From assembly GCF_001424385.1 (NCBI RefSeq), contig NZ_LMPO01000008.1, positions 248,563 through 312,562 on the forward strand: a DNA stretch of 64,000 nucleotides, given 5' to 3'. Positions within the stretch are counted from its first letter, which is position 1; every line of letters begins with the position of its first letter. Positions 1-64,000 of the stretch are shown here, piece by piece. Below the pieces are notes generated by a model. It was not told where the DNA came from and did not search any database. It saw only the letters and a program-made list of their open reading frames with translations. Source of the stretch: Curtobacterium sp. Leaf183. GTDB taxonomy: Bacteria > Actinomycetota > Actinomycetes > Actinomycetales > Microbacteriaceae. The translations under genes were made by a program, and so were the position numbers.

Positions 1-144
1 AGCCAGGGTGCCTGAGCATTCCACCCGGCAAATTCGTCCGCTCGGGTCAGCCGGGTGTCCTCCACATTCGCTAACCCGCCGGAACTGTCCACACCGGAGG
101 CCCGACGCACCTCCCCGACGACGGTTCACCGCGAGCATCGGAGC

Positions 145-1089
145 ATGACCGCCCGAACTCGACTTCCCCTGGTGTTGCGGAACGCCTCGTTCCGCGTTCG
201 GGACGCCCTCCGCCGTGGGGTCTCGCGCGGCCGGCTCGATGCGAATGACCTCGAGCGACCCTTCCACGGCATTCGGTCCGCGACGATGCCCCGCTCCGTC
301 GAAGAGCGCGCTCGAGCTCTCGCTCCTCGACTCCGTCCAGATCAGGTGTTCAGCCACACCACAGCGGCCGCGATCATCGGCATCCCGCTACCTCGTCGCG
401 CCGAGCGGGAAGCGCGGCTGCACGTCACGACCATCGGTACGGACCAGGCCCTCCGCGTCCGCGGCGCAATTGGGCACCGAGCTCGCCTCGGCACCGTCCG
501 GAAGACCGTCTCGCGCGGTGCACCGATCAGCACGCCCGTCGACACGTTCGTCGCGCTCAGCACGATGTTGAGCGTTGACGAGCTGGTCATCGCCGGTGAC
601 GCACTGGTCGGGTGGCTCGGCTGGGTCACGATCGACGAACTCCGGGTGGCCGTGCGACGTCGGCGCGGCTTCCGGGGTGTCCGACGTCTCCGCGATGCAC
701 TCGCCGAGATCCGACCAGGGTCGCGCTCCCCCGGCGAGACCCGAACCCGTCTTGCACTGACCCGAGGCGGGCTCCCCGAATCGGCTCTGAACCACGACGT
801 CGTCGTGGACGGGGTCTGGATCGCGTGTGTCGACCTCGCGTTCCCCGAAGCCCGGGTGGCGATCGAGTACGAGAGCGACTTGCACCGGACGGATCCAGCG
901 ACGTTCAAGAAGGACCTCACGCGGGGCGAACACCTCAAGGACGTGGACTGGTGGTTGGTCCGCGTGACAGCTGACGACGTCGGGAGGCAGGTCGAGCGCT
1001 TCGTTGCCCGGGTCCGGAGACTCGTCATCGAGGGGAGGTCAGGGCGGCATGACACGCGATCCAGCGCGCTGCCGCAGCCTATTGGTTGA
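145..1089 (+). CDS. AbiEi-like winged-helix / DUF559 nuclease-fold protein
   Basis: The 314-residue product resembles the stand-alone actinobacterial proteins that join an AbiEi-type N-terminal region to a C-terminal DUF559 (Vsr-like, PD-(D/E)xK fold) domain. The middle contains the typical VFSHTTAAAIIGIPLP stretch, and the C-terminal quarter has VDLAFPE followed by IEYES, compatible with the acidic metal-binding positions of that fold. The canonical lysine is not obvious, so nuclease activity is uncertain. A GTG at 55 is possible, but the extra 30 residues look non-coding; ATG 145 is preferred although its GGAG lies too close to be ideal. No AbiEii toxin gene is adjacent. A paralogue lies at 18141-19091. 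The function is unknown; the family link is from recalled motif patterns. Confidence 0.7.
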   Translation: MTARTRLPLVLRNASFRVRDALRRGVSRGRLDANDLERPFHGIRSATMPRSVEERARALAPRLRPDQVFSHTTAAAIIGIPLPRRAEREARLHVTTIGTDQALRVRGAIGHRARLGTVRKTVSRGAPISTPVDTFVALSTMLSVDELVIAGDALVGWLGWVTIDELRVAVRRRRGFRGVRRLRDALAEIRPGSRSPGETRTRLALTRGGLPESALNHDVVVDGVWIACVDLAFPEARVAIEYESDLHRTDPATFKKDLTRGEHLKDVDWWLVRVTADDVGRQVERFVARVRRLVIEGRSGRHDTRSSALPQPIG

Positions 1090-1114
1090 CGCTTCAACCA
1101 TTTGGGTGCACAAT
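1083..1114 (+). promoter_or_regulatory. Promoter and overlapping inverted-repeat operator for the YceI gene
   Basis: A near-consensus -35 (TTGACG, 1086-1091) and -10 (CACAAT, 1109-1114) are separated by exactly 17 bp. The -35 is embedded in the inverted repeat TGGTTGA-CGCT-TCAACCA (1083-1100), which has perfect 7-bp arms. TTGA-N4-TCAA dyads over a -35 box are typical of MarR-type repressor sites, so the promoter is probably repressible. It overlaps the last codons of the upstream gene and leaves a leader of about 85 nt. Confidence 0.65.
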
Positions 1115-1205
1115 GGCGTAGCATCAACTTCGATGCGGGCGCATGGATTGGGGAATCCGGTCTCGCGTCGAACAACGAACTCCGTCGTCCTGGAAGGACA
1201 CCACC

Positions 1206-1766
1206 ATGGCTCTCACCGCATCCGCCATCCCCGGCTACGTCGCCGGCACCTGGACTCTCGACCCGACCCACTCCGAGGTCAGCTTCTCGGTCCGCCACCT
1301 CGCGATCAGCAAGGTCAAGGGCAAGTTCGAGCGCTTCGACGCCAAGCTCGTCACTGCTGAGAACCCGCTCGACACCACCCTCGAAGCGACCATCGACGTC
1401 GCCAGCATCAACACCAACCAGGAGCAGCGCGACCAGCACCTGGCGACCGGCGACTTCTTCCTGACCGAAGAGCACCCGAACATGACCTTCCGTTCGACCG
1501 GCATCCGCGAGGACGGCGACGACATGCTCATCGACGGCGAGCTCTCGCTCCGTGGCGTGACCAAGAGTGTCACCCTTAAGACCGAGTTCGGCGGCGTGAC
1601 CACCGACGGTTACGGACAGACTAAGCTCGGCGCCGAGGCGAAGACCAAGATCGACCGGACCGAGTTCGGCGTGAACTGGAACGCCGCGCTCGAGGCCGGT
1701 GGCTTCACGCTCGGCAACGACGTGACCATCAACCTCGACGTGCAGTTCGTCCTCCAGGCGGCCTGA
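1206..1766 (+). CDS. YceI family lipocalin-like protein
   Basis: The 186-residue protein has the YceI pattern throughout: GTWTLDPTHSEVSFSVRHLAISKVKGKFERF near the start, the LRGVTKSVTLKTEFGG strand pair, and a final strand NLDVQFVLQ. YceI proteins form a lipocalin-like barrel that binds polyisoprenoid or other amphiphilic ligands. No signal peptide is visible, so this member is probably cytoplasmic. ATG 1206 is chosen because GGAAGGA lies about 9 nt upstream and the family N-terminus starts here. It is monocistronic, with its own promoter at 1083-1114 and a terminator at 1827-1860. The ligand and role are not deducible. Confidence 0.9.
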   Translation: MALTASAIPGYVAGTWTLDPTHSEVSFSVRHLAISKVKGKFERFDAKLVTAENPLDTTLEATIDVASINTNQEQRDQHLATGDFFLTEEHPNMTFRSTGIREDGDDMLIDGELSLRGVTKSVTLKTEFGGVTTDGYGQTKLGAEAKTKIDRTEFGVNWNAALEAGGFTLGNDVTINLDVQFVLQAA

Positions 1767-1826
1767 GTCACCTCGCTCTGAAGCTTGGCGGCGGCTCCTG
1801 AACGACGCCGGCGCACCGCACTGAAC

Positions 1827-1860
1827 GAAGCCCCGACACCTCCCGAGGTGCCGGGGCTTC
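1827..1860 (+). terminator. Hairpin terminator after YceI gene
   Basis: GAAGCCCCGACACC and GGTGCCGGGGCTTC form 14-bp arms with one mismatched position around a TCCCGA loop, 60 bp past the YceI stop codon. No U-tract follows, as is usual in high-GC actinobacteria. Confidence 0.65.
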
Positions 1861-2602
1861 GTCATGCCTGCGGAAGCGCGCAGCTGAGCCGAGCCTCCTC
1901 ACCGAACCGCACCACTCTCGAACGGGCGGAAACGCACACCCGCACACCGGCAGGACCGGGGTCTTTCGCCCGTTCGTGTTCCCGCGGTTGCGCTCGTCCG
2001 AACGGCCCGCGCGCAGCACGGCCGAGCGCCCCCGCGAGAGCCTGGTCACAACAGCGCATACCCGCGTACCGCAAACGCACATGCCCCCCCGAGCGGGCGG
2101 AAAAATGCTCTCGCGTTCCTCGAGACCGAGGCGTTCCTCCCGCTCGCGGTCCTCGCGGTCCTCGCGGCTCGCGGTCTTCGCTGGCGTCTCAGGTGGTGGC
2201 GGCGCCCCGGTCGCTACCGCAGCGAGGTCCCCTGCAAACCGGACGTCACCGGGCAGGCGCAAGCGGACCAGCGCGCGAGCGGGCGGAAGCGCGGCCTCGT
2301 GGGACGAAGGACCCTGGCACTCCGCCCGCTCGGGATTCGGGGGGAAAAAGACGTCACGCATACGCGTCACGCACACGCGCCACGCACACGCACACGCACA
2401 CGCGCAGGCGCACCCGCAACCGCCCGGACGCGCGGCCGTCCGCCCGCGCCCCCACCGGCCCCGAGCGCGCGTAGGTTGGGCGGCGGGAATCGGCCGGGCG
2501 ACCCGGCGGTTCCACCCCTCACCGAGCACCACGCCACCAACCGACGCCAAGCACCACGCGGTCACCCGACACCGGGGCACCCGGACGAACAGGAGCACCA
2601 CC
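1861..2602. other. 742-bp gap without a convincing gene; repeated CGARCGGGCGGAAA motif
   Basis: No reading frame here shows family similarity or a credible start. The region instead carries a repeated motif close to CGARCGGGCGGAAA: plus-strand copies at 1919-1932, 2090-2103 and 2276-2289, minus-strand copies at 1964-1976 (one G fewer) and 2321-2332. It also has purine/pyrimidine-skewed tracts at 2128-2170 (CTCGCGGT repeats) and an ACGCAC-type microsatellite at about 2358-2412. TAGGTT at 2472-2477 resembles a -10 box and may belong to the gene at 2603. Confidence 0.55.
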
Positions 2603-3328
2603 ATGGCCACCGACTGGATCGCGCTGCAGGCCCTCGCGGCCGCCGAGTTCGGCCGCCGCGTCGCCGCCGTGACCGACTGGGACGCGGCGACCCCCGACTC
2701 CGAGTGGACCACCCGCGACCTCGTCGCCCACGTCATCGACGAACAGCGGTGGATCCCCCGGCTGCTGACCGGAGCCGGCCACGACCCGGCCGACCACGAC
2801 CACGACCACGAGCCGGCCGACCACGACCACGACCACGACCCGGCCGACCACGACCACGACCACGCGAACCCGGCAGACAGCAGCCCGACACAGCACGACG
2901 AGACAGACCAGCACGACCAGCACGACCAGCACGACCAGCACGACCAGCACGACGACGACCTCGAGCCCATCGGTGACGACCTCGTCCTCGCCTGGGACCG
3001 CTTCGCGAGCGCCGCCACCGAGGCCTGGCGTCGCGCCCCGAAGGACGCCCCCGTGCACCTCGAGACCGACGTGGTGACGGCGGGCGAGTACCTCGCCGAG
3101 CAGACGAGCGACATCACCATCCACACGTGGGACCTCGCGCGGGCCACGGGCACGGACGACTCGCTGCCCGACGAGCTCGTGCAGGCGGTGTGGCAGCACT
3201 TCGAGCCGCAGATCGAGTCCCTTGCATCCACCGGCCTCTACGCGGCACCGGTCGAGGTCCCCGACGACGCCCCGCTCCAGGTCCGCCTGCTGGCCGTCAC
3301 AGGCCGCGATGCCAGAGTGGCGGCATGA
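2603..3328 (+). CDS. Maleylpyruvate isomerase-like (MDMPI/DinB fold) protein with His/Asp-rich insertion
   Basis: The 241-residue protein starts like the mycothiol-dependent maleylpyruvate isomerase / TIGR03086 group: an opening helix, DWDAATPDSEWTTRDLVAHVIDEQRW, and a later helix with ITIHTWDLARATG. These four-helix DinB-fold proteins usually bind a divalent metal through scattered histidines. Residues about 61-116 are an insertion of three 9-residue units of the type DPADHDHDH followed by QHD repeated five times, very unlike the ordered family core. ATG 2603 follows AGGAGCACCACC. The stop overlaps the ATG of the aldo/keto reductase (ATGA at 3325-3328), so the two are co-transcribed. Substrate unknown. 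Confidence 0.75.
   Translation: MATDWIALQALAAAEFGRRVAAVTDWDAATPDSEWTTRDLVAHVIDEQRWIPRLLTGAGHDPADHDHDHEPADHDHDHDPADHDHDHANPADSSPTQHDETDQHDQHDQHDQHDQHDDDLEPIGDDLVLAWDRFASAATEAWRRAPKDAPVHLETDVVTAGEYLAEQTSDITIHTWDLARATGTDDSLPDELVQAVWQHFEPQIESLASTGLYAAPVEVPDDAPLQVRLLAVTGRDARVAA
2783..2950 (+). repeat. In-frame tandem repeats encoding His/Asp-rich insertion
   Basis: Three 27-bp units (2783-2809, 2810-2836, 2837-2863) encode DPADHDHDH-type nonapeptides. After a short spacer, five exact 9-bp units GACCAGCAC (2906-2950) encode alternating Asp-Gln-His. Both arrays keep the reading frame, consistent with slippage-driven growth. Confidence 0.9.
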
Positions 3329-4317
3329 GCGACATCCAGACAGTCCGCCTCGGCGGCACCGGCCTCGAGATCAGCAGCGTCGTCCTCGGGATGATGTCCT
3401 ACGGCGACCCGGACCGCGGCTCGCACGCGTGGAGCGTCGGTATCGACCAGGCACGGCCCTTCGTCCGACGGGCGTTCGACGCCGGCATCACCGCGTTCGA
3501 CACCGCGAACGTGTACTCCGCGGGCAGCAGTGAGGAGATCACCGGCACACTGCTGCGTGAACTCGGCCCCCGCGAGGACGTGCAGGTCTTCACGAAGGTC
3601 TTCAACCGGATGCGCCCCGGCCGGAACGGCGCCGGGCTGTCCCGCGTGGCGATCATGCACGAGATCGACGCGTCGCTGCAGCGCCTCGGGACCGACTACG
3701 TCGACCTGTACCAGATCCACCGGTTCGACCCGCAGACGCCGATCGCCGAGACGATGGAGGCCCTGCACGACGTCGTCAAGTCCGGCAAGGCGCGGTACAT
3801 CGGCGCGAGCAGCATGTGGGCGTGGCAGTTCGCCGAGATGCAGCACACCGCCGAGTTGCACGGCTGGACGAAGTTCGTGAGCATGCAGGACCAGTACAAC
3901 CTGCTCGAGCGCGAGGAAGAGCGCGAGATGCACCCGTTCTGCGAGCAGAGCGGCGTCGGGGTCATCCCGTGGAGCCCGCTCGCCCGCGGCAAGGTCACCC
4001 GCCCGTGGGACTCGGCCGGCTCCGGCTCGCGGTCGGACACCGACGAGTTCGGCAAGACCCTGTACCGCCAGGACGAGGACGCCAACCGCACCATCGTGGG
4101 CGAGGTGCAGCAGATCGCCGAGGACCGCGGCGTGAGCATGGCCCAGGTCGCGCTGGCCTGGGTCGCCGGCAAGTCCGCCGTCACGGCGCCGATCATCGGT
4201 GCGACCAAGGAGCACCACATCGACGACGCGGTGGCCGCCTCGGCGATCACGCTCACCGACGACGAGGTGACGCGACTCGAGTCCGCGTACACGCCCCGGG
4301 TGCCGTCCGGTTTCTGA
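3325..4317 (+). CDS. Aldo/keto reductase
   Basis: This 330-residue protein is an NADPH-dependent aldo/keto reductase with the full catalytic tetrad: Asp59 and Tyr64 in FDTANVYS, Lys91 in FTKVF and His132 in QIHRFD. Other family signatures are the N-terminal GGTGLEISSVVLG strand-turn, GVGVIPWSPLARG and IIGATKEHHIDDA near the cofactor site. The overall layout matches the YajO/IolS-like branch that reduces sugar-derived or small aldehydes. The start overlaps the stop of the MDMPI-like gene by 4 bp. A strong bidirectional terminator follows. Physiological substrate unknown. Confidence 0.93.
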   Translation: MSDIQTVRLGGTGLEISSVVLGMMSYGDPDRGSHAWSVGIDQARPFVRRAFDAGITAFDTANVYSAGSSEEITGTLLRELGPREDVQVFTKVFNRMRPGRNGAGLSRVAIMHEIDASLQRLGTDYVDLYQIHRFDPQTPIAETMEALHDVVKSGKARYIGASSMWAWQFAEMQHTAELHGWTKFVSMQDQYNLLEREEEREMHPFCEQSGVGVIPWSPLARGKVTRPWDSAGSGSRSDTDEFGKTLYRQDEDANRTIVGEVQQIAEDRGVSMAQVALAWVAGKSAVTAPIIGATKEHHIDDAVAASAITLTDDEVTRLESAYTPRVPSGF

Positions 4318-4332
4318 CGCACCCACAGAACC

Positions 4333-4372
4333 GACGGGAGGCCCGGTGCCAGCTGGCACCGGGCCTCCCGTC
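4333..4372. terminator. 40-bp perfect palindrome, bidirectional terminator
   Basis: GACGGGAGGCCCGGTGCCAG is followed immediately by its exact reverse complement. It sits between two convergent genes, 15 bp after the aldo/keto reductase and 17 bp before the stop of the MpaB-like gene. A second copy at 59659-59698 differs by one compensated base pair. Confidence 0.85.
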
Positions 4373-4389
4373 TGGTCTGGGGTGCGGAC

Positions 4390-5316
4390 TCAGGCCGCGG
4401 GTGCGGCGCCCTCGCGCTCCAACCGGGCGATGCGGGCGAGCGCTGCGCGCTCGGTGCCCGTCTGGTTGCCGAGCACCGCGCCGATGCCGTCGAGCACCAG
4501 GCCCGTCGCGCGTCCGACGGGGAGTTCGACCGGTCCGATCCCCGGTGCCCGCAGCCCGAGCATCGACCGGTGACGCGGATCGAGGGTCGAGGCCGCGCCC
4601 TGGAACAGCGCCTGGTAGCCCGGCCGGAGCATCCGGGCCAGGGGCGGGTTCTTGATGAAGCGGATGACCTCGCGGGTGCGGGCGGTGACGGCGAGTTCGC
4701 CGCGGTCGAGGTACCCGTTCATCTGCGCGCGGAGTTCGGCCTCGGACTCGGGCGGGTCCTCGACGCGCATGAGACGTCCGGCCGTCGCCCATTCGCGCAC
4801 GTATGCATCGGCACCGCCGGGAATCGGGTCGCCCCACTGCTCGGCAGCGCGGAGGAACGCATCGGTGAAGGCCAGGTGCACCCAGCGGGCCAGGTCGGGG
4901 TCGTTGGCGGTGTAGTCCCGCGTCACGCCGTGTCCGTCGACGTACTGGCCACGGACCTTCTCGTGCAGGCGCAGCACCCACTGGCTGGCCCCGGTCGCGG
5001 TCGCGGTGTCGCCGTGGGAGACCGTGTAGATCCAGCGGATGGTGCCGGCCAGGCGACCGAAGGGGTCCTCGCGGTAGCGGGAGTGGTCGGCGACGCCGGC
5101 GAGCGCGCCCGGGTGCATCGCCTGGACCAGGAGCGCGCGGACCCCGGCCACGATGGTCTGCTTGCCCCCGTGCACCGACCAGGTCGCCGAACCGGGGCCG
5201 AAGAACCCCGCGTCGGTGCCCTGTTCGAGCTCGTCGACCCACGCCGGCCGCTCCGTGGAGCTCCCGGTGAAGGTCGTGTTGAGCCGGGAGCGGAAGGCGT
5301 CAGAGACGAAGGACAT
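4390..5316 (-). CDS. Oxygenase MpaB family (DUF2236) protein
   Basis: The 308-residue protein matches the actinobacterial MpaB/DUF2236 group: GPGSATWSVHGGKQTIVAGVRALLVQAMHPGALAGVADHSRYREDPFGRL, IRWIYTVSHGD, and the helix DLARWVHLAFTDAFLRAAE. MpaB-type proteins are haem-related oxygenases; the conserved histidines of these segments (QAMHPG, DHSRY, RWVH) are present. The reaction in this organism is unknown. It is divergent from the acyl-CoA ligase across only 60 bp, and its ATG is preceded by GACGAT six bases upstream, so initiation may be leaderless. It converges on the aldo/keto reductase. Confidence 0.88.
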   Translation of the reverse strand: MSFVSDAFRSRLNTTFTGSSTERPAWVDELEQGTDAGFFGPGSATWSVHGGKQTIVAGVRALLVQAMHPGALAGVADHSRYREDPFGRLAGTIRWIYTVSHGDTATATGASQWVLRLHEKVRGQYVDGHGVTRDYTANDPDLARWVHLAFTDAFLRAAEQWGDPIPGGADAYVREWATAGRLMRVEDPPESEAELRAQMNGYLDRGELAVTARTREVIRFIKNPPLARMLRPGYQALFQGAASTLDPRHRSMLGLRAPGIGPVELPVGRATGLVLDGIGAVLGNQTGTERAALARIARLEREGAAPAA

Positions 5317-5376
5317 GCCGCCATCGTCCGTCGTGCTCCTGACATTCCCCCGGGCACGTCCCGCTAGGTTGGGCGG

Positions 5377-7059
5377 GTGAGCATCGACACGCCCCGTCCC
5401 TGGCTTGCCTCCTACGCACCGGGAGTGCCGCACGACATCGAGGAGCCCTCCGGGTCGCTCGTCGACCTCGTCGAGCAGTCCGCGAAGCGGTTCCCGAAGA
5501 AGGTCGCCCTCGAGTTCTTCAAGCGCACCACGACGTACGCCGAACTCGAGGACCAGATCGCCCGGGCGGCGAACGGCCTGCGCAAGCTCGGCGTCGTCGC
5601 GGGTGACCGCGTGGCCCTCGTGCTGCCGAACTGCCCGCAACACGTCGTGGCCTTCTACGCGGCCCTGCGACTCGGCGCGGTGGTCGTCGAGCACAACCCG
5701 CTCTACACGCCGCGTGAGCTCCGGCACCAGTTCGAGGACCACGGCGCCCGCGTGGCGATCGCGTGGGACAAGTCGGTCGCGACCCTGCAGGACTTCCCCG
5801 CCGACGTCCGTCTCGACGCGATCGTGTCGGTGGACCTGACGAGGGCGATGCCGCGCTCGACCCGGCTGGCGCTCGCGCTGCCGGTGGCGAAGGCCCGCGA
5901 GTCGCGCGCCAAGCTGACGACGACGGTCCGTGGCACGACGACGTGGGACGACCTGGTGTCCTCGCGGCGGTTGCCGCGGAAGCACCCGCGACCCGGCACG
6001 TCCGACACGGCGCTCATCCAGTACACGTCCGGCACGACCGGCACGCCGAAGGGCGCGGTGCTGTCGCACGGCAACCTCATCGCGAACGCCGCGCAGGCAC
6101 GCTCGTGGGTGCCGCAGATCCAGCCGGGCGACGGCAGCGTGGTCTACGCGATCCTGCCGATGTTCCACGCCTACGGGCTGACGCTCTGCCTGACCTTCGC
6201 GATGAGCATGGCGTCCCGCCTGGTGCTGTTCCCGGCGTTCGACCCCGCGCTGGTCCTGACCGCGATCAAGCGGAACCCCCCGACCTTCCTGCCCGCGGTC
6301 CCCCCGATCTACGCGCGGTTGCAGCACGCTGCAGACGCGGCGAAGGTCTCGCTCCACGGGATCGAGATCGGCATCTCCGGCGCGATGGCCCTGTCGGCGG
6401 ACGTCGTCGAGCCGTGGGAGGAGCGGACCGGCGGCTACCTCGTCGAGGGCTACGGCCTGTCCGAGTGCTCGCCCGTGCTCATGGCGAACCCGGTGTCCGA
6501 CGCTCGTCGCATGGGCTCGATCGGCCTCCCGCTGCCGTCGACCGAGGTGCGCGTGGCCGACCCCGACGACGCCACGCAGGTCCTCGGCACCGGGCAGCCC
6601 GGTGAGCTGCAGGTGCGTGGCCCGCAGGTCTTCAGCGGCTACTGGGGCAAGGCCGAGGCGACCGACGAGGTGTTCACCGCCGACGGCTGGTTCCGCACCG
6701 GCGACATCGTCGAGATCGACGACGACGGGTTCGTGCGGATCGTCGACCGGCTCAAGGAGCTGATCATCACCGGTGGGTTCAACGTCTCGCCGACCGAGGT
6801 CGAGGACGCGCTGGTGAAGCACCCGAGCGTGCGTGAGGTCGCCGTCGTCGGCATCACCCAGGGCGGCAACGAGCAGGTCGTGGCCGCCGTCGTGCCGGTC
6901 GACCCGTCGTCGTTCGACCCCGATGCCCTGCGGGCCTACGCGCGGGAGCACCTGGCTGCGTACAAGGTGCCGCGTCGGGTCGTCGTGGTCGAGGACCTGC
7001 CGCGTTCGATGATCGGCAAGGTGCTGCGCCGGAAGGTGCGGGACGGGATCCTGGGGTAG
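5377..7059 (+). CDS. Long-chain fatty acid-CoA ligase (AMP-forming)
   Basis: The 560-residue protein is an ANL-superfamily adenylating enzyme that activates a carboxylic acid as acyl-AMP and transfers it to CoA. Visible motifs are the phosphate loop YTSGTTGTPKGAV (from residue 216), VEGYGLSECSPV, WFRTGDIVEIDDDGFVRIVDR, and the C-terminal catalytic lysine K548 in PRSMIGKVLRRK. The sequence style fits FadD-type long-chain ligases. The GTG start is supported by TAGGTT six bases upstream with no Shine-Dalgarno, indicating a leaderless mRNA. Fatty-acid specificity is inferred from the family. Confidence 0.92.
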   Translation: MSIDTPRPWLASYAPGVPHDIEEPSGSLVDLVEQSAKRFPKKVALEFFKRTTTYAELEDQIARAANGLRKLGVVAGDRVALVLPNCPQHVVAFYAALRLGAVVVEHNPLYTPRELRHQFEDHGARVAIAWDKSVATLQDFPADVRLDAIVSVDLTRAMPRSTRLALALPVAKARESRAKLTTTVRGTTTWDDLVSSRRLPRKHPRPGTSDTALIQYTSGTTGTPKGAVLSHGNLIANAAQARSWVPQIQPGDGSVVYAILPMFHAYGLTLCLTFAMSMASRLVLFPAFDPALVLTAIKRNPPTFLPAVPPIYARLQHAADAAKVSLHGIEIGISGAMALSADVVEPWEERTGGYLVEGYGLSECSPVLMANPVSDARRMGSIGLPLPSTEVRVADPDDATQVLGTGQPGELQVRGPQVFSGYWGKAEATDEVFTADGWFRTGDIVEIDDDGFVRIVDRLKELIITGGFNVSPTEVEDALVKHPSVREVAVVGITQGGNEQVVAAVVPVDPSSFDPDALRAYAREHLAAYKVPRRVVVVEDLPRSMIGKVLRRKVRDGILG

Positions 7060-7100
7060 GACCCGCCGTCAGGACGAGCGGCGGTCGCGTTGCGTGTCCG

Positions 7101-9083
7101 TCACGACACGTGGACGCTCGGTCGTCGCGAGACCTCGGGTTCGGCTTCGCGCAGGACCTCTCTGGTGACGGGTGCGACGTCGCCGACGCCCGTGAACACG
7201 AACCGGATCGCGTTGCGGATCGGGCTGCCCTCGTTCCACTCGAAGTAGACGCTCGGGACGACGCCCGCGATGTCGCGGATGGCGAGCAGCGTCGATGCGA
7301 TCGTGTTCGGCACGTTGCCCGACCGGACGCGCAGCACGCGGTGCCCCTGGACGACGTGGCCTTCCACCACCAGGTCCTCTTCGAAGTCCGAGGAGTCGGC
7401 CGGGAGGACCTCGAGGAACATCGTCGGGACCCGCGCCGGGATGCCGGAGTCGCGCCGTTCCTCGCGTCCCTTCGCGCGGTAGGCAGCAGCGGTGCCGGCG
7501 CCGGGCTCGTTCGCGATGATGCAGACGGAGCTGAACTGGTCGGCGTCGGCCTCGACGAATTGGCGTGCCGTGGCGTCCAGCTCGATCGACGACGCGCGGA
7601 GCTCGAACGACCGGCGCACCCGGGAGACGAGGGACACGACGACGATGGCGATGATGAACACCGCGGCGATCCGGACGCCGTCGGGCCGCTCGATCACGTT
7701 CGCGATGGTCGTGTAGACGAAGACGACAGCGATGACGCCGAACCCGATCGTCCGTTTCTTCTGCTGCCGGCGCCGGGCCGACAGGGTCACTGCGACCGCC
7801 GCGCTCGTGATCAGCACGAGCACGCCGGTGGCGTACGCACCGCCCTGGGCGTCCACGTTGGCCTGGAAGATGATCGTGATCACGAAGGCGATGAGCGTGA
7901 AGATGATGACCAGCGGCCGAGTCGCGCGAGCCCACTGTGGCGCCATGCCGTAGCGGGGCAGGAACCGCGGCACGAGGTTGAGCAGGCCGGCCATGGCGCT
8001 CGCACCGGCGAACCACAGGATCGCCACCGTCGAGAAGTCGTACACCGACCCGAACACGCCGCCCAGGTACTCGTGCGCCAGGTACGCGAGCGCCCGACCG
8101 TTCGCACCACCGCCCGGCTGGAACTCGCGCTGCGGGATGAGGAACGTCGTCACGATCGACGACGTGATGAGGAACGTGCTCATGATGACGGCCGCGACGG
8201 TGAGCAGCCGCTTGGTCCCGCGGATGCGCCCCTCTGGTCGGGGGCTGGTGTCGTCCGAGGCGTCGCCGCGGACCTGGGGCATCACCGCGACACCGGTCTC
8301 GAAACCGGACAGGCCGAGCGCGAGCTTGGGGAACACGATCAGCGCGATGCCGATCATCACCAGGGGGTTGCTGTGCTGCGCGGTCAGGCCGCTCCACCAG
8401 TCGCTCGCCACGGCCGGCCGCTCGACCACGTGCCAGAGCGCGACACCGATGACGACCGCGTTGAGGACGAGGTAGACGGCGACGAGTCCGACGGCGATGC
8501 CGATCGCCTCCTTGAACCCACGCAGGAAGACCACGCCGAGCAGGAGCAGCAGCGCCAGGGTCAACGGCACCGGGATCTCGGTGAACCAGTGCGGGGTGAA
8601 GGGGTTCTCCGCGATGTGCGCCGTGGCGTCCGCTGCCGACAGCGTCATCGTGATCATGAAGTCGGTGACGGCGAACCCGAGCAGCACGAGCACGAAGAGC
8701 TTCCCCGCCCACCAGGGCAGCAGCTTCTCGAGCATCATGATCGAGCCGGCCCCGCGGAAGCTGTCCTGCGCCACCCGGCGGTACACGGGCAGCGCACCGA
8801 ACAGCGTGACGAGCACGAGCACGATCGTCGCGATCGGCGAGAGCAGCCCGGCGGCGAGCGCGGCGATGGCGGGCTGGTACCCGAGCGTCGAGAAGTAGTC
8901 GACGCCGGTCAGGCACATGACGCGCCACCATGAGTGCGTCTTCTCCACCTCGACCTGGTGGGGGCCCTGGTGATCGGCGCCGCGGTCGGAGCCCTGCAGC
9001 ATCCACCGCCGCAGCCGTACGTTCCGGTCGGACCGGGGCGCGCGGGCGGCCGGGGTGGTGCGCTCGGCGTCTGTCGCGGTCAT
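7101..9083 (-). CDS. APC-superfamily permease with C-terminal soluble domain
   Basis: The 660-residue protein has about twelve hydrophobic segments from residue 50 ([20 protein letters not shown]) to about 490, then a charged cytoplasmic region of about 160 residues ending RRPSVHVS. The [13 protein letters not shown] and [20 protein letters not shown] stretches are APC-like. The opening region recalls KimA/KUP-type APC potassium transporters as much as amino-acid carriers, so the substrate is open. Start at ATG 9083 is chosen over one four codons upstream because GAGAGGGCCC precedes it. TACGAT at about 9131-9136 on the minus strand could be its -10. Transcribed alone. Confidence 0.82.
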
Positions 9084-9138
9084 GGGCCCTCTCACTGCCG
9101 GGACGTCGGGGACCCGACGAACTGGATTCGATCGTAAA

Positions 9139-9173
9139 CGGTCCGGGTGCCGCGTCGCGCGCCACCCGGACCG
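9139..9173 (-). terminator. Hairpin terminator after ABC-2 permease
   Basis: CGGTCCGGGTG and CACCCGGACCG are perfect 11-bp arms around a 13-nt GC-rich loop, 17 bp past the stop of the permease gene. Confidence 0.65.
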
Positions 9174-9189
9174 GGCTGTGGAGAACCGA

Positions 9190-10038
9190 CTACTTGGCGC
9201 TGATGCGGGTGTACTTGTTCACGGCCCAGGGCACGAACACCGCGAGCATGACCGCGATGCCGACGAGCACCGTGACGACCGGGTGCTGCATCGTCCAGAT
9301 GTCGGGGACCGGCGCCGAGCCGACGTTGCCGAACAACTCACGGGCGGCCTGGACCAGTGACGACACCGGGTTCCACTCGGCGAAGACCCGCAGGACGAGC
9401 GGCAGCGTGTCGCTCGGCACGAAGGCGTTCGACACGAAGGTCAGCGGGAACAGGATCATGAACGAGGCGTTGTTGATGACCTCGGGCGTCTTGACGCTCA
9501 TGCCGAGCAGCGCCATCACCCAGCTGAAGGCGTAGCTGAACAGCAGCAGCAACGCGATGCCGGCCAGGAACTCGAGTGGTGAGGAGTTCACCCGCCACCC
9601 GACCGCCAGCCCGGTCAGCATCATGATGACCATCGAGATCGTGTTGAGCACGAGGTCGCTGTTGGTGCGTCCGACCAGCACCGCCGATGCGGACATCGGC
9701 AGCGTGCGGAACCGGTCGATCAGCCCCTCCTTCAGGTCCTGGGCCATCGCGGAACCGGAGAAGGTCGCACCGAAGACGACCGTCTGGGCGAAGATCCCGG
9801 CCATCAGGAACTGCGTGTAGTCGGTCCCCTGCACGGCGATCGCGCCGCCGTAGACCTGGCTGAAGAGCAGCACGAACATGATCGGCTGCAGCACCGCGAA
9901 GACGAGCATGTCCGGCGACCGCTTGATCTTGATGAGGTTCCGCTTGGTGACGGTCCAGCCGTCCTCGAACCAGACGGCGAGCGGTGCGGTCACGACGACC
10001 GGCAGCTGCCGGCCCGGCGCCGTCACGGTGGCGGTCAT
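9190..10038 (-). CDS. ABC-2 type transporter permease (DrrB-like)
   Basis: The 282-residue membrane protein has six predicted hydrophobic segments and the ABC-2 permease signature around residues 70-130 ([36 protein letters not shown]), with ELFGN late in the protein. With the ATPase upstream it would form a daunorubicin-resistance-type exporter moving a lipophilic drug or lipid outward. Its ATG overlaps the ATPase stop by 4 bp, so translation is coupled. Substrate unknown. Confidence 0.92.
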
Positions 10039-11105
10039 CGCACACGCTCCTCGGACGCGTCAGCCCGTCCCCGGGAGCGCGCAGCACCACCGGCACCAGC
10101 ACTCGCACCAGCACCAGGACCGGCACCGCCACCGCCCGGCCCGTCGCCGTCGTCCTCGGTCGCCGCGTGGCCGGTCAGCCGCAGGAACACGTCGTCGAGG
10201 GTCGGTCGTCGCATGCCGGCGTCGTGCAGCTCGATGCCCGCTTCACCGAGGTCCGCCAACACCCGTTGCAGCGCCGCAGGACCGGCGTCGACGGCGATCG
10301 CACGGGTCCGTCCGTCCCCGGAGACCTCGACCTCACCGGTGCCGTACCGCCGGAGCACGGTCGTGGCGGCGTCCCCGTCGGCGTCGTCGACCAGGGTGAC
10401 GACCACCCGGTGCCCGCCGACCTGCGCCTTGAGCTGGTCGGCCGTGCCCTCGGCGATCACGGTCCCGCCGTCGATCACGGCGATGTCGTCGGCGAGCCGG
10501 TCCGCCTCTTCCAGGTACTGCGTCGTGAGGAGCACGGTCGCCCCGTCAGCCACGAGGTGCTCGATGATCCCCCACAGCGCGAGTCGACTGCGGGGGTCGA
10601 GCCCCGTGGTCGGCTCGTCGAGGAACAGCACGCTCGGGTTCATCACGAGCGCCCCGGCCAGGTCGATACGCCGACGCATGCCGCCGGAGAATCCCTTGAC
10701 CGGTCGGTCGCCGGCCTCGGACAGGTCGAACACGTCGATCAGCTCACGCGCACGCTGTCGGGAGGCCTTGCCACCGAGGTGGTACAGCCGCCCGATCATC
10801 TCGAGGTTCTCGAAGCCGGTCAGGTTCTCGTCCACGGCGGCGTACTGCCCGGACACCCCGATCGAGCGCCGGGTGGCCTGCGGGTCGGCGACGACGTCGA
10901 TGCCCGCGATCGTCGCCGTGCCCGCGTCGGGCTTGATCAGCGTGGTCAGCACCTTGACCGTGGTGGTCTTGCCGGCGCCGTTCGGCCCGAGCAGCGCCAT
11001 GACGGTGCCCTGCGGGACGGACAGGTCGAGGCCGGCCAGGGCGTGCACCGGCCCCGACTTGGATCGGTAGGTCTTGGTCAGCCCGGAGGCCTCGATGATC
11101 GCCAT
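10035..11105 (-). CDS. ABC transporter ATPase, daunorubicin-resistance (DrrA) type
   Basis: The 356-residue ATPase has Walker A GPNGAGKTT (from residue 40), signature FSGGMRRR, Walker B VLFLDEPTTGLDP and the switch-region TTQYLEEADRLAD characteristic of DrrA proteins. A DUF4162-like domain follows, and the last 40 residues are Gly/Ala-rich with no predicted fold. ATG 11105 follows AGGAGTGGCGGC. It is the first gene of a two-gene exporter operon with the permease at 9190-10038. Confidence 0.93.
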   Translation of the reverse strand: MAIIEASGLTKTYRSKSGPVHALAGLDLSVPQGTVMALLGPNGAGKTTTVKVLTTLIKPDAGTATIAGIDVVADPQATRRSIGVSGQYAAVDENLTGFENLEMIGRLYHLGGKASRQRARELIDVFDLSEAGDRPVKGFSGGMRRRIDLAGALVMNPSVLFLDEPTTGLDPRSRLALWGIIEHLVADGATVLLTTQYLEEADRLADDIAVIDGGTVIAEGTADQLKAQVGGHRVVVTLVDDADGDAATTVLRRYGTGEVEVSGDGRTRAIAVDAGPAALQRVLADLGEAGIELHDAGMRRPTLDDVFLRLTGHAATEDDGDGPGGGGAGPGAGASAGAGGAARSRGRADASEERVR

Positions 11106-11179
11106 GCCGCCACTCCTTCGTGGACCGTGCAACAGGTCCGTAGACCGTGCGGGTGGGAGGGGTCGGCAGCGACCGGACG

Positions 11180-11953
11180 TCAGATGTCGAACCCGCCACC
11201 CATGTCGCCGCCGAAGTCGTCGAAGCCACCGCCGCCTCCGAAGTCGGAGCCGCCGCCGTCGTCCCACGACGCGTTCTCGGCACCAGTGTCCCCCGAACCG
11301 CCGTCACCCGCATCCCCCGATCCGCCGTCGGTGCCGCCGTCACCCGAGGCGTCCGTCCCACCGTCGAACCCGGACGGGTCGGGCAGGAAGGCGCTCATCA
11401 GCGTCGAGCCGATCACGTACCCGGCCACGGTGCCGAGGATCGACGCACCGAGCATGCCGCCGAACGAGGGTCCCTGGCGCTGGCCGAACCCGCCGCCGCG
11501 GCCGTTCATGCCACCGTTCATGCCGCCGAGCGAGCGCTCCATGAACCCGGGCTGCCGGATCTCGGAGCGGGTCGCCGCCTGCGCCAGGGAGCGCGGGTCG
11601 TCACCACGCGGGGCCTCACCGGCGGGTGCGGTGCGGGTGAACTCGTCGTAGACCATCCGGCGCTGTTCGGGCGTCAGACGCTCGAAGGCCTCGGCGTGCA
11701 CCTCTTCGATGCGCTCGGGCGGCGCGGTCTTCAGCAGGTAGCGGTACCGCTCGACGGCTTGTTCGTCCTCCGAGCGGGCACCACCCGACACACCAGCACC
11801 GGCAGGCGGTGCCGCGTTGTACGACTGCTGACCGTACTGGTAGCCCTGCTGCTGGGGCTGGCCCCAGGTCGGCGGCTGCTGCGGCTGCTGCGCGTTCCAG
11901 CCCTGCTGCTGCGATCGGTCCTCACGGCCGAGCAGGCGGTCGAGGAATCCCAT
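11180..11953 (-). CDS. Uncharacterised Gln-rich/Gly-rich membrane-associated protein
   Basis: The 257-residue protein has three parts: a Gln/Pro/Tyr-rich N-terminus (MGFLDRLLGRED then QQQGW repeats, to about residue 55); a helical block with YRYLLKTAPPERIEEVHAEAF and RLTPEQRRMVYDEF; and a hydrophobic Gly-rich segment (SFGGMLGASILGTVAGYVIG) followed by an Asp/Gly/Ser-rich tail. The central block is shared by actinobacterial proteins often named cation-transporting ATPase, but no ATPase motif exists here, so I do not endorse that name. AGGAG precedes ATG 11953. It lies 74 bp upstream of the DrrAB operon and could be co-transcribed. Function unknown. Confidence 0.8.
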   Translation of the reverse strand: MGFLDRLLGREDRSQQQGWNAQQPQQPPTWGQPQQQGYQYGQQSYNAAPPAGAGVSGGARSEDEQAVERYRYLLKTAPPERIEEVHAEAFERLTPEQRRMVYDEFTRTAPAGEAPRGDDPRSLAQAATRSEIRQPGFMERSLGGMNGGMNGRGGGFGQRQGPSFGGMLGASILGTVAGYVIGSTLMSAFLPDPSGFDGGTDASGDGGTDGGSGDAGDGGSGDTGAENASWDDGGGSDFGGGGGFDDFGGDMGGGFDI

Positions 11954-12066
11954 GTCGATGCTCCTTCGGCACGGACACGATGCCCGTGGAGTTGCCACAG
12001 TAGGGTCGCCGGACGACCGATGACTGTGTGGCTGCACAGAATGCGGTGCACGTCCGCCAGGAGCGG

Positions 12067-12104
12067 ACTGGAGGCTCGGGGCGGTCCCGCCCCGAGCCTC
12101 CAGT
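12067..12104 (-). terminator. Hairpin terminator of the phosphodiester-uptake operon
   Basis: ACTGGAGGCTCGGGGCGG and its exact reverse complement are separated by only TC, 8 bp beyond the stop of the fusion gene. The GGAGGCTCGG core relates it to the other palindromes of this window. Confidence 0.8.
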
Positions 12105-12112
12105 GCGGCGGT

Positions 12113-13690
12113 TCAGCGGTGGGCGCGGAGCGCACCCATCCAGACCGCGTGCAGTTCGTCGGCCGCTCCGGGGTGGGCCACCAGGAAGGGCGCGCCGAGC
12201 TCGGGGAACCCGGACACCGGTCCGTCCTCGGTCATGACGACGCCGCCGGCCTCGTGCACGAGCAGCACCGCGGCCCCGTGGTCGACCGGGTTGAACGCCG
12301 ACACGCAGCCGCCGATCCCCCGGCCGGCCGCGACCTGCGCGATCGTCAACGTGCCGGAGCCCTGGACCCGCAGCGTGCAGGACCGGGCGGCGAGCGCGTC
12401 GAGGAACGCGCCGAACCCGGGCCAGGGCAGGTGCCCGTCGAGCTCGGTGCCGACCACCGCTCCGGCCAGGGGTCGGGGCACGTCGTCGAGCCGGAGCTGC
12501 CGCCCGCGGATGGAGGCACCACGACCGCGACGAGCCTCGAGCACCTCGCCTCGCCAGGGGTCCGCGACGACTCCGACGACCGGACGTCCGCTGCGGGTCA
12601 GACAGAGCGACATGCTCGTCCACGGGATGCCGTTCGCCAGGTTCGTGGTGCCGTCGACGGGGTCGAGGTACCAGCGGTGCTTGTCGCCGGGCGCCTCGCC
12701 GTACTCCTCGCCGACGAAGCCGTGCGTCGGGAACGCGGCACGCACCCGACCGCGGACGTGCTGCTCGACGAGTCGGTCGACGTCGGTCACCAGGTCGGCG
12801 GGGTGCGCCTTCGTCGAGACGGTGCCGACGGGGTGTTCACGGGTGAACGCGATGACCTCGTGCGCGATCCGGTGCGCCAGGGCCTGTGCGCGCGATGCCA
12901 CCTCGGTCTCGGTCGGCTCGCGCGCGGGCTCCGGCCACCCGTCGCGCTCGGCGGCGGTCAGCGCGGCACGGACCAGCGCCAGGTCGTTCGTGGTGATCGA
13001 GTCGGCACCGAGCCGCGCGGCCCACAGCGCGGGTTCGGGGTCGTCGACCGTCCACACGGAGACCTGCAGGCCGAGGTCGTGCGCCGCCCGCACCGTCCGC
13101 GGGGTCAGGAACGCGACGTCGAGGTTGAGCGTCGACGGGGTCAGCTCGACCAGGTCGGCCGGCGTCGGGGGCAGGAGCGACTCCCACGCCAACCAGACGT
13201 CCGCGTCCGGCAGGACCGAGCGCACCGCGTGCATCGCCTCGGGAGCCCCGCACCAGGCAATCGTCACGTCTGCTTCGGACCCGGCGACGGTGGACGCAGC
13301 GACCACGGCGTCCACGGGGTCGGTCAGGTCGACGAGCAGCACTGACTGACAGCCGTCCAGCCGTTCGAGGACGGCGTCGAGCCGTGGGATGCGGTCGAGT
13401 CCGTTGCCCAGCCGCGCGAGGTCGCACCAGGACACCTCGGACACGTGTCGGGCGTCACCCCACAGTCGACCGAGGGTCTCGTCGTGCAGCAGCACGGCGA
13501 CCCCGTCGGCGGTGCGGCGGACGTCGACCTCGATCGTGTCGGCGCCGAGCGCCTCGGCGACCGCGACGGCGGGCAGGGTGTTCTCGCGGCGGACACGCGG
13601 CGCGCCGCGGTGGGCGACCAGGCGCGGCAGGCGCGCCCGGGACCCGCCGTCGTGCTGCGTCTCGAGCGTCGGGAGCGTCTCCGTGGTCAT
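12113..13690 (-). CDS. Fusion: glycerophosphodiester phosphodiesterase + inositol monophosphatase
   Basis: The 525-residue protein joins two complete enzymes. Residues about 22-245 form a GDPD TIM barrel: His27-Arg28 (VAHRG), Glu36-Asn37 (ENTLPA), Glu54/Asp56 (IEVDVRR) and His69 (LLHDE) are all present, with SVWTVDDP near its end. Residues about 255-525 form an inositol-monophosphatase/FIG domain with Glu328-Glu329 (VGEEYG), motif A WYLDPVDGTTNL (Asp343, Asp346), motif B around Asp470 (NPVDHGAA) and HEAGG. Both active sites look intact. The ATG overlaps the transporter ATPase stop by 4 bp. A joined pathway (glycerophosphoinositol to inositol phosphate to inositol) is an inference; the halves may instead act on different phosphates. 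Confidence 0.92.
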   Translation of the reverse strand: MTTETLPTLETQHDGGSRARLPRLVAHRGAPRVRRENTLPAVAVAEALGADTIEVDVRRTADGVAVLLHDETLGRLWGDARHVSEVSWCDLARLGNGLDRIPRLDAVLERLDGCQSVLLVDLTDPVDAVVAASTVAGSEADVTIAWCGAPEAMHAVRSVLPDADVWLAWESLLPPTPADLVELTPSTLNLDVAFLTPRTVRAAHDLGLQVSVWTVDDPEPALWAARLGADSITTNDLALVRAALTAAERDGWPEPAREPTETEVASRAQALAHRIAHEVIAFTREHPVGTVSTKAHPADLVTDVDRLVEQHVRGRVRAAFPTHGFVGEEYGEAPGDKHRWYLDPVDGTTNLANGIPWTSMSLCLTRSGRPVVGVVADPWRGEVLEARRGRGASIRGRQLRLDDVPRPLAGAVVGTELDGHLPWPGFGAFLDALAARSCTLRVQGSGTLTIAQVAAGRGIGGCVSAFNPVDHGAAVLLVHEAGGVVMTEDGPVSGFPELGAPFLVAHPGAADELHAVWMGALRAHR

Positions 13691-14766
13691 CTGGGGCCCT
13701 CCACCAGCACGCCGTCGCGGTAGACCAGGACCGACCCGAGCCGGACGCCGGTGGTGCTGCCGACCGCGGGCGGTGCACCGGTGACGAACGCCCGCAGTTC
13801 GGCGTCGCCAGCGGCGAGCACGACCTCGGCGAAGTGCCCGCGAATGAGCACGCGCGTCACGGTCGCCGTGACCGGCGCGTCGGGGACGAGGGTCACCTGC
13901 TCCGGTCGGACCAGGACCTCGTCGCCGTCGGCGAAGGGCGTGCGCACATCGGCCAGGAACGCGCCGCGCACGGTGCTCGTGGCACCGATGAACGACGCCA
14001 CGAACCGTGTGCCCGGCCGAGCGTAGAGGTCGGTCGGTGAGGCCACCTGCTCGATCCGGCCGTCGTGCATCACGGCGATCCGGTCCGACACGCTCAGCGC
14101 TTCGTCCTGGTCGTGCGTGACGATCACGGTCGTGATGCCCAGCCGCTGCTGGATCCGGCGGATCTCGTCGCGCACGCTCACGCGGAGCTTGGCGTCGAGG
14201 TTCGACAGCGGCTCGTCGAGCAGCAGCACGTCGGGCTCCTGCACGATCGCCCGGGCCAGGGCGACACGCTGCTGCTCGCCGCCCGAGATCGCCGTCGGCT
14301 TCGAGGTCGCGTGGTGCGTGAGCCCGACCAGCTCGAGGGCTTCGCGGACGCGCTCGGCCGTCCGCTGCTTCGACACGCGGCGGGTGCGGAGCGGGAACGC
14401 CACGTTCTGCGTGACCGTCATGTGCGGCCAGAGCGCGTAGTTCTGGAACACCATCGCGCTCGGTCGGCGCTCCGGTCCCAGGTCGGTGACGTCGGCGCCG
14501 CCCATCGTCACGGTGCCGCCGTCGACGGGCAGGAAGCCGGCCACCATGCGCAGCGTGGTCGTCTTGCCGCAGCCGGACGGGCCGAGCAGCGCGACGAGCT
14601 CGCCCTTCGCCACGTCGAGGTCGATGCCGGCGACGACGTCGCGGCCGCCGAGGGACTTGGTCAGCCCGCGCAGGGCGAGTCCGCCGCCGGTGGTCCGGCC
14701 GTCGGTGGGCCGCCCGCCGGTCTGGAGGCTCGGTGCGGGGTCCGCGACGAGCGTTGCGTCCGTCAT
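13687..14766 (-). CDS. ABC importer ATPase with TOBE-type domain (PotA/FbpC/PhnT-like)
   Basis: The 359-residue ATPase has Walker A GPSGCGKTT, Q-loop VFQNYALWPHMTV, signature ISGGEQQRVALARA, Walker B VLLLDEPLSNLDAK and His-loop VTHDQDEA. A C-terminal TOBE-type region follows. This is the ATPase style of type I importers for iron, polyamines or phosphonates. ATG 14766 has AAAGG 6-8 nt upstream and is preferred; an ATG at 14796 would overlap the permease stop. The next gene overlaps its stop by 4 bp. It energises the two permeases upstream. Confidence 0.92.
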   Translation of the reverse strand: MTDATLVADPAPSLQTGGRPTDGRTTGGGLALRGLTKSLGGRDVVAGIDLDVAKGELVALLGPSGCGKTTTLRMVAGFLPVDGGTVTMGGADVTDLGPERRPSAMVFQNYALWPHMTVTQNVAFPLRTRRVSKQRTAERVREALELVGLTHHATSKPTAISGGEQQRVALARAIVQEPDVLLLDEPLSNLDAKLRVSVRDEIRRIQQRLGITTVIVTHDQDEALSVSDRIAVMHDGRIEQVASPTDLYARPGTRFVASFIGATSTVRGAFLADVRTPFADGDEVLVRPEQVTLVPDAPVTATVTRVLIRGHFAEVVLAAGDAELRAFVTGAPPAVGSTTGVRLGSVLVYRDGVLVEGPR

Positions 14767-14792
14767 GGGGTCGCCTTTCGTGCTGGGAGTGG

Positions 14793-15605
14793 TCATCGGA
14801 TCTGGAACCCGTCCGCCAGGCGTCCGCCCATGATGTGCTTGCGCGCCAGGGTCATCAACACCACGGACGGGATGCTGAGCGCGATCGCGAACACCGCCGA
14901 CACCTGCCGCGGTGAATTCAGGACCAGCGAGTACATCGCGGTCGGCATCGTCATGTACGTCGGGGCGCCGACCAGGTAGGTGCCCTGGGCCTCGTCGAAC
15001 GAGGCCAGGAAGCTCATCACCATCGCGACGAGGATGCCCGGCCAGGCGATCGGGAACGTGACCGACCAGAAGGTGCGCCAGCGGCTCGCCCCGGCGTCGC
15101 GGGCGGCCTCCTCGAGGGATCGCGGCACGGCCGAGAACGCCGCCGCGGGCAGCCACGTCATGAACACGACACAGCCGAGCACGTGGACGATGAGGATGCC
15201 CGTCACGGTGTTCATCAGGTTCAACGCCGTGAACATCGCCGACATCGTGACGAACAGTCCCATCTTCGGGAAGGCGTTCGTGGCGAACAGCCCGACCAGC
15301 ACCACCCGGCGACCGGGGAACTCGATGCGGCTGATCGCCCACGCGGCCGGCAGGCAGATGACCGCGGCGATCAGGACCGTCAGCGGGGCCAGCACGAGCG
15401 AGTTCTGCACGGCGACGGCCAGGGACGGGTCCTCGAACACGGTCCCCCACCACTGCAGCGTCCACCCGTCGGGCAGCAGGTTCGGGTAGGTCCAGCTCGT
15501 GGCGAAGGCCCGGACGGCCAACCACAGCAGGGGACCTGCGATGAACACCGCCAGGACGACGGCGGTCGCCCAGACCAGGGCGGTGCCGGTGAGGCGCTTG
15601 ATCAC
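14793..15605 (-). CDS. ABC importer permease (second)
   Basis: The 270-residue protein has six hydrophobic segments and the EAA loop SLEEAARDAGASRWRTFWSVTFPIAWPGI that contacts the ATPase. It resembles PotC/PhnV-type permeases. The GTG start (15605) forms a GTGA overlap with the preceding permease's stop, matching the other junctions in this operon. Confidence 0.9.
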   Translation of the reverse strand: MIKRLTGTALVWATAVVLAVFIAGPLLWLAVRAFATSWTYPNLLPDGWTLQWWGTVFEDPSLAVAVQNSLVLAPLTVLIAAVICLPAAWAISRIEFPGRRVVLVGLFATNAFPKMGLFVTMSAMFTALNLMNTVTGILIVHVLGCVVFMTWLPAAAFSAVPRSLEEAARDAGASRWRTFWSVTFPIAWPGILVAMVMSFLASFDEAQGTYLVGAPTYMTMPTAMYSLVLNSPRQVSAVFAIALSIPSVVLMTLARKHIMGGRLADGFQIR

Positions 15606-16651
15606 GGTCGCTCCTGCTTCTTCGCCAGTTCGGTCGACTTCGCCAGCTCGCCGGCGTTCGCCCGGACCGTGGACCGCAGGTACAGCACGCTGGCGGCGGC
15701 GGCGAACGCGAACACGATGAACGCCATCGCGGTGGACTGCTGCGGACGGTTGTAGGACTGGAAGTACTTCGAGATGTCGACGCCGAGCATCGACGGGGCG
15801 TTCGGGCCGGTGAAGTACGGCACGGTGAACGACCCGAGCACACCGATCACGGTGAACGTCGTCGCGATGACGATCGGGGTCGCGGCCATCGGCAGCAGCA
15901 CCTGCCACACGACGCGCCACGTACCGGCGCCGGCGTCCTTCGCGGCCTCGATCAGGGCGTCCGGTGTGCCCTGCAGCGCCCCGGCGATCATCAGCACGGC
16001 GAACGGCAGGCTCGTCCAGACGCTGCCGAACACGACCGCGACGAGCGTGTAGCCCCACACCGGCACGTCGATGCCCACCTGGGCGCCGGCGCTGCGCAGG
16101 AACCCCTGCGCGTCGGTGAACGTCAGGATCGACCAGCTCGCGATCACCACCGGCACGAAGATCGGCACGACGGCCAGCACGCTGAGCGTCCGGCCGAGGA
16201 ACCCGCCGCGCATCCGCAGGATCACGGCGATCAGCACGGCGAGCGCGATCGTCAGTCCGGTCGACGCAACCGTGACCCCGATCGTGGCGCCGAGGTCGCG
16301 CAGGAACGTCGGGTTGCCGAGCAGCGTGCCGTACACCGCGAACGAGAACCCGCGTACGGTGTCCTGGCCGATGTCGGCGAGCGCCTGGTTCAGCCCGCCG
16401 GTGAACCCGAGGCTGAACAGGGCGGCGTTGACCACCGGCACGCCGACGAACAGCACGACCACCAGCACCGGGGCGGTGACGAGCGCGATGCCCTGGACGC
16501 GCCGGCGGCGCTCCAGCCGCTGCTGGATGGTGCGGCGGACGGTCGGACCGCCCGCGCCCTGGGCCGGTGACGGGACGGGCGGGAGGCCCGTGGCGGAGTC
16601 GCCACGGGCCTCCCGGTCGAGTGCCGGGCCGTTCGGGACGGTCTGGGTCAC
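15602..16651 (-). CDS. ABC importer permease (first)
   Basis: The 349-residue permease begins with a disordered cytoplasmic tail of about 50 residues (REARGDSATGLPPVPS region), then six hydrophobic segments and an EAA loop (DALIEAAKDAGAGTWRVVWQVLLPMA). GTG 16651 is chosen because it makes the same 4-bp GTGA overlap seen at the other operon joints; an ATG seven codons upstream would lie inside the lipoprotein gene. Codons 13-24 lie in a 36-nt GGGAGGCCCG hairpin that looks like the intergenic terminator family. Confidence 0.88.
   Translation of the reverse strand: MTQTVPNGPALDREARGDSATGLPPVPSPAQGAGGPTVRRTIQQRLERRRRVQGIALVTAPVLVVVLFVGVPVVNAALFSLGFTGGLNQALADIGQDTVRGFSFAVYGTLLGNPTFLRDLGATIGVTVASTGLTIALAVLIAVILRMRGGFLGRTLSVLAVVPIFVPVVIASWSILTFTDAQGFLRSAGAQVGIDVPVWGYTLVAVVFGSVWTSLPFAVLMIAGALQGTPDALIEAAKDAGAGTWRVVWQVLLPMAATPIVIATTFTVIGVLGSFTVPYFTGPNAPSMLGVDISKYFQSYNRPQQSTAMAFIVFAFAAAASVLYLRSTVRANAGELAKSTELAKKQERP
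16580..16615. repeat. GGGAGGCCCG-type palindrome inside a permease gene
   Basis: CGGGAGGCCCGTGGCG and its exact reverse complement surround a GAGT loop, giving a 16-bp stem. It resembles the terminator palindromes at 4333 and 59659 but lies within codons 13-24 of the permease, reading REARGDSATGLP. Confidence 0.85.
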
Positions 16652-17808
16652 TGCGGGACCTTCGCGTCCCATGCCGCGTTCATGTCGGCCTGCAGCTCGC
16701 TCTGGAAGCCGAGACGGAGCTTGGACGGGTCGGCCTTCGAGAACTGCTCCGCCACGCTCGACGGCAGCGAGCTGAGCGGGATGACCGGGTAGCCGGACAC
16801 GGCGCTCGCGACGAGCTGCTGCCCCTTCGACGACAGGACGAAGTCAGCGAGTTCCTCGGCGGCCTGCTTCTTGGCCTTCGGCTCGGTCGCCGGGATGCCG
16901 AGGTAGCTCGCGCTCCCCGTGAACGTCGGGTCGGCTATCTGTGTGAACGCGATGTCCTTGCCGATCGTGCCGGCCTTCTGCGCGGTGATGAACTGGTCGC
17001 TCCACACCGGGGCCATGGCGATCTGGCCGGAGCCGAGCATCTGCAGCACCTGGTCGTTGCCGTTCGGGTAGACGCCCTTCTGGTACGTCGACGGGCCGAG
17101 GTCCTTGAGCGCGGCGAAGCCCTCGTCCCACTTCGACTCGAGCGACTTGTCGTACGTCGTCTGCATGGTGGTCTGCTCGCTCTTGGACAGGTACTTCGCC
17201 AGCACGGTCATCACGAACGAGCCGCCGGAGCCGCCCGAGGACGGCGAGTTGTACGCGAACTGGCCGGGGTTGTCCTTGATCCACGCGAGCAGGTCATCGA
17301 GGGTCTTCGGGGCCTTCTTGACCTTGGTGGAGTCGTACGCCAACAGCACGCTCGAGGCCCGGTACGGGATCGCGCGGTCGCCGCCCTGCTGTTTTGTGGC
17401 TGCGGGGACGTCCTTCAGGTTCGGGATCGCGCTGTCGCTGACCTTCGCCATCAGGCCGGCCTTGCCCGCGGTGGTGACGAAGCCGGCGTCGACGAGGTCG
17501 TAGGCGACGGTCTTGCCGGCCTTGACCGCGGTGGCCAGGTTGGCCTGGGTCTGCGCGTCGTGCTCGCCGTGCAGGTCGATGCTGGTGCGGACGGAGATCT
17601 TCGGGTGCTGCTTCTCGAAGGCGGGGATGAGCGACTTGTCCCAGAGGTCCTGGACGTTCGTGTCGCCGCTGATGAACACGGTGAGGCTGGTGCTGCCGGT
17701 GCCGCTGTCGGCGTTGTCGTTCGCGGCGTTGGCGCTCTGGACGCAGCCGGACAGCGCGACGGTGGCGACTGCGGCGATCGCGAGGCCGGCGAGGGCTCGG
17801 GTCTTCAC
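16648..17808 (-). CDS. ABC importer solute-binding lipoprotein
   Basis: The 386-residue protein starts with a lipoprotein signal: KTR, a hydrophobic stretch, and lipobox ALSGC with Cys22 as the lipidation site. The mature part has the periplasmic-binding-protein pattern (SLTVFISGDTNVQDLWDKSLIPAFEKQHP, GYPVIPLSSLP) of the Fe3+/2-aminoethylphosphonate/polyamine cluster. GTG 17808 is preceded by AGGGAGACC. As first gene of a five-gene operon ending in a phosphodiesterase-phosphatase fusion, it may bind an organic phosphodiester. That ligand is inferred from context only. Confidence 0.88.
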   Translation of the reverse strand: MKTRALAGLAIAAVATVALSGCVQSANAANDNADSGTGSTSLTVFISGDTNVQDLWDKSLIPAFEKQHPKISVRTSIDLHGEHDAQTQANLATAVKAGKTVAYDLVDAGFVTTAGKAGLMAKVSDSAIPNLKDVPAATKQQGGDRAIPYRASSVLLAYDSTKVKKAPKTLDDLLAWIKDNPGQFAYNSPSSGGSGGSFVMTVLAKYLSKSEQTTMQTTYDKSLESKWDEGFAALKDLGPSTYQKGVYPNGNDQVLQMLGSGQIAMAPVWSDQFITAQKAGTIGKDIAFTQIADPTFTGSASYLGIPATEPKAKKQAAEELADFVLSSKGQQLVASAVSGYPVIPLSSLPSSVAEQFSKADPSKLRLGFQSELQADMNAAWDAKVPQ

Positions 17809-18140
17809 GGCGGTGGTCTCCCTGGTTCGTGGGGGTGGAGCGTGAGGGTGGTGCGCGGGGTGGTTCGCGGGGGTGTGGAGCGGTCGGTGCGGGAACGTTC
17901 CCGCACCGTGATCGAGTGTGGCGCTGCCCGGTGAACGCCGGGTGCCGCGGCAGTGCCGCCCGGGTGAACTCGTGCCGCGCTGCGCGCGCCGCACACACCG
18001 TGCGAGCGCTGCGCCCGGTGCGAGGTTGACGGCCCCGTGCCGCCGAACAACCTCGCACCGGGCCGCCGTCGCGGCACGAAGCACCAACTCCGCACCGTGC
18101 TCGCACTGCACCAGCCCGCGAAGCTCGCACCGTGCGTTCC
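17809..18140. other. 332-bp repeat-rich gap upstream of the uptake operon
   Basis: There is no gene here. Contents: the leader of the solute-binding gene, the 24-bp palindrome at 17885-17908, the inverted repeat GGTGCGAGGTTG (18017-18028) / CAACCTCGCACC (18048-18059), and a diverged copy GGCACGAAGCACCAACTCCG (18073-18092) whose reverse complement matches repeats near 21692-21735. Several CCGTGC words follow to the end of the neighbouring gene. Confidence 0.7.
17885..17908. promoter_or_regulatory. Perfect 24-bp palindrome, candidate LacI-family operator
   Basis: CGGTGCGGGAAC is followed directly by its reverse complement, 77 bp upstream of the solute-binding lipoprotein start. The central GGGAACGTTCCC has the CG-centred symmetry of LacI-family operators. 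A LacI-family gene lies 1.8 kb away at 19681-20694. The regulator-site pairing is inferred. Confidence 0.5.
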
Positions 18141-19091
18141 TCAGCGGCGCATCCGCACCCCAGCCCGACGCAGCGCCGCACGCAGCAGACCCTCGTCCCA
18201 GAGGTCGGACCACGTCAGCCGGACGACCGCCCGCACTCCGGGCATGGCCCGCAGTCGGTCCTCGCGGTGTTTCTCGGCGACGACCACGTCCTCCACCGAC
18301 CGGCCGGCACGCATCCGCCCGTCGCGGTACTTGACCTCGCCGTCGAACTCGACGACGACCCCTGCCGCAGGGAACCAGAAGTCGACGACGATGTCGGGCC
18401 ATCCCGCCTGCCGGAAGCGGTGTTGCAGGACCGGTCGCTCCGTGCCGAGCTGATCGAACCGGACGCGCAGGACGGACTCGCCGGGAGAACCGGACTCAGG
18501 GTCCGCAAGGTCCACGGCCGTGAGCGCGCGCCGACGCCCCTTCGGCCCGCGCCGCTCGATCGACTCGCGCACCCTGGCGCGGTCGGTCCCCCGTCGCAGG
18601 AGGTCGTCGAGCGCGACCACGGCATCGACCAGCGGGAACGTCAGCGCGAGGTCCGCGGCCACACGCTCGGGACCGTGGGTGCGGAGCCCGTCCGACGTCC
18701 GGACCGTGCTGCGATCCCCCGTCGGGTCGAGGTCGGCGTGCACGATGAAGGTGGCGTTCGTCGTGCGGCCGTCGGCTCCCGGGGTGGTCAGGTGCACCCG
18801 GTCCGGCGGATCCGTGACGAGCGGCACCGCGAGGACCACGGCTGCCGACACGTGCGACAGGACCCGATCGGGCCGGATCCGATCAGCCACGGCCTCGATG
18901 CGGACCCGGTGCTGTTCAGCTGAGCGCAGCGGTTGCCAGGCCGCTGTGTCGACGAAGAGCCCTCGTCCTATCCGGGTGAGCTCGCCCGCAGCGGCGCGCT
19001 GCCGGATGCGGTCGGACTCGTCGGGCCGGTGCGAGGACGTCCGGAAGAGCGGAACTTGCGGGACAGGTGCGAGATCGAGCATTCGTTGCAT
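18141..19091 (-). CDS. AbiEi-like / DUF559 protein (second copy)
   Basis: The 316-residue protein shares the architecture of the gene at 145-1089: an N-terminal winged-helix-like part (RQRAAAGELTRIGRGLFVDT), the VLSHVSAAVVLAVPL segment, and a C-terminal DUF559/Vsr-like domain with DIVVDFWFPAAGVVVEFDGEVKYRDG, whose Asp, Glu and Lys could form a PD-(D/E)xK site. This copy therefore looks more complete than the first. ATG 19091 follows AGGAT. No toxin gene is adjacent. Its 3' end runs into a repeat-rich gap. Function unknown. Confidence 0.75.
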   Translation of the reverse strand: MQRMLDLAPVPQVPLFRTSSHRPDESDRIRQRAAAGELTRIGRGLFVDTAAWQPLRSAEQHRVRIEAVADRIRPDRVLSHVSAAVVLAVPLVTDPPDRVHLTTPGADGRTTNATFIVHADLDPTGDRSTVRTSDGLRTHGPERVAADLALTFPLVDAVVALDDLLRRGTDRARVRESIERRGPKGRRRALTAVDLADPESGSPGESVLRVRFDQLGTERPVLQHRFRQAGWPDIVVDFWFPAAGVVVEFDGEVKYRDGRMRAGRSVEDVVVAEKHREDRLRAMPGVRAVVRLTWSDLWDEGLLRAALRRAGVRMRR

Positions 19092-19201
19092 GGCGTGATC
19101 CTGGTCAGGCGAGACGCAGCGTCACGACGCAGTCGCCTGAACTGTGTAGGGGAGGCCGACGAGTGGCACCCGTGGAGGAACCGGGCTGCGACAATGGGGC
19201 C

Positions 19202-19684
19202 GTGACCGAACGCACCTGGGGCTGGCTCGCAGCCGTCATCGACGTCGTCCTCATCGTGGTGTTCGCCCTGATCGGGCGGTCCTCGCACGGCGAGGCGAAC
19301 ACGCTCGGCGCGCTCTGGACCACCGCCTACCCGTTCCTGGCTGGCTGGGCGATCGGCTACGTCACCAGCGGCGCCTGGGCCCGCCCCCTGCGGACCTGGC
19401 CGACCGGCGTCGTCGTCTGGATCCTGACGGTCTTCGTGGGGATGGCCATCCGCGTCGCGACCGGCCAGGGCGTGGTCGACGGCAATCCCCTGCCGATCTC
19501 CTTCCTCATCGTCGCGACGATCGTCCTCGGCGTGTTCCTGCTCGGCTGGCGCGCGATCGCGCGCGTCGTCCTGCGCGCTCTCGCACGTCGCCGCTCGGTC
19601 GACGCCCCGGCGCTCGACGACCCGACGACGAACGACCCGGCAACGGATCCGTCGAACAGCCCCGGCGTCACGCCAGGCACGTGA
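19202..19684 (+). CDS. DUF3054 family membrane protein
   Basis: The 160-residue protein has four hydrophobic segments typical of DUF3054 (IDVVLIVVFALIGRSSHGEA, PFLAGWAIGYV, TGVVVWILTVFVGMAIR, LIVATIVLGVFLLGWRAI) and a short Pro/Asp/Thr-rich cytoplasmic tail. GTG 19202 is preceded by GACAAT with six bases between and no Shine-Dalgarno, so it is probably leaderless. Its stop overlaps the GTG of the LacI-type gene (GTGA), making the two one operon. Function unknown. Confidence 0.85.
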   Translation: MTERTWGWLAAVIDVVLIVVFALIGRSSHGEANTLGALWTTAYPFLAGWAIGYVTSGAWARPLRTWPTGVVVWILTVFVGMAIRVATGQGVVDGNPLPISFLIVATIVLGVFLLGWRAIARVVLRALARRRSVDAPALDDPTTNDPATDPSNSPGVTPGT

Positions 19685-20694
19685 ACGGCAGCCGCGGCTC
19701 GCAACCGACGATCGTCGACGTCGCCGCACGAGCGGGTGTCTCGAAGTCCGCGGTGAGTCGTGTGCTCTCCGGCACGGGCCGCTTCTCCGACGAGACCCGT
19801 GAACGCGTCGAGCGCGCCGCGGCGGAGCTCGGCTACGTGGCAAACGCTATGGCACGAGGGCTCGTGAGCGGTCGGACACACACCATCGGCATGCTCGTGC
19901 GCGACGCCTCGTCGATGCTGTACACCGCGCTGCATGCCGTCATGGAGCAACGCGCGTCCGAACTCGGCTACCGCGTCGTCACCACCACCGGAGTCGGACG
20001 GGTCGAGGACGAGAAGTCCGCGCTCGCATCGCTGGTGTCGATGCGGGTCGACGGACTGGTCGTGTGCAGCGGGCTGCTCCCGTCCGCGGACATCGCCGAG
20101 TTCGCCCCGCGCATCGCGACCGTGGTCGCCGGCCGCCCTGAGCTGCACCCGGCGCTGTCGAGCGTCTACTGCGACGAGGTCGACGGCGGGCAGCGCATCG
20201 CCGACGCCGTCGCCGATGCCGGTCACACTGACGTCGTGGTGCTCACCGTGCCGCTCGACAACGCGATCACGCAGCATGCGCGGTCGCAGGCGATGGCCGG
20301 GCGACTGCGCGACCGCGCGGTGAACGCGATCGACATCGACGCCAGTTTCGTTCGCCCGCCCGATGACGTCGCGGCCGACGTCGTCGAGGTCATGCGGGAG
20401 TCCGGCGCCACCGCCGTGATGTGCCCCACCGACCGACTCATGCTCGACGTCTGCGAGGCTCTGTCCAAACGCGGGGTCGGCGTGCCGCGCGACGTCTCGG
20501 TGACGGGGTTCGACGGCGTGTACCCGCTCGCCAGCGACTGGATCGGGTTCACGACGCTGCAGCAGCCCGTCGAGCGCATCGGACGCGAGGCCATCGACCT
20601 GGTCATCGGCCGCATCGAGGACCCGGGCAGGACCGTCGAGCACCGGCCCCTGCGAGGCACGGTGCTGCCCGGCCGCACCCTGCTCCCCCGCTGA
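19681..20694 (+). CDS. LacI-family transcriptional regulator
   Basis: The 337-residue repressor begins with the LacI helix-turn-helix and hinge (PTIVDVAARAGVSKSAVSRVLSG, then ARGLVSGRTHTIGMLVRD) and continues with a periplasmic-binding-protein-like effector domain ending in TTLQQPVERIGREAIDLVIGR. The GTG start overlaps the DUF3054 stop by 4 bp. No sugar operon is directly adjacent. The nearest LacI-like palindrome is 17885-17908, before the phosphodiester-uptake operon. Effector unknown. Confidence 0.92.
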   Translation: MNGSRGSQPTIVDVAARAGVSKSAVSRVLSGTGRFSDETRERVERAAAELGYVANAMARGLVSGRTHTIGMLVRDASSMLYTALHAVMEQRASELGYRVVTTTGVGRVEDEKSALASLVSMRVDGLVVCSGLLPSADIAEFAPRIATVVAGRPELHPALSSVYCDEVDGGQRIADAVADAGHTDVVVLTVPLDNAITQHARSQAMAGRLRDRAVNAIDIDASFVRPPDDVAADVVEVMRESGATAVMCPTDRLMLDVCEALSKRGVGVPRDVSVTGFDGVYPLASDWIGFTTLQQPVERIGREAIDLVIGRIEDPGRTVEHRPLRGTVLPGRTLLPR

Positions 20695-20930
20695 CGCAGC
20701 GCTGCGGGGCGCACGGTGCGCACGTGTCCGGCTCGTGCGGGCCTCGCCGGGACGAGCACGGTGCGAGGTTCGTTCCCCGTGCCGCCACGATCGCGTGGTG
20801 CGAGGAACCGTCCCCGCACCAGGCGATCAACCTCGCACGGAGTGGCAGACGCAGCACCGTGCGACCACGCAGCACCGTGCGACCACGCAGCACCGTGCGC
20901 GAACACGCAACCGTGCGCAACGCACCGCCC
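20695..20930. repeat. Repeat-rich gap: inverted GGTGCGAGGTT elements and 18-bp tandem repeat
   Basis: Outer arms GTGCGAGGTT (20761-20770) and AACCTCGCAC (20829-20838) enclose a smaller pair (GGTGCG at 20798, CGCACC at 20815). Then ACGCAGCACCGTGCGACC repeats at 20849-20866 and 20867-20884, with a partial third copy from 20885. The same arm sequence occurs at 18017-18059. It separates convergent genes and may terminate both. Confidence 0.75.
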
Positions 20931-21581
20931 TCAGAACAACCCGCCGCGTGCCCCGTCGCCCTCGAGCCCGCGGAACATGTCCGACACGAGCGCCTCGATC
21001 TGCGGCTCGACGAGCCGCTCCACGGCCTCGGCGATGCGTGCTCGATGGTCGATCAGCGCCAGGCACACCGCCGTGCCGGTCGACCGGGCGCACTCGTCCG
21101 ACAGCTCGATCTCGTGCCGCAGTGCCGCCTTCGCCTCGTCCGACAACGGCTCGCGCGGCGCGGTGTCCGACGACGCTCCAGTGCCGGCGAGCCCCTCGAG
21201 CGTGAACAGGAACGGCGCCCCGTCCTGCGGCTGCGGGTCGACGTCGAGCCCCTGGAACTCGGGCGACAGCCCCTCGGCCGGCTGGTACCCCGCGTGCCGC
21301 TTGCGGGCATCGGCGCGCTCGAGCTCGCGGTGCAGTAGCGGCAGGTTCTTGGCGGTGTAGTCGTCCACGGCGTCGTCGATGATCGTCGACATCCGACCGA
21401 TCAGCGCGTGCTGCACGGGGTGCGGCACGTCCGGACCGAAGCCCGCGGCACTGGCGATCGGCGACCCGGTGCACTTCCGGCAGATCCGCGTGCGCGGTCG
21501 AGCGGTCCCGATCTGCCACCGCGGCAACCACCGCAGCCACAGGTCGACGGCGTTCCGCACGCGCCCGTCGATGCCGTCCAT
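20931..21581 (-). CDS. Hypothetical protein with CxxC motif
   Basis: The 216-residue protein is not one I can name confidently. It starts with an amphipathic segment (VDLWLRWLPRWQIG), then CRKCTGSPIASAAGFGPDVPHPVQ, whose CxxC could bind zinc or a thiol cofactor, then a charged helical region (YTAKNLPLLHRELERADARKRH). The last 60 residues are rich in acidic helices (RIAEAVERLVEPQIEALVSDMFRGLEG). ATG 21581 is preceded by TATCGT with six bases between, suggesting leaderless transcription. Both flanks are repeat-rich. It looks cytoplasmic. Confidence 0.65.
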   Translation of the reverse strand: MDGIDGRVRNAVDLWLRWLPRWQIGTARPRTRICRKCTGSPIASAAGFGPDVPHPVQHALIGRMSTIIDDAVDDYTAKNLPLLHRELERADARKRHAGYQPAEGLSPEFQGLDVDPQPQDGAPFLFTLEGLAGTGASSDTAPREPLSDEAKAALRHEIELSDECARSTGTAVCLALIDHRARIAEAVERLVEPQIEALVSDMFRGLEGDGARGGLF

Positions 21582-21779
21582 GGTCCAACGATACGGACAG
21601 GAGGCCCGGATCACCCCCGCCACGGCCGCCCGGTCCTCGATCCACCACCGGGCACCGTGCGGACGTCGTTGCCCGTGCCACGCTGCCCGCCCGGTGCGAG
21701 GCTGGTCCCGGGCACGGAACGACCAACTCCGCACCACACCGTCGAGCACGGTGCGGGCGAGGGTCCGCACGACCCCGCG
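21582..21779. repeat. Repeat-containing spacer with degenerate GGTGCG inverted repeat
   Basis: GGTGCGAGGCTGGTC (21692-21706) and GACCAACTCCGCACC (21721-21735) form 15-bp arms with 12 matches. CACGGTGCGG and CACCGTGCGG words occur at both ends. The arms belong to the same family as the repeats in the gaps at 17.8-18.1 and 20.7-20.9 kb. It holds the leaderless-type -10 of the unknown gene and the 3' end of the DUF3097 gene. Confidence 0.65.
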
Positions 21780-22709
21780 CTACGCCACCGGCTCGGTGAC
21801 GAAGTCGATGAGCTCCTCGACCCGGCCGAGCAGCTGCGGCTCGAGGTCGGCGAACGTCCGGACCTGCCCCAGGATCCGCTGCCAGGCGCGGGCGATGTCG
21901 GCCTGCTCGGCGTGCGGCCATCCGAGCGCGGCGCAGATGCCGGCCTTCCACTCGATCGACCGTGGGATCGTCGGCCAGGCGCGCAGTCCGACGCGCTCGG
22001 GCTTGACCGACTGCCAGACGTCGACGAACGGGTGCCCCACGACCAGCACGTGCGCGCCCCACGTGCCCTGCATGACGGCGGACGCGAAGCGGGACTCCTT
22101 GGACCCGGGCACCAGGTGGTCGACGAGCACCCCGACTCGACGATCACGTGACGGGCGGAAGTCGTCCAGGACGGCAGCGAGGTTGTCCACGCCGGAGAGC
22201 TCCTCGACGACGACGCCTTCGACCCGCAGGTCCGCTCCCCAGACCTTCTCCACGAGTTCGGCGTCGTGCTTGCCCTCGACCATGATCCGCGAGGGCAGGG
22301 CGACCCGCGCGCGCTGCGACTCGACCGCGAAGGACCCGGACGCGGTGCGCAGCCGACCACCGTCGGAGGCGTGCCGCACAGCCGGACCCGCACCGGGCCT
22401 CCCGTCCGATCCGGCGCGAGCCGGGGGTGCGGCGGCGGCAGACCGCCCGACCGGCGCCTGCGGCCGTCCCAGCGTGACGAGCTCGCCCTCGAGCAGGAAC
22501 TGCCCGTCGAAGGGGAATGCCCGGGTGCGGCCCTTCCAGTCCTCGAGCGAGATGTTCCCCGCCTCGAGCCCGACGACTGCGCCGGCCCAGCCGGACGCCG
22601 GGTCCTCGAGCACCATGTCCCGCTCGAGCGGCACCTGCCGCACCTTCCGCACGCCCTTCGAGCGCCAGTCGCCCGAGAGCACGTCGTTGCCGTACCGGTC
22701 CTCGTCCAC
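21780..22709 (-). CDS. DUF3097 family protein
   Basis: The 309-residue protein matches the actinobacterial DUF3097 family: DRYGNDVLSGDWR at the N-terminus, EDWKGRTRAFPF, then a Toprim-like core with SRIMVEGKHDAELVEKVWGADLR, RRVGVLVDHLVPGSKESRFA and HVLVVGHPFVDVWQSVKP. The VEGKHD and VDHLVPGSKE stretches place acidic residues as in Toprim metal sites, which suggests nucleic-acid binding (inference). GTG 22709 is chosen because TACGCT lies exactly seven bases upstream. Residues about 85-125 are a Pro/Ala/Gly-rich linker. Confidence 0.88.
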   Translation of the reverse strand: MDEDRYGNDVLSGDWRSKGVRKVRQVPLERDMVLEDPASGWAGAVVGLEAGNISLEDWKGRTRAFPFDGQFLLEGELVTLGRPQAPVGRSAAAAPPARAGSDGRPGAGPAVRHASDGGRLRTASGSFAVESQRARVALPSRIMVEGKHDAELVEKVWGADLRVEGVVVEELSGVDNLAAVLDDFRPSRDRRVGVLVDHLVPGSKESRFASAVMQGTWGAHVLVVGHPFVDVWQSVKPERVGLRAWPTIPRSIEWKAGICAALGWPHAEQADIARAWQRILGQVRTFADLEPQLLGRVEELIDFVTEPVA

Positions 22710-22879
22710 CCGCACGAGCGTAGTGTCGACCCGGCTCCGGACGACATCGACCGGCCGACACCACCCACTCCGGACGGACGAGCCGACACGCGTCCAACCC
22801 CGTGTCGATCCAGTCGGCACCGCGGGACGAGGACGGCCGTGTTTCGCGGAACAGAACGCATGTTGCCGATTCGTAAACA

Positions 22880-22912
22880 AACCTTTCAGTAAAGAAGGTT
22901 GTCCGTTACTGT
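22880..22912 (+). promoter_or_regulatory. AT-rich operator/promoter of the ROK repressor gene
   Basis: AACCTT (22880-22885) and AAGGTT (22895-22900) form an inverted repeat with a 9-bp spacer in an unusually AT-rich patch containing GTAAACAAA and CAGTAAAG. The -10 TACTGT (22907-22912) is seven bases before the ATG, predicting a leaderless mRNA. ROK repressors commonly bind AT-rich dyads in their own promoters; autoregulation here is inferred. Confidence 0.55.
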
Positions 22913-22919
22913 CCTCGAC

Positions 22920-24161
22920 ATGACCACACGCGGACGCACCCCGGGACAGCCCGGGCTGTTGCGCGTCCTGAACGACCGCGCGGCCCTCGGACTGCTGCTC
23001 GACCACGGTCCGATGACCCGGAACGAGATCGCGCAGCGCACCGGCCTGAGCAAGCCGACCGCCGCCGAGATCATCCGTCGGCTCGAGGCAGCCGGGCTGC
23101 TGCGCGACGCCGGCACCGACACGCAGGCCGGCCGCCGCGGTCCGAGCGCCCTGGTCTACGAGGCGATCACCGACCGCGACCTCGCCGTCGCCGTGGACGT
23201 GCAGCTCGTCGACGTCCGCTCGACCGTGGTGGACGCCACGGGCCGGAGCTACCCCGTCGCCGAGCACCGGATGGACGTGGACGAGATGCGCGCGCCGGGC
23301 GAGGACATCGTCGCCGCCGCCGTCAGCCGCGCCGCCGCGGCCGCCGGTGTCGACCCGGACCTGGTGACCGCGGTCGCCGTCGGGGTGCAGGCCAGCGTCG
23401 ACCACGCCACCGACACCCTGATCTTCACCGACGGCCTGCCCGGATGGCCGCGGGACCAGGTCGCCGCCACGCTGTCACGTGCCCTCGGCGTGCAGGTCGT
23501 CGTCGAGAACGACGCCAACCTCGCCGCCATCGCCGAACGGGCCATGGGCGCCGGCCGCGCGCCGAGCTCGTTCGCGGTGCTGTGGATGGCGGAGGGCCTC
23601 GGCATGGCACTCGACCTCGACGGCCGCCTGCATGCGGGGGCCTCGGGCGCCGCGGGTGAGATCGGCTACCTGAGCGTGCCCGCCGACGCGCTCCCCCTCG
23701 ACCCGACGGCGACGATCGTCGCGGACCTCATCTCCGAGTCCGCGATCACCCGACTCGCCGCCGACCACGGGATCACGGCTCCGGACGGCAGCGCTGCCGA
23801 CTGGCGCCAGGTGCTCCCGCAGCTGCCCGGGCTCTCCGAGCAGCACCCCTTCACGACCGCCCTCGGCGAGCGCGTCGGGCACAACGTGCTCCCCGTCCTC
23901 GCCGTCGCCGATCCCGAGACGGTCGTGCTGCACGGCCCGACGGGCATCGCGGGCGGTCCCGCCCTGGCCGCCGCCGTGACCGCCTGGCTCCGGACCCGCT
24001 CGCGCTGGTCCACCGCCGTGGTGGCGCCCGGCGTCCCCGACACCCCCGTCCTGCACGGCGCACGCCACGTCCTCATCGACGTCGTGCGCACCGCGCTCGC
24101 GGGCCGGCTCGACCGCATCAGTGACGACGCGACCGAGTCCGACCCCGCGCAGCACGCCTGA
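22920..24161 (+). CDS. ROK-family transcriptional repressor
   Basis: The 413-residue protein combines a winged helix-turn-helix (MTRNEIAQRTGLSKPTAAEIIRRLEAAGLL) with a ROK sugar-binding domain (VVVENDANLAAIAERAMGAG, GASGAAGEIGYLSV). The kinase-type CxCGxxGCxE zinc motif is absent, the protein has no cysteine at all, and the usual GEIGH is GEIGY, so it is a regulator and not a kinase. It precedes a sugar ABC importer, GH4 glycosidase and sugar kinase, and probably controls them. ATG 22920 is predicted leaderless. Confidence 0.92.
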   Translation: MTTRGRTPGQPGLLRVLNDRAALGLLLDHGPMTRNEIAQRTGLSKPTAAEIIRRLEAAGLLRDAGTDTQAGRRGPSALVYEAITDRDLAVAVDVQLVDVRSTVVDATGRSYPVAEHRMDVDEMRAPGEDIVAAAVSRAAAAAGVDPDLVTAVAVGVQASVDHATDTLIFTDGLPGWPRDQVAATLSRALGVQVVVENDANLAAIAERAMGAGRAPSSFAVLWMAEGLGMALDLDGRLHAGASGAAGEIGYLSVPADALPLDPTATIVADLISESAITRLAADHGITAPDGSAADWRQVLPQLPGLSEQHPFTTALGERVGHNVLPVLAVADPETVVLHGPTGIAGGPALAAAVTAWLRTRSRWSTAVVAPGVPDTPVLHGARHVLIDVVRTALAGRLDRISDDATESDPAQHA

Positions 24162-24326
24162 GCCAGCACCACTGCCAGCACCACCGCCAGCACCGTCGCC
24201 AGCTCCACCCACCCGCACCACTCGAGGCACCACCCCAGCCCTGTCCGAGGGCTCTCCGGTGCGCCCGCAGACCGGCCGTCGGCCGGCGCGGACGCCCTCG
24301 GAGCGAGACCAGAGAGCGAGTACCGC

Positions 24327-25667
24327 ATGTCACACCCCCGGCAGCACCTCCGGCGGATCATCACCGCCGCCGCCATCGCCACCACGGGCGCCCTCGTCGT
24401 CGCCGGCTGCAGCTCCGGCAGCAGCGCGTCGTCGATCGACAAGACCGCACCGAAGGACCTGAAGGGCACGGTCTCGCTGTGGCACTTCTTCACGGGCCGC
24501 GAGGCCGGCGTCGTGAAGAGCGCCGTCGCCGGGTTCGAGAAGGCCAACCCCGGCGTGACGGTCGACATCCACGCCGGGCAGGACGACGAGAAGCTGCAGA
24601 AGGCGATCTCGTCGGGCCAGAGCATCGACGTGGGGCTGTCGTACTCGACGGCGATCGTCGGCAGCTTCTGCTCGTCGGGGGCGTTCCGTGACCTGTCCCC
24701 GTACATCAAGCGGGACAAGGTGGATCTGTCGGACATCCCGAAGGCCGTGCAGGGCTACACCGCCTACAAGGGCACCCGGTGCACGCTGCCGGCACTCGCC
24801 GACGTCAGCGCGCTGATGTACAACAAGCAGGCGTTCGCAGCGGCCGGCATCACGACCCCGCCGAAGACCCTCGACGAGCTCAAGGCCGACGGCCTGAAGA
24901 TGACGACGTACAACGCCGACGGGTCGATCAAGCAGCTCGGCTTCAACCCGCTCATCGACTTCTACGAGAACTCCCCGGAGCACTTCGCGCCGATGATCAA
25001 CGGCACCTGGCTCGACAGCAAGGGCAACAGCGAGATCGGCACCTCCGCCGGCTGGAAGAAGCTCATCCAGTGGCAGAAGGGCTTCGTCGACGCGATCGGC
25101 TACGACAAGCTGAAGACGTTCACGTCCGGCCTCGGCCAGGAGTTCGCCGCCGACAACGCGTTCCAGACCGGTCAGGTCGCGATGCAGATCGACGGCGAGT
25201 ACCGCACCGCCTTCATCAAGGACCAGAAGCCGGACCTGGACTACGGCACCGCGCCGACCCCCGTGCTGGACGGTCTCGGCAACTACGGCTCGACCTACAT
25301 CGCGGGCAACGTCGCGGGCATCGCGAAGGGCTCGAAGAACCCGGAGCTCGCCTGGGCGCTGCTCAAGTACCTGTCGACGAACACCGACGCGCAGGTCACG
25401 ATGGGCAACGGGCTGAAGAACATCCCGACGATCACCTCCGCGCTGCAGTCCCCGAAGCTCGAGGTCGACGAGAACTACAAGACCTTCGTCGACGTCGCGG
25501 GCAACGCCAAGACGATCACCTCGCCCGCCACGGCGGACGGCGCCGCCTACATCGGCACCTTCACGAAGTTCTGGCAGGCGTACCAGGAGAACGGCGGCGA
25601 CCTCGACGCCAAGCTCAAGAAGCTGGACTCGGACATCGACAACGCGAACCAGCTGGCGGGTCCGTGA
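24327..25667 (+). CDS. Sugar ABC transporter solute-binding lipoprotein
   Basis: The 446-residue protein has a lipoprotein signal ending VVAGC, then a family 1 carbohydrate-binding-protein body: GTVSLWHFFTGREAGVVKSAVAGFEKANPGVTVDI, LPALADVSALMYNK, QTGQVAMQIDGEYR. Such proteins capture oligosaccharides outside the membrane for CUT1-type importers. ATG 24327 is followed by basic residues (HPRQHLRR) as expected for the n-region. It heads an operon with two permeases, a GH4 enzyme and a kinase. Beta-linked disaccharide specificity is inferred from the GH4 gene. Confidence 0.93.
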   Translation: MSHPRQHLRRIITAAAIATTGALVVAGCSSGSSASSIDKTAPKDLKGTVSLWHFFTGREAGVVKSAVAGFEKANPGVTVDIHAGQDDEKLQKAISSGQSIDVGLSYSTAIVGSFCSSGAFRDLSPYIKRDKVDLSDIPKAVQGYTAYKGTRCTLPALADVSALMYNKQAFAAAGITTPPKTLDELKADGLKMTTYNADGSIKQLGFNPLIDFYENSPEHFAPMINGTWLDSKGNSEIGTSAGWKKLIQWQKGFVDAIGYDKLKTFTSGLGQEFAADNAFQTGQVAMQIDGEYRTAFIKDQKPDLDYGTAPTPVLDGLGNYGSTYIAGNVAGIAKGSKNPELAWALLKYLSTNTDAQVTMGNGLKNIPTITSALQSPKLEVDENYKTFVDVAGNAKTITSPATADGAAYIGTFTKFWQAYQENGGDLDAKLKKLDSDIDNANQLAGP

Positions 25668-26707
25668 TGAGCGCCACGACGAAGACCGCCGGACGGGAGG
25701 CACGGCCCACCCGGGCCTCCCGCCCCGCGGGTCCGAGCGGGTCGGGTCCGCTGCCCCCCACGGCTCCGGCACGCCGGCCGCGGTCCGCCGAGTCCCGCCG
25801 CCGTCTGGTCGCGCTGGCCATGCTCGCACCGGCCCTGCTGGGCCTGGTCGTCTTCTTCGCCTACCCGCTGGTGGCGAGCGTCTTCTACTCGTTCACGCGC
25901 TACAACCAGCTGCAGGAGCCGCAGTTCGTCGGCCTGCTGAACTACCGGTTCCTGTTCACCCAGGACCCGCAGATCGGCCCGGCGGTCCTCAACACGATCT
26001 GGTTCGTCGTCATCCTGGTGCCCGTCCGCATCGTCTGCGGGCTCCTGGTCGCTGGGCTGCTGTCACGCGCCCGCACCGCGACGGGCCTCTGGCGCACGCT
26101 GTTCTACCTGCCCGCGCTGGTACCGCCGGTCGCGAGCGTCGTGGCGTTCGTGTTCCTGTTCAACCCCGGCACCGGACCTGTCAACCAGGTCCTGCGGCTG
26201 TTCGGGATCGACGGACCGCTGTGGTTCAACGACCCGTCGTGGTCGAAGCCGTCGCTGGTGATCATGGGCGTCTGGGTGATGGGCGACATCATGATCATCT
26301 TCCTGGCGTCGCTGCTCGACGTGCCGCGTGACCTGTACGAGGCCGCGTCGCTCGACGGGGCGAACGGCGTCCAGCAGGTGCGGCACATCACCCTGCCGAC
26401 GATCGCGCCGGTGATCGGGTTCGCCGCCGTCACGGGGGTGATCGCCGCGCTGCAGTACTTCACCGAGGCCGCGGTGGCCTCGGGTGTCGCGAGCGGCAAG
26501 GCCACCATCGGTGGCGGTACCGCGGCACAGCTCGGGTACCCGGGCACGTCGCTGCTGACCTACACCGAGCTGCTGTACCAGCACGGGTTCGCGAACTTCC
26601 AGTTCGGCTACGCGTCCGCGATGGCCGTCGTGCTGTTCGTGGTCACCGCGGTCGTGCTCGTGTTCACCATGCGCCGGATCTCCGTCTTCAGACCTGAGGA
26701 GTCCTGA
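25667..26707 (+). CDS. Sugar ABC transporter permease (MalF/UgpA type)
   Basis: The 346-residue permease has a disordered N-terminal tail of about 45 residues, then six hydrophobic segments and the EAA loop YEAASLDGANGVQQVRHITLPTIAPVI. The N-terminal tail (GREARPTRASRPAG) is encoded by another GGGAGGC...GGGCCTCCC palindrome. The start overlaps the lipoprotein stop by 1 bp (TGATG). Confidence 0.93.
   Translation: MSATTKTAGREARPTRASRPAGPSGSGPLPPTAPARRPRSAESRRRLVALAMLAPALLGLVVFFAYPLVASVFYSFTRYNQLQEPQFVGLLNYRFLFTQDPQIGPAVLNTIWFVVILVPVRIVCGLLVAGLLSRARTATGLWRTLFYLPALVPPVASVVAFVFLFNPGTGPVNQVLRLFGIDGPLWFNDPSWSKPSLVIMGVWVMGDIMIIFLASLLDVPRDLYEAASLDGANGVQQVRHITLPTIAPVIGFAAVTGVIAALQYFTEAAVASGVASGKATIGGGTAAQLGYPGTSLLTYTELLYQHGFANFQFGYASAMAVVLFVVTAVVLVFTMRRISVFRPEES
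25694..25722. repeat. GGGAGGC-type palindrome inside a permease gene
   Basis: CGGGAGGCACGG and CCGGGCCTCCCG are 12-bp arms with one mismatch around a 5-nt loop, falling in the N-terminal codons of the permease. It resembles the hairpin at 16580-16615 in an unrelated permease and the intergenic terminators. Confidence 0.75.
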
Positions 26708-27600
26708 TGACCGCCGTCTCCCAGTCCCCGCTCGCCCGGGCTCCCCGTGGCACGGCACCCGGCACGGCGCGCGGGCCCCGTCGCAGCCTGCTGCTGTGGA
26801 TCGCCGAGCACGCGGCACTCGTCGCGATCGGGGTCCTGACCCTCGCGCCGATCGTGTTCGTGGTGCTGACGTCGATGATGTCGAGCAACCAGGCCCTGAC
26901 GGCGTCGATCATCCCGAGGCCGTTCGACTTCGGGAACTACGTCCGGGTGTTCACCGAGGTGCCGCTGCTGCAGTGGTTCGGCAACTCGGCGCTGTACGCC
27001 GTGCTCGCCACCGCGTTCATGCTGCTGAGCTCGGTCCCCGCCGCGTACGCGCTGGCACAGATCCGGTTCAAGGGCGCGAACCTCATCTTCACCGTGATCA
27101 TCGTCGCGATGCTCCTGCCCCCGCAGGTCACCGCCGTGCCGGTCTACGTGATGTGGTCGCACCTGCACCTGACCGGCACGCTCTGGCCGCTGATCCTGCC
27201 GAACCTGCTCGGGGACGCGTTCAGCATCTTCCTGCTCCGCCAGTTCTTCATGACGATCCCGAAGGAGTACGGGGACGCCGCCCGCATGGACGGTTGCAGC
27301 GAGTGGGGCGTGCTGATGCGCGTCGTGGTGCCGATGGCCCGCCCGGGCATCGCGTCCGCCGCGATCTTCATGTTCTTCAACTCGTGGAACGACTACTACG
27401 GCCCGCTGCTCTACGCGTCCGAGAACCAGGCCGCCTGGCCGGTGGCGTACGGCCTCGCCACGTTCCGCGGGCAGCACGGCACCGACTGGTCCATGACGAT
27501 GGCGATGACCGTCGTCGTGATGGTCCCCGTCGTCGTCATCTTCTTCTTCGCACAGAAGGCATTCGTCGAGGGCATCGCGCTCACCGGCGTGAAGGGATAG
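26707..27600 (+). CDS. Sugar ABC transporter permease (MalG/UgpE type)
   Basis: The 297-residue permease has six hydrophobic segments and the EAA loop YGDAARMDGCSEWGVLMRVVVPMARPGI. It pairs with the preceding permease to form the channel of a CUT1 importer; no ATPase gene is in this operon, so a shared MsiK-like ATPase elsewhere probably powers it, which is common in actinobacteria. The ATG overlaps the previous stop by 1 bp. Confidence 0.93.
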   Translation: MTAVSQSPLARAPRGTAPGTARGPRRSLLLWIAEHAALVAIGVLTLAPIVFVVLTSMMSSNQALTASIIPRPFDFGNYVRVFTEVPLLQWFGNSALYAVLATAFMLLSSVPAAYALAQIRFKGANLIFTVIIVAMLLPPQVTAVPVYVMWSHLHLTGTLWPLILPNLLGDAFSIFLLRQFFMTIPKEYGDAARMDGCSEWGVLMRVVVPMARPGIASAAIFMFFNSWNDYYGPLLYASENQAAWPVAYGLATFRGQHGTDWSMTMAMTVVVMVPVVVIFFFAQKAFVEGIALTGVKG

Positions 27601-27608
27601 CACCACGC

Positions 27609-28916
27609 ATGAAACTCACGGTCATCGGTGGCGGTTCCACCTACACCCCAGAACTCGTGGACGGCTTCGCCCGGCTCCGCGACCAGCTCCCGATCGACGA
27701 ACTCTGGCTCGTCGACCCCGACCCCGTCCGTCGTGAGCTCGTCGGCGGCGTGGCGAAGCGGATGTTCGCGCACGCCGGGCACCCCGGCACCGTCCACGTG
27801 ACCGACGACGTCGTCGCCGGGGTCAGCGACGCCGACGCGGTGATGTTCCAGCTCCGCATCGGCGGGCAGGCGGCACGCCAGCAGGACGAGACCTGGCCGC
27901 ACGAGGCCTGCTGCATCGGGCAGGAGACCACCGGACCCGGCGGGTTCGCGAAGGCGCTCCGCACCGTCCCCGTGGTACTCGAGTACGCCGAGCTCGTCCG
28001 CAAGCACGCCAAGCCGGACGCCTGGATCGTCGACTTCACCAACCCGGTCGGCATCGTCACCCGCGCGCTGCTCGAGGCGGGTCACCGCGCCGTCGGGCTC
28101 TGCAACGTCGCGATCGGGTTCCAGCGCCGCTTCGCGAAGGAGTTCGGCGTCGCCCCGGACCACGTGCGACTCGACCACGTCGGGCTGAACCACCTGACGT
28201 GGGAGCGCGGTGTGCACGTGACCGGTGACGACGGGTCCACGCGCGACGTCCTCGACACGCTGCTCAGCCCGGACGGCGGCGCACTCGCCCGGATGGCCGA
28301 GAGCGTGCACATGGGCGAGGACCTGATCCGGCTGCAGCACGCGATCCCGTCGTACTACCTGCGCTACTTCTACGCCCACGACGTCGTGCTCGAGGAGCAG
28401 CTCCACGAGCCCACCCGCGCCGAGGCCGTCATGGCGACCGAGCGGGCCCTGCTGGCGAAGTACGCCGACGAGTCCGTCGTCACGAAGCCCGCCGAGCTCG
28501 AGCAGCGCGGTGGGGCGTACTACTCCGAGGCGGCGATCGACGTGCTGTCCTCGATCCTCGGCGACCGGGGCGACGTGCAGGTGCTCAACGTGCGCAACGA
28601 CGGCACCTTCCCGTTCCTGCCCGACGACCACGTCATCGAGGTGCCGGCGCGCGTGACCCGTCAGGCGATCACCCCGCTCCCCGTCGCACCCCTCGCTCCG
28701 GACATGGCCGGGCTCGTCGCGCACGTGGCGGGGTACGAGCGTCTGGCGCTCGACGCAGCGGTGCACGGCGGCCGCGACCGGGTACTCCGGGCGATGTGGG
28801 CGCACCCCCTCGTCGGTCAGCTCGACAAGGCGGAGCAGCTCACGGACCTGCTGCTGGCGGCGAACGCGGAGCACATCCCGTGGGCGCGGGCGGAGCAGGT
28901 GACGTGGGCACGCTGA
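27609..28916 (+). CDS. Glycoside hydrolase family 4, probable 6-phospho-beta-glucosidase
   Basis: The 435-residue enzyme has the GH4 NAD-binding start (KLTVIGGGSTYTPELVDGF), GQETTGPGGFAKALRTVP, VDFTNPVGIVT, and the metal ligands Cys165 (GLCNV) and His195 (GLNHLTW). Asn166 after the metal Cys is the form I associate with beta-specific members, whereas alpha-glucosidase members carry Asp. GH4 enzymes cleave by an NAD+/Mn2+ redox mechanism and usually require a 6-phosphorylated substrate. No PTS component is nearby; the phosphate could come from the BadF-type kinase immediately downstream. It starts 8 bp after the permease stop. Confidence 0.92.
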   Translation: MKLTVIGGGSTYTPELVDGFARLRDQLPIDELWLVDPDPVRRELVGGVAKRMFAHAGHPGTVHVTDDVVAGVSDADAVMFQLRIGGQAARQQDETWPHEACCIGQETTGPGGFAKALRTVPVVLEYAELVRKHAKPDAWIVDFTNPVGIVTRALLEAGHRAVGLCNVAIGFQRRFAKEFGVAPDHVRLDHVGLNHLTWERGVHVTGDDGSTRDVLDTLLSPDGGALARMAESVHMGEDLIRLQHAIPSYYLRYFYAHDVVLEEQLHEPTRAEAVMATERALLAKYADESVVTKPAELEQRGGAYYSEAAIDVLSSILGDRGDVQVLNVRNDGTFPFLPDDHVIEVPARVTRQAITPLPVAPLAPDMAGLVAHVAGYERLALDAAVHGGRDRVLRAMWAHPLVGQLDKAEQLTDLLLAANAEHIPWARAEQVTWAR

Positions 28917-30001
28917 GCCGCGCCGGTGCGGCGGGGGCGAGCCGGTCCTCCCGTCCGGCCGCTCCGTCCGCGCCGACCGCTCCGGCCGCTCCAGAGGTCG
29001 TGCTGGCGGTCGACGGCGGCGGCAGCAAGACCGACGTCGTCGCCGTCGCACTCGACGGGAGCCTGGTCGGCCATGCCCGCGGACCCGGATCGAACCCGCA
29101 GACGCGCGGGTGGGAGCTCGCCGGGCCGATCCTCGACGACGTCCGCGGGCGGGTCGTGAGCGCCCTCGACGGTGCGCGGATCCGCACCACGCACGTGTAC
29201 CTGGCCGGGCTCGACCTGCCCGACGAGCTGACCGCGGCGACCGCCGCACTCCGCCACTGGGAGGCGGACGGCGGCGCGCCGGACGTCCTCGACAACGACC
29301 TGTTCGCGCTGCTGCGGGCCGGGACCCTGTCGCCGGACGCCGCAGCGGTGGTGTGCGGCACCGGCATCAACGCCCTCGCGGTGCGTGCCGACGGCGAGAC
29401 CGCCCGGTTCCCCGCGATCGGTGACGTGTCCGGCGACTGGGGTGGTGGCGCGTACCTCGGCAACCGGGCGCTCTGGCACGCGGCCCGCGCGGACGACGGG
29501 CGCGGTCCAGCGACGGCACTCGCGTCCGCCGTGCCCGCTGCCCTCGGCCTCGGGACGGTCCGCGAGGTCACCGAGGCCATCCACTTCGGACGCCTGGACC
29601 AGCGGGTCTTCAACCGGCTCTGCCCCGTGCTCTTCGAGGTCGCGGCCGACGGGGACGCCGTCGCCGCCGCCGTCGTCGCGCGGCAGGCCGAGGAGATCGT
29701 CCTGCTGGCGTCGGTCGCGCTCGGACGGCTCGGCCTCGGGACGTCGCCGGCGCTCCCCGTCCCGGTCGTCCTCGGCGGCGGCGTGCTCGCGGCACGGCAC
29801 CCGATGCTCGTCGACGCGGTCGTCGGCGGCCTGCGCTCCCGGGTTCCCGGCGCGGTCCCGACGTGGGTGACCTCGCCGCCGGTGCTCGGCGCGGGGCTCG
29901 CCGCGCTCGAGTCCGTCGGAGCACAGCCAGAGGCGCTCGAGCGCTACCGAGCGGCCGTGCTGTCAAGGGAGTTCACGTCCACGGCGGCGCTCATCCCGTA
30001 G
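28904..30001 (+). CDS. BadF/BadG/BcrA/BcrD-type sugar kinase (N-acetylglucosamine kinase-like)
   Basis: The 365-residue protein has the ASKHA-fold phosphate-1 loop LAVDGGGSKTDVVAVALDG, VVCGTGINALAV, and GDVSGDWGGGAYLG, as in the BadF-type kinase family that includes GlcNAc kinases. The start is uncertain: GTG 28904 has GGAG eight bases upstream and overlaps the GH4 gene by 13 bp; a GTG about 30 codons later would also leave a full domain. The first 30 residues are Ala/Ser/Pro-rich (SRSSRPAAPSAPTAPAAP). As last gene of the uptake operon, it probably phosphorylates the imported sugar or the free hexose released. Confidence 0.85.
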   Translation: MGTLSRAGAAGASRSSRPAAPSAPTAPAAPEVVLAVDGGGSKTDVVAVALDGSLVGHARGPGSNPQTRGWELAGPILDDVRGRVVSALDGARIRTTHVYLAGLDLPDELTAATAALRHWEADGGAPDVLDNDLFALLRAGTLSPDAAAVVCGTGINALAVRADGETARFPAIGDVSGDWGGGAYLGNRALWHAARADDGRGPATALASAVPAALGLGTVREVTEAIHFGRLDQRVFNRLCPVLFEVAADGDAVAAAVVARQAEEIVLLASVALGRLGLGTSPALPVPVVLGGGVLAARHPMLVDAVVGGLRSRVPGAVPTWVTSPPVLGAGLAALESVGAQPEALERYRAAVLSREFTSTAALIP

Positions 30002-30002
30002 C

Positions 30003-30124
30003 GAGACGCCCACGTCGGCGCCGAGACGCCGTCGTCGCACCGAGACGCCGCGCTGCGGGGCGGTGTCTCGCGCGCACGGCGGCGTCTCGCGCGCACGGCG
30101 GCGTCTCGCGCACTCCGGCGTCTC
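30003..30124. repeat. GAGACGCC direct/inverted repeat array between convergent genes
   Basis: GAGACGCC occurs on the plus strand at 30003, 30023 and 30042, then in inverse orientation (GGYGTCTC) at 30062, 30081, 30100 and 30117. The inverted half is a tandem repeat of about 19 bp (CGGCGTCTCGCGCGCACGG). The two halves can pair into large stem-loops. It lies between the kinase and methyltransferase 3' ends, so it may act as a bidirectional terminator. Confidence 0.85.
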
Positions 30125-30139
30125 GCGGGCGCAGCTGCG

Positions 30140-30859
30140 TCAGGCGTCGTGGATCGCGAGGACGCGGTGGGGCGCGGCGGCCTCGGCGCGCCAGCCCCTC
30201 GGCAACGCGGTGTGCAGCTCGGGCAGCGTGAAGCTCCGGCGGATCGACCGCAACCCGTCGACCCGGACGAAGGTGCCGGCAGCGACGAGCGTCGACCCGA
30301 GCGCGTAGGCCCGGTACGCGGCGGGCGAGCGACGGATGTCGGAGTGCAGGCTCCGGGTCGACGCGAGCTGTTCGGAGTCGGCCAGGAACCCGGCGCGTTC
30401 GTCGTCGTCGAGGTGGTGCAGCACGTGGTTCGACACGACGACGTCGAACCGCTCCCCCGCCGCCACCAGGTCGGCGCTCGACTGCTCGCGGAAGGTCACG
30501 CCCTTCGGCGTCGACCGGGATGCCGACGCGATGGCGCGGTGGTCCGGGTCGATGCCCACCACCTCGATCTCGAACCCGTCGCTCGCCGCCCAGCGGACGA
30601 GCGCCCGGGCGAGGTCGCCGCCGCCGCAGCCCAGGTCGAGGATGCGACCCCGCCCGTGTGCCGGCAGCGCCGGCGCGACGTGCGTCCGCCACGCCGCTCG
30701 CCATCCGCTCACGAGCGCGTTCACCACCGCGAAGCGCCGGAACGTGCGTTCCAGCGCGCGCGGGTCGCAGTCGGGGTCGTCCATGAGTTCGCGGAGCGTC
30801 AGGTCGCGAGCCCGCAGGTCGATCGGGAGGCCCGACGCGGCTCCCTGGGAGCGGCTCAT
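30140..30859 (-). CDS. Class I SAM-dependent methyltransferase
   Basis: The 239-residue protein has methyltransferase motif I ILDLGCGGGDLARALV, an acidic motif II region VVGIDPDHRAIA, and VVVSNHVLHHLDDDERAGFL as motif IV. A helical N-terminal cap (TLRELMDDPDCDPRALERTFRRFAVVN) resembles small-molecule C- or O-methyltransferases. It overlaps the type III PKS stop by 4 bp, so it probably methylates the polyketide product. Product unknown. Confidence 0.9.
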   Translation of the reverse strand: MSRSQGAASGLPIDLRARDLTLRELMDDPDCDPRALERTFRRFAVVNALVSGWRAAWRTHVAPALPAHGRGRILDLGCGGGDLARALVRWAASDGFEIEVVGIDPDHRAIASASRSTPKGVTFREQSSADLVAAGERFDVVVSNHVLHHLDDDERAGFLADSEQLASTRSLHSDIRRSPAAYRAYALGSTLVAAGTFVRVDGLRSIRRSFTLPELHTALPRGWRAEAAAPHRVLAIHDA

Positions 30860-31995
30860 CGGTGCTCCGCGGCGAGTTCCGGTTCCGCGACCGCTCCGAC
30901 GGTGTCGGTCGCGATCCTCGTGCCGACCGCGGTCAGGCGGGCGCTCTCGACGGTCAGACCGGGGCCGAACGCGAGGGCGATGACGGGCGTGGCGTCCGCC
31001 AGCCCGATGTCCATGGCGTCGCGCAGGACGAACAGCACGGTCGCGCTCGACATGTTGCCGTGGTCGCGCAGCACGGCGCGGCTGCTCGCCATCGCGGTGT
31101 CCGGCAGGGCGAGGGCCTCTTGCGTGCGGTCGAGGATGGCCCGGCCGCCCGGGTGGACCGCCCAGACGGGGACGTCCGCAGCGGGTCCGTCGAGGAGCGG
31201 CCCGACGGCCTCGGCGACCGTGGCACCGACGAGCTTCGGCACCGCGGTGCTGAGGACCATCTCGAAGCCCTCGTCCCCGATGTTCCAGGCCATCTCGGAC
31301 GCACCCTCCGGCACGACGGTCGCGGCGAACGCGTCGAGGCGGAGTCCGGGGCCCTCAGCGGTGACCACCGCGGCGGCGGCACCGTCGCCGAAGACGCTGT
31401 TCGCGACGATCTGGTCGGGGTCGTCCGACGCACGGACGTGCAGCGTGCAGAGTTCGGCGCAGACGACCAGCACGACCGCGGTCGGGTCGGCCTCGGCGAA
31501 GGCGGCCGCACTGCGGAGCGCCGGGAACGCCGCGCAGCAGCCCATGAACCCGATGTGGTGCCGGAAGACCGTGCGTCGCAGGCCGAGCTCCGCGACGATC
31601 GCCAGGTCCGGTCCGGGCTGGGTGAAGCCCGTGCACGACACCGTGACCAGGTGCGTGATGGCTGCCGGGTCGACGCCGGAGCGGTCGAGGGCGTCGCGCG
31701 CCGACGCGACGAACAGCGGCGGTGCCAGTTCGCGGTACCGGTCGTTGCGCATCCCGGTCGTCGGCGAGTGGATGGCTCCGTCTCCGTCGCGGAACGGGCC
31801 GGGCGTGCCGCTCGTGTCGAGCTCGGGCAGGACCGTGTGCCGGTGCTCGACCGCCGATGCGTCGAACGCGGCGGGCACGATGCGGCGCCCGAGTCGGCCG
31901 AGGCCGGGCTGCGCGGCGAAGAGGTCCCGGACGGCGACCTGGTCGAGCGTCGTCGGAGGGACGGCGGTACCGATGGCGCGGATCGTTGCGGACAC
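30856..31995 (-). CDS. Type III polyketide synthase
   Basis: The 379-residue protein is a chalcone-synthase-fold enzyme with the full catalytic triad: Cys153 (HHIGFMGCCAAFPAL), His281 (VWAVHPGG) and Asn314 (DHGNMSSATVLFVL). It condenses a starter acyl-CoA with malonyl-CoA units. Bacterial partners of such a PKS + methyltransferase pair typically make alkylresorcinols, pyrones or quinones. GTG 31995 follows AGGATGA. No UbiA-type or oxidoreductase genes adjoin, making this a minimal two-gene unit. Confidence 0.93.
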   Translation of the reverse strand: MSATIRAIGTAVPPTTLDQVAVRDLFAAQPGLGRLGRRIVPAAFDASAVEHRHTVLPELDTSGTPGPFRDGDGAIHSPTTGMRNDRYRELAPPLFVASARDALDRSGVDPAAITHLVTVSCTGFTQPGPDLAIVAELGLRRTVFRHHIGFMGCCAAFPALRSAAAFAEADPTAVVLVVCAELCTLHVRASDDPDQIVANSVFGDGAAAAVVTAEGPGLRLDAFAATVVPEGASEMAWNIGDEGFEMVLSTAVPKLVGATVAEAVGPLLDGPAADVPVWAVHPGGRAILDRTQEALALPDTAMASSRAVLRDHGNMSSATVLFVLRDAMDIGLADATPVIALAFGPGLTVESARLTAVGTRIATDTVGAVAEPELAAEHR

Positions 31996-32077
31996 GACTC
32001 ATCCTGTCACCCGGTCGGTGACGAGTCCCCAGGAAGTCGATCCCCCGGGAACCCGTCGTCGACGGTCCTGGCGGTGC

Positions 32078-33580
32078 CTAGGCCTGTGCGCGCTCGAGCA
32101 CGAGTTCCCGGACGCGGGCCGCGTCGGCCTGGCCCTTCATGGACTTCATGACCGCACCGATGATCGCGCCGGCGGCCTGCACCTTGCCGTCGCGGATCTT
32201 CGCGAGCACGTCGGGCTGGGCCGCGAGCGCTTCGTCGACGGCCGCGGTCAGCGCGGAGTCGTCGGACACGACCTTGAGCCCGCGGGACTCGACGACCGCC
32301 GAGGGCGAGCCCTCGCCGGCGATGACCCCTTCGAGCACCTGGCGGGCCAGCCGGTCGGTCAGCTCGCCCGACTCGACCAGCGTGATGAGCTCGGCGACGT
32401 GGGCCGGCGAGACCAGGTCGGCGGGTGCGGCGTCCTGCGTGTTCGCGACGCGGCTGATCTCGCCGGTCCACCACTTGCGCGCGGCCTGGGCCGGTGCGCC
32501 GGCAGCGATGGTCGCCTCGACCTCGTCGAGCAATCCGCCGTTCACGACGTCCTGGAACTCGAGGTCCGCGAACCCGAACTCGCCCTTGAGACGACGACGA
32601 CGTGCAACCGGAGCCTCGGGCAGGGAGGCGCGGAGCTCCTCGATCATCGCCTTGTCCGGCACGACGGGCAGCAGGTCGGGCTCGGGGAAGTACCGGTAGT
32701 CGTCGGCGTCCGACTTGGGACGGCCCGCCGAGGTCCGACCGGTGTCCTCGTGCCAGTGGCGGGTCTCTTGCGTGATGGTCCCACCGTCGGCCAGGATCGC
32801 CGCCTGGCGCTGGATCTCGTAGCGGATGGCGCGCTCGACGGCCCGGAACGAGTTGACGTTCTTGGTCTCGGTGCGGGTGCCGAGCTTCTCCTGGCCCCAC
32901 GGGCGGAGCGAGATGTTGGCGTCACACCGCAGGTTGCCGCGCTCCATGCGGGCCTCGGACACGCCGAGCGCTCGGACGAGGTCGCGGATGACCTGCACGT
33001 ACGCGGCGCCGAGCTCGGGAGCGCGGTGCGCGGCGCCGAAGATCGGCTTCGTGACGATCTCGACGAGCGGGACCCCCGCGCGGTTGTAGTCGACGAGCGA
33101 GTACTCGGCACCCTGGATGCGACCCGTGGCGCCGCCGACGTGCGTCAGCTTGCCCGCGTCCTCTTCCATGTGGGCACGCTCGATCGGCACCTGGAACAGC
33201 GTGCCGTCGGCGAGTTCGACCTCGACCTCGCCCTCGAAGGCGATGGGCTCGTCGTACTGCGAGATCTGGTAGTTCTTCGGGTTGTCCGGGTAGTAGTAGT
33301 TCTTCCGGGCGAACCGCGAGGACTCGGCGATCGAGCACCCGAGCGCCAGCCCGAGGTTGATCGAGAAGCGCACGGCCTGCTCGTTGACGACGGGGAGTGA
33401 CCCGGGCAGCCCGAGGTCGACCGGCGTGACGTTCGTGTTCGGTTCACCGCCGAAGAAGTTCGGGGCGTCCGAGAACATCTTCGTCTTGGTGGCGAGCTCG
33501 ACGTGCACCTCGAAGCCGAGGACCGGCTCGAAGCGCTCGAGTGCCTCGTCGAAGTCCATGAGTGCGTCCTTGGCGGCCAT
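32078..33580 (-). CDS. gatB: Asp-tRNA(Asn)/Glu-tRNA(Gln) amidotransferase subunit B
   Basis: The 500-residue protein is GatB, the tRNA-binding kinase subunit of GatCAB, which converts Glu-tRNA(Gln) and Asp-tRNA(Asn) to the amide forms. [56 protein letters not shown], and [23 protein letters not shown] are all standard, and the C-terminal YqeY-like domain ends in [18 protein letters not shown]. The ATG overlaps the gatA stop by 1 bp. Confidence 0.98.
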
Positions 33581-35127
33581 CAGACCACGCCTTCCTCTGC
33601 TGCCGACTGCTGACTCGCGTCGAGGTCGGGGATCCGGTCGATGAGCGGAGCACCCCACTGCTGCTCCAGCAGGCGCTCGAGTGCCGCGCCGTAGCGGTAG
33701 AGGCGGGCGTCCTCGCGCTGGGGTGCCATGAGCTGCACGCCGGTGGGCAGGCCGTCCTCGGGGGCCAGGCCGTTCGGGATGCTCATCCCCGGCACGCCGG
33801 CCAGGTTCGCCGGGATCGTGGTGAGGTCGTTGAGGTACATCGACAGCGGGTCGTCGAGGCGCTCGCCTAGCGGGAAGGCCGTCGTCGGGGCCGACGGGCT
33901 GACCAGCAGGTCGACCTGCTCGAACGCGCGGTCGAAGTCGCGCTGCACCAGGGTGCGGACCTTCTGCGCACTGCCGTAGTAGGCGTCGTAGTAGCCGGCG
34001 CTCAGCGCGTAGGTGCCGAGGATGATGCGGCGCTTGACCTCGGGGCCGAAGCCCGCTTCGCGCGTGGCGGCCATGACGTCCTCGACCGTGGCGCCGCCCT
34101 CGGGCGTGACCCGGAGGCCGAAGCGCACCGAGTCGAACTTCGCCAGGTTCGACGAGGCCTCGGCCGGGAGGATCAGGTAGTACGCGCTGATGGCGTAGGC
34201 GAAGCTCGGGGCGTCGATCTCGACGACGACGGCTCCGGCGGCTTCGAGGACCGCGACGGTCTCCTGGAACCGCTGGGTGACGCCGGCCTGGAAGCCCTCG
34301 CCCCCGGCGAGCTCCTTGACGACGCCGACCCGCAGCCCGCGGAGCGTGTCCGCCTGCAGTCCGTCACGCGCGGCGGCCGCGAACGACGGCCATTCCTGCG
34401 GGATGGAGGTGGAGTCCTTCGGGTCGTGTCCGCCGATGACGTCGTGCAGCAACGCGGCGTCGAGGACGGTGCGCGCCACCGGGCCGACCTGGTCGAGCGA
34501 GGACGCCAGGGCGATCGCGCCGTAGCGGCTGACCCCGCCGTAGGTCGGCTTCACACCGACGGTGCCCGTGACGGCGCCGGGCTGGCGGATCGAGCCACCG
34601 GTGTCGGAGCCGAGCGCCAGCGGTGCTTCGAAGGCGGCGACCGCGGCGGCGGAACCGCCACCGGACCCGCCGGGGATCCGGCCGAGGTCCCACGGGTTGT
34701 GAGTCGGGCCGTACGCCGAGAACTCGGTGGTCGAGCCCATCGCGAACTCGTCCATGTTCGTCTTGCCGAGCGGCACCATGCCGGCACGCCGGAGCTTGAG
34801 GACCGTGGTGGCGTCGTACGGCGGCACCCAGCCCTCGAGGATCTTCGAGCCGGAGGTCGACGGCATGTCGATCGTGCAGAGGACGTCCTTGATGGCGACC
34901 GGCACCCCGGCGAGCGCACCGAGGTCGTCGCCCGCGGCGCGGCGCGAGTCGATCGACTTCGCGACGCCGAGGGCGTTCTCGTTGACGTGCAGGAACGCGT
35001 GCACGTCGGGGTCGACGGCGGCGATGCGGTCGAGGTGCGCCTGGGTGGCCTCGACGCTCGAGACGTCGCGGGCCACCAGGGCGTCGGCGAGCGCGGCGGC
35101 GCTGAGCCGGGTGATGTCGTCGGTCAC
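33580..35127 (-). CDS. gatA: Asp-tRNA(Asn)/Glu-tRNA(Gln) amidotransferase subunit A
   Basis: The 515-residue protein is the amidase subunit, which releases ammonia from glutamine and passes it to GatB. The Ser-cisSer-Lys triad lies in GVPVAIKD (Lys), [14 protein letters not shown] (cis-Ser) and [12 protein letters not shown] (nucleophile Ser). Length and N-terminal helix match the family. It is the middle gene of gatC-gatA-gatB and overlaps gatC by 4 bp. Confidence 0.98.
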
Positions 35128-35423
35128 TGTTCTTCTCCCAGGATGGCCGTCACGCGGAACCGTTCGCCGTCGGAGTCGGGGGCCCCGGAGAGGGCCTGCT
35201 CCTGCGTCAGCGTCTCGCCGACCACGTCGGGTCGGAGGACGTTCGGCAGCGCGACCGGGTGACTCGTCGCGGGGACGTCCGGCGTGGCGACCTCGGTCAC
35301 CTTCGCGACGCTGTCGACGATGTGCGACAGCTCCCCGGTCAGCTTCTCGATCTCGTCGGGCGTGAGTGCGATGCGCGCGAGGTTCGCCAGGTGGGCGACC
35401 TGCTCGCTCGTGATGTCAGGCAT
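35124..35423 (-). CDS. gatC: Asp-tRNA(Asn)/Glu-tRNA(Gln) amidotransferase subunit C
   Basis: The 99-residue protein shows the GatC pattern [39 protein letters not shown] and a C-terminal [20 protein letters not shown]. It wraps around GatA and stabilises the complex. ATG 35423 is preceded by CGGAGCACC. It heads the operon. Confidence 0.97.
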
Positions 35424-35457
35424 GGTGCTCCGTCGATCGGTTCGTGGAATGGCGACC

Positions 35458-35463
35458 AGTCTA
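35458..35463 (-). promoter_or_regulatory. Possible -10 element of the gatCAB operon
   Basis: TAGACT on the minus strand is placed to give a leader of about 30 nt before the gatC ATG, which has its own GGAG. No clear -35 box was found. Confidence 0.4.
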
Positions 35464-35531
35464 TTGGGCGTGCCGAGCGGGGTCGGGCCGCCTGTGGACG
35501 ACGCAGCCGGACCATGCCCTGTGGAGGACCG

Positions 35532-35578
35532 CCTGGAGGCCCGGTGTCGGTCCGCCGGACCGGTGTCGGTCCTCCAGG
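35532..35578 (-). terminator. Nested hairpin terminator after the penicillin-binding protein gene
   Basis: Outer arms CCTGGAG and CTCCAGG enclose an inner GGTCC-GCC-GGACC stem flanked by two copies of CCGGTGTCGGTCC. It starts 10 bp beyond the stop codon of the penicillin-binding protein. Confidence 0.6.
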
Positions 35579-35587
35579 CCGTCGACG

Positions 35588-37909
35588 TCAGTGCCCGGAG
35601 CCGGCACCGGCGACCGCGCCGGCAACGGCTGCGGCAGCGGACCCGGGAGCCGGCGCGGTGCCGGCGTCGGGCGCATCGGCACCGGCTGCTGGCGCGGCCG
35701 GGGCGGCGCCGCCGGCCGTACCGGCACCGCCGGTCGCAGCAGTACCGCCGCCCCCGGGCGCGGCCTTCGCGTGCTCCGGTGTCCCGACCATGGCCGGGTC
35801 CGGCGCCGGCAGCGCGTCACCGCCCACGTGCTGGTCGAGGTAGGACATCATCGCCTTCCCGACCCCGAACTTCGCGCTGTACCCGGTCGTGCCCTGCAGG
35901 AACGGCCAGTTCGCCAGCCGCACCTTGCCCTGGACGTTCCCGATCCACGTCGCGTTCGTGTACTTCGTGCTCGACGTCACCAGCCAGTTCTGCACGTCGC
36001 CGTCGGTGGTGCCCGTCTTGGCGAACTTCGGCGTGCTGTCGCCCGGGTTGGCCGACGCGGCGGTGCCGTTGCCGTTCAGGACGCCCTGCAGCGTGTAGTC
36101 GACTGTGCCCGCGACCTGAGCCGAGACCCCCTGTGTGCAGGTGGCGGGCGTCGGGGTGATCTTCGTGCCGTCGGCGGTGGTCACCGAGTCGATGGCGGTC
36201 GGCGTGCACACGGTGCCGTCGTTCGCGAAGCCGGCGTACGCCTCGGCGAGGTCGATCGGCGAGAGCGTGTTGGTGCCGAGCACCGAGGCCGGGTTCGAAG
36301 CCGGCGCGGTGCCGTCTGCCTGGTGGATGCCCATGGCCTGAGCCGTCTGCGCGATCTTGCACAGGTCGAGCTGCTTGGCCATCGCCCCGAAGGCGGTGTT
36401 GATCGACTCGGTCGTGGCGTCCTGGACCGTCATCGACGCGGGCACGCTCTCGGCGTTCGAGACCGGCCAGGTCCCGCCGGAGACGTTCTCGCACGAGTTC
36501 GTGAACTCGGAGTTCTGGAAGGTGTGCTCGGTCGTCGACACCGACTGCGACAGGGTGTGGCCGCTCGCCAGCCACTCGGCCAGCGTGAACACCTTGTACG
36601 TCGACCCGGTCTGGAAGCCGCCGGAGTTCCCGTAGCCGCTGTCCGCGCTGTAGTTCACGGCCGTGGACCCGGCGGTCGCCGAGTCCGACTGCGTGTAGGT
36701 CGTGTTCTGCACCATCGACAGGATCCGTCCGGTGCCGGGCTCCACGGTGACGTTCGAGCCGCCCGCGTCGACGCCCGCCATGGTGGTCGGCACGTACGCC
36801 GACAGTGCGGCCTGGCCCTGCGCCTGCAGGTCGAGGTCGAGCGAGGTGTGGATCTGCAGCCCCTTGGTGTCGAGCGTCGCGATCCGTTCCGCCGCGGTCT
36901 TGCCGAACGCCGGGTCCTGCAGCACCTGGTCGCGCACGTAGTCGCAGAAGTACCCGGCGTCGTGGGCGGTGGCCGCCGCGCTGCACCCGTTCGCGGTCTC
37001 CGTGATCGTCGGCTGGACGGGCGTGGCGACCGCCTGCTGCTCCTGGGCCTTCGTGATCGAGTGGTGCGCGAGCATGCGCCGCAGCACGTAGTCACGCCGC
37101 TCCTTCGTCGCCGCGTAGCCGTTCGCCGACCCGTTGTCCTTGTTGTCCGGCTGGTCGATGCGCAGGTTCGACGGGTTGTTCAGGATCGCGACCAGGGTCG
37201 CCGACTGCACGAGCGAGAGGTCCTTCGCGTGCACGCCGAAGTAGTACTCGGCACCGGCCTCGGCACCGTACACGCGTCCGCCCAGCCCGACGATGTTGAG
37301 GTAGCCCGTCAGGATCTGTGACTTCGAGTACTTCTTGTTGACGGCGATCGCGTACCGCATCTCCTGCAGCTTGCGCTGCGGCGTGACCCCGGCGGCGTCC
37401 TGGTAACAGGCGTCGACCTTGGCCTTCGTCGCCGCCGCGTCCTTGCCGGTGAGCTGCTCGCACTGCTGCACCAGGACGTTCTTCACGTACTGCTGCGTGA
37501 TGCTCGAGCCGCCCTGGACGTCGCCGCCGACGGCCGTGGCGGCCGCACCGCGCAGGGTGCCGATCACGTCGATGCCACCCTCCTCGTAGTAGCGGGGGTC
37601 CTCGGTGTCGATCGCGGCCTGCTGCAGGGTCTTCGCGATGGCGTCCGCGGCGACGATCGTGCGGTTCTCGGCGTAGAACGACGCGATAGCGACGTCCTGT
37701 CCACCTTGCTTGGCGTAGACGGTCGACACCTGCTGCGGGGTCTGGACGTCGAGGTAGCTCGGCAGGTCCTCGAAGAACGCGGCCGCGCCCGAGGCGCCCT
37801 CGCCGGCGACGGCGACCGCGGGCGTCACGGCGACCGCGACCAGCAGCCCGGCGAGCACGGACATGACGATGAACATCAGGAGGGCGCCGGGCCACCGCAC
37901 TACACGCAT
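35588..37909 (-). CDS. Class A penicillin-binding protein (transglycosylase/transpeptidase)
   Basis: The 773-residue protein has one N-terminal membrane segment (residues 9-35), a GT51 transglycosylase domain with the Glu103 motif DTEDPRYYEEGG, GGSSITQQYVKN (133-144) and RKLQEMRYAI, and a transpeptidase domain with S436TYK, S502IN and K631TGT. The usual His of EDxxFxxH in the transglycosylase motif is replaced. The last 60 residues are Gly/Ala/Pro-rich, as in many actinobacterial class A enzymes. It polymerises and crosslinks peptidoglycan outside the membrane. TACCGT six bases before ATG 37909 indicates a leaderless mRNA. Confidence 0.95.
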   Translation of the reverse strand: MRVVRWPGALLMFIVMSVLAGLLVAVAVTPAVAVAGEGASGAAAFFEDLPSYLDVQTPQQVSTVYAKQGGQDVAIASFYAENRTIVAADAIAKTLQQAAIDTEDPRYYEEGGIDVIGTLRGAAATAVGGDVQGGSSITQQYVKNVLVQQCEQLTGKDAAATKAKVDACYQDAAGVTPQRKLQEMRYAIAVNKKYSKSQILTGYLNIVGLGGRVYGAEAGAEYYFGVHAKDLSLVQSATLVAILNNPSNLRIDQPDNKDNGSANGYAATKERRDYVLRRMLAHHSITKAQEQQAVATPVQPTITETANGCSAAATAHDAGYFCDYVRDQVLQDPAFGKTAAERIATLDTKGLQIHTSLDLDLQAQGQAALSAYVPTTMAGVDAGGSNVTVEPGTGRILSMVQNTTYTQSDSATAGSTAVNYSADSGYGNSGGFQTGSTYKVFTLAEWLASGHTLSQSVSTTEHTFQNSEFTNSCENVSGGTWPVSNAESVPASMTVQDATTESINTAFGAMAKQLDLCKIAQTAQAMGIHQADGTAPASNPASVLGTNTLSPIDLAEAYAGFANDGTVCTPTAIDSVTTADGTKITPTPATCTQGVSAQVAGTVDYTLQGVLNGNGTAASANPGDSTPKFAKTGTTDGDVQNWLVTSSTKYTNATWIGNVQGKVRLANWPFLQGTTGYSAKFGVGKAMMSYLDQHVGGDALPAPDPAMVGTPEHAKAAPGGGGTAATGGAGTAGGAAPAAPAAGADAPDAGTAPAPGSAAAAVAGAVAGAGSGH

Positions 37910-38109
37910 GGGGGCACGGTAGGGAAGGGTGCTGGGTCGGGACTGCTCCGGCCGGGACAGAACCTGCAGCGGCCCTCAGGTTCACACTCGGACAACGCCG
38001 TGCGCGGGTGCAGGTCGGCCTGGAGGCGCGGATCGAGCCCGCCTCGTCGGCTCGGTCACGATCCGGTCACGTCCACGGCGCACGGTCACCCGAGCAGGCC
38101 CGCCACGGG

Positions 38110-39411
38110 TCAGTCGCGGGGTTGCAGGTCCTGCGGGCGCACCAGGTACAGGTCGAACGACGGCTGCATGCCGCCGCCGTCCGGGTCGTCATGGTGCCGG
38201 GTCCCGTTCCGCACCAGGTCACCGCGGCCCACCGCGACGAGGGCGACGTCGTGCAACGAGGACGTCCCGGGCTTGAGGTAGTCGTTGTGCCCGACCGGTC
38301 GACGGAACACGTCGCCGCCGATACCCGGGACCACGCCGAGGTCGAGCACCGTGGCGCCGAACGACGACGCGGCCGGGTCGGTGCCGAAGTACCCGGATCC
38401 GGCGACCGGGTCCAGGTGCGCCCCACCCACGAAGACCCCTCCGGCGGCGACGGCCAGCTGCGAGGCACGGCGGACGTCGCTGCCCGGCGAGCCGAGGACC
38501 GTGAGGCTGTCCGCGCGCATGTGCCCCGACGCCAGCGCGGTCATCGCCGTGGTCGAACCGTACGAGTGGGCGACGATGCCGAGCCGGGGCTGGTGGTCGC
38601 CCCGGAGCTGCCGGATGCCGTCGACCGTGCGCTCGAGCCGGGTGGCTCCGGTCTTCGCGAGCTCGAGCGACAGGATGTTCGACAGGTCCGGCGTGCGGTA
38701 CCCCATCCATGCCAGCACGGCCACACCGGTGCCGGGTGCCGGGGCCGCGACCGGCGCGAGCGTCGCCTGCTCGTCGTACAGGTCACCAGCGGTGGCCGTG
38801 AAGTCGTCCATCTGCCCGGTCACGGTGAAGAACATGCCGGGGACGACCACCGTGACGTCGGCAGCGGTCTCGAGGTCCCCGATCGCGATGGCCGCACGAC
38901 CCGCACCACGGGTGTCGAGGGTCACGAGCGACTTCGCCGGGGCGTCCGCGTCGCGGTGCAGTGCGTCACGCACCTGCCCGAGCATCGCCTGTTGCGAGGC
39001 GTCCCCGGCGGGGTCGGCGAGCCCGGTCGCGAGGACCCGACGGTTGGCCCGGTCACGTACCGCGTACGGCACACCGTCGAGGTTCCCGACGACGACCGGC
39101 GCGCCCCGCTCGAGCCGGAGGCGCGTCCCACCGTCCAGGCCGGCCCACCACGAGGCGACGACCGCGGCGGTCGGTGGCTCGTCCATGGCGGTCGCGACGA
39201 CGCGTCGGTCGTGGTCCGCTGCGGCGAGTCGGTCGGGGGACAGCGCGGCCAGGCCGTCGAGGAACGTGCGACCCCGCGCCGCGCGCACGTCCACGGTGTC
39301 GAGCTGGCCGTCGGACCCGACGACGGTCGGAGCTGCGGGCACCACCGACGACCCGACCACTCCGAGGGAGTGCATCGAGGCGATGAGCAGAGCAGCGGCG
39401 ACGAGCAGCAA
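38110..39411 (-). CDS. Alpha/beta hydrolase (DUF1023 type), probably exported or membrane-anchored
   Basis: The 433-residue protein begins with a hydrophobic segment (residues 2-22) that could be a signal anchor. The DUF1023-like domain has PGMFFTVTGQ and the nucleophile elbow AHSYGSTTA with Ser283 and Ala where Gly is usual, followed by GSPGSDV and HNDYL. The N-terminal half (ALSPDRLAAADHD) is helical, as in actinobacterial members. The start is a TTG at 39411 with GGGGGAG six bases upstream; no better start was found. The substrate is unknown; the family includes lipases/esterases. Confidence 0.8.
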   Translation of the reverse strand: MLLVAAALLIASMHSLGVVGSSVVPAAPTVVGSDGQLDTVDVRAARGRTFLDGLAALSPDRLAAADHDRRVVATAMDEPPTAAVVASWWAGLDGGTRLRLERGAPVVVGNLDGVPYAVRDRANRRVLATGLADPAGDASQQAMLGQVRDALHRDADAPAKSLVTLDTRGAGRAAIAIGDLETAADVTVVVPGMFFTVTGQMDDFTATAGDLYDEQATLAPVAAPAPGTGVAVLAWMGYRTPDLSNILSLELAKTGATRLERTVDGIRQLRGDHQPRLGIVAHSYGSTTAMTALASGHMRADSLTVLGSPGSDVRRASQLAVAAGGVFVGGAHLDPVAGSGYFGTDPAASSFGATVLDLGVVPGIGGDVFRRPVGHNDYLKPGTSSLHDVALVAVGRGDLVRNGTRHHDDPDGGGMQPSFDLYLVRPQDLQPRD

Positions 39412-39589
39412 ACCGGTCTCCCCCGGGAAGGCCTTCCTGTCGTCTCCCTGAAGGCGACAGGTGATGCTCCGTCGAGTTTAGGGAGAACCGCCCCGGAACT
39501 GTCGTGCTGGTTGCAACTTGTCCCTCGAACTGGGGACACGCAGAGGCGAGCCGCGTTTTGCGGACAACCACGACGCCCGCGGCGCGATG

Positions 39590-44501
<4,912 letters not shown>

Positions 44502-44534
44502 CGCCGGACGCTCCCCGGTACGCTGTCGGTGCTC

Positions 44535-44615
44535 GCGGGAGTGGTGGAACGGTAGACACGCAGGATTTAGGTTCCTGTGCCGCAAGGCGTGAGGGTTCGA
44601 GTCCCTCCTTCCGCA
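44535..44615 (+). tRNA. tRNA-Leu (anticodon TAG)
   Basis: Acceptor arms GCGGGAG/CTTCCGC, an anticodon stem CAGGA/TCCTG with loop TTTAGGT (anticodon TAG), a variable arm (GTGCCGCAAGGCGT) and the T-arm GAGGGTTCGAGTCCCTC are all present. The discriminator is A; CCA is not encoded. Confidence 0.95.
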
Positions 44616-44658
44616 CCGATCCTGCGTCCTCGCGCCGCACCGATCCTGCGTCCTCGCG
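44611..44658 (+). repeat. 24-bp tandem duplication starting in the tRNA-Leu 3' end
   Basis: The 24-bp block beginning CCGCACCGATCCTGCG occurs at 44611-44634 and again, identically, at 44635-44658. The first copy overlaps the last bases of the tRNA acceptor, so the duplication repeats the tRNA terminus. Confidence 0.9.
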
Positions 44659-44755
44659 CATCTCATACCGGCGACGGACGGCCCCCTGACGGCTGCACGG
44701 TACCCTCGACCTGCGGGTGACCCTCTGTCCCCGCACCCGCACGACCGGAAGAAGC

Positions 44756-45454
44756 ATGCACTCCGTCGCACTCGCCCTGATCCCATGGCTGGATCCGCAG
44801 TACATCCTCGACCACTTCGGGGCCGTCGCCGTGCTCGTGGTGTGCGCCATCATCTTCGCCGAGACCGGTCTGCTGATCGGGTTCGTCTTCCCCGGCGACA
44901 GCCTGCTCGTCATCACGGGCCTGTTCGCCTTCGACCGCGGTGGCGCCATCGGCGGGATCCCCGTCTGGGCCGCGGCGCTGATGATCGCCGCAGCGGCCTT
45001 CCTCGGCGGCGAGCTCGGGTACTACATCGGCAAGAAGGCCGGTCCGCCGATCTTCGAGCGCAAGGAGAGCGGGCTGTTCTCCAAGGCGAACGTCGACCGC
45101 ACCAACGCCTTCTTCCACCGGTTCGGCCCGCTCGCGGTGATCCTGGCGCGCTTCGTGCCGGTCGTCCGCACGTTCCTGCCCATCGCCGCCGGTGTCGGGC
45201 GCATGAACTACAAGAAGTACTCGCTCTACAACGCCATCGGTGCGCTGATCTGGGGCGTCGGGGTGACGTTCCTCGGGTACTTCCTCGGCTACATCCCGTT
45301 CGTCGCCGACTTCGTCCGCGAGTACATCGACGTCATCCTGCTCGCCGCGGTCGTCGTCACGGTCGTCCCGATGGCGCTGACCTACATCCGCAACGCCCGC
45401 CGTGCGAAGAAGCACGAGCAGGAAGAGCAGCACGGCCAGCCCACGGTCGACTGA
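44756..45454 (+). CDS. DedA family membrane protein
   Basis: The 232-residue protein matches the DedA/SNARE-associated family: FAETGLLIGFVFPGDSLLVITG, GGELGYYIGKKAGPPIFERKESGLFSK, and ILARFVPVVRTFLPIAAGVGRMNYKKYSLYNAIGALIWG, which includes the conserved FxRxxPxxR motif. Members are undecaprenyl-phosphate or phospholipid flippases. GGAAGAAG precedes ATG 44756. The C-terminus is lysine-rich and cytoplasmic. Confidence 0.95.
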   Translation: MHSVALALIPWLDPQYILDHFGAVAVLVVCAIIFAETGLLIGFVFPGDSLLVITGLFAFDRGGAIGGIPVWAAALMIAAAAFLGGELGYYIGKKAGPPIFERKESGLFSKANVDRTNAFFHRFGPLAVILARFVPVVRTFLPIAAGVGRMNYKKYSLYNAIGALIWGVGVTFLGYFLGYIPFVADFVREYIDVILLAAVVVTVVPMALTYIRNARRAKKHEQEEQHGQPTVD

Positions 45455-45483
45455 CCGGCTGCGGCGGCGCTGTCGCCGCCGTT

Positions 45484-45543
45484 GCACAACAGAGAGCACC
45501 CCGCGCCACGGAATCCCGTGGTGCGGGGTGCTCTCTGTTGTGC
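45484..45543. terminator. Very long (28-bp stem) hairpin between convergent genes
   Basis: Arms of 28 bp (left arm starts GCACAACAGAGAGCACCCCG) pair across a 4-nt AATC loop with a single G-T wobble. It lies 30 bp after the DedA stop and 155 bp before the rdgB stop. A stem this long exceeds a simple terminator. Confidence 0.75.
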
Positions 45544-45600
45544 GGGAGCAATCGGCACCAGCAAACCGGACGTCGGCGCCAGCCGGCAGTCAGCAGCCGG

Positions 45601-45697
45601 CCGCCAGCCGCGCCAACCGCCAGCCGCCAGCCGCCAGCCGCCAGCCGCGCAAGCCGGCCGCGCCAGCCGCCAGCCGCCAGCGCCAGCCTGCAGCCGC
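45601..45697. repeat. CCGCCAG heptamer repeats before the rdgB stop
   Basis: Four exact consecutive CCGCCAG heptamers lie at 45617-45644 and two more at 45667-45680, within about 100 bp of related CAGCCG sequence. The array directly abuts the rdgB stop codon at 45698. Confidence 0.85.
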
Positions 45698-46294
45698 CTA
45701 CGCCGTCGTGTCGAACCACTCCCGCACGATCGGCGCGATGCCCCGGAAGGCCTTCGCCCGGTGCGAGAGCGCGTTCTTCTCGGCGCGCGTGAGCTCCGCC
45801 GACGACCGGTCGGCGTCGTCCGGCTGGAAGACCGGGTCGTACCCGTGTCCGCCGTCGCCGCGACGCTCCGTCAGCACCTCGCCGTTCCACACGGCCTCGA
45901 CCACGTGCTCGACGCCGCCCGGCGTGACGAACGCCGCCGCGCAGACGAACGCCGCGGTGCGCTCGACGACACCATCGAGGTTGCGCAGCAGCAGGTCGAT
46001 GTTGTCCGCGTCCACCCGCGTGCCGGCGTACCGCGCGGAGTGGATGCCCGGGGCACCGCCGAGCGCGTCCACCGCGATGCCGGAGTCGTCGGCCAGCGCC
46101 GGCAACCCCGTGTGTGCGACGGCGGCCCTGGCCTTGATGAGGGCGTTCGCGGCGTAGGTGTCGCCGTCCTCGACGGGCTCGGGACCGTCGTAGCCCTGCA
46201 GCTCCACACCGGACCCGAGGGCGTCGCCGAGGATCTCCCGCAGCTCGACGACCTTGCCCTGGTTGTGGGTGGCGAGGACGACGGTGCCGGTCAC
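45698..46294 (-). CDS. rdgB: XTP/dITP diphosphatase (RdgB/HAM1)
   Basis: The 198-residue protein starts [18 protein letters not shown], the signature of non-canonical purine NTP pyrophosphatases, with [24 protein letters not shown] and [13 protein letters not shown] later. It cleans dITP and XTP from the nucleotide pool. The GTG start overlaps the rph stop by 4 bp, the usual rph-rdgB arrangement. Confidence 0.97.
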
Positions 46295-47022
46295 GCCAGC
46301 CCCAGGGCGTCGCGCTGGATCGCCGCCAGCGAGGCGTTGCCCGCCAGGCCCAGGTCGAGCAGCACGTCCAGCTCGTCGCGGTCGAACGGCGCGTGCTCGG
46401 CGGTTCCCTGCACTTCGATGAACTTGCCGGAGCCGGTCGTCACGATGTTCATGTCGGTGTCGGCCGCGGAGTCCTCCGTGTAGGCCAGGTCGAGCATCGG
46501 CTCGCCGCCCACGATCCCGACCGAGATCGCCTGCACGCTGTCGGTGAGCGGTGTCGCCTTCTTCGCGATGAAGCCCTTGTCGCGCCCCCACTCGATCGCG
46601 TCGACCATGGCGACGTACGCGCCCGTGATCGACGCCGTGCGGGTCCCGCCGTCGGCCTGCAGCACGTCGCAGTCGAGCACCAGGGTGTTCTCCCCCAGTC
46701 CCTTCATGTCGACAACGGCGCGCAACGAACGACCGATGAGCCGCGAGATCTCGTGCGTGCGGCCCCCGACCTTGCCCTTGATGGACTCGCGCTGCATGCG
46801 CTCGTTCGTGGACCGCGGCAGCATCGAGTACTCCGCGGTGACCCAGCCGGAACCCTTGCCGGCCATCCAGCGCGGGACCCCGTTGGTGAACGACGCGGTG
46901 CAGAGCACGCGGGTGTTGCCGAAGGAGATGAGCGCGCTGCCCTCGGCCTGGGTGCTCCAGCCGCGTTCGATGGTGACGGGGCGGTGGTCGGTGGCCTCGC
47001 GGCCGTCGATGCGGGTGGTCAT
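46291..47022 (-). CDS. rph: Ribonuclease PH
   Basis: The 243-residue enzyme trims tRNA 3' ends by phosphorolysis. [37 protein letters not shown], the RR-containing [42 protein letters not shown] and the aspartate-rich [18 protein letters not shown] are all present. GAGGACC precedes ATG 47022. First gene of rph-rdgB. Confidence 0.98.
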
Positions 47023-47072
47023 GGGGTCCTCTCGGTCCGGCCTGGAGGCTCGGTGCGGGTTGTCGGAGCGGG

Positions 47073-47936
47073 TCACGACGAGCGGCTGGTCGCCGCCCGG
47101 TCGTGGGGACGTGGCAGGGTGATGGCGCCGGTCTCGAGGTGGCCGACGCTGACGATCTCGGGGCCGAGGAACCGGCGTGCCAGCCGACGGAAGCCGGCCT
47201 CGTCGCCGCCGGTGGACTCGAACGCGTAGCTCGGGGGGTCGGTGGTGGTCCGCTCGAGGCCGTGCTCGACGAGCCGGCGGTAGACGTCGCTGGCGGTCTC
47301 CTCGGCGCTCGACACCAGCGTGACGTCGGGGCCCATCACGTACTGGATCGCCGCGGACATGAGCGGGTAGTGCGTGCAGCCGAGCACGAGCGTGTCGACG
47401 TCGGCGGCGCGGATCGGCGCGAGGTACCCGGCCGCGACCTCGCGCAGCTCGGGTGAGGAGGTGTCCCCGGCCTCGACGAACTCGACGAAGCGCGGGCAGG
47501 CGGCCAGGGTCAGCGTGACGTCCGAGGCGACCGCGAAGGCGTCCTCGTACGAGCGGGACGCGATCGTGCCGATCGTGCCGATCACACCGATGCGCCCGGT
47601 CCTGGTCTGCTTGACGGCGGCGCGGGCCGCGGGCTGGATGACCTCGACCACGGGGATGCCGTACGCCTGCTCGTACCGCTCGCGCGCGTCACGGAGCACG
47701 GCGGAGGACGCGGTGTTGCACGCGATGACGAGCGCCTTCACACCCTGTTCGACCAGGTCGTCCATCACCTGCAGGGCGTAGCGGCGGACGTCGGCGATCG
47801 GCTTCGGGCCGTACGGCGAGTGCACGGTGTCGCCGACGTAGCGGATGCTCTCGCGCGGGAGCTGGTCGATGATGGCGCGGGCGACCGTCAGGCCGCCGAC
47901 GCCGCTGTCGAAGACTCCGATCGGTGCATCCGTCAC
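47073..47936 (-). CDS. murI: Glutamate racemase
   Basis: The 287-residue protein makes D-glutamate for peptidoglycan. It has [16 protein letters not shown], the first catalytic cysteine in IACNTASSA and the second in [13 protein letters not shown] 47936 has TACGCT six bases upstream and no Shine-Dalgarno, so it is probably leaderless. It is divergent from pncB over 84 bp. Confidence 0.97.
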
Positions 47937-48020
47937 GGCACCAGCGTACCGACGCGCGCCGACGTGCCGGACGCCCCCCGAGCCTCCCCACCGTCCGCCC
48001 TTCTGACTAGTGTCGGAGTC

Positions 48021-49307
48021 GTGACCAGCGCGCTCCTGACGGACCAGTACGAACTCACCATGGTCGACGCGGCCCTCAAGGACGGCACCGCCGACCGGCG
48101 CTGCGTCTTCGAGGTCTTCACCCGGCGGCTGCCGGACGGGCGCCGCTACGGCGTCGCGGCGGGACTCGGCCGGTTCCTGACCGCGCTGACCGACTTCCGC
48201 TTCGGTGACGAGGAGATCGGCTTCCTGCGGGACCGCGGCGTCATCGACTCCGGGACCGCGAGCTGGCTCGCCGACTACCGGTTCACCGGTGACGTCCGGG
48301 CCTACCGCGAGGGCGAGGTGTTCTTCCCGAACTCCCCCGTGCTGCAGATCGAGGGCACGTTCGCCGAGGCCGTCGTCCTCGAGACCCTGGCCCTGTCGGT
48401 GTTCAACGCCGACTCTGCGATCGCCTCGGCGGCGGCGCGCATGGTGTCCGCCGCCGACCACCGCCCGCTCGCCGAGATGGGGTCCCGCCGCACGGGTGAG
48501 TGGAACGCGGTCGCCGCGGCCCGCGCGGCCTACATCGCCGGGTTCGGTGCGACGAGCAACCTCGAGGCCGGGCGCACGTGGGGCATCCCGACGATGGGCA
48601 CGGCCGCGCACGCGTTCACGCTCCTGCACGACTCGGAAGAGGCGGCGTTCCGCTCGCAGCTCGACGCCCTCGGCGACGGCACGACGCTGCTCGTCGACAC
48701 CTACGACATCGAGGCCGCCGTGGACACCGCCGTGCGGCTGACGGACGGCAAGCTCGGCGCCGTCCGCATCGACAGCGGTGACCTGCCGTCCGTCGTCGCC
48801 TCGGTCCGCGCCCAGCTCGACCGGCTCGGCGCCACGAGCACGAAGATCACCGTGACGAACGACCTCGACGAGTACACGATCGCCGCACTCCGCGCCGCAC
48901 CGGTCGACTCCTACGGCGTCGGGACGTCGGTCGTGTCCGGATCGGGGCACCCCGCGGCCGGCATGGTGTTCAAGCTCGTCGCCCACCACTCCCCGGCCGG
49001 CGAGTGGGTGTCGGTCGCGAAGAAGTCCGCCGACAAGGCGTCGATCGGCGGACGCAAGGACGCCGGGCGTCGCCTGCGCAACGGGATCGCCACTGCCGAG
49101 GTCGTGCGCACCACCGGGACCGTCGGACCGGACGAACGGGCACTCATGGTGCCCGTCGTGACCCACGGCGAGGTCGACCCGGCGTTCCTCGGGGTGCGCG
49201 GGGTCGAGGCCGCACGCGCACACCACAAGGGCGCCAAGGCCGAGCTGCCGGCGGACGCGTCGCGGATCGGGCGGGGCGACCCGGCGATCCCGACGCTGAT
49301 CGTGTGA
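48021..49307 (+). CDS. pncB: Nicotinate phosphoribosyltransferase
   Basis: The 428-residue enzyme converts nicotinate and PRPP to nicotinate mononucleotide in NAD salvage. It begins [16 protein letters not shown], with [44 protein letters not shown] and VRIDSGDLP in order. TAGTGT lies seven bases before GTG 48021, giving a leaderless mRNA. It ends 4 bp before the stop of the convergent DUF3039 gene. Confidence 0.96.
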
Positions 49308-49311
49308 GCGG

Positions 49312-49575
49312 CTACTCGGCCTTCATCTTCTCGTAGATGGCCTTGCAGTCCGGGCAGACCGGGAACTTCTCGGGGTCACGGCCCGGGATCCACTTCTTGC
49401 CGCACAGCGCCTTGACGGGTTTGCCGCTGAGCGCCGACTGCAGGATCTTGTCCTTCTTGACGTAGTGCGAGAAGCGCTCGTGGTCGCCGGGCTCGACCGC
49501 CTCTTCCTCGAGGAGCTTCTCGAGCTCGCGGTCCATCACGTCGAGTCCGCCGCCACCGGGTTCCGTCATGCTCAT
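49312..49575 (-). CDS. DUF3039 family zinc-binding small protein
   Basis: The 87-residue protein matches DUF3039 of actinobacteria: an acidic N-terminus ([27 protein letters not shown]) then [30 protein letters not shown], whose cysteines and histidine likely bind zinc. ATG 49575 is chosen over 49569 because TACCCT lies six bases upstream, indicating leaderless translation. Role unknown; no partner is evident. Confidence 0.9.
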
Positions 49576-49634
49576 GCGACAAGGGTACGACTGCTCGGCG
49601 GGTTCCGCTGCGCCGATCAGCCTCGCCGTGCCGG

Positions 49635-51209
49635 TCAGTTCCGCTGTGCCGCTGCCAGCAGGTCGGGGCCGTACCGGTCGAACAGCTTGCCACCGACGAG
49701 CACGCCCAGCCCGAGCACCACGACACCCACGCCCGCTCCGACCACGAGCGTCAGCAGCGCCCACGACGCCGTGTCGTCGGTGAACGCGAGCACCGCGAGC
49801 CACACCGCCGGCACGGAGAACAGCAGGATCCCGATGATCGTCGTCGACTGGGCGACCGTCGAGACGACACCGGCGGCCTGCGGCTGCTGGAACGCCCGGT
49901 CGCCGGGCCGGACGGTCGGGTACGGCAGCGCCACGGAGACGACGCTCGAGATCCCCAGCCCGGCGAACAGGGCGCCGACGCACACGCCGACCACGACCGG
50001 GAACACCGTCAGGTCGCCGAACAGCCAGGCGGAGAGCCACCCGCCGGCGACGATCGCGGGGACGCCCACGACGATCAACGGCGTGAGACGACCGAGACGG
50101 TCGCTCCAGCCGGGCGCTCCGGACGCCACGTGCAGCCACACCGCGGTGTTGTCGTAGGCGACGTCGTTGTGCGGCAGGAACCCCGCGATGACCGCCATCA
50201 GCGGCAGCGGGATCAGGGCCGTCCAGTGCCACGGCATGCCCGCGACACCGAGCGGCACCACGACGATCGGCACGAGCAGCAGGATCAGGTAGGACGTCCG
50301 GTAGCGCGGGTCACGGCCCCAGTAGGTCAGCGCGCGAGCAGCAACGGCGCCCGCCGGGTTGGCCCCCAGCCGGTCGAACCAGCCGAGGGTGCGGTAGCTC
50401 CGGGTCCTCGTGCGGTCGTCCACCGTGACGAGCAGGTGCCCGACGAGCGCCCACCACGCCCACCCGAGCAGCCCGACGACGGCCAGGGCGATCAGGAGCT
50501 TGACGGTCGCCTCCCCGGCGTGGCCGGCAGCGGCCTCGGCGGGCACGGCCCAGGCGGCACCCCACGGGGTCCACCCGGCGACGTCGGCGATGCGGTCGAG
50601 TTCGGTGCTGCGCGGATCGATCCAGTCGACGCGGAGCAGGAGCGAGACGGTCGGGATCGCCAGGACCACCACGACGAGCGCCACGAGCCAGCCGGCGTCG
50701 CGGGTCTGTCGCTGGCCGCCGAACACCCACGCGCCGACCGCGCACCCGACGCGCACCAGCAGCGCCGCGGTCACGACGACCAGCACCGCGGCGACCACCC
50801 CGAGCACACCCGTCCCGCCGTCGCGCATCCACGCCGCGGACTGGGCGACCGCGACGACGGCGAGCGCCACCAGCGGGACACCGACGAGCCCCGCGACACC
50901 GAGACCGACGGCCAGGTCGCGGCGGCTCACGCCGAACACCGCGAACCGGCGCGGGTCGAACTGGTCGGCTCCCCCGACGGCGAGCGGGATGATCGAGAAG
51001 GCGACCGTGACGAGCGTGCCGACGGGCACGATGACGCTCCGTGCGACCTCGGGGTCCGCGGTGCGGAGCGCGGCGACGGCCATCGCGACGAACACGGCGG
51101 CGGCGAGCCCGGCGAGGCTCGCGACGACGACCAGGACCGAGCGCCGGGCGCTCCCGCGGACCTCGCCCGCGAGCAGGTCGACCCTCAGCCGGAGAAGCTG
51201 TGCAACCAT
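49635..51209 (-). CDS. ABC-2 type exporter permease, large
   Basis: The 524-residue protein has ten or more hydrophobic segments and no soluble domain. The layout (two groups of segments joined by DDRTRTRSYRTLGWFDRLGANPAGAVAARALTYWGRD) is typical of actinobacterial ABC-2 permeases working with a separate ATPase. It overlaps the ATPase gene by 25 bp, so translation is coupled. Substrate unknown. Confidence 0.85.
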   Translation of the reverse strand: MVAQLLRLRVDLLAGEVRGSARRSVLVVVASLAGLAAAVFVAMAVAALRTADPEVARSVIVPVGTLVTVAFSIIPLAVGGADQFDPRRFAVFGVSRRDLAVGLGVAGLVGVPLVALAVVAVAQSAAWMRDGGTGVLGVVAAVLVVVTAALLVRVGCAVGAWVFGGQRQTRDAGWLVALVVVVLAIPTVSLLLRVDWIDPRSTELDRIADVAGWTPWGAAWAVPAEAAAGHAGEATVKLLIALAVVGLLGWAWWALVGHLLVTVDDRTRTRSYRTLGWFDRLGANPAGAVAARALTYWGRDPRYRTSYLILLLVPIVVVPLGVAGMPWHWTALIPLPLMAVIAGFLPHNDVAYDNTAVWLHVASGAPGWSDRLGRLTPLIVVGVPAIVAGGWLSAWLFGDLTVFPVVVGVCVGALFAGLGISSVVSVALPYPTVRPGDRAFQQPQAAGVVSTVAQSTTIIGILLFSVPAVWLAVLAFTDDTASWALLTLVVGAGVGVVVLGLGVLVGGKLFDRYGPDLLAAAQRN

Positions 51210-52438
51210 TCCATGCTCTCTGCGACGACGCGGCCACCCGCGAGTTCGACGAACTTGTCCTCGAGGCTCCTGCGGCCGCGGACCTGCGCCATGGTGCCGG
51301 ACGCGAGCACCTTCCCGCCGACGATGATGGCGACCGAGTCGCAGGTACGCTGCACGAGCTCCATCGAGTGGCTCGACAGGACCACCGTCCCGCCGCCCTG
51401 CGTGTAGCGGCGGAGGATCTCGACGATCGTCGCGGAGCTGACCGGGTCGACCGACTCGAACGGTTCGTCGAGGACGAGCACGCGGGGCGAGTGGATCAGG
51501 GTGGCCGCGAGCGCGATCTTCTTCGCCATGCCGACCGAGTAGTCGGCGACCTGGCGTCCGAGTGCGTCACCGAGACCGAACGCCTCGGCGAGGTCGGCAC
51601 TGCGGGAGCGCGCGGTCTTGCCGTCCAGGCCGCGCAGGGTGGCCGAGTAGAAGAGCAGCTGCGCGCCGGTCAGTCGGTCGAACAGGCGGAGGCGGTCGGG
51701 CAGCACGCCCATGCTCCGCTTCGCGGCGGCCGGATCGGCCCACACGTCGTGGTCGAGCACGGTCGCGGTGCCGGCGTCGGGGCGGAGCAGGCCCGTGAGC
51801 ATGGAGAGCGTCGTGGTCTTGCCGGCGCCGTTCGGTCCGACCACGCCGAAGATCGAGCCCTGGCGGATCTCGAGGTCGACCTCGTCCGCGGCGACCGTCT
51901 GCCCGTACCGCTTGACCAGTCCCGCGGCGCGGAGCACGACGGGCTGCTGCGGGGCGGGAGCGGCGGACGCGCGCTTGGTCGCGGTCTGCCGCGGCGCGCG
52001 CTTCGCTGCCGGTGCGGGGCGGTCACGGACGGGAGGTTCGGTGCCGGTCGCGTCGTCGGCCGTCTGCCGGTCGTCGGCCGTCTTCCCGTTGCCGGAGGGC
52101 CGCCGGTCGCCGGTCCGCTCGGTGGGCTCCGGCCGCACCGACTTCGTCGCTGCGGCGCCCTGCGGGCGTGTCGCCCGGACCTTCTTGCTCGTGCGCGGCT
52201 TCGTCGTCGTGACCGCGGCGCTGCTCGGAGCGCTGGTCGCCGGCGCCGTGCCGTCCGTCGTGTCGTCGGTCATGCCGTCCTGAGCAGGCCGGTCGTCCGC
52301 ATCCCTGTCCCCCGTGTCTGCGCGCTCGTGCGTGTCGTCGGCCGCCGTGTCGTCACCCTCGGCCTCGTCGGTCTCGGTGAGCCAGGCCGCGTCCGACGTC
52401 GCGTACACGTCGTCCTGATCCCCTGCTGCAGCCGCCAC
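51185..52438 (-). CDS. ABC-2 transporter ATPase with long disordered N-terminus
   Basis: The 417-residue protein has about 165 N-terminal residues of acidic (TDEAEGDDTAADDTHE) and then basic/Ala-Pro-rich low complexity, followed by a full ABC domain: Walker A GPNGAGKTT, signature YSVGMAKKIALAA (degenerate LSGGQ, as in many ABC-2 ATPases), Walker B VLVLDEPFESVDP and His-loop SSHSMELVQR. GTG 52438 is supported by TACGGT six bases upstream. The tail may contact another factor or reflect low constraint. Confidence 0.85.
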   Translation of the reverse strand: MAAAAGDQDDVYATSDAAWLTETDEAEGDDTAADDTHERADTGDRDADDRPAQDGMTDDTTDGTAPATSAPSSAAVTTTKPRTSKKVRATRPQGAAATKSVRPEPTERTGDRRPSGNGKTADDRQTADDATGTEPPVRDRPAPAAKRAPRQTATKRASAAPAPQQPVVLRAAGLVKRYGQTVAADEVDLEIRQGSIFGVVGPNGAGKTTTLSMLTGLLRPDAGTATVLDHDVWADPAAAKRSMGVLPDRLRLFDRLTGAQLLFYSATLRGLDGKTARSRSADLAEAFGLGDALGRQVADYSVGMAKKIALAATLIHSPRVLVLDEPFESVDPVSSATIVEILRRYTQGGGTVVLSSHSMELVQRTCDSVAIIVGGKVLASGTMAQVRGRRSLEDKFVELAGGRVVAESMEWLHSFSG

Positions 52439-52735
52439 GCGCCCACCGTACCAATGCCCTGCGCGCGTCGGGGCGGGCGGACACCCAGTGTCACGAATTG
52501 ACTACGAAGCCGTTCAGGACGTACCCCGACGAGGGGACGTTCCGTATCATTCACCGGGACACGACGGAGTGTTCACCACTTGGAAACCTGCCCCGGATGC
52601 CCGCGGGGCCGCTGATCGCTCCGCGTCGACGACGCGCAGGACGCGGTTCACGGCTCGTTCGCACCAACCGGGCGCAGACTCGACACGGCCTGCCTGCGCC
52701 CACCGGCGCGCGGGCAGACACCGGAAGGGACCAGC
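52439..52735. other. 297-bp gap with the promoter and long leader of the surface-polymer locus
   Basis: The first part holds the TACGGT -10 of the minus-strand ATPase gene (52445-52450). The plus-strand promoter at 52498-52527 would leave a leader of about 200 nt before the nucleotidyltransferase ATG. I see no riboswitch or clear structure in the leader. Confidence 0.5.
52498..52527 (+). promoter_or_regulatory. Possible promoter of the nucleotidyltransferase/exporter genes
   Basis: TTGACT (52498-52503) and TACCCC (52522-52527) are separated by 18 bp. The -10 is imperfect at its last base. No other candidate in the gap is better. Confidence 0.4.
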
Positions 52736-53431
52736 ATGACCACGCAGATCGTCATCCTCGCAGCGGGGATGGGCAGCCGCCTCGGGCGCAGCCTGCCGAA
52801 GCCGCTCACCGAACTCAGCGACGGCCGCAGCATCATGCAGCAGCAGTTCGACAACATCCGTGCCGCGTTCGGTTCGAGCGCCAAGGTCACAGTCGTCGTC
52901 GGCTACAAGTCGGAGTACATCGTCGAGGCCTTCCCGGAAGCCGCGTTCGTCTACAACGAGTCCTACGACTCCACCAACACCTCCAAGAGCCTGCTCCGCG
53001 CTCTCAAGGCGACGGGCAAGGGCGGGGTCCTCTGGATGAACGGCGACGTCGTCTTCGACCCGCGGGCGCTCGTCCGGGCCGCCGACATGATGGACCAGGA
53101 CCGCTCCTTCGTCAGCGTCAACACCGAGAAGGTGTCCGACGAAGAAGTCAAGTACACCGTCGACGCCGAGGGCTTCATCCACAAGCTGTCGAAGCAGGTC
53201 GTCGGGGGTCTCGGCGAAGCCGTCGGCATCAACTACGTCTCGGCCGCCGACAAGCAGGCACTCATCCGTCAACTCGGTCGTGTCGACGACCAGGAGTACT
53301 TCGAGGGCGGCATCGAAGCGGCCATCGGTGAAGACGGTCTACGCTGGACGCCGATCGACATCTCCGACCTGTACGCGGTCGAGATCGACTTCGCCGAGGA
53401 CCTCGAGCGCGCGAACAACCTGTTCGCCTGA
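52736..53431 (+). CDS. NTP transferase (sugar-phosphate / LicC-like nucleotidyltransferase)
   Basis: The 231-residue protein has the nucleotidyltransferase start IVILAAGMGSRLG with PKPL, then VVGYKSEYIVEAFPEAAFVYNESYDSTNTSKSLLRAL and LWMNGDVVFDP, which carries the metal-binding aspartate. NTSKSL then GDVVFD is the spacing seen in LicC-like phosphocholine cytidylyltransferases. It could supply a CDP-activated precursor to the CDP-alcohol phosphotransferase 5 kb downstream; this link is inferred. GGAAGG precedes ATG 52736. Confidence 0.82.
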   Translation: MTTQIVILAAGMGSRLGRSLPKPLTELSDGRSIMQQQFDNIRAAFGSSAKVTVVVGYKSEYIVEAFPEAAFVYNESYDSTNTSKSLLRALKATGKGGVLWMNGDVVFDPRALVRAADMMDQDRSFVSVNTEKVSDEEVKYTVDAEGFIHKLSKQVVGGLGEAVGINYVSAADKQALIRQLGRVDDQEYFEGGIEAAIGEDGLRWTPIDISDLYAVEIDFAEDLERANNLFA

Positions 53432-53472
53432 GCAACTGGCATCCTCTCGGTGATCCCAGCCGGAAGGACCCC

Positions 53473-54297
53473 ATGACGACATCGAGTGCGCCGACCGCGC
53501 TTGCGACCGTTGCCCCGGCAGCCGTCCGCAGCGCGAGTCGGCGCTATCGTCATGCGCTCTGGCTGCTGACGAAGCGCGACCTGCGCGTCCGGTACTCCAC
53601 CTCGGCGCTCGGCTACGTGTGGTCGATCCTCGACCCACTCGTCATGTCGGCGATCTACTGGTTCGTCTTCACCCAGGTGTTCCACCGCGGGTCCGTCGGC
53701 GAAGAGCCCTACATCGTGTTCCTGCTGTCGGCGCTGCTGCCGTGGATGTGGTTCACGGGGGCCGTGTCCGACTCGACGAGGGCGTTCATCTCCGAGTCGA
53801 AGCTGATCCGCTCCACGACCATCCCCCGCAGCATCTGGGTGCTCCGGATCGACGCGTCGAAGGGCATCGAGTTCCTGCTGAGCATCCCGGTGCTCGCGGT
53901 GTTCGTCATCGCGACCGGGGCGCACGTGCACTGGCAGGTCGTGCTCTGGCCGCTCGCGATCCTGCTGCAGGCCGCCCTGGTCTACGGCATCGGCCTGATC
54001 GTCGCGCCGCTGGTGGTCTTCTTCCGCGACCTCGAACGTGCCGTCAAGCTCGTGCTGCGGTTCGCCTTCTACGCTTCCCCGATCATCTACGGCACCCACG
54101 CGCTGCCGGCGGTCCTGCACGACCTGGCGGCGATCAACCCGCTCACGGGCATCTTCGGCATCTACCGCGCCGCGTTCTTCCCGAGCCAGCTCGACTGGTT
54201 CGAGGTCCTCGCCTCGACGGTGACCACGGCGGTGGTCGTGGTCGTCGGGCTGGCCGTCTTCCGGCGCAGCGAGCACCGCGTCCTCAAGGAACTGTGA
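53473..54297 (+). CDS. ABC-2 type polysaccharide/teichoic-acid export permease (TagG/Wzm-like)
   Basis: The 274-residue protein has six hydrophobic segments and the TagG/Wzm layout: WLLTKRDLRVRYSTSALGYVWSILDPL at the start, a central FRDLERAVKLVLRFAFYASPIIY and LTGIFGIYRAAFF near the end. GGAAGGACCCC precedes ATG 53473. It exports a finished or lipid-linked glycopolymer with the ATPase that overlaps it by 1 bp. Confidence 0.9.
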   Translation: MTTSSAPTALATVAPAAVRSASRRYRHALWLLTKRDLRVRYSTSALGYVWSILDPLVMSAIYWFVFTQVFHRGSVGEEPYIVFLLSALLPWMWFTGAVSDSTRAFISESKLIRSTTIPRSIWVLRIDASKGIEFLLSIPVLAVFVIATGAHVHWQVVLWPLAILLQAALVYGIGLIVAPLVVFFRDLERAVKLVLRFAFYASPIIYGTHALPAVLHDLAAINPLTGIFGIYRAAFFPSQLDWFEVLASTVTTAVVVVVGLAVFRRSEHRVLKEL

Positions 54298-55067
54298 TGA
54301 CGACGACCCAGACGCCAGACCAGACGACGACGGCCGCGCCCGTCATCTCCGTGACCGACGCCGGCATCAGGTTCAAGCGGAACCGGAAGGCCGGTCGCAG
54401 CTTCAAGGACCTGTTCGCGGGCAGCAACCGCCGCAAGCGCGCGGACGAGTTCTGGGCGCTGCGCCACGTCTCGTTCGACGTGCGCCCGGGCGAGGCGATC
54501 GGCGTCGTCGGTCGCAACGGCCAGGGCAAGTCGACACTGCTGAAGCTCGTGGCGCAGGTGATGCTCCCGGACGAGGGACGGGTCAGGGTCGGCGCGGGCG
54601 TCGCGCCGCTGATCGAGATCACCGGCGGGTTCGTCGGCGACCTCACGGTGCGCGACAACGTGTACCTGACGGCCGGGCTCCACGGGATGTCGCGCGCGGA
54701 GATCCGGGACAGCTTCGACGAGATCATCGACTTCGCCGAGATCGGCGACTTCGTCGACACCCCGTACAAGCACCTCTCGAGCGGCATGAAGGTCCGGATC
54801 GCCTTCTCGGTCATCTCGCGCCTCGACGAGCCGGTGATCCTCGTCGACGAGGTCCTGGCTGTCGGCGACAAGGGCTTCCGCGAGAAGTGCTACAAGCGCA
54901 TCGAGGACCTCCTCGCCGGGGGGCGCACGCTCTTCTTCGTGTCCCACAGCGACAAGGACGTCCGCCGGTTCTGCGACCGCGGACTGTACCTCGACAAGGG
55001 GCGGCTCCAGCTCGACGGCACGGTCGACGAAGCCCTCGCGCAGTACGCGGCCGACTACCGGGTCTGA
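54297..55067 (+). CDS. Polysaccharide/teichoic-acid export ATPase (TagH/Wzt-like)
   Basis: The 256-residue ATPase has the N-terminal disordered/basic linker of TagH-type proteins (RFKRNRKAGRSFKDLFAG), Walker A GRNGQGKSTLL, ITGGFVGDLTVRDNVYLTAGLHG, signature LSSGMKVRIAFS, Walker B VILVDEVLAVGD and SHSDKDV. It lacks a C-terminal carbohydrate-binding module. Its ATG overlaps the permease stop by 1 bp. Confidence 0.92.
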   Translation: MTTTQTPDQTTTAAPVISVTDAGIRFKRNRKAGRSFKDLFAGSNRRKRADEFWALRHVSFDVRPGEAIGVVGRNGQGKSTLLKLVAQVMLPDEGRVRVGAGVAPLIEITGGFVGDLTVRDNVYLTAGLHGMSRAEIRDSFDEIIDFAEIGDFVDTPYKHLSSGMKVRIAFSVISRLDEPVILVDEVLAVGDKGFREKCYKRIEDLLAGGRTLFFVSHSDKDVRRFCDRGLYLDKGRLQLDGTVDEALAQYAADYRV

Positions 55068-55187
55068 GGCCTCGGCGGGGGCCCTCGTCCCTCCACAACC
55101 CGCCCCACCACGCCCCGCTCCACAGGCCACGTCGCCGCAGCGGATCCACCGCCCCCGGCGTCGGACCCTCCCCCTACCGTGTCCCCC

Positions 55188-55490
55188 ATGCACCCCGCAC
55201 CAACCGCGTACCCGGTCCCGTTCGCAGTCGACCGCAGCCAGGCCCCGCGCCGGTACGACCTCGTCAACATCGGTGACGAGCCCGTCGACGGCCTCAGCCT
55301 GACCCACCTCGGCTCGGGTTACTGCCCGCCCCTCGTCGTCCGTCGCCTCGACCCCGGCCGCAGCCTGGGCATCGCGGTGTTCGGGGCAGCGCCCGACGAC
55401 ACCGGCGTGGTCATCGTGCGGTGGCGCCGTCCGGACCGCTCGGAGTACCTCTGGCGGATGTCCCTGGTCGGCCCCGGGCTCGCGCCGTGA
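55188..55490 (+). CDS. Small hypothetical protein
   Basis: The 100-residue protein has no motif I recognise. It reads as a compact beta-rich domain (YDLVNIGDEPVDGLSLTHLGSG, GVVIVRWRRPDRSEYLWRM). The start at ATG 55188 is set by TACCGT seven bases upstream; an in-frame GTG at 55179 would fall inside that box. It lies in the surface-polymer locus, 11 bp from the stop of the convergent TagF-like gene. Possibly unrelated to polymer synthesis. Confidence 0.6.
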   Translation: MHPAPTAYPVPFAVDRSQAPRRYDLVNIGDEPVDGLSLTHLGSGYCPPLVVRRLDPGRSLGIAVFGAAPDDTGVVIVRWRRPDRSEYLWRMSLVGPGLAP

Positions 55491-55501
55491 CCAGCCGGCC
55501 C

Positions 55502-56734
55502 TCAGCGGCGCCCGTGCTGCCGCGCGACCTCGTGCCACCGTGCGACGAGCCGGTCGACCGCGGCGTGGAAGCGTGCCGTGGCCACACCGGGCGTCGTGTC
55601 CCCGAAGTACCGCGTCACCCACCGTCGCAGCTCCGCGAGCTCGTCCTCGTCGTGCGCGGCGGCGTCGACCCGCGCGACCACGTCGTCGGCGTCCTCCGCG
55701 CGCAACCAGTTGGCCGCGACCAGGTACCCGCGCTCGTCCACCTCGGCTTCAGTCGACACCGGGCGGGTGACGATCAGCGGCTTGCCCACCGCCAGGCGGT
55801 CGTAGATCATCGCGCTGATGTCGGTGATGGCCACGTCGGCGTCCGCCAGCTGCCAGCCCATCCCGGGCCCGTCGTCGTACACGTGGTGGGCACCCGCGTC
55901 GGCGGCGTTGGCGGCGGCGATGGCCGCCACGATCCGCTCGTGCGCGGCACGGTACCCGGGGTCGATGACCCCGCTGCGCGGGTGGGGTCGGTAGACCAGT
56001 CGGTGTCGCGGGGACGCCAGCACGCGCTCCGCGATGGTCGTGCCGTGGCTCGCGATCGAGCCGTACGCGGCGGCGGGCCGGTCCCCCTCCCAGGTCGGGG
56101 CGTACAGCACCACGGTGCGCTCGTCCGCCGGGTACGGGGGCTCGCCCGCGAAGTGGTCGGCCTGGGGTCGTCCGATGGCGATGGCGCGACCGTCCAGGTC
56201 GTAGTCCCACAGCGCCTCGGCCAACCGGTCACGAGCGGCGTCCCCGGCGATCAACGCGTAGTCGTACGCCTTGAACTGGTTCGTCGTCATGTACATCTTG
56301 TCGCTCTCACCGTGGTTGACGAAGACGTGCCACATGCGGCCGTACCGCATCATCTGGAAGTTGCGTGCGTTCTGGTTGACGTACAGCACGAGCTTCGGCG
56401 CCTGCGTGTCGACGAACCGTTCCAGGTCGACCACCTGACGCGCGTACACGGCCGGAACCGGAGCCTCGTCGAGCAAGGTCAGCATGGTGCCCGGGTTGCG
56501 CGAGACGATCGCGACGGGGTGGGTCTTCGCCAGTTCGGCGAGGGGCGCGTACCACTGCCGCACCTGGTACATGTTCACGGGACCGTCGGCGAAGTAGACC
56601 GCGACCTCGATGCGGCCCGGCGCGAGGGGCTGCTCGGTCGTCAGCCGCTTCGCGAGACCGCGTCGGTTGCCCCGGGCGTTCAGCAGTCGGCGGCCCAGGC
56701 GCCAGGCCGTGCGGACGTCGTTCAGGATCGGCAT
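55502..56734 (-). CDS. CDP-glycerol glycerophosphotransferase family (TagF-like) protein
   Basis: The 410-residue protein matches the Glyphos_transf family: VFVNHGESDKMYMTTNQFKAYDYALIAGDAARDRL, GRPQADHF, VVLYAPTWEGDRP, VYRPHPRSG and ADVAITDISAMIYDRLAVGKPLIVT. These enzymes add glycerol-phosphate or ribitol-phosphate from a CDP-linked donor to build teichoic-acid-like chains at the inner membrane face. Last gene of a four-gene minus-strand group. Confidence 0.9.
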   Translation of the reverse strand: MPILNDVRTAWRLGRRLLNARGNRRGLAKRLTTEQPLAPGRIEVAVYFADGPVNMYQVRQWYAPLAELAKTHPVAIVSRNPGTMLTLLDEAPVPAVYARQVVDLERFVDTQAPKLVLYVNQNARNFQMMRYGRMWHVFVNHGESDKMYMTTNQFKAYDYALIAGDAARDRLAEALWDYDLDGRAIAIGRPQADHFAGEPPYPADERTVVLYAPTWEGDRPAAAYGSIASHGTTIAERVLASPRHRLVYRPHPRSGVIDPGYRAAHERIVAAIAAANAADAGAHHVYDDGPGMGWQLADADVAITDISAMIYDRLAVGKPLIVTRPVSTEAEVDERGYLVAANWLRAEDADDVVARVDAAAHDEDELAELRRWVTRYFGDTTPGVATARFHAAVDRLVARWHEVARQHGRR

Positions 56735-56761
56735 GCTCGGGTCTCTCTCGTGGGCTCGGGG

Positions 56762-57670
56762 TCAGACGACGGGCGGGCGTCCGGCCAGGGTCATCCGACC
56801 GATCGTCAGCCACCCCATGGGGCGTGCCGGCCCGCAGTCGGTGGTCCAGCCCTCGCGGATCCCGGCGAACCACACGCGCAGCTGGCGCGGACGATGCCAC
56901 CACCGGGCGGTCTGGATCGCGGCCCAGGACCCGACGTACAGGGGTCGAAGCACCGCGGGCAGGTTCCGGCGGGCGAGCCAGACACGGTTGCGGGCGTTCA
57001 GGCGGACGTACTCGCTGTGCCGGGCCGGGTCTATCGCCGGATGGTGTGCAACCAGTTCACCGGCGTACCAGGCTCGACGCCCGGCGTCCCACACCCGCCA
57101 CGCGAGCTCGATGCCCTCGTGTGCGTAGAAGTACGGCGCTCCCCACCCGCCGACGGCGCGGTACACGTCGGTCGGCACCACGACGGCGCCCTCCCAGACC
57201 GAGAACACCGGAGACGACGCACCCGCGTCGCCCTTCCGGATGCGCGGCACCCAGCGCAGGGGGCTCGCCGCACCGGTTGGGTCGACGACCCGCGGCTGGA
57301 CGAGCCCGAGCGACGGATCGGCACCGAACAGGGCGATCGCGTCCCGAAGGAACGTCTCGGACGGGATCGACGCGTCGTCGTCCAGGAAGAACAGGTAGTC
57401 CCCCTCGACGACCTCGGCACCGGCGTTCCGCCCCGCGGGGATCCCGATGTTCTCCGGCAGCGCCAGCGAACGCACGCCCTCCGGCAGATCGGTCGGGTCC
57501 CACCCGTTGCCGACACAGACCACGTCGAGCTCGACGTCATGCTGCGCCAGCACGCTCTCGAGCCCGCGGCGCAGGTCGTCCGGTCGCGTGCCCTGCGACA
57601 GGCTGACGACGCCGACCCGCGGTCGCTCGCGACCGGGCAGCGCGTGCCGACGCAGTGTGCCCGGAGTCAC
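56762..57670 (-). CDS. Family 2 glycosyltransferase (rhamnosyltransferase-like)
   Basis: The 302-residue protein has a GT-A fold: VGVVSLSQGTRPDDLRRGLESVLAQ, VCVGNGWDP, PENIGIPAGRNAGAEVVEGDYLFFLDDDASIPSE with the DDD metal site, and VYRAVGGWGAPYFYAHEGIELAWR. It likely transfers a sugar onto the growing glycopolymer. The GTG start overlaps the CDP-alcohol phosphotransferase stop by 4 bp. Sugar donor unknown. Confidence 0.92.
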   Translation of the reverse strand: MTPGTLRRHALPGRERPRVGVVSLSQGTRPDDLRRGLESVLAQHDVELDVVCVGNGWDPTDLPEGVRSLALPENIGIPAGRNAGAEVVEGDYLFFLDDDASIPSETFLRDAIALFGADPSLGLVQPRVVDPTGAASPLRWVPRIRKGDAGASSPVFSVWEGAVVVPTDVYRAVGGWGAPYFYAHEGIELAWRVWDAGRRAWYAGELVAHHPAIDPARHSEYVRLNARNRVWLARRNLPAVLRPLYVGSWAAIQTARWWHRPRQLRVWFAGIREGWTTDCGPARPMGWLTIGRMTLAGRPPVV

Positions 57671-58518
57671 GCGCGCACCCGCTTGGACGACATGATCGCC
57701 AGGAAGTGTCCGGCGGTGGCGATGACGGCCAGCGGAAGCAGCGCCCCGACCAGGACCCGGTCGGTCAGCGGATGACCGATCACCAGGCCGATCAGCGCGA
57801 ACACGAACGCCAGGATCGACAGCTCGACGGAGTGGTACAGGCGGTGGAACGGCAGGAAGCGGGCCACCCGGCGGAGCGATGCCAGACGTCGGCCAGACGG
57901 TGCCGTGGTCGCGTCACGGCGGTCGACCAGCTTCTCGAGGCCGGAGTTCGCGCGGGCGACGTGCACCATGTCGTTGAGTGCCTTGTTCAGCACGATCACC
58001 AGCCCGAGCGCGCAGCCGATCGTCGTCCACATCCAGTCGGCACCGTGGACGGGCCAGGTCGCCGCGCGCACGCCGAGTGCGATCGGGATGAGCCCCTCGG
58101 TCGTGTAGTGCCCGACCTTGTCGAGGAACACCCCCGCTGGCGAGCGTGTGCCGCGCCATCGCGCGACCTCGCCGTCAGAGCAGTCGACCAGCATCTGCAG
58201 CTGCCCGAGCACGAGCGCCAGTGCCGCTCCCCAGATCCCCGGGATCAGCAGCGCCGCGGCGACCGACCACCCCACCAGGATCATCAGGCCGGTGACCTGG
58301 TTCGCGCTGACACGGGTCTTCAGCAGCACCCACGTCAGGTACGGCGAGACGTCGCGCAGGTACAGCGCCGCCGTCCAGTGCTCGGCGTTCGCGCGCGACC
58401 GGACCTCGTCCGGCTGGGCGACCGCGCGGAGCTGGGCGATCGAGGACGGGTGCGCGTACCGGTCGCGACCGTGGTCGGGGCGTGCGGCGTCGTGCTGGGG
58501 ATCGGTCAAGTGGGTCAC
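57667..58518 (-). CDS. CDP-alcohol phosphatidyltransferase family protein, variant motif
   Basis: The 283-residue protein has several hydrophobic segments and the CDP-alcohol phosphotransferase motif at residues 112-137: Asp112, Asp115-Gly116, Ala119-Arg120, Gly129 and Asp133 match, but the fourth aspartate, normally the catalytic base, is His137. The GTG start (58518) overlaps the preceding gene by 4 bp, and its own stop overlaps the next start. In this locus it may transfer an alcohol-phosphate onto a lipid or glycan carrier. The variant may alter or abolish the standard chemistry. Confidence 0.85.
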   Translation of the reverse strand: MTHLTDPQHDAARPDHGRDRYAHPSSIAQLRAVAQPDEVRSRANAEHWTAALYLRDVSPYLTWVLLKTRVSANQVTGLMILVGWSVAAALLIPGIWGAALALVLGQLQMLVDCSDGEVARWRGTRSPAGVFLDKVGHYTTEGLIPIALGVRAATWPVHGADWMWTTIGCALGLVIVLNKALNDMVHVARANSGLEKLVDRRDATTAPSGRRLASLRRVARFLPFHRLYHSVELSILAFVFALIGLVIGHPLTDRVLVGALLPLAVIATAGHFLAIMSSKRVRA

Positions 58519-59558
58519 CGTCCGGTGTGGGTCGTCAGCTCGGAGGTCCGCGTCAGGAACCCGACGATGAACCCGACCCCCCAGCCGATGTGGATGCAGG
58601 GCAGCACGACGAGCAGCCATGCGCGGGTGGGGGCGTCCGACCGTCGGGAGACCGCGAGGCCCCCGGCGACGACGAAGACCAGGTACACGGCCGGCACGAC
58701 GAAGCCCACGAGCGCCCATGCGGCACCGCTGTGGACGACCGCACCGACGACGCCGACGATCCCGGCGATGAGCCCGAGCCCCAGTCCCGCCACCATCGCG
58801 GGGGGCACGAAGTACCGCAGCCCGTTGTTCGCGGGGAAGCGCCGGGCGAGTTCGCCGCGCCACAGTCCGGTGGCGACGAACTGGCGGATCAGCCGCTTCA
58901 GGCTCGGACGCGGCCGGTACGTCACGACGAGCTCCGGCGTGAACCACACCGTGCCGCCCGTCGTGCGCAGGCGTCGGTTGAGCTCCCAGTCCTGGCCGCG
59001 CTTGATGCCCTCGTCGAACAGACCGACGGCGAACAGCCGGTCGCGGCGGAACACGCCGAGGTACGCGGTCTCGGCCGGACCGGCCTGGCCACCGACGTGG
59101 TGCGGGGTCCCGCCCAGGCCCACGCGGCTGCCGTACGCCAGCGCGACCGCCTTCTCGAACGGGGTGCGGCCCTCGGCGCGCATGATGCCACCGACGTTGT
59201 CCGCGCCTGACTCCTGCAGCGTCCGGACCGCGATGCGCGTGTAGTCCGGTGGCAACACCGAGTGCGCGTCCACCCGCACGACGACGGGGTGGGTCGAGGC
59301 CCGGATCGCCACGTTCAGTCCCGCGGGCGTGGATCCGACGACGTTCTCGACGGCGCGGATGCGGGGGTCGGCGGCGCTCATCTCGGCGACGAGTTCGTTC
59401 GTGCCGTCGATCGACGGGCCGAGCGCGAGGACGACCTCGAACGGCCCGGCGTAGTCCTGATCCAGCAGGCTGGCGACGGCTGCCCGGACCTCGGTGACCT
59501 CGTTCAGGACGGGCATCACGTACGAGACACCCGGCAGGTGCTGTCCGTCTGTCTGCAT
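58515..59558 (-). CDS. Membrane-anchored family 2 glycosyltransferase (ExoA-like)
   Basis: The 347-residue protein has a GT2 domain (VSYVMPVLNEVTEVRAAVASLLDQDY, VVRVDAHSVLPPDYTR, GQDWELNRRLRTTGG) followed by three or four hydrophobic segments near residues 245-335, as in ExoA-type enzymes that act at the membrane. GAGGAA precedes ATG 59558, and TAGGCT at 59593-59598 on the minus strand may be the operon's -10. First gene of the four-gene polymer-assembly group. Confidence 0.92.
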   Translation of the reverse strand: MQTDGQHLPGVSYVMPVLNEVTEVRAAVASLLDQDYAGPFEVVLALGPSIDGTNELVAEMSAADPRIRAVENVVGSTPAGLNVAIRASTHPVVVRVDAHSVLPPDYTRIAVRTLQESGADNVGGIMRAEGRTPFEKAVALAYGSRVGLGGTPHHVGGQAGPAETAYLGVFRRDRLFAVGLFDEGIKRGQDWELNRRLRTTGGTVWFTPELVVTYRPRPSLKRLIRQFVATGLWRGELARRFPANNGLRYFVPPAMVAGLGLGLIAGIVGVVGAVVHSGAAWALVGFVVPAVYLVFVVAGGLAVSRRSDAPTRAWLLVVLPCIHIGWGVGFIVGFLTRTSELTTHTGR

Positions 59559-59658
59559 GCGTTCCTCGGGGTCCTGGCGGTGAGCGACTCGCAGCCTATC
59601 AAGCGGGCGGGACCCGGACCTGCTGCCGCACTGGGGGCCGTCGGCGCACCCCGAGACG

Positions 59659-59698
59659 GACGGGAGGCCCGGTACCAGCTGGTACCGGGCCTCCCGTC
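59659..59698. terminator. 40-bp perfect palindrome, second copy
   Basis: GACGGGAGGCCCGGTACCAG is followed by its exact reverse complement. It is identical to 4333-4372 except that one G-C pair is A-T on both arms. It begins 14 bp beyond the HtrA-type gene stop. Confidence 0.85.
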
Positions 59699-59712
59699 GG
59701 ACGTGCGGAGCG

Positions 59713-61728
59713 TCAGCTCTTGCTGTCGTACGTGCCGAGTGTCACGTCCGCGGTCCGGCTCGCGCCGTTGCGGACGTAGGTGATCTCGGTCTTCGCGCCA
59801 CCGGCGAAGTAGCGCACCTGGGCGGTCAGGTCGGTCGCGTCGGACACGGTCGCGTCGCCGATCCGGGTGACGACGTCGCCCTTCTGCAGGCCGGCGCCGG
59901 CAGCGGCACCACCCGACGAGACGGACTTGATGAGCGCGCCCATCTGGCTGGCGTTGGCGTCCTCGCTCGCGTCGCCGACCGTCGCACCGAGCAGCCCGTG
60001 CGTCGCGGAGCCGTTGTCGATGATCTCGTTCGCGACGCGCTTGACCAGGTTCGCCGGGATCGAGAACCCGACGCCGATGCTGCCGGCCTGCGAGCTCGAG
60101 GAGTCGGAGCTGCCCGCACTGGCGATGGCCACGTTGATGCCGATGAGCCGGGCCTTGGAGTCCAGCAGCGCACCGCCGGAGTTGCCCGGGTTGATCGACG
60201 CGTCGGTCTGGATCACCGGCAGCGACACCGTGGCACTCGCGCCGGAACTCGAGCCGTTGTCGCCGTTGCCCCAGAAGTCGAACGGACCGTTGCCGTTGTT
60301 GCCCTGGCCCTCGTTCGAGTCGCCGCCGGCCTTCGGGTCGCTCGACGTGACCTGGATGCTGCGGTTGAGCGTCGAGACGATGCCGTCCGTGACGGTGTTG
60401 GACAGGCCGAGCGGTGCACCGATGGCGACGGCCGTGTCACCGACGTTGAGCTTCGACGAGTCGGCGAAGGTCATCGGCTTGAGGTCGGTCGCGTCGATCT
60501 TGATGACCGCCAGGTCGACCGTCGGGTCCGTGCCGACGAGCTTGCCCGGGTAGATCTTCCCGTCCGAGGTCGTGACCTTGATCGTGCCGCTCGAGCTGTC
60601 GCCGTCCAGCGTCACCACGTGGGTGTTCGTGACGATGTAGCCGTCCTTGCTCATGACCACACCCGAGCCGGTGCCGGCCTCGCTCGACGAGGAGACGTTG
60701 ATCGTCACGACCGAGGGCGTGGCCTGCGCCGCGACCGCGGTGACGACCGTGGCCGACTTGTAGTCGTTGACCGTGAGGTTGCCGCCGCCGCCTGAGCCCG
60801 AGGAACTCGTCGTGGTGCCCCCGCCGTTCGACGTGGCCGCCACCCAACCGCCGCCGGCGGCTCCGCCGACGAGGGCGCCGACGATCAGTCCGCCGACCAC
60901 CGGGAGGATCAGCCGGTTGCGCGTGGTCAACTTCGGCTTGGTGGTCGTGCCGTTGGCGGCGCCGGCCGCCCCTGCGGCTGCGCCGGAGAAGTAGTAGCCG
61001 TTCGCGCGCTGCTCGGAGCCCTCGGTGTCGCCGAAGGCGCTGGAGGTGGGGGCCTGGGCGGACTGCTGGCCGTACTGGTCCTGGGGGCCAGAACCGTACT
61101 GGCTGGTCTGGCCGTGCTGGCTGGTCTGGCCGTACTGGCCCTGTCCGTACTGGTCCTGCTGCCCATACTGGCCCTGGCCGTACTGGGTCTGCTGGCCGTA
61201 CTGGCCCTGTCCGTACTGGTCCTGCTGGCCGTACTGGCTCGTCTGGCCCTGGCCGTACTGGTCCTGCTGGCTGTAGGCGCTCTGCTGGCCGTACTGGCTC
61301 TGCTGGCCGTACTGGCCGTACTGGCTGGTCTGGTCCTGGCCGTACCCGGACTGCTGGCCGGAACCGGGCTCGGACTGCTGGTCCTGCCCGGACTGCTCCT
61401 GTGCCGCCGCCGCCGCCGCCGGCTGCGCGTACTCGCCGTAGCGAGGACGGTCCTGCTGCCCGTACTCGGCAGTGGGGTACGGAGCCGTGTACTGGTCCGT
61501 GTGCTGGTCGTTCCCGAACTGCTCCGTCGGGTGCGACGACGCGGGTTCGATCACGTCGGTGTGGTCGGCGTCAGCGGCCTTGTGGCCGGACGCGGTGGAC
61601 TCGGAGTCGCTCGGAGTCGACGCTCCAGCGTCGCCCGCCTGCTGCGCGGCGTCGTCGGCGTGGACCTCGGGGGTCGTGTCGGCCGGACGGTCGTCGTCGC
61701 CGTGCCCGTTGCGCGTGGTGTCGCTCAT
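59713..61728 (-). CDS. HtrA/DegP-type serine protease with Tyr-Gly-Gln-rich N-terminus
   Basis: The 671-residue protein has an acidic N-terminal region, a Tyr/Gly/Gln-rich segment (about residues 88-222), one transmembrane segment (272-298), a trypsin-like domain with His370 (VTNTHVV), Asp405 (DLAVIKI) and Ser517 (NPGNSGGAL), and a C-terminal PDZ domain (GLQKGDVVTRIGDATV). It is therefore a membrane-anchored protease acting outside the cell, with the low-complexity part in the cytoplasm. AAAGGAG lies about 10 nt before ATG 61728. It degrades or repairs misfolded envelope proteins by analogy with HtrA. Confidence 0.95.
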   Translation of the reverse strand: MSDTTRNGHGDDDRPADTTPEVHADDAAQQAGDAGASTPSDSESTASGHKAADADHTDVIEPASSHPTEQFGNDQHTDQYTAPYPTAEYGQQDRPRYGEYAQPAAAAAAQEQSGQDQQSEPGSGQQSGYGQDQTSQYGQYGQQSQYGQQSAYSQQDQYGQGQTSQYGQQDQYGQGQYGQQTQYGQGQYGQQDQYGQGQYGQTSQHGQTSQYGSGPQDQYGQQSAQAPTSSAFGDTEGSEQRANGYYFSGAAAGAAGAANGTTTKPKLTTRNRLILPVVGGLIVGALVGGAAGGGWVAATSNGGGTTTSSSGSGGGGNLTVNDYKSATVVTAVAAQATPSVVTINVSSSSEAGTGSGVVMSKDGYIVTNTHVVTLDGDSSSGTIKVTTSDGKIYPGKLVGTDPTVDLAVIKIDATDLKPMTFADSSKLNVGDTAVAIGAPLGLSNTVTDGIVSTLNRSIQVTSSDPKAGGDSNEGQGNNGNGPFDFWGNGDNGSSSGASATVSLPVIQTDASINPGNSGGALLDSKARLIGINVAIASAGSSDSSSSQAGSIGVGFSIPANLVKRVANEIIDNGSATHGLLGATVGDASEDANASQMGALIKSVSSGGAAAGAGLQKGDVVTRIGDATVSDATDLTAQVRYFAGGAKTEITYVRNGASRTADVTLGTYDSKS

Positions 61729-61907
61729 GCTGGACGTGCTCCTTTCAAGCTCGTGCAGTCTGTCGGACCCACCTGGGCGATGGTCCTGGCGGCGCTGCGA
61801 GAGCCCTATGGCGATCTTATGCGTCGCCTGTGGACGCGCTCCCGGCGGTTGTCCGGCCACACACTATGTTGGTGGCATCCAGCACCACGCCCGTCGGAGG
61901 GAACCAC

Positions 61908-63230
61908 ATGCGGCAGTCCGGTCCCTGGGTCCGCGCAGCGGCGGGAGCGATGCTCCTCGGACCGGACGGCGTGCCGGCACCCACCGTCTTCGCTGAGATG
62001 AGCGCCCTCGCGGCGAGCACCGGGGCGATCAACCTCGGACAGGGGTTCCCGGACGAGGACGGCCCCGCCGAGGTCCTCGACGCCGCGGTCCGTGCGATCC
62101 GCGACGGCGTCAACCAGTACCCGCCGGGCCGTGGCACCCCCGACCTGCGTCTGGCGATCGCGGAGCACCAGCAGCGATGGTACGGCCTGCGCGTCGACCC
62201 GGACCGGGAGGTCCTCGTCACCGCGGGTGCGACCGAGGCCCTGGCCGCGACCCTCCTGGCGCTCGTCGAGCCCGGTGACGAGGTCATCACCTTCGAGCCC
62301 TTCTACGACGCGTACGGAGCGCTGATCGGGCTCACCGGCGCGCAGCACGTCACGGTGCCGCTGACCGCACCGGACTTCCTGCCCGACGAGGAGACCCTGC
62401 GCGCCGCGTTCTCCGACCGCACCCGGGCCGTGTTGGTGAACACGCCGCACAACCCGACGGGCCGGGTGTTCCCGACCGAGGTCCTGCGGGCGATCGTCGA
62501 CCTCGCCGAGCAGCACGACGCGGTCATCATCACCGACGAGGTCTACGAGCACCTGACGTTCGCCGTGCCGCACGTGCCGATCGCGAGCCTCCCCGGCGCT
62601 CGGGACCGCACGGTCACCGTGTCGAGCGCGGGCAAGACCTTCAGCACGACGGGGTGGAAGATCGGGTGGCTCACCGCTCCCCCGGCGATCGTCGACGCGA
62701 TCACCTCGGTCAAGCAGTTCCTGACGTACGTGAACGGTGCCCCGTTCCAACCCGCCGTCGCGACCGGCCTGCGGCTGCCCGACGCGGTGTTCGCGGGCAT
62801 CGCTGACGATCTGCGCGGCAAGCACGAGTTGCTCGCCACGGGGCTGCGCGCCGCCGGGCTCGAGGTGATGCACCCGGACGGTGGCTACTTCGTCATCGCC
62901 GACGTCGCGCCCCTCGGGTTCGCCGATGCCCGGGCCTTCTGCCTCGAACTGCCCACGTTGGCGGGTGTCGTCGGGGTCCCGGTCTCGGCGCTCGTGCGCC
63001 CGGACAACGCCGCCGGCTACCGCTCACTCGTGCGGTTCGCGTTCTGCAAGCGCCGCAGCGTGCTCGAGGACGCTGCTGCACGCCTCGCCGGCCTCGGCGC
63101 AACCGGTCTCGACGCGTCCGGTCTCAGCGCGTCCGATCTCAGCGGAGCCGGCCTCGGCGCAGCCGGCCTCAGCGCGTCCGGTCTCAGCGCGTCGTCACGT
63201 CGTACCGACGGAGCGACAACGACGGGTTGA
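61908..63230 (+). CDS. PLP-dependent class I/II aminotransferase with repeat tail
   Basis: The 440-residue enzyme has the fold-type I pattern: INLGQGFPDEDGPAEVLDAA, NQYPPGRGTPDLRLAIAEHQ, VNTPHNPTGRVF, IITDEVYEHLTF and the cofactor lysine K243 in SSAGKTFSTTGWKIGW. The style matches kynurenine/methionine-type or DapC-like aminotransferases. About 40 residues beyond the usual C-terminus are pentads of the type SGLSA, and the last codons run antisense through the 3' end of the nitrilase gene (47-bp overlap). GGAGGG precedes ATG 61908. Substrate not resolved. Confidence 0.9.
   Translation: MRQSGPWVRAAAGAMLLGPDGVPAPTVFAEMSALAASTGAINLGQGFPDEDGPAEVLDAAVRAIRDGVNQYPPGRGTPDLRLAIAEHQQRWYGLRVDPDREVLVTAGATEALAATLLALVEPGDEVITFEPFYDAYGALIGLTGAQHVTVPLTAPDFLPDEETLRAAFSDRTRAVLVNTPHNPTGRVFPTEVLRAIVDLAEQHDAVIITDEVYEHLTFAVPHVPIASLPGARDRTVTVSSAGKTFSTTGWKIGWLTAPPAIVDAITSVKQFLTYVNGAPFQPAVATGLRLPDAVFAGIADDLRGKHELLATGLRAAGLEVMHPDGGYFVIADVAPLGFADARAFCLELPTLAGVVGVPVSALVRPDNAAGYRSLVRFAFCKRRSVLEDAAARLAGLGATGLDASGLSASDLSGAGLGAAGLSASGLSASSRRTDGATTTG
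63091..63195 (+). repeat. 15-bp tandem repeats encoding pentads at the aminotransferase C-terminus
   Basis: About seven diverged copies of a 15-bp unit related to GGTCTCAGCGCGTCC encode xGLxA pentads; one unit reads SDLSG, the classical pentapeptide-repeat form. The array runs into the 3' end of the neighbouring nitrilase-type gene. Confidence 0.8.
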
Positions 63231-63996
63231 CCCGCCGGACACCGTCCGTCACGGCGGTGTCGACCGAGCCGACCAGGAGGCCCGGTGCGGCCCCGAGCGC
63301 GGTCGTCGCGACCCCGGACGGGTCCAGCAGCACCGACCCGCCGATGCCCACCGGCGGTGCCTGACCGACACCGAGCACCCAGATCGTGTTCTCGATCGCG
63401 CGTGCCGTCAGCAGCGTGTGCCAGTGGTGCTCCTTGCCCGGACCACGGACCCACTCAGCCGGGACGAGCACGATGTCGGCTGCGCCGGTCTCGGGCGCAG
63501 CCAGTCGCCGAGTGACCTCCGGGAACCGCAGGTCGTAGCAGGTCTCCAACCCGACCCGGACGCCGTCGAGGTCGAACACGGGGAGCTGCCCCGCTTCCCC
63601 CGGTTCGATGCGGTCGGACTCTCGCGAGCCGAACGCGTCGTACAGGTGCACCTTGCGGTAGACGCAGCGCAGCTCGCCCGCAGCGTCGACTGCGACGAGG
63701 GTGTTCCGGAACCGGTCCGGGCGGTCCGAGACCTCTGCCACGCCGACCACGAGCGCGATGCCGGTCTCGCGGGCGACCTCGCGGAGCCCGGAGACGAACG
63801 GCCCGTCGAGCGGCTGCGCTGCCGCGACGAAGGCGTCGTCGATGTCGGCGGTGAAGTACGACGTGTACTCGGGCGTGACGAGCAGGTCCGCGCCGCGTGT
63901 GGCCGCTTCCCGAGCGGCGGTCGTCACGGTCGCGAGGTTGGCCTCCGTGTCGTCCACGGGTGCGAACTGCGCGGCCGCGATCGTGAGGGTCGTCAT
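63184..63996 (-). CDS. Carbon-nitrogen hydrolase (nitrilase superfamily)
   Basis: The 270-residue protein has the nitrilase triad Glu43 (TPEYTSY), Lys115 (YRKVHLYD) and Cys153 (ETCYDLRFPE), and the usual EHHWHTLLTARAIENTIWV late in the sequence. It matches the omega-amidase / deaminated-glutathione-amidase branch, hydrolysing small amides in the cytoplasm. It converges on the aminotransferase with a 47-bp 3' overlap. ATG 63996 is complete in the window. Confidence 0.93.
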   Translation of the reverse strand: MTTLTIAAAQFAPVDDTEANLATVTTAAREAATRGADLLVTPEYTSYFTADIDDAFVAAAQPLDGPFVSGLREVARETGIALVVGVAEVSDRPDRFRNTLVAVDAAGELRCVYRKVHLYDAFGSRESDRIEPGEAGQLPVFDLDGVRVGLETCYDLRFPEVTRRLAAPETGAADIVLVPAEWVRGPGKEHHWHTLLTARAIENTIWVLGVGQAPPVGIGGSVLLDPSGVATTALGAAPGLLVGSVDTAVTDGVRRVNPSLSLRRYDVTTR

Positions 63997-64000
63997 GTCC

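Follow-up and report, generated by a model that had tools for sequence, protein, structure and literature searches.

The permease gene P1 of Curtobacterium sp. Leaf183 carries a hairpin in its N-terminal codons, just past the stop codon of the preceding solute-binding protein (SBP) gene. This hairpin is constrained as nucleic acid. Hairpins are also enriched at other SBP-to-permease junctions, both in this genome and across a sample of Actinomycetes. The best explanation, which we consider quite likely to be correct, is that they act as operon-internal 3'-end elements of the SBP gene and keep the level of SBP mRNA above that of permease mRNA.

Genes and hairpins of the window

The window, i.e. 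the whole analysed stretch of 64,000 nucleotides, contains two SBP genes that overlap the start codons of permease genes (Table 1). The genes of the first importer are arranged on the minus strand in the order SBP, P1, second permease, and ATPase. Among named organisms, Curtobacterium (Microbacteriaceae, Actinomycetes) has the permeases nearest to P1; it accounts for 15 of the 22 loci in the set of P1 relatives. In the second importer, the gene caller preferred the ATG at 25820 as the start of permease P3 over the ATG that overlaps the SBP stop codon, and therefore left the hairpin at 25694 outside the coding sequence. The N-terminal codons of permeases from two different ABC importers indeed host both palindromic strings (16580 and 25694), as had been claimed in the original prediction.

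Table 1. Genes, hairpins, and related palindromes of the window (positions are those of the window)
Feature	Position	Strand	Remarks
Family palindrome	4331..4374	.	20-nt arms, one mismatched pair; between convergent gene ends
Related palindrome	12064..12107	.	20-nt arms; just past the stop codon at which the run of called genes ends (gene 12113-13690)
ABC ATPase of the P1 importer	13687..14796	-	
Second permease of the P1 importer	14793..15605	-	best hairpin at its junction scores only 8
ABC permease P1, BPD_transp_1	15602..16651	-	GTG start; 4-nt overlap with the SBP stop (GTGA); hosts the 16580 hairpin
Hairpin	16580..16615	-	perfect 16-bp stem, 4-nt loop; P1 codons 13-24 (REARGDSATGLP); starts 32 nt past the SBP stop
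SBP gene, SBP_bac_8 / SBP_bac_1	16648..17808	-	upstream of the 16580 hairpin; start as called
Second SBP gene, SBP_bac_1	24327..25667	+	
Permease P3	25667..26707	+	ATG start, overlapping the SBP stop codon (ATGA); host of the 25694 hairpin
Imperfect hairpin	25694..25722	+	12-position stem, one mismatch; starts 26 nt past the SBP stop
Half-element before the kinase	28947..28958	+	30 nt past the stop of the preceding gene (28916)
MFS-loop half-element	43825..43834	+	encodes a peptide conserved in 30 aligned orthologues; not part of the element
Family palindrome	59657..59700	.	just past the stop of the 59713-61728 (-) gene

Conservation and synonymous constraint of the hairpin at 16580

The 131-nt region of this hairpin folds with a z value of -4.39, which was equalled by none of 200 shuffles. 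Its stem score was reached by none of 300 synonymous recodings that retained the peptide and the codon usage of the genome. The palindrome is real, as predicted: the stem is perfect, and shuffled and recoded sequences fall far below it. Its disappearance once codon bias is counted, which the original prediction had named as an argument against itself, did not occur. Among 23 P1 orthologues given the same test, the stem was reached by 0 of 300 recodings in 14, by 1–13 in eight, and by 43 in L034, which lacks the hairpin.

Orthologues of P1 are present in 24 of 60 Curtobacterium genomes, the one studied here included, and share 65–100% identity. The hairpin is kept in 23 of these 24, down to 65% identity. 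In L034, the sole exception, both arms are retained with extra sequence between them; the same arrangement was observed in the P1 tail of L173 (C. aurantiacum). Within the set of 22 loci, the hairpin occurs in 14 of the 15 from Curtobacterium and is absent from that of Propionibacterium (L180); the other six (L182 and L184–L188) remained unscored since no upstream gene was called.

In an alignment of 23 sequences (without L037), mean residue conservation is 0.94 in the hairpin codons and 0.65 elsewhere in the tail. Diversity at the fourfold-degenerate sites of the hairpin codons is 0.053 (10 sites) vs 0.353 in the rest of P1 (174 sites; p = 4.6e-6). Among 301 stretches of 12 codons, the hairpin ties for the second lowest fourfold diversity, and the other lowest stretches overlap it. 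Within the genus, the stem shows little covariation: there is a single compensatory pair, and 36 of 500 shuffles reached the covariation score.

These data bear on the idea that a high G+C content combined with codon bias, or else the conservation of a peptide, produced the hairpin as a by-product. Such a by-product would account for the string in the MFS gene and for the copy at 25694 taken alone (see below). For 16580 it is refuted by the synonymous recodings and contradicted by the fourfold-site constraint; the matched permease-to-permease controls described below contradict it as well. As a general explanation it is very improbable.

In all 24 P1 orthologues, the stretch from the hairpin to the first helix, as defined by hydropathy, is free of in-frame start codons, so that the hairpin must be translated. 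A start of P1 downstream of the hairpin, ahead of this helix, was thus ruled out. In L036, the first later in-frame start sits at the very edge of the first helix. The structure prediction for P1 had a mean pLDDT of 37.4, which is too low to be used as evidence for disorder of the tail.

A palindrome family at gene ends of Curtobacterium

The survey for the pattern GGGAGGC-N4..34-GCCTCCC revealed 110 palindromes in the 3.58-Mb genome that contains the window, compared to one for the reversed control. The recurrence of the palindrome is thus genome-wide. We examined 19 palindromes, namely the window copies and the first 15 loci of the genome-wide list; 16 of the 19 are no more than 60 nt away from a stop codon, seven of them with a stop codon on both sides. 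The flank consensus is GTCCGTC and lacks a U-tract. The gene caller placed three of them inside coding sequences, i.e. the 16580 copy, L001, and L015, the latter two being short loci for which the call may be wrong. The palindrome at 12064 is a probable operon-end element.

A slightly narrower pattern was used for comparison with other genomes; it detected 108 palindromes in the genome of strain Leaf183 and 60 and 52 in two other Curtobacterium genomes. The 117 genomes from other genera of the Microbacteriaceae mostly contained 0–8, near their reversed controls (0–11). Two of these 117, G093 and G113, had 31 and 20 palindromes with the GGGAGGC core, respectively. The family is largely genus-specific. 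Since its members are concentrated in Curtobacterium and near stop codons, the stem at 16580 is spelled like the gene-end palindromes of the genus.

The half-element GGGCCTCCCG occurs 394 times in the genome (205 + 189) compared to 35 times for the reversed control. Two copies per counted palindrome account for at most 220 of the 394, so that many copies are single or decayed. The window contains 10 copies (0.70 expected from dinucleotide shuffles). Five are located in called coding sequences, where codon shuffles predict 0.98 and none of 200 shuffles yielded as many; two of these five belong to the 16580 hairpin.

Other inverted repeats were also observed between convergent gene ends of the window. 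One at 45484-45543 has 28-nt arms with 96% complementarity and a 4-nt loop, and is unrelated to the GGGAGGC family. In the region 30022-30108, a CGAGACGCCG-like unit is repeated several times in inverted, overlapping copies. No Rfam matches at gathering score were obtained for window positions 15500-31000. A scan for consensus terminators listed neither the 16580 nor the 25694 hairpin. Of the two parts of a canonical intrinsic terminator, the G+C-rich hairpin is present at 16580 and the U-rich tract after it is absent.

Insertion of a repeat, a disfavoured explanation

The original prediction interpreted the palindromes as members of an intergenic repeat family that had been inserted into tolerant protein tails. 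The family itself was confirmed: it is genome-wide and mostly intergenic, and the copy at 16580 does lie in a variable N-terminal tail. Insertion found no such support. The alignment of orthologues, proposed as a search for precise absence of the segment, revealed no empty site in the genus, where the hairpin is nearly always kept. Outside Curtobacterium, the sole scorable P1 orthologue, L180, has no hairpin near the stop codon. Its tail aligns to that of P1 with gaps of one and two residues in the hairpin codons and with others nearer the helix; a clean loss of the 12 hairpin codons was not seen in this orthologue. To judge from these alignments, the hairpin at 16580 is not a recent insertion. 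A mobile or spreading repeat would agree with the 110 palindromes of the genome and with the largely genus-specific distribution of the family, and is at odds with the lack of an empty site, with the second site, where the stems of other genera are unrelated, and with the conserved peptide of the MFS gene (both below). This reading is already strongly disfavoured, and the chance that it is correct is very small.

The second site in permease P3

The string at 25694-25722 is present as predicted, whereas the hairpin taken by itself does not exceed chance. Its region folds with a z value of -0.09, and the predicted best local fold does not include it. By a stricter score, a different hairpin, at +60, is the strongest of the P3 tail, and its score was equalled in 75 of 300 synonymous recodings. 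The evidence for an element at 25694 comes from its position and from its relatives, not from the window copy itself.

Within the genus, 34 near full-length P3 orthologues were found and 30 of these were fetched. By a less strict score, the strongest tail hairpin was at the 25694 position in 27 of 30. The synonymous test was applied to 10 of the 30 and gave 5 to 129 of 300 recodings as good. Reduction of fourfold diversity at the hairpin is mild (0.165 at six sites vs 0.329; p = 0.022), and pair counts revealed no clear covariation within the genus.

Outside the genus, 25 P3 loci from 24 genomes were analysed, three of which (L214–L216) are distant, with an SBP identity of 26–30%, and may be paralogues. 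A hairpin with a score of at least 10 was located near the SBP stop codon in 19 loci; in L193, it overlaps the stop codon itself. Of the remaining six, three scored 9–9.5 and three had no hairpin. The mean best hairpin score of these tails was 11.7 vs 7.3 in synonymous shuffles. Individually, 16 of the 25 loci differed from their shuffles at p ≤ 0.05 and three scored below them; the overall p of 1e-6 is too optimistic because the loci are related to one another.

The hairpins of these 19 loci, which share the position of the 25694 hairpin, have stems of unrelated sequence, which argues against a spreading repeat. They also speak against a protein-binding palindrome, i.e. a site that acts as DNA and not as RNA. 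Such a site would fit a palindrome that is conserved with little covariation; the link of the position to stop codons does not suit it, and we regard it as most unlikely.

In P3, the ATG at 25820 that the gene caller chose lies at the edge of the first helix. Translation through the 25694 hairpin is therefore not forced by the lack of a later start, but it is likely.

Half-elements in the MFS and kinase regions

The strings reported as half-elements at 43825 and 28947 are both present; neither site, however, folds better than shuffles (z = +0.65 and -0.91, respectively). Of 40 Curtobacterium genomes, 39 possess the MFS gene, and 30 orthologues were aligned. The same position of the loop is occupied by RASR in 28 of the aligned sequences, by RSSR in L354, and by RASS in L334, and the exact GGGCCTCCCG is present in 10 of 30. 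What is conserved in the MFS half-element is thus the peptide, which is encoded as GGGCCTCCCG with some choices of codons. Its origin by insertion is contradicted by the RASR-type peptide in 30 of 30 orthologues, a kind of result that the original prediction had itself listed as speaking against insertion.

Upstream of the kinase gene (window 28916-28960), CCTCCCGTCCG was detected in exact form in 8 of 25 orthologous loci and in relaxed form in 14 of 25. This half-element forms no convincing hairpin in the window.

Hairpins at SBP-to-permease junctions

In the genome of strain Leaf183, hairpins with a score of at least 10 within 110 nt were present at 15 of 29 SBP-to-permease and 2 of 32 permease-to-permease junctions; the P3 junction is counted among the 15 through a hairpin at +59, not through that at 25694, and without P3 the number is 14 of 29. 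Among codirectional neighbours at most 150 nt apart, hairpins follow 13 of 29 SBP stop codons vs 7 of 118 other stop codons (p = 1.6e-6). When only neighbours at most 30 nt apart are considered, the numbers are 3 of 15 and 3 of 74 (p = 0.057). Convergent ends of other genes display a hairpin in 17 of 41 cases.

The class-wide survey included 80 regions from 45 genomes (one to three each), which were hand-picked, and thus non-random, from the best-scoring SBP matches listed. Five regions were dropped (three without a permease, two with a permease more than 600 nt away), which left 75 junctions from 42 genomes and 13 families. In this sample of Actinomycetes, hairpins were identified at 42 of 75 SBP-to-permease junctions vs 8 of 75 permease-to-permease junctions of the same operons (p = 3.7e-9), with mean fold z values of -1.92 and -0.05, respectively. 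With one junction per genome, the ratio was 22 of 42 to 5 of 42 (p = 1.3e-4). The other 33 of the 75 SBP junctions had no hairpin at the score cut-off of 10. Family f19 displayed a hairpin at 8 of 22 SBP-to-permease junctions. None was observed at the five junctions of family f6 (L246–L250), which may set its SBP:permease ratio another way.

Of the 42 class-wide hairpins, 20 must be coding, 15 are noncoding, and seven are ambiguous, where "must be coding" means that a start codon precedes the hairpin and none lies between the hairpin and the first helix. Nine coding, six noncoding, and one ambiguous were counted among the 16 hairpins of strain Leaf183 that score at least 9.5. The forced-coding calls are less certain where the hairpin touches the first helix, as in L310 and, in strain Leaf183, L162. 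Hairpins start 18–75 nt past the SBP stop codon in the coding set and 3–42 nt past it in the noncoding set, a difference that follows partly from the classification itself. In all 26 class-wide cases with a short gap, the hairpin starts at least 17 nt past the candidate start codon, i.e. beyond the presumed footprint of an initiating ribosome.

The tolerance of protein tails, which had been regarded as the common rule, is thus replaced by a position just past the stop codon of the preceding gene. Longer permease tails as preferred hosts of hairpins were also considered and rejected (26 with vs 26 without a hairpin; p = 0.62).

Proposed mechanism

The transcribed hairpin would halt a share of the RNA polymerases, block 3'-to-5' decay, or do both, and the outcome would be an excess of SBP mRNA over permease mRNA. 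The element would sit in the variable N-terminal codons of the permease; since the permease start codon overlaps the SBP stop codon, it has to lie within the permease gene. The first Curtobacterium copy, at 16580, would employ for this purpose the palindrome used by the genus at gene ends. The hairpin probably makes the cell produce more SBP than permease. We infer this effect on the RNA level, and likewise its division between termination and protection.

Two versions of this explanation can be distinguished. One of them, a serious possibility, involves stability only and no termination at the hairpin: an endonuclease would cut in the permease part and leave an SBP mRNA that ends in a hairpin resistant to 3'-to-5' exonucleases. 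The lack of a U-tract after the palindromes agrees with this version. So do the protective hairpins of Escherichia coli, 17 of 26 of which are located inside the downstream coding sequence and lack U-tracts, and the five ABC operons of E. coli in which the SBP gene is the one stabilised (Dar and Sorek, 2018, PMC5927463). The occurrence of the same palindrome between convergent gene ends (7 of 19), where termination is expected, is less easily reconciled with stability only. The same is true for the internal terminators that follow SBP genes of ABC importers in cellulolytic Clostridia; these hairpins do terminate, many with few U, and reached efficiencies of 20.7–96.1% in a reporter (Wu et al., 2022, PMC9045158).

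The other version, which we put forward tentatively, is transcription termination of a tailless or factor-assisted type, with translation as the gate. The hairpin would stay free as long as the ribosome is at the SBP stop codon, and a re-initiated ribosome would melt it. The missing U-tract weakens this version. It gains from the sequence shared by 16580 and the gene-end palindromes, and from the start of all 26 short-gap hairpins at least 17 nt past the candidate start codon, although the classification itself accounts in part for the more distant location of coding hairpins.

A broader form of the translation-gated version seems rather unlikely to us. It states that, in Actinomycetes, the N-terminal codons of many permeases that follow an SBP gene serve as a translation-gated 3'-end signal of the SBP mRNA. 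The ribosome at the SBP stop codon would keep the signal active, and the re-initiated permease ribosome would turn it off. In Curtobacterium, with a full-strength gene-end palindrome in frame, the frequency of re-initiation would then set the subunit ratio of the importer.

Comparison with known systems

Production of more SBP than permease is a known strategy, probably used here by another bacterial group. No report of such an element in Curtobacterium was found in a shallow search of the open-access literature. The structure between malE and malF of E. coli is a REP sequence, i.e. it belongs to a sequence family other than the Curtobacterium palindromes. It likewise follows an SBP gene and stabilises its mRNA but, unlike the hairpin at 16580, is intergenic (PMC5927463).

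The hairpins described here resemble the SBP terminators of Clostridia in the stem-loop just past the SBP gene and ahead of the translocator genes, in the long G+C-rich stem with few U, and in the expected excess of SBP. The search for the latter, however, covered intergenic regions longer than 50 bp (PMC9045158), whereas 20 of the 42 hairpins from Actinomycetes lie within the permease coding sequence and were identified from sequence alone. The copy at 16580, being inside the permease gene, does not qualify as intergenic in that sense.

With the coding-embedded hairpins of E. coli, they share the location in the downstream coding sequence, the absence of a U-tract, and the preference for SBP genes in ABC operons (PMC5927463). 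Extra conservation at wobble positions is also common to the E. coli hairpins and 16580, and is weaker at 25694. The E. coli hairpins were detected via RNA decay data, at a mean distance of 107 nt into the gene (PMC5927463), in contrast to the 18–75 nt past the SBP stop codon in our forced-coding set and to its purely genomic detection; in addition, the copy at 16580 is spelled like the gene-end palindromes of its genus. The Curtobacterium case may be viewed as joining both precedents in Actinomycetes, with permease codons as the host of an SBP element.

Implications

It has long been asked how a single operon can supply binding protein in excess of channel. If the proposed explanation is true, part of the answer in Actinomycetes is written within the permease gene, where the element would escape annotation pipelines and be lost from codon-optimised constructs. 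The codons of permease tails can be shaped by RNA, and the tail peptide should be assigned a protein function only after this has been checked.
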